Below, piece by piece: positions 1-21,522 of a stretch of DNA of 21,522 nt (position 1 is the stretch's first letter; every line of letters starts with the position of its first letter). This stretch comes from Acidobacteriaceae bacterium (GTDB taxonomy: Bacteria > Acidobacteriota > Terriglobia > Terriglobales > Acidobacteriaceae). The notes under the pieces are model-generated. The model saw nothing but the letters and a program-made list of their open reading frames with translations. It was not told where the DNA came from and did no database searches. The DNA is taken from positions 1-21,522 of the forward strand of contig JASIJX010000521.1 of NCBI GenBank assembly GCA_030049955.1, given 5' to 3'. Position numbers and translations under genes: made by a program.

Positions 1-290
1 GTGAAGAGAATGGCTGCGAAGCGCGCGGCGCGGGGACCGATCTTTCCGTAATCGAGCACGATGCCATAAAGGCCGTTGAGGCCGTGATAGAGCGCGATGA
101 TCAGAAAGCTAATATCGATGGCCTGCCACCACGGGTTAGCGATACGCTGCAGAATGACGGCGTAGGTGAGGTCGCCGCGCAACAGCGTTGCGGACATAAA
201 ATGCTCCACCCAGAAGTGCGCAATCAGCAGTGGAACCAGTACGGCTCCCGTGATGCGCTGCATGTACCAGGCGGCTGCGTTGCGCGACAT
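1..290 (-). CDS. sdhD: Succinate dehydrogenase hydrophobic membrane anchor subunit (partial, runs off left edge)
   Basis: This is a membrane anchor of complex II, which holds the SdhAB catalytic part on the inner membrane and helps bind heme b and quinone. The frame opens with an ATG at 288-290 and stays open to base 1, so the C-terminus (about 96 codons are visible) is missing. The translation begins MSRNAAAWYMQRITGAVLV, the usual amphipathic lead-in to the first helix, followed by HFWVEHFM. A second helix holds YHGLNGLYGIVLDYG, the SdhC/SdhD family motif with a candidate heme histidine. It starts 3 bases after the sdhC stop, so the two are co-transcribed. sdhA would be expected beyond the left edge. 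Other open frames over this stretch are shadows. The family call is firm; naming it SdhD rather than a second SdhC-like subunit rests on gene order. Confidence 0.85.
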   Translation of the reverse strand, partial: MSRNAAAWYMQRITGAVLVPLLIAHFWVEHFMSATLLRGDLTYAVILQRIANPWWQAIDISFLIIALYHGLNGLYGIVLDYGKIGPRAARFAAILF

Positions 291-293
291 GTG

Positions 294-680
294 TTATCTC
301 CTCAGCACCGAGTTCAGGAACATGGGCGCGGCGCCCGCGATGAAGATGATGCTGCCCAGTGCGCCGGCAAGCCACCAGAAGAGCTTCTTTTGCCGGCGTG
401 TGGCGACTCCGAAATCGATGGCCACAATGCGAATACCGTTGAGCGCGTGCAGAATGACGACGCCGAGCAAGCCGATTTCGAGCACACGGAAGAGCGGGTT
501 CTTGAACGTCTCCATGGCGTGATCGAAGGCTGCCGGGCCGCCGCTGATCATGTGAACCGTGTGCACATGCAGCAGCAGATAGCCCAGCAACAGCACGCCG
601 GTAACGCGCTGCAGATAGAACGCCGTGGCGCCCAGCAGCGGCGAGATGTAATTGCGAACCCAGATACGCGGCGGAATCAC
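294..680 (-). CDS. sdhC: Succinate dehydrogenase cytochrome b subunit
   Basis: A cytochrome b subunit of complex II (succinate:quinone oxidoreductase) in the inner membrane. I place the start at the GTG at 678-680, giving 128 aa beginning VIPPRIWVRNYISPLLG. This GTG overlaps the TGA of sdhB (GTGA), which implies translational coupling; a longer upstream extension of the frame only reads the sdhB gene out of frame. Three hydrophobic helices are visible. The first carries FYLQRVTGVLLLGYLLLHVH with the expected heme-binding histidines. The second carries HALNGIRIVAIDFG, the hallmark H-x2-NGxR-x4-D motif. Length is normal for the family. The stop is 3 bases before sdhD. Confidence 0.9.
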   Translation of the reverse strand: MIPPRIWVRNYISPLLGATAFYLQRVTGVLLLGYLLLHVHTVHMISGGPAAFDHAMETFKNPLFRVLEIGLLGVVILHALNGIRIVAIDFGVATRRQKKLFWWLAGALGSIIFIAGAAPMFLNSVLRR

Positions 681-1393
681 GATGAGGTCTCCGCCTTGCC
701 GGCCAGCAGGCTTCGCTTGAACAGGCCAATGCTTTGGGTGAGGTCGATGCCTTTGGGGCAAACGGCGACGCAGTTCATCTGGGTGTGACAACGCCAGACG
801 CCGTCACGAGTGTCGTCGAGCACATTCAGGCGTTCAGCATGCGCGGTGTCGCGCGGATCGAGCACCCGCAGCAGGGCTCTGTTGATCGCGGCCGGGCCCA
901 GATACTGTTTGCTCGTCGCGAGAATACCGCACGTGGAAAAACAGAGACCGCAGGTGATGCAGTCGCGCCTGCCGCTGGTGTGACGGGCGTACGGTGAGTT
1001 TTCCGGAATGATCGCCAGCTCCGTGGATTCGGGATCGCGCGAACGCAGGGCGGGCAGCACCTTGCGCCATTGCTCAAAGAACGTCGCGAACGAGACGGCC
1101 AGATCGCGAATCACCTTGAAGTGAGGCAGAGGTGCGAGGTAGACACTCTTCTCGCGGAGCGAGGCGAGGCGGGTTTTGCAGGCGAGGCGCGGTACGCCGT
1201 TGATCTGTATCCCGCAGGTTCCGCACATGCCTACACGGCAGGAACAGCGGAAGGCTACGGTCGGGTCCTGCTGCTGCTGAATGGCAAACAGCGCATCGAG
1301 CACGGTGAACTCAGGGGTACAGTCGAGCGAAAAACTCTGCATCCGGCGTTTGCCGTCGGTGTCGGTGCGCTGGATCAGGATCTGCCTGTTCAT
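677..1393 (-). CDS. sdhB: Succinate dehydrogenase / fumarate reductase iron-sulfur subunit
   Basis: The electron-transfer subunit of complex II, passing electrons from the SdhA flavin to quinone. The 238 aa fit the family. An N-terminal 2Fe-2S ferredoxin domain has ligands C52, C57, C60 and C72 (C-x4-C-x2-C-x11-C). The C-terminal domain has C145-x2-C148-x2-C151-x3-C155 for the 4Fe-4S cluster and C202, C208 and C212-P for the 3Fe-4S region. C155 is followed by Gly rather than the common Pro. The ATG is at 1391-1393 with no clear ribosome binding site. It is the first gene of an operon continuing into sdhC and sdhD; sdhA is not upstream, where an unrelated FAH-fold gene ends at 1538. Two tandem operator-like repeats lie directly upstream, unusual for a housekeeping complex II. 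Confidence 0.93.
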   Translation of the reverse strand: MNRQILIQRTDTDGKRRMQSFSLDCTPEFTVLDALFAIQQQQDPTVAFRCSCRVGMCGTCGIQINGVPRLACKTRLASLREKSVYLAPLPHFKVIRDLAVSFATFFEQWRKVLPALRSRDPESTELAIIPENSPYARHTSGRRDCITCGLCFSTCGILATSKQYLGPAAINRALLRVLDPRDTAHAERLNVLDDTRDGVWRCHTQMNCVAVCPKGIDLTQSIGLFKRSLLAGKAETSS

Positions 1394-1405
1394 TTAGAAG
1401 AACAA

Positions 1406-1453
1406 CCAACTTACCTATAAAACAACAAACCAACTTACCTATAAAACAACAAA
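1406..1453. repeat. Perfect 24-bp tandem repeat in the sdhB leader, each unit with an operator-like half site
   Basis: Bases 1406-1429 and 1430-1453 are identical. Read on the minus strand each unit contains TTGTTTTATAGGTAAGTTGG, whose first 15 bases match the operator-like site at 5360-5379 with one change (C to T). Only the left arm of the palindrome is kept; the right arm is degenerate. The repeats lie 13-60 bases upstream of the sdhB ATG. Confidence 0.85.
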
Positions 1454-1470
1454 ACAATTTTGGCTGTCAA
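1443..1470 (-). promoter_or_regulatory. Candidate sdhB promoter
   Basis: On the minus strand a perfect -35 hexamer TTGACA (1465-1470) is followed after about 18-19 bases by an AT-rich TTTTATA that could serve as a -10. This -10 lies inside the upstream copy of the 24-bp repeat, so a protein bound to the repeats would block the promoter. The -10 is weak and its exact position is uncertain. A second TTGACA at 1489-1494 has no good -10. Confidence 0.45.
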
Positions 1471-1520
1471 GAAAAACCGACGGCATAGTGTCAATTTTCC
1501 TGAAATGTGGCGCGTTGCCC

Positions 1521-1550
1521 GGCTAGGTTTTGGGCGGCTAGGTCTTGGGC
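1521..1550. repeat. 15-bp tandem duplication at the end of the FAH-fold gene
   Basis: GGCTAGGTTTTGGGC (1521-1535) and GGCTAGGTCTTGGGC (1536-1550) differ by one base. On the minus strand both units contain CCC-AAR-ACC-TAG in the same frame, so the gene ends PKT-stop followed by a second in-frame PKT-stop. Confidence 0.85.
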
Positions 1551-2425
1551 GACTGGGCGACGAAGGTGTTGGTGAGGGTGCCGATTCCGCCGACTTCTAC
1601 TTCAACGCAATCACCGGCTTGCAGGAACACGGGCGGCTTGCGGGCGCCGCCAATTCCGGCGGGCGTTCCCGTGCTGATGACATCGCCCGGCTGCAGAGTA
1701 AGGGTCTGCGACAGAATGGAGATGAGTGCCGCGGGAGCGAAGACGAGATTGCTGGTATTCGAGTTCTGGCGCAATTCGCCATTGACCCGAAGCAGCACGG
1801 GCATGTTACCCGGATCGGGAACAGCATCGGCCGTGACCATCCATGGACCCATTGGGCCAAACCCGTTGCAGTTCTTTCCCCGGAACCACTGCTTGTCCAT
1901 GCGCTGCATGTCGCGGGCGCTGACATCGTTCATGATGGTGTAGCCGGCGATACAGCCCGCAGCATCAGCCTCGCTCACGCGGTCGGCTTTTCGTCCGATG
2001 ACGACTGCTACTTCGGCTTCGTAGTCCACTCTTTCGGATGCGGCGGGGAGGGGCACCATCGCGCCGTCGGGCACCACCACTGCAGCGAGCTTAGAGAAGA
2101 AAATGGGGGAGTCTGGTGGCGGCAGGTTGTTCTCGGCGGCGTGGTCCGCGTAGTTCAAGCCGACACAGAAGATGCGCGCATCGAGTTCGACGAGCGGTGC
2201 ATGGCATAGATCGCTGAGAGGTGTAGAGGCCGCCTGGCCTTTGATCAGCTCTTCGCGAAGCGAGTGGATCCGTTGGCTGGCCGCGTCGCCGGCACGCAGC
2301 CATTGGCCCACAGAGGCAAATGCCTCATTCCCATTCGATGCCGTGGAGAGGTTGAATACACGGTCACCTTCAACCAGGCCCATAGATCGCTTGCCGGCTG
2401 CATAGTAATAGTTCAGAAGCTTCAT
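1538..2425 (-). CDS. Fumarylacetoacetate hydrolase-fold enzyme (2-keto-3-deoxy acid hydrolase-like)
   Basis: A cytoplasmic FAH-superfamily enzyme; members hydrolyse or decarboxylate beta-diketo or 2-keto acids, including the last step of some non-phosphorylative sugar routes. The 295 aa show an N-terminal FAH_N-like region (1-75) and the catalytic core: CVGLNYADHAAE (87-98), VDYEAEVAVVIG with metal ligands E136 and E138, NDVSARD with D167, RGK with K184, then STGTPAGIGG and GGIGTLTN near the C-terminus. The position after K184 that is often Asp in relatives is Asn here (N187), so the substrate may differ. It is the last gene of the aminotransferase operon; its ATG overlaps the upstream amidohydrolase stop (ATGA). 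The best guess is cleavage of an acylpyruvate or 2,4-diketo-3-deoxy sugar acid. The fold is certain, the substrate is not. Confidence 0.9.
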   Translation of the reverse strand: MKLLNYYYAAGKRSMGLVEGDRVFNLSTASNGNEAFASVGQWLRAGDAASQRIHSLREELIKGQAASTPLSDLCHAPLVELDARIFCVGLNYADHAAENNLPPPDSPIFFSKLAAVVVPDGAMVPLPAASERVDYEAEVAVVIGRKADRVSEADAAGCIAGYTIMNDVSARDMQRMDKQWFRGKNCNGFGPMGPWMVTADAVPDPGNMPVLLRVNGELRQNSNTSNLVFAPAALISILSQTLTLQPGDVISTGTPAGIGGARKPPVFLQAGDCVEVEVGGIGTLTNTFVAQSPKT

Positions 2426-3186
2426 AGCTGTTTCACCAGACGCAGGAAATTGGTGCGGAGGATCTGCTCCTTCGCTGTGTCAGAGATGTTGGAGGCCAGT
2501 ACGCGGCCGAGGGTCATGGCTGCTTCTAGGAATGGCAGGTCGGAGCCGAAGAGGATGCGCTCGGCGCCCAACTGATCCACGCAGTGTTCCAGGATGAGGC
2601 GATGGTTCTGCGAGCCGGAGAGATCAAGGAAGAGATTGTCCGCGGCTTTGGCGGCATCGATCGCCTGATTGTAGCCGCGCCAGGTAACACCTGAATGGCC
2701 GAGCAGGATGCGCGCGTTGGGATGAGCGCGGGCGATGGACGGAAAAAGCAGCGGTCCACAGTTCGGATCGGAGTCCCAGGTATGCACGAGCACCACGGCT
2801 CCCGTGGCATGTGCGTACTCCCAGACCGGCTGGTAGTGCTTGCCGGTGACCGGATACTTGTGGGTTGAAGGATGGAGCTTAATGAGCGGTGGTGAATGGA
2901 AGTGCTTCCATCGCTCTAACTCGGCAATGGCCTGACCCGGCGGATTGGGATTGACCGTGATATAGCCGAGGAAGCGGTCGGGATATCGGCGTAGAACCTC
3001 ATCGACTTCTGCGTTGCCGCGAGGACAGTCGTTATAGCAGCCCAGCGTAGATGTGATGGCAAGAATCTCGATATTGAGGTGATCCATGACGGCAATCATT
3101 TCTTCTGGACTGGACTTGTATGCGGGGAAATCGGGATGGACGCCGTGGTGTCCGTGACAATCGGCAATTGCGATGGGCGACCTCAC
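2422..3186 (-). CDS. Amidohydrolase 2 family (PF04909-type) metal-dependent hydrolase, catalytic residues intact
   Basis: A TIM-barrel amidohydrolase of the ACMSD / sugar-lactonase (LigI, fuconolactonase) group; relatives hydrolyse lactones or decarboxylate in sugar and aromatic catabolism. The 254 aa carry the full ligand set: DCHGHHG with H11 and H13, IKLHP (102-106), VLVHTW with H135, LLGHSG with H164 and LFGSDLP with D216. No signal peptide, so cytoplasmic. The start is a GTG overlapping the TGA of the preceding gene (GTGA), and its own stop overlaps the FAH-fold start (ATGA), so three genes are translationally coupled. In a pathway with an FAH-fold enzyme and a dehydrogenase, a lactonase role is plausible but inferred. 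Confidence 0.88.
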   Translation of the reverse strand: MRSPIAIADCHGHHGVHPDFPAYKSSPEEMIAVMDHLNIEILAITSTLGCYNDCPRGNAEVDEVLRRYPDRFLGYITVNPNPPGQAIAELERWKHFHSPPLIKLHPSTHKYPVTGKHYQPVWEYAHATGAVVLVHTWDSDPNCGPLLFPSIARAHPNARILLGHSGVTWRGYNQAIDAAKAADNLFLDLSGSQNHRLILEHCVDQLGAERILFGSDLPFLEAAMTLGRVLASNISDTAKEQILRTNFLRLVKQL

Positions 3187-3944
3187 TGTACCCCTCCAAA
3201 CCTGGAAGCGGCTAGCAGGCGGCGCAGGTTTCCGCCTGCGATGGCGAGCCGTTCCGAATCGGAAATACGCGAGGTTGCCAGCACGCCCAGCGTAGAAGCC
3301 GGCGTGTAGAGAGGCAGCCGCGTTCCAAACAAGATGCGATCGGGGCCGTGGCTCTCGACGAAGGCTTCCAACTGACGATGTGCCAGATACGTCGAGGAGT
3401 CGAAGTGCAGTGAGGGAAAGCGCTCGAGCAGCGGAAAAAGGTAGCGGTCGGCGCGGTAGCCAGTTTCGAGTACCACAAGCGGCAGGCGCGGAAAATTCTC
3501 AAGGAGTGTGACGACGCCGGGCCAGCCGATGTCAGCGCTGGCGACAAGGGTGACCACCGCGTGCTGCTGCAGATAGTCGAACAGATCGCCGGCGCACCAG
3601 CGAGCAAGCGAAAAGTTCAGCTGCTGGGTTCCTGGTGCGACGCGAATGGCGATCGGCTTGCGCGCGGCAAGAAGGTCCAGAAAGGGCTCTCCGGGAAGAA
3701 CGCCCCAGGCTGGCGTCATGCGTGGGCTGATTTCGCGCGCAAGGGCTTCATTGCCGAGTACAGCATCGTACTCCTCGCACTCCCAATGCGAGACGAGCCC
3801 CCGCCGGATAAAAAAGCGATCCATCTCCTGCAGCAGCCCGTTGGCATCCAGAGCAAGTTCGCCGTGGATCCCCGATGAGCCCACGCGCATATTCACGTCG
3901 AACAGGTCCCAGTCCGCGGCCTCGCTGAACAGCAATTCAGACAC
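3183..3944 (-). CDS. Amidohydrolase-fold protein lacking the metal ligands (probable pseudoenzyme)
   Basis: A protein of 253 aa that tracks its 254-aa downstream neighbour in length and layout but lacks its catalytic residues. The opening DxHxH motif reads FDVNMRV (15-21); LVHT reads LVASAD (133-138); LLGHSG reads VVLETGY (157-163); LFGSDLP reads LFGTRLP (205-211). The C-terminal NLRRLL helix typical of the family is kept. I chose the GTG at 3942-3944 because GGAGGG precedes it by 6 bases; an earlier in-frame GTG at 3974 has no such site. It lies 63 bases after the aminotransferase and overlaps the intact amidohydrolase (GTGA). It may be a structural or regulatory partner of that enzyme. The frame is clean, so it is not a pseudogene. 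A changed chemistry cannot be excluded. Confidence 0.8.
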   Translation of the reverse strand: MSELLFSEAADWDLFDVNMRVGSSGIHGELALDANGLLQEMDRFFIRRGLVSHWECEEYDAVLGNEALAREISPRMTPAWGVLPGEPFLDLLAARKPIAIRVAPGTQQLNFSLARWCAGDLFDYLQQHAVVTLVASADIGWPGVVTLLENFPRLPLVVLETGYRADRYLFPLLERFPSLHFDSSTYLAHRQLEAFVESHGPDRILFGTRLPLYTPASTLGVLATSRISDSERLAIAGGNLRRLLAASRFGGVQ

Positions 3945-4007
3945 GGCAACCCTCCGTGAAACTTCAGATTGCACGGCACGTTTCCGGCAACGGTTGCGCC
4001 GCTGTTG

Positions 4008-5246
4008 CTAGCTTACCGTCTGCAGATTGGGGATGGTGGAAGCCAGACGCTGCACCTTCTTCATGGCTTCGATCACATCATCCACATCACGCCGGTCGCC
4101 AAGGAACACTATGTGATTGAGCCAGACGCCGTCACGGCAAACTCGCTCGGCCTCCGGCAGGTTTAATTGCTCGTAGTTCTGGCCGGCACGCCAGCCGCTG
4201 CAGCCAGCGAGCGTTCCGGCTTGCCTGGCGAACAGCGGATTGCGATAAAGCGGCCATGGATAGGAGGGTTTGGCCGGGATGCCTTCCGCGTTAAGCGCGC
4301 GGATGACGGTTTCGCGGTCCAGGCCGCCGAATCCTTCGGCGCGATATCGCAGCGTAAGCAGATAATAAGGGTGCTGCTCAATGCGCGGATCGTCCGCCAC
4401 CAGCGTAAGCCCCGGAACGTCCTTCAGGCCTTCGCGGAAATAGGCTACGTTCTCCGCGCGCAGCCTGGTCTGTGAAGGCAATTTTTTGAGCTGCTCGCAA
4501 AGGATCGCCGATTGAAAGCCAGTAATGCGGTAGTTGGTGCCGAGTGTGTAATGGTCGAACCATCCTCCGTCGCGCTTGCGGCCCTGATTGCAGTAGCTCC
4601 AGCACTTATCAATGATCTCAGCAGAGCGGCTGAGGATCATTCCACCTTCGCCGGCGGTGATGAGCTTGAAGGATTGAAAGCTGAATGTAGCTACGTCGCC
4701 CCACGCACCTACTGGAGTTCCGCACCAGCGTGCGCCATGGGCATGGGCTGCATCTTCGAGTAGTTTGAGGCCGCGGCGCATGGCCAGAGACTGGAATGCG
4801 TCCATCTCGGCGGGGCGTCCGCCGAAGTGCACCACCACGATAGCCCGGGTGCGGGGTGTGATCGCGGCTTCTGCGGCTGCGACGGAAAGGTTAAGCGTTT
4901 CGGGGTCTATGTCGGCGAAGACCGGCGTCGCGTGGCACAAGAGAATGGCGCTGGCAGATGCGATGAAGGTATACGGCGGAACAATCACCTCATCGCCCGG
5001 TCCAATGCCTATCGCGCGCAAAGCCACCTCGATGGCGATCGTTCCGTTAGAACAAGCGACAGCGTGTTCGAGACCATGGTAGCGAGCAAAGCTCGTCTCG
5101 AGTTCCTTCACGCTTTCGTGATAGCCGCCCCACTGGCGGCTGTGCAGGACGCGGATCAGAGCAGCTTCTTCTTCGCCGTCATATTGTGGCCATGGGGCAA
5201 ACGGTCGACTCCGGACCGGTTCACCGCCAAGCATCGCAAGTTTCAC
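4008..5246 (-). CDS. DegT/DnrJ/EryC1/StrS family PLP-dependent sugar aminotransferase
   Basis: A fold-type I PLP enzyme; relatives transfer an amino group from Glu or Gln to a keto sugar (often nucleotide-linked) or to a cyclitol ketone. The 412 aa contain ACSNGTIAIEVALRA (PLP phosphate binding), GDEVIVPPYTFIASA, LLEDAAHAHGA with the PLP-nitrogen Asp, and FSFQSFKLITAGEGGM with the Schiff-base Lys. All catalytic features are intact. The start is a GTG at 5244-5246 preceded by AAGGAAG. It is the first gene of a four-gene minus-strand operon and has an operator-like palindrome over its candidate promoter. Most relatives serve cell-envelope sugar biosynthesis; sitting upstream of hydrolases and an FAH-fold enzyme suggests a catabolic role on an amino or keto sugar or cyclitol. 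It could run in the deaminating direction. Confidence 0.9.
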   Translation of the reverse strand: MKLAMLGGEPVRSRPFAPWPQYDGEEEAALIRVLHSRQWGGYHESVKELETSFARYHGLEHAVACSNGTIAIEVALRAIGIGPGDEVIVPPYTFIASASAILLCHATPVFADIDPETLNLSVAAAEAAITPRTRAIVVVHFGGRPAEMDAFQSLAMRRGLKLLEDAAHAHGARWCGTPVGAWGDVATFSFQSFKLITAGEGGMILSRSAEIIDKCWSYCNQGRKRDGGWFDHYTLGTNYRITGFQSAILCEQLKKLPSQTRLRAENVAYFREGLKDVPGLTLVADDPRIEQHPYYLLTLRYRAEGFGGLDRETVIRALNAEGIPAKPSYPWPLYRNPLFARQAGTLAGCSGWRAGQNYEQLNLPEAERVCRDGVWLNHIVFLGDRRDVDDVIEAMKKVQRLASTIPNLQTVS

Positions 5247-5349
5247 GAAAGCTTCCTTTCTTTCTTTTAGAGCCTTGAACCCGCGGAATCGAACGGCTGC
5301 GATCTGCCCTTATCCGAGGGTTTTTCGGCTGGTCATGACTGCTGGCATA

Positions 5350-5379
5350 AGTTTACAGGTTGTTCTATAGGTAAAACAA
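5350..5379 (-). promoter_or_regulatory. Candidate promoter of the aminotransferase operon with overlapping operator
   Basis: On the minus strand TTGTTT (5374-5379), 18 bases, then TAAACT (5350-5355) form a plausible sigma-70 promoter about 100 bases upstream of the GTG start. The operator-like palindrome TTGTTCTATAGGTAAAACAA (5360-5379) covers the -35 and most of the spacer; its 8-base arms match at 7 of 8 positions around TAGG. This placement suits a repressor. Confidence 0.6.
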
Positions 5380-5419
5380 GGATTCCATAAGCTAACTCCA
5401 TCGAATTCGCTCTGTCAAG

Positions 5420-6583
5420 TTACTGTGATGGGATGAAGACGATGCACATTGGGGAATCGACTTGATTGTCGTGCCTGTGGAACGACTGCAATCGGCCGCT
5501 GGTTACGTCGCGCTTGAGCCACACGATGGAGTGCGAGTTCTGGTTTGCGACCGCAAGCCAGCGATCGCTGAGATCCAGAGCAAAGTTGCGTGGCGTTTTG
5601 CCTTCGCTCGAGATGAACTGCAGGGGACGGGGTAAGCCGCTATGTGGATCGATGGAATAGACCCCGATTTTGTTCTGGTTTCCGCGGATCGACACGTAAA
5701 GAAACCGGCCGGAGGAATCAAAGGCGATTTCGGAACCGCCAAGCTGAAGCTGTGCACCGTTGGGTAATGCCAATTGCGTGGAAATCTTATCGAGTCTACC
5801 CGTGGCGTAACGAAATTCCGTGAGCGTGGAGTCGAGCTCGTCGATCGAATAGAGGAATCGGCCGTTGGCATTGAAGGCTAGATGGCGAACGCCACCGCCG
5901 GGAGTGACGCCCGTCGATTCACTCCCGGCCGAGAAGCTGAGCGTATGTAAATCGATAGGATGGACAAAGATTCTGTCGATGCCCAGGTCCGCAACGAACG
6001 CATAGCGGTCATCGAGCGAAACGGCGAGTCCGTGAGCGTGCGGGCCCAACTGGCGCTGCAGGTTAATGCTCGATCCATGATGCTGCACGACAGAAGCCGC
6101 TTGGGCGAGGCTGCCGTCGGGAAGGATGGGCAGCAAAGCCACGCTGCCGCTGCCACAGTTTGAAACCAGAAGAAAGCGGGCCTTGTGTGCGAGCGCCAGA
6201 TCGCAAGGACCAATGCCCGCGGACGAAACCCTATTGAGGAGCTTAAGTTGGCCATTATGGGCGTCGATACGGAATGCGCTGACCTTGTTGCCTTCGGCGT
6301 CGTGAATTCCGCCCCCTTCATTCACCCCATAGAGCGTTCGCCAATTGCGGGCGACGACCAGAAATGTTGGATTTGGCGTGGCTGCTTCGAGACCAAGAAA
6401 ATCGGCGACGCCGGTGCCAGGATGAAAGCGATAGGCATAAATGCCGTGCGAGGCGCCACTGGTGCCTGTACCCACATACATGAGCTCGCTGGCAACCGAT
6501 TCATTATCCCGCTGGGCGGGCAGGTGTGCTGCCGCAAGCAACAGCAGCGCCGCGGCGCAAGCGGGGATCGGACGTTTCCTCAT
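5420..6583 (-). CDS. Exported lactonase-family seven-bladed beta-propeller (6-phosphogluconolactonase-like, PF10282 type)
   Basis: A beta-propeller of the YbhE/Pgl lactonase family. The ATG at 6581-6583 gives about 387 aa with a signal peptide (MRKRPIP, a hydrophobic stretch, then HLPAQ), so the mature protein is outside the cytoplasm; an upstream in-frame ATG adds 22 unrelated residues and hides the signal. Blade repeats are visible through the protein. Family signatures include GPHAHGLAVSLDDRYAFVAD followed by LGIDRIFVH, and PRNFALDLSDRWLAVANQNS near the C-terminus. Its location argues against a pentose-phosphate role; secreted relatives may hydrolyse sugar lactones or simply bind ligands. 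It is divergent from the glycosidase-like gene at 6818, sharing an intergenic region with an operator-like site. Confidence 0.85.
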   Translation of the reverse strand: MRKRPIPACAAALLLLAAAHLPAQRDNESVASELMYVGTGTSGASHGIYAYRFHPGTGVADFLGLEAATPNPTFLVVARNWRTLYGVNEGGGIHDAEGNKVSAFRIDAHNGQLKLLNRVSSAGIGPCDLALAHKARFLLVSNCGSGSVALLPILPDGSLAQAASVVQHHGSSINLQRQLGPHAHGLAVSLDDRYAFVADLGIDRIFVHPIDLHTLSFSAGSESTGVTPGGGVRHLAFNANGRFLYSIDELDSTLTEFRYATGRLDKISTQLALPNGAQLQLGGSEIAFDSSGRFLYVSIRGNQNKIGVYSIDPHSGLPRPLQFISSEGKTPRNFALDLSDRWLAVANQNSHSIVWLKRDVTSGRLQSFHRHDNQVDSPMCIVFIPSQ

Positions 6584-6673
6584 CGGCGAGAGATGCCTTG
6601 GCGTGTTGAAACGCAGATTCGAATCAGGCTTCGAAATCAGGCACCCCAAAATTCGGCATGGGATGCATGGATC

Positions 6674-6703
6674 TTGACTTCTGCGAGCCGCTATAACTAT
6701 TAT
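6674..6703 (+). promoter_or_regulatory. Candidate promoter for the glycosidase/epimerase/lyase operon
   Basis: TTGACT (6674-6679) and TATTAT (6698-6703) are separated by 18 bases, with further TATA-like options (TATAAC, TATACT) beside it. Transcription would start around 6710, so the operator palindrome at 6713-6732 would cover the start site. The leader before the ATG at 6818 is then roughly 105 bases. Confidence 0.5.
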
Positions 6704-6727
6704 ACTGCATCGATGTTCTATATGTAG
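6698..6727 (-). promoter_or_regulatory. Candidate promoter for the lactonase gene
   Basis: On the minus strand a perfect TATAAT lies at 6699-6704. Seventeen bases upstream is CTACAT (6722-6727), a weak -35 embedded in the operator palindrome. The -10 is strong; the -35 is poor. Confidence 0.45.
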
Positions 6728-6732
6728 AACGA
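6713..6732. promoter_or_regulatory. Operator-like palindrome in the divergent intergenic region
   Basis: ATGTTCTATATGTAGAACGA contains perfect 6-base arms GTTCTA and TAGAAC around TATG (6715-6730). It matches the sites at 5360-5379 and 19605-19624 and sits where a bound protein could block both divergent promoters. Confidence 0.65.
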
Positions 6733-6802
6733 AGAGGCTTGGCTGATTTGCGTCAGTAAGAGCCTGGTGCCGGAGAGGCGCTGGCGATACTGCGACGAAT
6801 AA

Positions 6803-6810
6803 GGGGGGGG
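6803..6810 (+). repeat. Eight-G homopolymer at the ribosome binding site of the glycosidase-like gene
   Basis: AAGGGGGGGGTG lies 7-8 bases before the ATG at 6818, so the tract is also the likely Shine-Dalgarno sequence. Length changes by slippage would alter translation efficiency, not the reading frame. Confidence 0.6.
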
Positions 6811-6817
6811 TGTCCTA

Positions 6818-8089
6818 ATGGGGGCGCGTAATCGATTTGGTTTGCTGCTGATTTTGTCTTCGTGTGCCTCGCTGACCATAAGCGCGCAGGTTAAGGGACC
6901 CCTGACGGAACTTGGCCATGTGCAGACGGAGCCAGATGGGCGTTTTTTCGTCAACGGCACTCCGGTGTTTCCCATTGGCTTTACGCAGGGACCGCCCACG
7001 GGAGCCGTTGCGGCCGATGGGCTGAATGCGATGCAGGAGTTGCGCAAGGAGGGCTTCGCCTTTCAGCAGTGGCAATGCCCCAAAGGCGCATGGGGGCCAG
7101 CCAAGGAAGCGGAACTCGATGCGTTGGTGAAGGAAGCTGATGCAGAAGGAATGCACGTGGCGGTGTGGATTGAGGAGCTGACGAATTTAGATCCTTCTGA
7201 TACTGCGCACTTGGCCGAACTGAAGCGCGTGGTGGCAAAGTACCGCAACAGTCCCGCGCTGTTCTTGTGGAAGGGCGTGGATGAGCCGCAATGGGGCAGG
7301 GTCCCGGTGGATCGCCTGCGCGCTTTCGACGATACAGTTCACGCGCTTGACCCCAATCATCCGGTGTGGGTGACGCAGGCTCCTCGCGGGACCGCTGCTG
7401 ATCTCGAGCCCTATTCCAAGTACTTCGATGTAGGAGCTATCGACATCTATCCGGTGAGTTATCCCCCGGGAATGCACTCAGGCAACGGCAACCTTGGTCT
7501 GAGCGCAGTTGGCGATTACACGCTGCTCATACGGAAGGCAATGGACTACCAGAAGCCGGCGATGATGACTCTGCAGATCTGCTTTAGCGGAGTAATCAAG
7601 CCGGGGAGGACGCTGCGCTTTCCTACCTTTCCGGAGGAGCGCTACATGTCATATCAGGCGATCATCGATGGAGCCCATGGCTTGCTGTATTTTGGCGGCA
7701 ATTTGAAGCCATGCCTAAACGACAGCGATGCGGGCTATGGCTGGAACTGGACCTTCTATCATAATGTGCTGCGCCCAGTATTGGATGAGTTGCGGCCAGG
7801 CAGTCCGGTCTACCCGGCGCTGGTCGCACCCAAATCCACGCTGACAATTCACTCGGATGGTGGCGATGGATTGGAATACACGGTTCGCGAAGCGGGAGAC
7901 TATATCTATCTTCTTGCAGCCAAGCGTGAAGGCGATACGGTGCAGGTAAACTTCTCGGGTTTGCCCGACGGCATTTCAACGGGCGAGGTATTGTACGAGG
8001 CGCCGAGGCATGTCGCGGTAGCGAACGGCAAGTTCACGGATTGGTTTGGGCCGAACGAAGTACATGTGTACCGGTTCCGGAAGCCTTAG
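6818..8089 (+). CDS. Secreted TIM-barrel glycoside hydrolase-like protein
   Basis: An exported protein of 423 aa resembling the TIM-barrel glycosidase clan (GH2/GH5/GH42-like). The N-terminus has a hydrophobic segment ending SSCASLTISAQ; LSSC at 13-16 fits a lipobox, so it may be a lipoprotein, otherwise signal peptidase I would cut near AQ24. A short beta region (EPDGRFFVNGTPVFPIGF, about 38-55) precedes the barrel, as in GH2-like catalytic domains. LFLWKGVDEPQWG (148-160) resembles the beta-4 strand carrying the acid/base residue, with D155 and E156 as candidates. The last 80 residues look like a beta-sandwich (YLLAAKREGDTVQVNFSGL). Ribosome binding site AAGGGGGGGG. It leads the plus-strand operon. 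I cannot assign a numbered family or substrate; a non-catalytic role is possible. Confidence 0.72.
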   Translation: MGARNRFGLLLILSSCASLTISAQVKGPLTELGHVQTEPDGRFFVNGTPVFPIGFTQGPPTGAVAADGLNAMQELRKEGFAFQQWQCPKGAWGPAKEAELDALVKEADAEGMHVAVWIEELTNLDPSDTAHLAELKRVVAKYRNSPALFLWKGVDEPQWGRVPVDRLRAFDDTVHALDPNHPVWVTQAPRGTAADLEPYSKYFDVGAIDIYPVSYPPGMHSGNGNLGLSAVGDYTLLIRKAMDYQKPAMMTLQICFSGVIKPGRTLRFPTFPEERYMSYQAIIDGAHGLLYFGGNLKPCLNDSDAGYGWNWTFYHNVLRPVLDELRPGSPVYPALVAPKSTLTIHSDGGDGLEYTVREAGDYIYLLAAKREGDTVQVNFSGLPDGISTGEVLYEAPRHVAVANGKFTDWFGPNEVHVYRFRKP

Positions 8090-8251
8090 GCGGATGGGTA
8101 GCTCGCGGACGGCATCATCGGCTTTTTCTGCGGAACATACCAGCCATCCGCATGCGATCCCCCCGACCGGCATCCCGGGACCGGCCAAAGGCGGTTACAT
8201 TTTGCTGCCACGTCCGCTGCCACAGTTGGTGATTGAAAGCGGGAAATCTGG

Positions 8252-9616
8252 ATGAAGCGCCGGCAGTTTCTTTTTCGTGCAGCAGCGGCGGGGGCCAGCC
8301 CCATGGCAGTGGCCGGCATTGCGCTGCCTTCCCATGCTGCTGTGCCGAACTCTGCGCCTGCACGCCTGGCACATGCCGACGCGGAGCGGCTCATGGGCTA
8401 TAGTCTGCCGGAACTGCGGGAGCTGTATGATCGCGACTTGTTCGTCGACTGGCTGCCCTTTATGCAGCGGCATGTGATCGATGCGGAGTACGGCGGCTTC
8501 CTGTGCAACACGGACTTTGACGGAGTCCATGCAAATCTAAATAAGGATGCGCTCTTCGAGGGCCGCGGCATCTGGGTCTACTCTACGCTGTACATGCGCT
8601 TCGGCAGGGAGGAGCGCTACCTGGACGTTGCCCGGCGAAGCGTGGAGCTGTTGCGCAAGTCCCTGCCGCCGGACGATGCGCTCTGGTGCACGCAACTCGA
8701 GCGCGACGGAACGCCGGCTAGTCCTGCTGGCAGCGTGATCGCGACGGACGTGGGCATCGCCGAAGGTTTCGCCGCCTTTGCACAGGCCACCGGTCAGCAG
8801 GAATATCTGGACCGCGCCAAACAACTCCTGTGCAAGTGCATTCGTGCATATGAGCAGCCGGACTACTATCCGGCCGTGGGCCACGGCTACTTTGGAGCAG
8901 CAGCGCCGCCACTTGCCGGGGCTCGGATCCTGGGCAGTTGGATGATTATGCTGCGCACGACGGCACAGATCCTGGCGATGGATGCTGATGCGGAGTTTGA
9001 TCGGTTTGCCCGACGCTGCGCGGGGGCCGTCATTGACCATCACTTCAATTCGAGTTTCGAGTTGTACAACGAATTGCTGAACCGGGATTTTTCCCGTCCG
9101 GGCGACCCCTATGGGCAGCTCTGCAATCTTGGCAATATATTTGAGATGACCTGGATGTTGCTCGATGAAGCCACACGGCAGCGCGACACTGCCATGTTTC
9201 AACTGTGTGCCCAGCGGCTGAGACGGCACGCGCTCGTCGGCTGGGATCCGGTTTATGACGGAGTCTTTCATAATCTCCTCAGTGTCGACGAGAATCGCTA
9301 TGCGCTGGACAAGTTGTTATGGGCGCAAAGTGAGTTGCTGGTCGACATGCTCTATATATATGACCGCACCTCAGCGCCCTGGGCGGCTGAGCTCTTCGGC
9401 CAAACTTACAAATATGTACGTGAGCGATTCCCGCTGAAGGCTCGCGGATCGCCAGTCTGGATGTACGCAACTGGCCGCAAGGCAACGTTCAAAGAGTTCG
9501 CCGCATTGCCCAAGCGCATCGAAAACTATCATCACCCGCGCCACCTGATTCATAACCTGCTGCGGCTGGAAGCGATGTGCAGTCGCCAGGAGCCACAACC
9601 GCGTGTGGGGCAGTGA
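8252..9616 (+). CDS. Tat-exported N-acylglucosamine 2-epimerase (AGE) family protein
   Basis: An (alpha/alpha)6-barrel protein of 454 aa in the AGE/cellobiose-epimerase group, which epimerises or isomerises unphosphorylated sugars at C2. The N-terminus MKRRQFLFRAAAAGASPMA has the twin-arginine pattern RRxFL and an Ala-rich h-region ending PSHA, so a folded protein is probably exported. Family signatures are YGGFLCNTDFDG (80-91), KDALFEGRGIWVYSTLYMRF (98-117) and the C-terminal HHPRHLIHNLLRLE. It starts 162 bases after the glycosidase-like gene and ends 36 bases before the lyase gene, so it belongs to the same operon. Most AGE enzymes are cytoplasmic, so Tat export is unusual and suggests action on released periplasmic sugars. 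A glycosidase-like activity in the same fold is an alternative. Confidence 0.82.
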   Translation: MKRRQFLFRAAAAGASPMAVAGIALPSHAAVPNSAPARLAHADAERLMGYSLPELRELYDRDLFVDWLPFMQRHVIDAEYGGFLCNTDFDGVHANLNKDALFEGRGIWVYSTLYMRFGREERYLDVARRSVELLRKSLPPDDALWCTQLERDGTPASPAGSVIATDVGIAEGFAAFAQATGQQEYLDRAKQLLCKCIRAYEQPDYYPAVGHGYFGAAAPPLAGARILGSWMIMLRTTAQILAMDADAEFDRFARRCAGAVIDHHFNSSFELYNELLNRDFSRPGDPYGQLCNLGNIFEMTWMLLDEATRQRDTAMFQLCAQRLRRHALVGWDPVYDGVFHNLLSVDENRYALDKLLWAQSELLVDMLYIYDRTSAPWAAELFGQTYKYVRERFPLKARGSPVWMYATGRKATFKEFAALPKRIENYHHPRHLIHNLLRLEAMCSRQEPQPRVGQ

Positions 9617-9652
9617 CGCACGAAGCTGAATTTTCAGGAAAGGGAAAATAAA

Positions 9653-12600
9653 TTGCCGTTTCGCCTTATATGGATCCGATCTTGGCCGGGATTAAGGAGT
9701 CAAATCCGATCGATGGGTACCTTACTCCGATTCGAATCCGGATTGTTCCCAAGCCGATCTCCAGATCGCAGCTCGGCGAGTCACGGAGGTTCAAGTAAAC
9801 GTATCATCCAAGCCATAGCAGGCCTGTTTGCTGGACTGTTGCTTGTGCCCGCAGCGGCTACCGCCGCGGGGCCAGCTGGCACGGCTCTCACCGCCTGGAC
9901 GTACCGCGCCGATTGGACTGGCGGATTTTCCGGATGGATGAGTTTCCCGCTGGCGCAGGACGTAGGCTACGATCCGAGCCTTTACGTCGAGAATCAAGGC
10001 GATGTGGCTGTGCTGCGGCATAACTTTTTATCCCACGGTGAGCCGGAGCCGTGGTTCGGAATGATTCGTCCGCTGGAATTTTCTGCCGATGCTCACAGCA
10101 ACATTACATTGCGCTACCGGCTGAAGCTCGAATGCCCGTTGACACACGCAGAACTATTGCTGGCCGCTGCGGATGGACGCCGTTACACGGCGGAGCTGCC
10201 GTCCGAGGCTGGCGAGCATACGATGACGATCAGCGGGGCGGCGTTGCACCTGAGTGGAAATACTCCGGTGCAGGCCATCGTGGTGCGCGGAAGTTTAGAG
10301 CATCCGCCGGTAAATTCGCAATCGGAGTGGATTCTCGAAGAGGTTGTGGTGCACGGGGAACGCGCGGCGCAGGTTTCGCTGGTGGCTCCTCAATTGGATG
10401 CAGCCGTCGACGGTCCATGGGTCGATGGCTCATGGGTTGCGCGCAAGCCTGTGTTTGCGGGTGAAGATCTGAAGATTGTCCGCGCCTCCGCGAATGCGCC
10501 GGGTCACATTTCTCTATATAACGGCGAAGGCGCGTTGGTGAGCGAGCGTACGATTGCTGCCGGCGATGAGTCTCTATCGTTGCCGGTTGATGCAAAGGCG
10601 CCTCCGGGGCTGTGGAAGGCAGAAATACGACAGGGAACCGCGTGGACGACCTTTCGGTTTCTTGTACTGGGTAAAATTCCGTCGCACCCGCGCCTGCTGC
10701 TTGCGCCATCGCGCATCGAGGAGCTGAGTCACGATCCTCGTTATGCCTCGTTGCGAACGCAGATTCACGAACGAGCGCAGGCCCTGGCGACAAAGATCAC
10801 CTACAACAACTACGCGGGCACCAACATCGAGCTGATGCCATCCGGTCTGGGCATCGAGCCCGCTACGGCTGGGCAGTTGGGTCCATATATAGAGCTGGTC
10901 GAAAACTATGCCAACGCGGTGGCATATAACGCTCTCGATTATCGGCTGAGCGGCGACAAGAGTGCTCTCTCCGCTTCCCGCAAGGCTCTGGCCACCATGG
11001 CAGCGTGGGAAACCTGGGTGCCACCGCGGTTTCAGTCGCATGGCCTCTACACTTATTACGAAGTGGGTGTGATCACGCAGAGAGCGGCCTTGGGATACGA
11101 CCTCATCGCGGATGAGCTAACAACGCAGGAGAAAGAAAACGCCGCTGATGCCTTTTGGAAGCAGGCGATTAACCCTGCGATCGAAGAGTACTTCAGCTAC
11201 AACCGCGACCCTATTGCAGCCAGTAACTGGATGGCCAATTCCGTGGGTGGCGCTATTGCGGCGATTGTTGCAACTGCCGGAGACACGCCGGCGTGGAGCG
11301 AGCGTGAGGCGCCGGCTCTCGCCAAGCTTCAATTCGCTTACGAAGAGTTGCTGAAAGGCCTGTTCCCGGGCGATGGCAGCGAAGCGGAGCCATATGGCTA
11401 TGAGAATTTTGCAATGCAAGGAATTTCGTGGGCGATCAGTTCGCTTCACGCTCTCGAAATTCATCCATCTGGCGCTAAGCGTATGATGCAGGGCTTTTGG
11501 TGGCCGTACTATGTAACCGCCGGACCGGCCATGCAACTCGACACCGGCGACTTCAATGGCCATCTCACCGGGTTACCCGGCTTCGCGTGGGGAGCTGAAT
11601 TTTCCGGGATTCCCGAGTTGCGCGCATTCTATGATGCAGGCACGCATCTTGATCTTTCTCAAAGCGCCGGCGCGGAACAGAACGGGCACTTGCTCGAAGA
11701 GGCACTTGGCGCGATTGATCTGGTGTGCTGTTCGGGACCTGCTCCAGCGTTTGCTCTTCCTCCGCCTTCCCGCGTATTTCCCCTGCGTGGCAGCGCCGCT
11801 TTGCGCAGCGGATGGGATCACGATGCGACGGTAATTTCGCTGCGGGCTGGACCGTGGTTTAATCATGAACATCATGACGAAGGCAGCTTTCAGGTCTCGG
11901 CCTTCGGGAATGAGCTAATCAGTGAGGCCGGCTACGCCAGCTACTATACAGACCCTCATTATTCGGACTACTTCACGCAGGCCGCAGGTCACAACACGCT
12001 GCTGATTGATGGCAATCCCTTTAGCCAGATGGCTTTTGCACCCCGCTATTGGGCTGCGTTCGAGCATCCTCACTTCACCGCGCAGATGCTCGCGACGGAC
12101 TTCGACTTTCTCGCGGCGGACCTCACATCCGCCTATGATGGCAAGCTGGAAAGCTATGAACGGCAATTCTTCTTTCTGAAGCCGGACATTCTGATCGTGC
12201 ACGACGAAGTGCGTGCCCCTGAAAAGCATGTTTTTACATGGCTGCTGCACGCGCCGCCAGATTCCAAGCTGACGCATGAGGGGGCGATCGCATCCATCCA
12301 GACCGAGGCTGCACATGCCGATCTGGTGGCAGCAAGCAGCAATGCAGCGTGGAGTTTGGCAACGACACCCATTCAGGTAACGCTCTTCACCAATCTGGAT
12401 CGTCAGCACGTTGAACCACGAAATGAATTCACGCTGACCTCACCTTCCACGACAAAAACGGAATTTCTCGTCGGCATGAAGTTCGCTGCTGGTCCGGCGG
12501 GCAGTACGCCGGACTTGCAGTCCTGGTCGGAAAAGGCCGGAGAGGGTTTTCGTGCTGCGGCCTCAGCCAGCGAGGAGGCGAGCATCGTTTTTCGGACCGG

Positions 12601-12943
12601 TGCAGGGGACCTTATGCTCGACGCTCTCGCCACCGATGGTTCTGTACTGGCGCAAAAAGGAAAGAACGCCAGCGAATGGATGGCGGTGGGCGCGCGATCG
12701 GTGAAGGAAGATGGCAGAACGATCTTCCGTTTCGCGACGCCGACCGATATAGCATGGGAGCGTGCGAACGACGCCACGAAACTTACCATCTGGAGCAGCG
12801 GCAGTGGCGCACTGAATCTCTTTTGTTCAGAAGCGCCCACCTCCGTGATAGTCGATGGGCAACCGTCACAGGTTTCTTATCAGGACAAGATGTTGAAGGT
12901 GATGCTTCTTACCCCAGGAGAACACCATGTCCTCATTCGGTGA
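9653..12943 (+). CDS. Large secreted heparinase II/III-family polysaccharide lyase-like protein
   Basis: A multi-domain protein of up to 1096 aa. From the TTG at 9653: an odd N-terminal stretch (1-48); a signal segment from KRIIQAIAG to PAAATA (49-71); a beta-sandwich, possibly carbohydrate-binding (about 75-235); an Ig/FN3-like part (about 240-345); an alpha/alpha toroid (about 350-650) with SNWMANSVGG (524-533) and YENFAMQGISW (from 583); and the heparinase II/III C-terminal beta domain with NHEHHDEGSF (737-746) and AGHNTLLIDG (from 778), typical of PL12/15/17/21 lyases. Such enzymes cleave uronic-acid glycans by beta-elimination, usually in the periplasm. Start choice is uncertain: AGGAAAGGG precedes the TTG by 8 bases, an ATG lies at 9713, and a strong GGAGGT at 9784-9789 has no start codon after it. 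The family is firm; the substrate is unknown. Confidence 0.85.
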   Translation: MPFRLIWIRSWPGLRSQIRSMGTLLRFESGLFPSRSPDRSSASHGGSSKRIIQAIAGLFAGLLLVPAAATAAGPAGTALTAWTYRADWTGGFSGWMSFPLAQDVGYDPSLYVENQGDVAVLRHNFLSHGEPEPWFGMIRPLEFSADAHSNITLRYRLKLECPLTHAELLLAAADGRRYTAELPSEAGEHTMTISGAALHLSGNTPVQAIVVRGSLEHPPVNSQSEWILEEVVVHGERAAQVSLVAPQLDAAVDGPWVDGSWVARKPVFAGEDLKIVRASANAPGHISLYNGEGALVSERTIAAGDESLSLPVDAKAPPGLWKAEIRQGTAWTTFRFLVLGKIPSHPRLLLAPSRIEELSHDPRYASLRTQIHERAQALATKITYNNYAGTNIELMPSGLGIEPATAGQLGPYIELVENYANAVAYNALDYRLSGDKSALSASRKALATMAAWETWVPPRFQSHGLYTYYEVGVITQRAALGYDLIADELTTQEKENAADAFWKQAINPAIEEYFSYNRDPIAASNWMANSVGGAIAAIVATAGDTPAWSEREAPALAKLQFAYEELLKGLFPGDGSEAEPYGYENFAMQGISWAISSLHALEIHPSGAKRMMQGFWWPYYVTAGPAMQLDTGDFNGHLTGLPGFAWGAEFSGIPELRAFYDAGTHLDLSQSAGAEQNGHLLEEALGAIDLVCCSGPAPAFALPPPSRVFPLRGSAALRSGWDHDATVISLRAGPWFNHEHHDEGSFQVSAFGNELISEAGYASYYTDPHYSDYFTQAAGHNTLLIDGNPFSQMAFAPRYWAAFEHPHFTAQMLATDFDFLAADLTSAYDGKLESYERQFFFLKPDILIVHDEVRAPEKHVFTWLLHAPPDSKLTHEGAIASIQTEAAHADLVAASSNAAWSLATTPIQVTLFTNLDRQHVEPRNEFTLTSPSTTKTEFLVGMKFAAGPAGSTPDLQSWSEKAGEGFRAAASASEEASIVFRTGAGDLMLDALATDGSVLAQKGKNASEWMAVGARSVKEDGRTIFRFATPTDIAWERANDATKLTIWSSGSGALNLFCSEAPTSVIVDGQPSQVSYQDKMLKVMLLTPGEHHVLIR
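9729..9744. repeat. Two interlocked perfect 10-bp palindromes near the 5' end of the lyase gene
   Basis: GATTCGAATC (9729-9738) and AATCCGGATT (9735-9744) are each perfect inverted repeats and overlap by four bases. The surrounding 9668-9780 is also rich in CCGATC words. This may be chance within a poorly conserved N-terminal extension or a regulatory site preceding a downstream start. Confidence 0.45.
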
Positions 12944-13088
12944 CCGGCAGGATGTGCGCCGGCGGCTGCGTGATGAGTTCCTGCAAGTACCCAGTCAACG
13001 TGACAGATTCAACGTGAGCCTGTTGCCGTAAGAATGGGAAACAGTCCATAAAGAGGCTTGGAAAGAGATATGGAGGATTGAGGAAGGT

Positions 13089-14144
13089 ATGGATCAGCTT
13101 CGCATAGGAATTATCGGGCTTGGGAAAATGGCGCGTCTCTGCCTACGGGTATATTCGGAGAGCCACCTTACTCGAGTCACAGCCGTAAGTGCGCGGCGGC
13201 AGGAAGTCGTAGACGAAGTCTCGGCGCAATTTGGCGTGCCGGGCTACTCTGACTACCGTAAGATGCTAGAGCGGGATGACATTGATGCGGTTGTGGTCGC
13301 GACGCCGGATAATTATCACTTTGAATTTGCAAAGGCTGTGCTGGAATCCGGCCGGCATTTGCTTGTTGAAAAGCCCTTCACCACAAGCGTAGCCGAAGCT
13401 GACACGCTGTTGAGGCTGGCCCACAAAATGGGCCGCAAGATCCAGGTAACTTTCAATCATCGTTGGCTATCGGCCTATCAACAGGCGCATGACACAATCG
13501 CGTCGGGTGGAATTGGCAAGGCCATGACCGGTTACGCCCGTAAGAGCGATACGATTATTGTCTCCACGAAGAATATTCGCTGGGCAGGCGAGACGACCTG
13601 CGCGTGGCTGCTGTCTTCTCACGACATTGACCTGGTGCGATGGTTTATGGGCAGCGAGCCTGTCGAGGCCCGCGCCTGGGGCCGTAAGGAGGTGCTGGTT
13701 GCGCGAGGTATTCCGACCTACGATGTCATCCAGGCGCAGGTGCTGTTCGCGAACGGAGCGTTCGTTACGTTTGAATCGGGATGGATTTATCCCAACACCT
13801 TCCCCACCACCGTCGACTCATATATTCAGTTGATTGGATCGGCTGGCCATGTGTTGCTGGACCGAAAGCGAGAGTCGCTTGAGATCAGCACGGAAGCGGC
13901 GTTCACGTATCCCAAGGGCTTTCTTACACAGGAAATTTTTGGACGGATACGTGGAGCTTTTCCTTTTTGTCTAGAGGACTTTGCGCGCTCCATTCTCGAG
14001 GATACGACGCCGAAGGTGACGGGCTTCGATGGACGCCAGGTGACAGCGGCACTGGAAGCCATTCACCAATCGCTGGAGCGCGGCGGCGAGAATGTTAGAG
14101 TCGCACAGCCGGACGAAGACATCCTCAGCTGGTTGAAGGCGTAG
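13089..14144 (+). CDS. Gfo/Idh/MocA-family NAD(P)-dependent sugar oxidoreductase
   Basis: A two-domain dehydrogenase of 351 aa; relatives oxidise sugars, cyclitols or their derivatives. The N-terminal Rossmann fold opens RIGIIGLGKMAR with the GxGxxA fingerprint, followed by DAVVVATPDNYHFEFAKAVL and the signature VEKPFTTS with the catalytic-region Lys. The second domain has FNHRWLSAY and SSHDIDLVRWFMG, the conserved active-site HDxxLxRW type. No signal peptide, so cytoplasmic. The ATG follows GAGGAAGG. It lies 145 bases after the lyase gene on the same strand and is probably the last gene of that operon; the symporter gene converges on it 34 bases away. Oxidation of the imported sugar is the likely role; the substrate cannot be read from sequence. 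Confidence 0.88.
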   Translation: MDQLRIGIIGLGKMARLCLRVYSESHLTRVTAVSARRQEVVDEVSAQFGVPGYSDYRKMLERDDIDAVVVATPDNYHFEFAKAVLESGRHLLVEKPFTTSVAEADTLLRLAHKMGRKIQVTFNHRWLSAYQQAHDTIASGGIGKAMTGYARKSDTIIVSTKNIRWAGETTCAWLLSSHDIDLVRWFMGSEPVEARAWGRKEVLVARGIPTYDVIQAQVLFANGAFVTFESGWIYPNTFPTTVDSYIQLIGSAGHVLLDRKRESLEISTEAAFTYPKGFLTQEIFGRIRGAFPFCLEDFARSILEDTTPKVTGFDGRQVTAALEAIHQSLERGGENVRVAQPDEDILSWLKA

Positions 14145-14178
14145 CCGGTTCCGCCCGCAAATTCTCAGCGTCAGCCGC

Positions 14179-15903
14179 TCAAACTCTTACCACTATGCGG
14201 CGGTCGGTGTGCAACGTACGCATGCGATAACCGGCTAGTGCGATCAGCGCCGCACCCACGGCGAGGTCGGTAAGGCGTGCGGTAAGCGATGATGCAATGA
14301 CTCCTGCGATACCCAGCAGCACGCCGACGGCGATTGTTGAGAGAGCAATCACTCTTACCTGTTCACGATGCTGATCCATTGCCGGCGTCGTGGATGCAGG
14401 CCGTTCCGCGTGTTCAAAAATCTGGCTGTATTTCTTCTGCTGACTCTCGGCGGTTCCGAAGATCATAGTTCCGATGCACATGCCGCCAATGGTGACAGCA
14501 GTGTTGATAAGCACGGATGCTCCATCGAAATTGGCTGCAAGCCAAGACCAGTGCCCATGCGGCAAATACCATGCGCGCAGGCCCAGTAGCGACAGGCCGA
14601 CCGCCAGGCCCAGAAAATAGCCGGTAGTGACTCCCTGCCAGTTGAGACGCCGGGAGATTAGGGCGCCCATCAGGGGAACAAAGGATGGTGCAATGAAAGC
14701 GCTGGCTATCAACACCATTAGATGGAACAGCGCCTGATCGCCTCCTTGCGAAATATACAGGCCGATGCCCAGCGAGATTCCGCCAATCAGGAGCGTGATA
14801 AGCCGGCCGACGTTTAGCAGCTTACGCGGCGAGGCATCAGGGTTGAAGATGCGCTGGTAGACGTCCGTGGTGAGCACGCTGGCGATGGAGCTGAGGTCGG
14901 CGCTGACTGTTGCCATCGTGGCGGAAAGCATCGCGGCAATCACAATGCCCACCATACCGGCGGGAAGTAGCTTGATAACAAGCAGCACGTAAACGTCGGC
15001 GGTGCGATGCTGCGCGATGAGGTCGGGAAGGAACGTCCGCGCGAGAATGGCCGGTAAGATCATCAGCGGCCCGCCGATGAGATACAGGAATGCGGAAAAG
15101 TAAGAAGCCTTGGCTGCCTGGCGTTCATCCTTGACTGAATAGAACTTCTGGGCGAGCGACCACGAGCCGTTCAGGGTGATCGTCAGCATTACACCCCAGC
15201 CGAGAAGGTAAATCCAGTTATACGGGCCGTTGGTCGCGTGGAAGAAGCCCGTGGGCAGCACGCGAACCGCATGGCGCAGGCCGCCGGCTCGCCAAATCGC
15301 AAGAGGAACCAGCAGCGTAAGGGCCATCATCTTCATCAGGAACTGGATGTAGTCGGTGACAATGAGCGCCCATAGGCCTCCCAGAAACGTGTACACAACC
15401 GTGATGACGCCGCAGGTGATGACCGCCCAGGTGGTTGGTATGCCCAGACCGACCGCAATGAAGATGCTGGTGGCGAACAGCTTGAGGCCGTCTTCGGCTA
15501 CTTTCATGGGAATGCCGGCCCAGGCAAGAAGCTGGCGGACAAAAGGGTTGAAGCGGCGTTCGAGAAACTCGACCGGCGTCACCACGTGGGCCCTGCGCCA
15601 TTGACGGGCGAAGATCAGGCCGCCGACAATGCCGCTCGGCACGGCCATCCAGATGAGGCTTACCGCCGTCCAGCCATAGGTGTAGCCGATTTGAGAGTAG
15701 GAGACAAACGCTAAGGCGCTGGCGCTCGACATGTAGTGTGAGACCGCTGCGAGCCACCAGGGAATCTGATGTCCTCCGGCGAAGTAATCTTCGGCGGAGC
15801 GCATGCGCTTGCGGTAGTAAAGACCAACCAGGAGAACCAGCGCCAGGTATCCCCCGATTACCACCAAATCAGAAGCCGTGAGCGGAAGCTGATTCGCGTT
15901 CAT
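14179..15903 (-). CDS. Sodium:solute symporter (SSS family) sugar transporter
   Basis: A polytopic inner-membrane transporter of 574 aa with the LeuT-type fold, importing a sugar or sugar acid with Na+. About 13-14 hydrophobic segments are visible. Family landmarks are SAEDYFAGGHQIPWWLAAVS near residue 36, VTPVEFLERRF, the segment GLWALIVTDYIQFLMKM typical of SGLT-like members, and AAMLSATMATVSADLSS in the region that carries Na2-site residues. The N-terminus MNANQLPLTASDLVVIGG fits the first helix outside the conserved core. It lies downstream of the TonB receptor on the same strand after a 199-base gap containing a hairpin, so the pair probably forms the uptake route across both membranes. 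The cluster context suggests the breakdown product of the secreted lyase as substrate. Confidence 0.9.
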   Translation of the reverse strand: MNANQLPLTASDLVVIGGYLALVLLVGLYYRKRMRSAEDYFAGGHQIPWWLAAVSHYMSSASALAFVSYSQIGYTYGWTAVSLIWMAVPSGIVGGLIFARQWRRAHVVTPVEFLERRFNPFVRQLLAWAGIPMKVAEDGLKLFATSIFIAVGLGIPTTWAVITCGVITVVYTFLGGLWALIVTDYIQFLMKMMALTLLVPLAIWRAGGLRHAVRVLPTGFFHATNGPYNWIYLLGWGVMLTITLNGSWSLAQKFYSVKDERQAAKASYFSAFLYLIGGPLMILPAILARTFLPDLIAQHRTADVYVLLVIKLLPAGMVGIVIAAMLSATMATVSADLSSIASVLTTDVYQRIFNPDASPRKLLNVGRLITLLIGGISLGIGLYISQGGDQALFHLMVLIASAFIAPSFVPLMGALISRRLNWQGVTTGYFLGLAVGLSLLGLRAWYLPHGHWSWLAANFDGASVLINTAVTIGGMCIGTMIFGTAESQQKKYSQIFEHAERPASTTPAMDQHREQVRVIALSTIAVGVLLGIAGVIASSLTARLTDLAVGAALIALAGYRMRTLHTDRRIVVRV

Positions 15904-16064
15904 CTCTTCTATGCCATCATGCCAGCTACGGCCTCGGCGCGCCCTGTTCGTCCGTCGCCGAGCGCTCGTACTCTGGCCTTAACGCTATCGCGAACTGGCC
16001 TTAGGCACAACCCGCGGCGCTCGACCGCTGGGGTGATCTGGCAGAAACTGTCGAGGCGGATGAA

Positions 16065-16097
16065 GCCGGGTTGCGGAGGCTGGGCCGCAAACCCGGC
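16065..16097 (-). terminator. GC-rich hairpin after the TonB receptor gene
   Basis: GCCGGGTTGCGG (16065-16076) pairs with CCGCAAACCCGGC (16085-16097) with a single-base bulge around an 8-base loop, starting 5 bases beyond the receptor stop codon. No U-tract follows on the minus strand, so it is more likely an mRNA-stabilising or partial-termination hairpin that lowers symporter expression than a full intrinsic terminator. The rest of 15904-16102 holds no gene I can support. Confidence 0.5.
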
Positions 16098-16102
16098 CGT
16101 GT

Positions 16103-19100
16103 TTAGAAGGTGTAACGCAGCGAACCCTGGATCACGCGGCTGCCTTCGCCAGTAGTCACGTCTCCGAAATTCGCCACGGCGGTTCCGCCATACTGTGTGG
16201 TGCCTGTGGTGGCAACAACTGGAGCCGCCACCCCACCGATTGACGTGCCACCGCCATCCCAATTTGTATGATTGAACGCGTCGAGAAAGGTAACCCTGAA
16301 GATCAGGCCCTGATTCTCCCGAATGGCAAACGTCTTCAGGACGCTCATGTCGTAGTTCCAATATCCAGGTCCGAAGTATCCGTTGCGAGGCGAGTCACCC
16401 CATTGTCCCGGAGCCGGCGTCACAAACGCAGCCGGGTTGAGCCACGTACCCGTGATCGAGTGACTGTGGTTGCGGATGTACGGATTCACACCGGGCACCG
16501 TATTTGCGCGACCTGCGATCCAGCCCGGATACGTAGACGGAGCGGTAAATGTGACAGAGAACGCGGGACCTGTTTCGTACGTCGTGATGCCGGAGAAGGT
16601 CCAGTCGCCCAGGGCTTCGCTCAGCACCCCATGGCTGAGGTACTTGCGGTCGTGTCCAAAGGGTAGATCATACGCGTAGTTCGCAACGAAAGTGTGCCGC
16701 GCGAGGTATGGGCAATTGCCGTAATCGAGACGCGGTTCGGTCACGATCTGCGGTCCCGCTCCGGTGGGAGGAGCGATGTCACGGCAGTTGGTCCATTCAT
16801 ACTGGCCCTGCGCCATAAAGCCCTGGGAGAATTGGTGAAGAGCCTCGAGCTGCAGTTGATCGGTATTGGAGAAATTCTCGTTATTGGTGGTGTCGATGAC
16901 GCCCCACGGCTGATATGGACGCTCGTTTTGCAATGGTTGCGTGGGTTGCTGCACTACCGGGACGTTGGTGTTGTACAGAGTCACAGGCAGGTCGACTGTG
17001 CGATTGCCTACATAGCTGGCGCGCGCCTTCCACTGATCCCGGAATTGGTGCTCGAGTGTCACGTTGAACTGCTGAATACGGGCGTTGTCAAAGTTTCTGT
17101 TCATTGCGTAGACAGTGGGATGAGCAGACGGCGCTGCTGCTGTACCGGATGGAAACGGCGCATTGAACGTAATGTCCGGCAAGTAGGTCGAGGTTGGTTT
17201 GGAGGGCTTGCCGGTGTTGTACGTGACGCTGCCACCCCACGGTGGGTTCAGAATATTGTCATTGAAGCCGATGTAACCGGCATTGAAGTTGTAGTAGATG
17301 CCGTAACCGCCGCGCAGCACCGTATCGGTGCTACCCAGGATTCGCCAGGCAAATCCGAGCCGGGGACCAAAATTGTCCCGCTCAGGAGAGTAGAACGTCT
17401 CGGGTAGCCCTAACGCTCCAGTTGTGGTAAAGGCATAGCTCGGCAACGAAGTTGCGGGGGAATTGGCAGGCAATGTCGGCGTTGTAGAGTTCTCCGGCAG
17501 CACTAATGCATTGTCAGTGAAACTGAAGTAGCTACCGAGATTGCCCCTGCTGTCCCAAGGCGACTGATAGACGTAGCGCAAACCGTAGTTGAAAGTCAGG
17601 CTCGGCAATACCTGCCACACATCCTGCCCGTACAACTCCCAGTCGCGGCTATAGGTGTCCTGGGTCGGGGTCGCTTTGCCGGTGGTGGCGCTGACTGCAT
17701 CGCCCAGCATGAAATCGGCGACGGTATTGCCAACGGATGTGGGTTGTCCCGGCCAACCTCCGTTTCCGGTCCATGTACCGTTGAAAGTGTAGGTTCCCAG
17801 AGGACCATAGCCGCCGCTTGGGACATAGATCTTGAAGCCTGTTTCATCGATGCCGGCCTGCAGAGTGTGGCGGCCGATTACGTGCGTAAAGTCATCGGTA
17901 ATTTCAATGTCATATTCCCGCGTGTAGTTGTTCAGCCCGATATCTCCAATGGCCGTGTAGCCTGTGGTGGTCATCGTGGGCAGGCCGCGGTTGTTGCTTG
18001 GGGTCAGTTGCGAGAGGAGCGAATAGGGGTCGAAGGAAGCATTCTGCCCGCTGCGGATGCTCTCGTGATCGAACCAGGCGCCGCGCAGCGAGTTGACCGT
18101 TCTCGGACCGAACGTATGTGTCTCCGTTCCGCTCAGGGTGTATGTCTTGTAGCCGTAATTCTGGCCGTTGCCAAAGCTCGCCGGCGTGCCGAGCGGATCG
18201 AACCAGGGGAAGCCCACCGAATGCGAGTAGACACCGAATAGAGAGTCACGACTGGACAGATGGTCGTCGAGGCGAAGGTCCCATTTCCCAACGTCGAAGA
18301 TCTGGCTCAATGAGGTCGTGTAATTGTATTGCTCGGCTACGCCATCCGGCGCCTTGGTGCCCTGCGGCAGGCCCAGCGAACTGGTATTGGTCGGATTCGG
18401 TAGAAAGGCAAGCAGCGTCTGGGCCTGCGACGTGATCATCGTGGAAGGAATTATGTTGTACGCGAAAGGCTGGCCGGTTTGCGGATTGTAGAGTTGTACG
18501 CCGCCGGTCGCATTGCAGGCGCCGCTCCCGTTATAGGTCGCGCACAAGGTGCCAAAGTTACCTTGCTTCTCGGCTGCAGTCGGCAGATTGTCCTGTACCG
18601 AAACGGGGACGGCCTGGCGAAGCCCGTCATAATCGAAAAAGAAGAACGCTTTGTTGTGCAAAATGGGACCGCCGATGTCCCCGCCGAACTCATTGCGATG
18701 AAAAGGCGGGCGCAGGACGCCGTTCGCATTGTTGACAAATGTATTGGCATTCAACGACGTGTTCTCAAGGTATTCGTAGGCCTCGCCGTGAAAGCGATTT
18801 GTGCCGGCCTTGGTCACCATCTGCACGTTGACGATACGGCTGTAGCGTGCATCCATGCCGATGCCGCCAATCTGGACTTCCTGCAGCGAGCTCAATGAGG
18901 GTAGATTGACACCGCCCAAACCAAACGAGTAGGAACCGCCGCCGTTGCCGGGGTCGTTGACGCTCACGCCATTCAGGGTGAAATTATCGGCGCCCCAGTG
19001 TGTGCTGCCGGCGATCTGCGGGGCCGAATTGAATGTAGCGCGTCCCACCCCGGCCGCCAGGATCAGAAAGCTGTCGATATCCTGCACGGTTGTCGGCAAG

Positions 19101-19558
19101 GTCTTCAGTTGCGTGGTCGTAATTGGGGTCGCGATGACGCCATTTTCGGTGTCGATGATCGGCGCCTCAGAGGACACCTGCACGCTCTCTGTGGCGGCGC
19201 CGACCTGGAGTTTCATGTCGCTGCGCAGCGTCTGCTGGGCAAGCAGTTGAAGCCCGGTCGAAGTCTCCTGCCGAAAACCATTCTTCTCCGCCGTCACCGA
19301 ATAAAAGCCCGGGTCGAGTTCAGGCACCGTATAGTTGCCTGAACCGTCGGTCACAGTGTGCACCTTCACGCCGGTCTGCTGGTTGGTAATCGTAACGTTC
19401 ACATCCGGAACGGCGGCTCCGGTGGTGTCGCTTACCCTGCCCGTAATGGAGCTGCGTACCTCCTGCCCGAATGCCATTCCCAAGGTGGCTAGCAGCATTA
19501 ATAGAAGAGAGAGACGACAGATCTGGGACAGCCTCACGCAAAGAAGCGAACAACACAT
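16103..19558 (-). CDS. Oar-like TonB-dependent outer-membrane receptor with carboxypeptidase-regulatory-like domain
   Basis: An outer-membrane transporter of 1151 aa, in the size range usual for acidobacterial glycan receptors. A hydrophobic signal (LSLLLMLLATLGMAFGQ) ends near residue 32. Next is a carboxypeptidase-regulatory/Cna-B-like domain (about 35-120: SITGRVSDTTGAAVPDVNVT ... GNYTVPELDPGFYSV), a plug domain with DNFTLNGVSVNDPG and EVQIGGIGMDARYSR, then a long beta barrel ending GSLRYTF with a terminal aromatic residue. The ATG at 19556-19558 follows GGAGG by 7 bases, so the start is well supported. It probably imports oligosaccharides for the adjacent lyase and symporter. It has a good promoter and an operator-like palindrome in its leader, matching those of the catabolic genes. 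Confidence 0.93.
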   Translation of the reverse strand: MCCSLLCVRLSQICRLSLLLMLLATLGMAFGQEVRSSITGRVSDTTGAAVPDVNVTITNQQTGVKVHTVTDGSGNYTVPELDPGFYSVTAEKNGFRQETSTGLQLLAQQTLRSDMKLQVGAATESVQVSSEAPIIDTENGVIATPITTTQLKTLPTTVQDIDSFLILAAGVGRATFNSAPQIAGSTHWGADNFTLNGVSVNDPGNGGGSYSFGLGGVNLPSLSSLQEVQIGGIGMDARYSRIVNVQMVTKAGTNRFHGEAYEYLENTSLNANTFVNNANGVLRPPFHRNEFGGDIGGPILHNKAFFFFDYDGLRQAVPVSVQDNLPTAAEKQGNFGTLCATYNGSGACNATGGVQLYNPQTGQPFAYNIIPSTMITSQAQTLLAFLPNPTNTSSLGLPQGTKAPDGVAEQYNYTTSLSQIFDVGKWDLRLDDHLSSRDSLFGVYSHSVGFPWFDPLGTPASFGNGQNYGYKTYTLSGTETHTFGPRTVNSLRGAWFDHESIRSGQNASFDPYSLLSQLTPSNNRGLPTMTTTGYTAIGDIGLNNYTREYDIEITDDFTHVIGRHTLQAGIDETGFKIYVPSGGYGPLGTYTFNGTWTGNGGWPGQPTSVGNTVADFMLGDAVSATTGKATPTQDTYSRDWELYGQDVWQVLPSLTFNYGLRYVYQSPWDSRGNLGSYFSFTDNALVLPENSTTPTLPANSPATSLPSYAFTTTGALGLPETFYSPERDNFGPRLGFAWRILGSTDTVLRGGYGIYYNFNAGYIGFNDNILNPPWGGSVTYNTGKPSKPTSTYLPDITFNAPFPSGTAAAPSAHPTVYAMNRNFDNARIQQFNVTLEHQFRDQWKARASYVGNRTVDLPVTLYNTNVPVVQQPTQPLQNERPYQPWGVIDTTNNENFSNTDQLQLEALHQFSQGFMAQGQYEWTNCRDIAPPTGAGPQIVTEPRLDYGNCPYLARHTFVANYAYDLPFGHDRKYLSHGVLSEALGDWTFSGITTYETGPAFSVTFTAPSTYPGWIAGRANTVPGVNPYIRNHSHSITGTWLNPAAFVTPAPGQWGDSPRNGYFGPGYWNYDMSVLKTFAIRENQGLIFRVTFLDAFNHTNWDGGGTSIGGVAAPVVATTGTTQYGGTAVANFGDVTTGEGSRVIQGSLRYTF

Positions 19559-19604
19559 ATTTGAACCTCCGATTGGGAAATGTCTTTGGCACTTCCGGAG
19601 AGCT

Positions 19605-19642
19605 GTGTTCTATTAGTAAAACACACAGTCAGTAAGCTGACT
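19605..19642. promoter_or_regulatory. Operator-like palindrome and adjacent inverted repeat in the TonB receptor leader
   Basis: GTGTTCTATTAGTAAAACAC (19605-19624) aligns with the operators at 5360-5379 and 6713-6732; including one flanking base on each side its 9-base arms match at 8 of 9 positions. It lies downstream of the predicted start site, as a roadblock operator. Next to it, AGTCAG-TAAG-CTGACT (19627-19642) is a separate perfect 6-base inverted repeat at the predicted transcript start, which could be a 5' hairpin or a second site. Confidence 0.6.
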
Positions 19643-19651
19643 ATTCCGGCA

Positions 19652-19680
19652 AACGTAACATTTCCAAAAATCCCCGTCAA
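19652..19680 (-). promoter_or_regulatory. Promoter of the TonB receptor gene
   Basis: On the minus strand TTGACG (19675-19680), 17 bases, then TACGTT (19652-19657). Transcription should begin near 19645, giving a leader of roughly 85 bases. Confidence 0.6.
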
Positions 19681-19802
19681 GCAAATTTTTCAGAGGGGGA
19701 TATCCTGCCACGGCTTAGCTGTTGATCCGGGAAGCGTTTGCAACGTGTCTATCAGATCAATGGTGCTAACGGCGCCGTGAGATACAGCAGTCCGACCGGA
19801 AT

Positions 19803-20670
19803 TTGCCGGGCACTCCAGCGAGCGCGCGCTTTGTGGGGAGAAGTTTACTGACTACAGCGCTGCGGGCGTTGGCGGTGATGGCCGATTCGATCGGCGAGAA
19901 GTCAAATGCTGAGCAGTGGCGGCAGGTTGCGGATCGCATGCAGGCGGGCATCACCTCGGATAACATCGTCAACGATCCGAAATATGGGCGCGTGTGGACG
20001 CTTGATTACTCCAACTGGACGGAAAAGAGCGCGGTGCTGGGTCCGCTGATCCTCTAGGCCGACAGCGAGGGGTTTGCGCCGGAGGACAGCTAGCCGAGCG
20101 GCGTGCGGTGAATCAAGCGGCGTACCAGCGGATTCTCGACACGTATAAGCCGTTCGAGTTTTACAGGCAGTCAATTGGGTACGGGCAGGGATTCGTGACA
20201 GAGTCGGCGCTGTTGCTAGACCGGATGCACGATACGACGACGATGCTGGACTGGGCGGCGAAGGAGATTTACGATCCAGAAGTCGCGTAACTTGGCATCG
20301 GGTCGTACATTGTGCTCGAAGGCGCGCGAATCGATCTTACCGGCCGGTATTGGTTTCGCTTCGGCGACCTGGGCAACGGCGTGCAGGAAGGGGAGATTGT
20401 GAAAACGCTACGGCTGGTGATGGGCGTGGACGACACGCACCTGGAACGGCTGCAGTTCTTCCCGCGGATGTCGTATGACTGGAACGAGGTTGCGGTCAGC
20501 AAGTATCCGGTGGTTTTTGAGACGTGAGGAAAGATCGAGACTGCCGATTTGAGGTACACGCTGAAGCGCGCCGGCGACCGCATGGATCGGAGCATCGCCG
20601 CAGACAAGGACCTGGGCCCAGCGACCGTGCGGCCCACCGCGGCAAGCGTGCGCGTGAATGGGGCATCGAA
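19803..20670 (+). pseudogene. Broken remnant of a six-hairpin-type glycosidase-like gene (C-terminal part)
   Basis: Consecutive fragments read like one protein. Frame one (to 20057) gives SLLTTALRALAVMADSIGEK and LDYSNWTEKSAVLGPLIL, then a TAG. A frameshift near 20090-20100 leads into AYQRILDTYKPFEFYRQSIG, GYGQGFVTESALLLDRMHDT and MLDWAAKEIYDP, with an in-frame TAA at 20288-20290; the same frame continues GRYWFRFGDLGNGVQEGEIV and VDDTHLERLQFFPRMSYDWN up to a TGA at 20525-20527, then DLGPATVRP and ASVRVNG. At least two stops, one frameshift and a missing 5' part show decay. The helical GxGF/MHD-type pattern followed by a beta C-terminus resembles (alpha/alpha)6 glycosidases; I cannot name the family. 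It may be a lost member of the neighbouring carbohydrate locus. Similarity seems to end near 20670. Confidence 0.7.
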
Positions 20671-20860
20671 TCGTCTCCGCTTCCTTGGGATTAATGTGGA
20701 CCGCGTGATCATCCATGCTGATTCCGTAGAGACCCTGATCCGAACTGATCGGTTTTTCCAGGCGCTTGATGGTAAACCCAGTAGAGATTCCGCTAGGTAT
20801 CAAGCGCGGTTTTCGTTGTTCTGCCCATTTCAATGCGTCGCCCGGAGACAGGCGGTGGGC

Positions 20861-21172
20861 ATGATGGTCTCTAACAAGCCCGACTCAGAGCAAAGCCAGA
20901 AGCTCGAGATCTTCAAGGCGATTGCACAAGCTCTCACGTAGAGAGAACAGCTCATTTCCGGCGATGCCCACGGTATCAAACACCTCGCAAGGATTAACCG
21001 CTGCAGGGTAACACACGTCCGAAAGGTCTTTCCGTTAGCTTCCTTGAGCCCGGCCAATATCGAGGCAATCCTAGGAGGGCAGGGTAGCCCAAATCTGTCC
21101 CTCGATTCTCTTGTCGGTGGAATTCCCTTGGCTTGGATGAATCAGAGTGCCAGCCTCATTGCGCTTCAATAG
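20861..21172 (+). pseudogene. C-terminal relic of a large serine site-specific recombinase
   Basis: In one frame the translation reads NKPDSEQSQKLEIFKAIAQA, a TAG stop at 20939-20941, then REQLISGDAHGIKHLARINR, VTHVRKVFPLASLSPANIEA, ILGGQGSPNLSLDSL and GGIPLAWMNQ, ending at 21170-21172. This matches the usual end of large serine recombinases: 'lIkAIArAh.W...L..G....i..lA......thyvsRvl.LAfLaPdIveAIl.Gr.P..Lt...L....PL.W.eQ'. The catalytic resolvase domain is absent and an internal stop replaces the expected Trp/Phe region, so it is inactive. It marks past mobile-element or phage-type activity beside the broken glycosidase gene. I recognise the pattern from memory; no alignment was run. Confidence 0.6.
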
Positions 21173-21515
21173 ACACAAAACTACGCGTCGATCTCGAGTC
21201 GAAAATCAATGGCCTTGCCGGTTTCGAAGCGGTGGCTAGAAAGCAATATCGCACAGCTGGTTGTGATCGTGCGGTCTGCCTGCATTGTGGCCACTTTGAC
21301 GAAGACGAAATCACATCAGAACAAGAAGCCGAACGGTGGTTGATTTTCCGAGTCTGCGGTTCCTGAAAAGCAGACCATTGATTTGCTCGATCAATGACGA
21401 TGTTCCAAATCGCCGCGCAGATTCCATTGCGGACTGCGTTTCGTGTGCCGGATGTGTGCATGAGCTTTGCGGAGGGCAAGGCATTCAACGAATCCCATGA
21501 GGAAAGACCTTTCGG
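21019..21515. repeat. 15-bp perfect inverted repeats 467 bp apart
   Basis: CCGAAAGGTCTTTCC at 21019-21033 is the exact reverse complement of GGAAAGACCTTTCGG at 21501-21515. Each copy is also a near-palindrome (GAAAG-2 bases-CTTTC). The left copy lies inside the recombinase relic frame, the right copy in the edge fragment. The interval 21173-21393 between the relics contains no gene I can support. Confidence 0.6.
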
Positions 21516-21522
21516 TAAGCGG
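21394..21522 (+). other. Edge fragment with weak similarity to a Uma2-type (PD-(D/E)XK-like) protein
   Basis: An open frame from the ATG at 21394 reaches the right edge (43 codons). It reads MTMFQIAAQIPLRTAFRVPD then VCMSFAEGKAFNESHEE. The RTxFRVPDVC stretch resembles the RxPDV motif of Uma2 (DUF820) nuclease-like proteins, many-copied genes in acidobacteria and cyanobacteria. Here it lacks the normal N-terminal region (the frame has a TGA at 21364-21366), so it would be a relic. A chance match is quite possible. Confidence 0.25.

Follow-up and report, generated by a model that had tools for sequence, protein, structure and literature searches.

Three short palindromes of the same build lie far apart in a 21,522-nucleotide stretch of DNA from an Acidobacteriaceae bacterium (contig JASIJX010000521.1), here called the window, and they raise the question whether one regulator governs the genes next to them and, if so, where it is encoded. 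A sequence-only reading of the window had listed three 20-mers as a shared operator, and each was found exactly where it had been placed (Table 1). Their 16-bp cores follow the form GTTCTA-N4-TARAAC and read GTTCTATAGGTAAAAC (start 5362), GTTCTATATGTAGAAC (6715) and GTTCTATTAGTAAAAC (19607). Scanning the window with GTTYTANNNNTARAAC and allowing up to two mismatches returned exactly three matches, all of them with 0 mismatches. As that reading had also maintained, none lies within a gene: called genes flank each of the three sites and never contain it. Operator 1 precedes a string of genes for the DegT-family aminotransferase, two amidohydrolases, the FAA hydrolase and the SdhB-like protein. 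Operator 2 precedes the glycosidase-like, AGE, heparinase-like and Gfo/Idh genes, with the lactonase-like gene divergent, and operator 3 precedes the gene for the TonB-type receptor, which is followed by that of the SSF symporter. The absence of a regulator, likewise remarked on before, holds for the 12 called genes of the window, none of which was recognised as one.

Table 1. Positions of genes, operators and a promoter-like match in the window (G071 is a relative introduced in the text).
Feature	Positions	Strand	Remark
SdhB-like iron-sulfur protein	677..1393	-	probably the last DegT-operon gene in the window; same order in G071
FAA hydrolase family protein	1538..2425	-	
Amidohydrolase (Amidohydro_2)	2422..3186	-	
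Amidohydrolase (Amidohydro_2)	3183..3974	-	
DegT-family aminotransferase	4008..5246	-	probably the leading gene of the operon that follows operator 1
Operator 1	5360..5379, core 5362-5377	.	site centre 123.5 bp from the called DegT start
Lactonase-like beta-propeller	5420..6649	-	divergent from the glycosidase-like gene
Promoter-like TTGACT-18-TATTAT	6674..6703	+	just before operator 2; chance-level scanner match
Operator 2	6713..6732, core 6715-6730	.	between the divergent lactonase and glycosidase-like genes
Glycosidase-like protein	6818..8089	+	no Pfam family; profiles of clan-A type glycosidases match weakly
AGE-type (GlcNAc 2-epimerase family) protein	8252..9616	+	
Heparinase II/III-like lyase	9653..12943	+	
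Gfo/Idh/MocA oxidoreductase	13089..14144	+	
Sodium:solute symporter (SSF)	14179..15903	-	downstream of the TonB-type gene
TonB-type outer-membrane receptor	16103..19558	-	CarboxypepD_reg and outer-membrane barrel
Operator 3	19605..19624, core 19607-19622	.	56.5 bp upstream of the TonB-type start as called

The predicted structure of the glycosidase-like protein has a mean pLDDT of 77.5. At 19625-19644 a stem-loop with AGTCAG/CTGACT arms abuts operator 3, situated between it and the TonB promoter region and carrying a terminator-like flag on the minus strand. Further on, from 19850 to 21522, a coding-like stretch with 10 stops in its translation looks like one or more decayed genes.

We considered whether the sites could be chance likenesses of AT-rich promoter stretches. 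When the window was shuffled and two mismatches were allowed, a mean of 0.78 matches was obtained and 5 of 100 shuffles gave at least three, which speaks for chance although it is a weak test alone. Against it stands the exactness of all three window sites, since the exact pattern occurs only 34 times in 200 family genomes, spread over 28 of them, and is outnumbered there by the reversed control pattern. By arithmetic from this rate, exact matches in the order of 0.001 would be expected per 21.5 kb versus the 3 observed. Because the pattern had been derived from the window sites themselves, the decisive test is conservation in genomes not used for the pattern.

Relatives were collected with the heparinase-like protein as query against a genome-contig collection, which gave 19 loci. 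One further relative, G071, was reached through the pattern scan of the 200 genomes, and another, G343, lies outside these 200 and came from protein searches. All distances refer to start codons as called, except for the TonB-type gene of G071, for which an inner ATG was chosen. G002 (locus L002; a MAG named as Acidobacteriaceae) holds only two exact sites in its whole assembly, one centred 47.5 bp upstream of a TonB-type gene and the other between the SSF and DegT genes; the symporter gene has here been relocated beside DegT and the operator is still adjacent to it. In G343 the TonB site is kept with one mismatch at the same distance of 47.5 bp as in G002, and a two-mismatch site lies upstream of the glycosidase-like gene. 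Synteny of G071 with the window extends from SdhB to TonB, and its DegT protein is 80% identical. A single exact site lies between its DegT and glycosidase-like genes, a one-mismatch site before a gene of the IclR family (iclR), and two-mismatch sites before its TonB-type and heparinase-like genes. A fourth relative, G001, has a site with one base off the pattern upstream of its glycosidase-like gene. Operator 3 has counterparts in G002, G343 and G071, and operator 2, whose centre is 95.5 bp upstream of the glycosidase-like start, has an orthologous site in G071 and G001. No lactonase-like orthologue was found between the DegT and glycosidase-like genes of G071; the interval there (L040:9915-10085) contains one site, and its counterpart in the window (5246-6818) contains the lactonase-like gene with one site on each side.

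Comparing the four TonB promoters pairwise, the 16-bp site was 81–94% identical and the flanks 28–54%. Retention of the sites at orthologous promoters in pattern-independent genomes, with flanks that are not retained, already contradicts a chance origin, which we regard as having next to no probability. Non-conservation at orthologues had been named by the sequence-only reading as a result that would speak against it, as had hits at background frequency; in the relatives, sites recur at the TonB-type, DegT and glycosidase-like genes, background frequency was not what the scans returned, and the exact pattern is rare.

A matrix built from the window's three sites alone gave the same picture. 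Over 217 kb on the contigs of three relatives and at a threshold of 14 bits it produced 10 hits, 8 of which lie at promoters of the regulon; 15 shuffles of each contig gave means of 0, 0 and 0.2. The remaining two are both from G002: one is intragenic, and the other falls within another TonB-type ORF, 235 bp in from its called 5' end. Two further sites, at DegT/SSF in G343 (11.6 bits) and upstream of the glycosidase-like gene in G002 (10.9 bits), score too weakly to count alone. As background, a set including loci that had been picked for their own matches (top score 20.4 bits) was rejected as biased and loci L003–L019 were used instead; four of their five hits of at least 14 bits fall into two loci of one genome, G003 (L003 and L010).

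Looser scans are less telling. With two mismatches, genome-wide counts were near those of the reversed control (G002, 27 vs 23; G001, 8 vs 24; G003, 33 vs 47) and are therefore uninformative; one such match, G001:C47:5923, falls within a called gene. When one mismatch was allowed, G343 had 4 matches, 3 of them outside the locus, and G071 had 11, of which 9 were outside; we count this against a regulon, and both totals are below the reversed-pattern control (23 and 21, respectively). A further match is present in G002 at C163:14655, and exact matches also occur in G008, G147, G163 and G036. Across the phylum, 88 of the 396 genomes scanned had matches, and among the matches listed only G004 had two sites near each other. 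In G471 there were 19 operator-like matches, and the five places listed read GTTCTGCTTCGCAGAAC or its complement; these copies represent a repeat or another regulon.

The regulator itself had been predicted to lie outside the window, and this is supported by the relatives: in G002, G343 and G071 the locus has a linked gene of the IclR family. In the first two it ends the DegT string, after the FAA hydrolase gene. In G071 it is on the opposite strand, beyond fumarase-like and SdhA-like genes, and its own operator is centred 16.5 bp upstream of its start codon. The linked protein of G002 shares 75% identity with its G343 counterpart and 58% with that of G071, and HTH_IclR and IclR_C exceeded the Pfam cut-offs in all five IclR proteins scanned (from G002, G071, G343, L005 and L009). 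At an E-value of 1e-60, 3 of the 398 family genomes, among them the one that supplied the query, contained the linked protein; four contained the glycosidase-like protein, namely the same three and G001. As both genes belong to one locus, this co-distribution is not independent proof. For the organism of the window we infer that iclR lies a few kb to the left of base 1. If the gene order of G071 holds, arithmetic predicts it 3.3–4.1 kb from there. A tblastn search of the window with the SdhA protein of G071 gave no match, since the window starts within what in G071 is the gap of about 0.7 kb between SdhB and SdhA.

These results suggest that the window palindromes are very probably real switches, and we consider it about 85% probable, judging from comparative sequence evidence, that they are the operators of one locally encoded IclR factor governing the uptake and breakdown of a sugar polymer. 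The shared operator and local regulon postulated at the outset are supported by the sites at orthologous promoters together with the linked iclR gene, and of the two dimer types guessed at then, IclR and GntR, the former was the better half of the guess. Uptake under this control would comprise the TonB-type receptor and the SSF symporter, and breakdown the glycosidase-like, AGE, heparinase-like, Gfo/Idh and DegT proteins, the amidohydrolases and the FAA hydrolase. We infer that the linked IclR protein binds these sites. The sites might instead belong to another regulator (of the GntR, MarR or LacI type, or an IclR paralogue encoded elsewhere), with the linked iclR serving another purpose. Several IclR paralogues do exist in these genomes (five each in G002 and G071), and G001 keeps a site with only a weak IclR fragment match in a fragmented assembly, where no close IclR was found; we count both against our assignment. 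Yet the site precedes iclR itself in G071, and in G002 and G343 the DegT operon ends with iclR, so that another binding protein appears improbable. The likeness to published IclR motifs (PMC8222616, PMC11778176) and recognition residues that vary with operator length, both described below, argue in the same direction.

Among the more distant loci L003–L019, an IclR-family gene (28–32% identical) is located just upstream of DegT in 10 of 17, and in 8 of these 10 a divergent TonB-type gene is found on its other side; several of the remaining loci end at a contig edge. The intergenic stretches of the distant loci carry 17-bp palindromes, GTTCTRYNNNRYAGAAC, which are often paired. Eight measured pairs are 93–111 bp apart, six of them 108–111 bp. 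For the TonB-side pairs in L005, L008, L009, L015, L016 and L019 the spacing may reflect promoter layout or looping. On the contig of L018 a second 17-bp pair (18313 and 18415, 102 bp apart) precedes another TonB-type ORF. When spacers of 1–9 bases were tried in 24 sources, perfect arms were obtained only at 4 (five sites) and 5 bases (fifteen sites). A pattern covering both lengths gave 20 matches in 11 of 16 of these genomes: by reading, 15 are at the cluster, an adjoining second TonB-type gene or a sister IclR gene, and 5 elsewhere. A tree of 38 IclR proteins groups the three 16-bp regulators in one clade (100/98). The regulator of G003, a genome with diverged 16-bp sites near TonB-type and DegT genes, joins this clade (97/94). 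The eleven regulators of the 17-bp group form another clade (92/98), with further IclR proteins between the two and weak support for the deep forks.

Both spacings have precedents. For group 1 of the IclR family, Suvorova and Gelfand (2021, PMC8222616) give the motifs NGT-12-ACN for even and GTT-11-AAC for odd lengths, both classes reportedly common in sugar and sugar-acid regulons. The window palindromes share with these motifs the GT..C arms and the AT-rich centre; the 16-bp core corresponds to the even spacing GT-N12-AC and the distant 17-bp form to the odd spacing GTT-N11-AAC. The fit to the group 1 type is partial, as most bases agree but the fifth arm base departs, being T here (A in the other arm) and R or C in the published consensus. 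According to the same survey, even-length sites favour Pro1, Ala/Pro2, Ser30 and Ala/Asn33 (weakly Gly33) in the HTH and disfavour Gln1 and Arg33 (HTH numbering per its Table 5). All three 16-bp-linked regulators have Pro1, Ala2, Ser30 and Ala33, as published for even-length sites, and the G003 regulator has Pro1-Ala2-Ser30-Gly33. Of the 11 regulators of the 17-bp group, all carry Arg33 and none Pro1. Since Ser30 (7/11) and Ala2 (5/11) are also present in this group, only positions 1 and 33 discriminate, and their frequency among 23 other IclR proteins (Pro1 in 9, Arg33 in 18) means that they support and do not prove the assignment. From this we tentatively propose, at somewhat less than even odds, that two IclR lineages run the same polymer cluster through arms of the type GTTCTR...YAGAAC, one at 16-bp and one at 17-bp spacing, with HTH residues 1 and 33 to match. 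If true, regulator and operator geometry would have been replaced or re-tuned in nature with the pathway unchanged. The operators of two lengths, each with its own IclR lineage and matching HTH differences, can serve as a natural test for the way in which IclR proteins gauge the spacing of half-sites.

The sign of control was judged from the promoters. A sigma-70 promoter had been claimed for each site. What stands is the TTGACT-18-TATTAT sequence before operator 2, at about chance frequency (the scanner found 2 matches where 1.2 were expected); near operator 3 the scanner gave no match, and the TTGACA-17-TTAGCT sequence before operator 1 on the minus strand was seen by eye only. The IclR family has activator members, PcaU and PobR, and we count these towards activation, by which IclR would bind the same sites and recruit polymerase when a ligand is present. 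Several distant loci fit this, the probable -35 box of iclR being preceded (by eye) by one of the two 17-bp sites. The sites of the window group instead follow the best promoter hexamers (by eye), an arrangement that suits blocking even if the promoter assignments are weak. For this reason we favour repression and rate activation as unlikely. Most likely, repression is relieved by an intermediate of the pathway: an IclR dimer would occupy each palindrome, at the transcription start or slightly downstream of it, and repress, and the intermediate, perhaps a sugar acid, would release it. Regarding the substrate, the heparinase II-like lyase and the glycosidase-like protein, together with genes beside the locus for GH20 (G002 and G343) and GH39 (G002), give a hint of a polymer that contains uronates or aminosugars.

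In this way a polymer-degrading locus of the Acidobacteriota can be given a regulator family, a motif and a set of genes. The main text of the motif survey PMC8222616 does not cover this phylum: the word acidobacteria does not appear in it, and the taxonomic table has no such row. Literature searches on IclR in Acidobacteria gave no title naming this regulon among the matches listed. In NCBIfam, the linked IclR proteins matched models of the KdgR, BhcR and PcaR/PcaU/PobR types best. Membership of KdgR, BhcR or PcaR/PcaU was rejected, as all three linked proteins scanned were far below every cut-off; the G002 protein, for instance, scored 183.1 of 350 bits for BhcR, 170.2 of 275 for KdgR and 165.8 of 284.75 for PcaR/PcaU. 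A likeness in the operator is found with the IclR-family protein XynR of E. coli, compared here by its box. The box quoted in PMC11778176, TGTTCAacattatAGAACA, has the same GTTC...AGAAC arms, and its length is 17 bp (GTTC-N9-GAAC) versus 16 in the window. Unlike the window, the XynR regulon is not a polymer-uptake locus with a TonB-type receptor; as a small regulon of the sugar-acid type under an IclR protein (PMC11778176) it is similar in kind.
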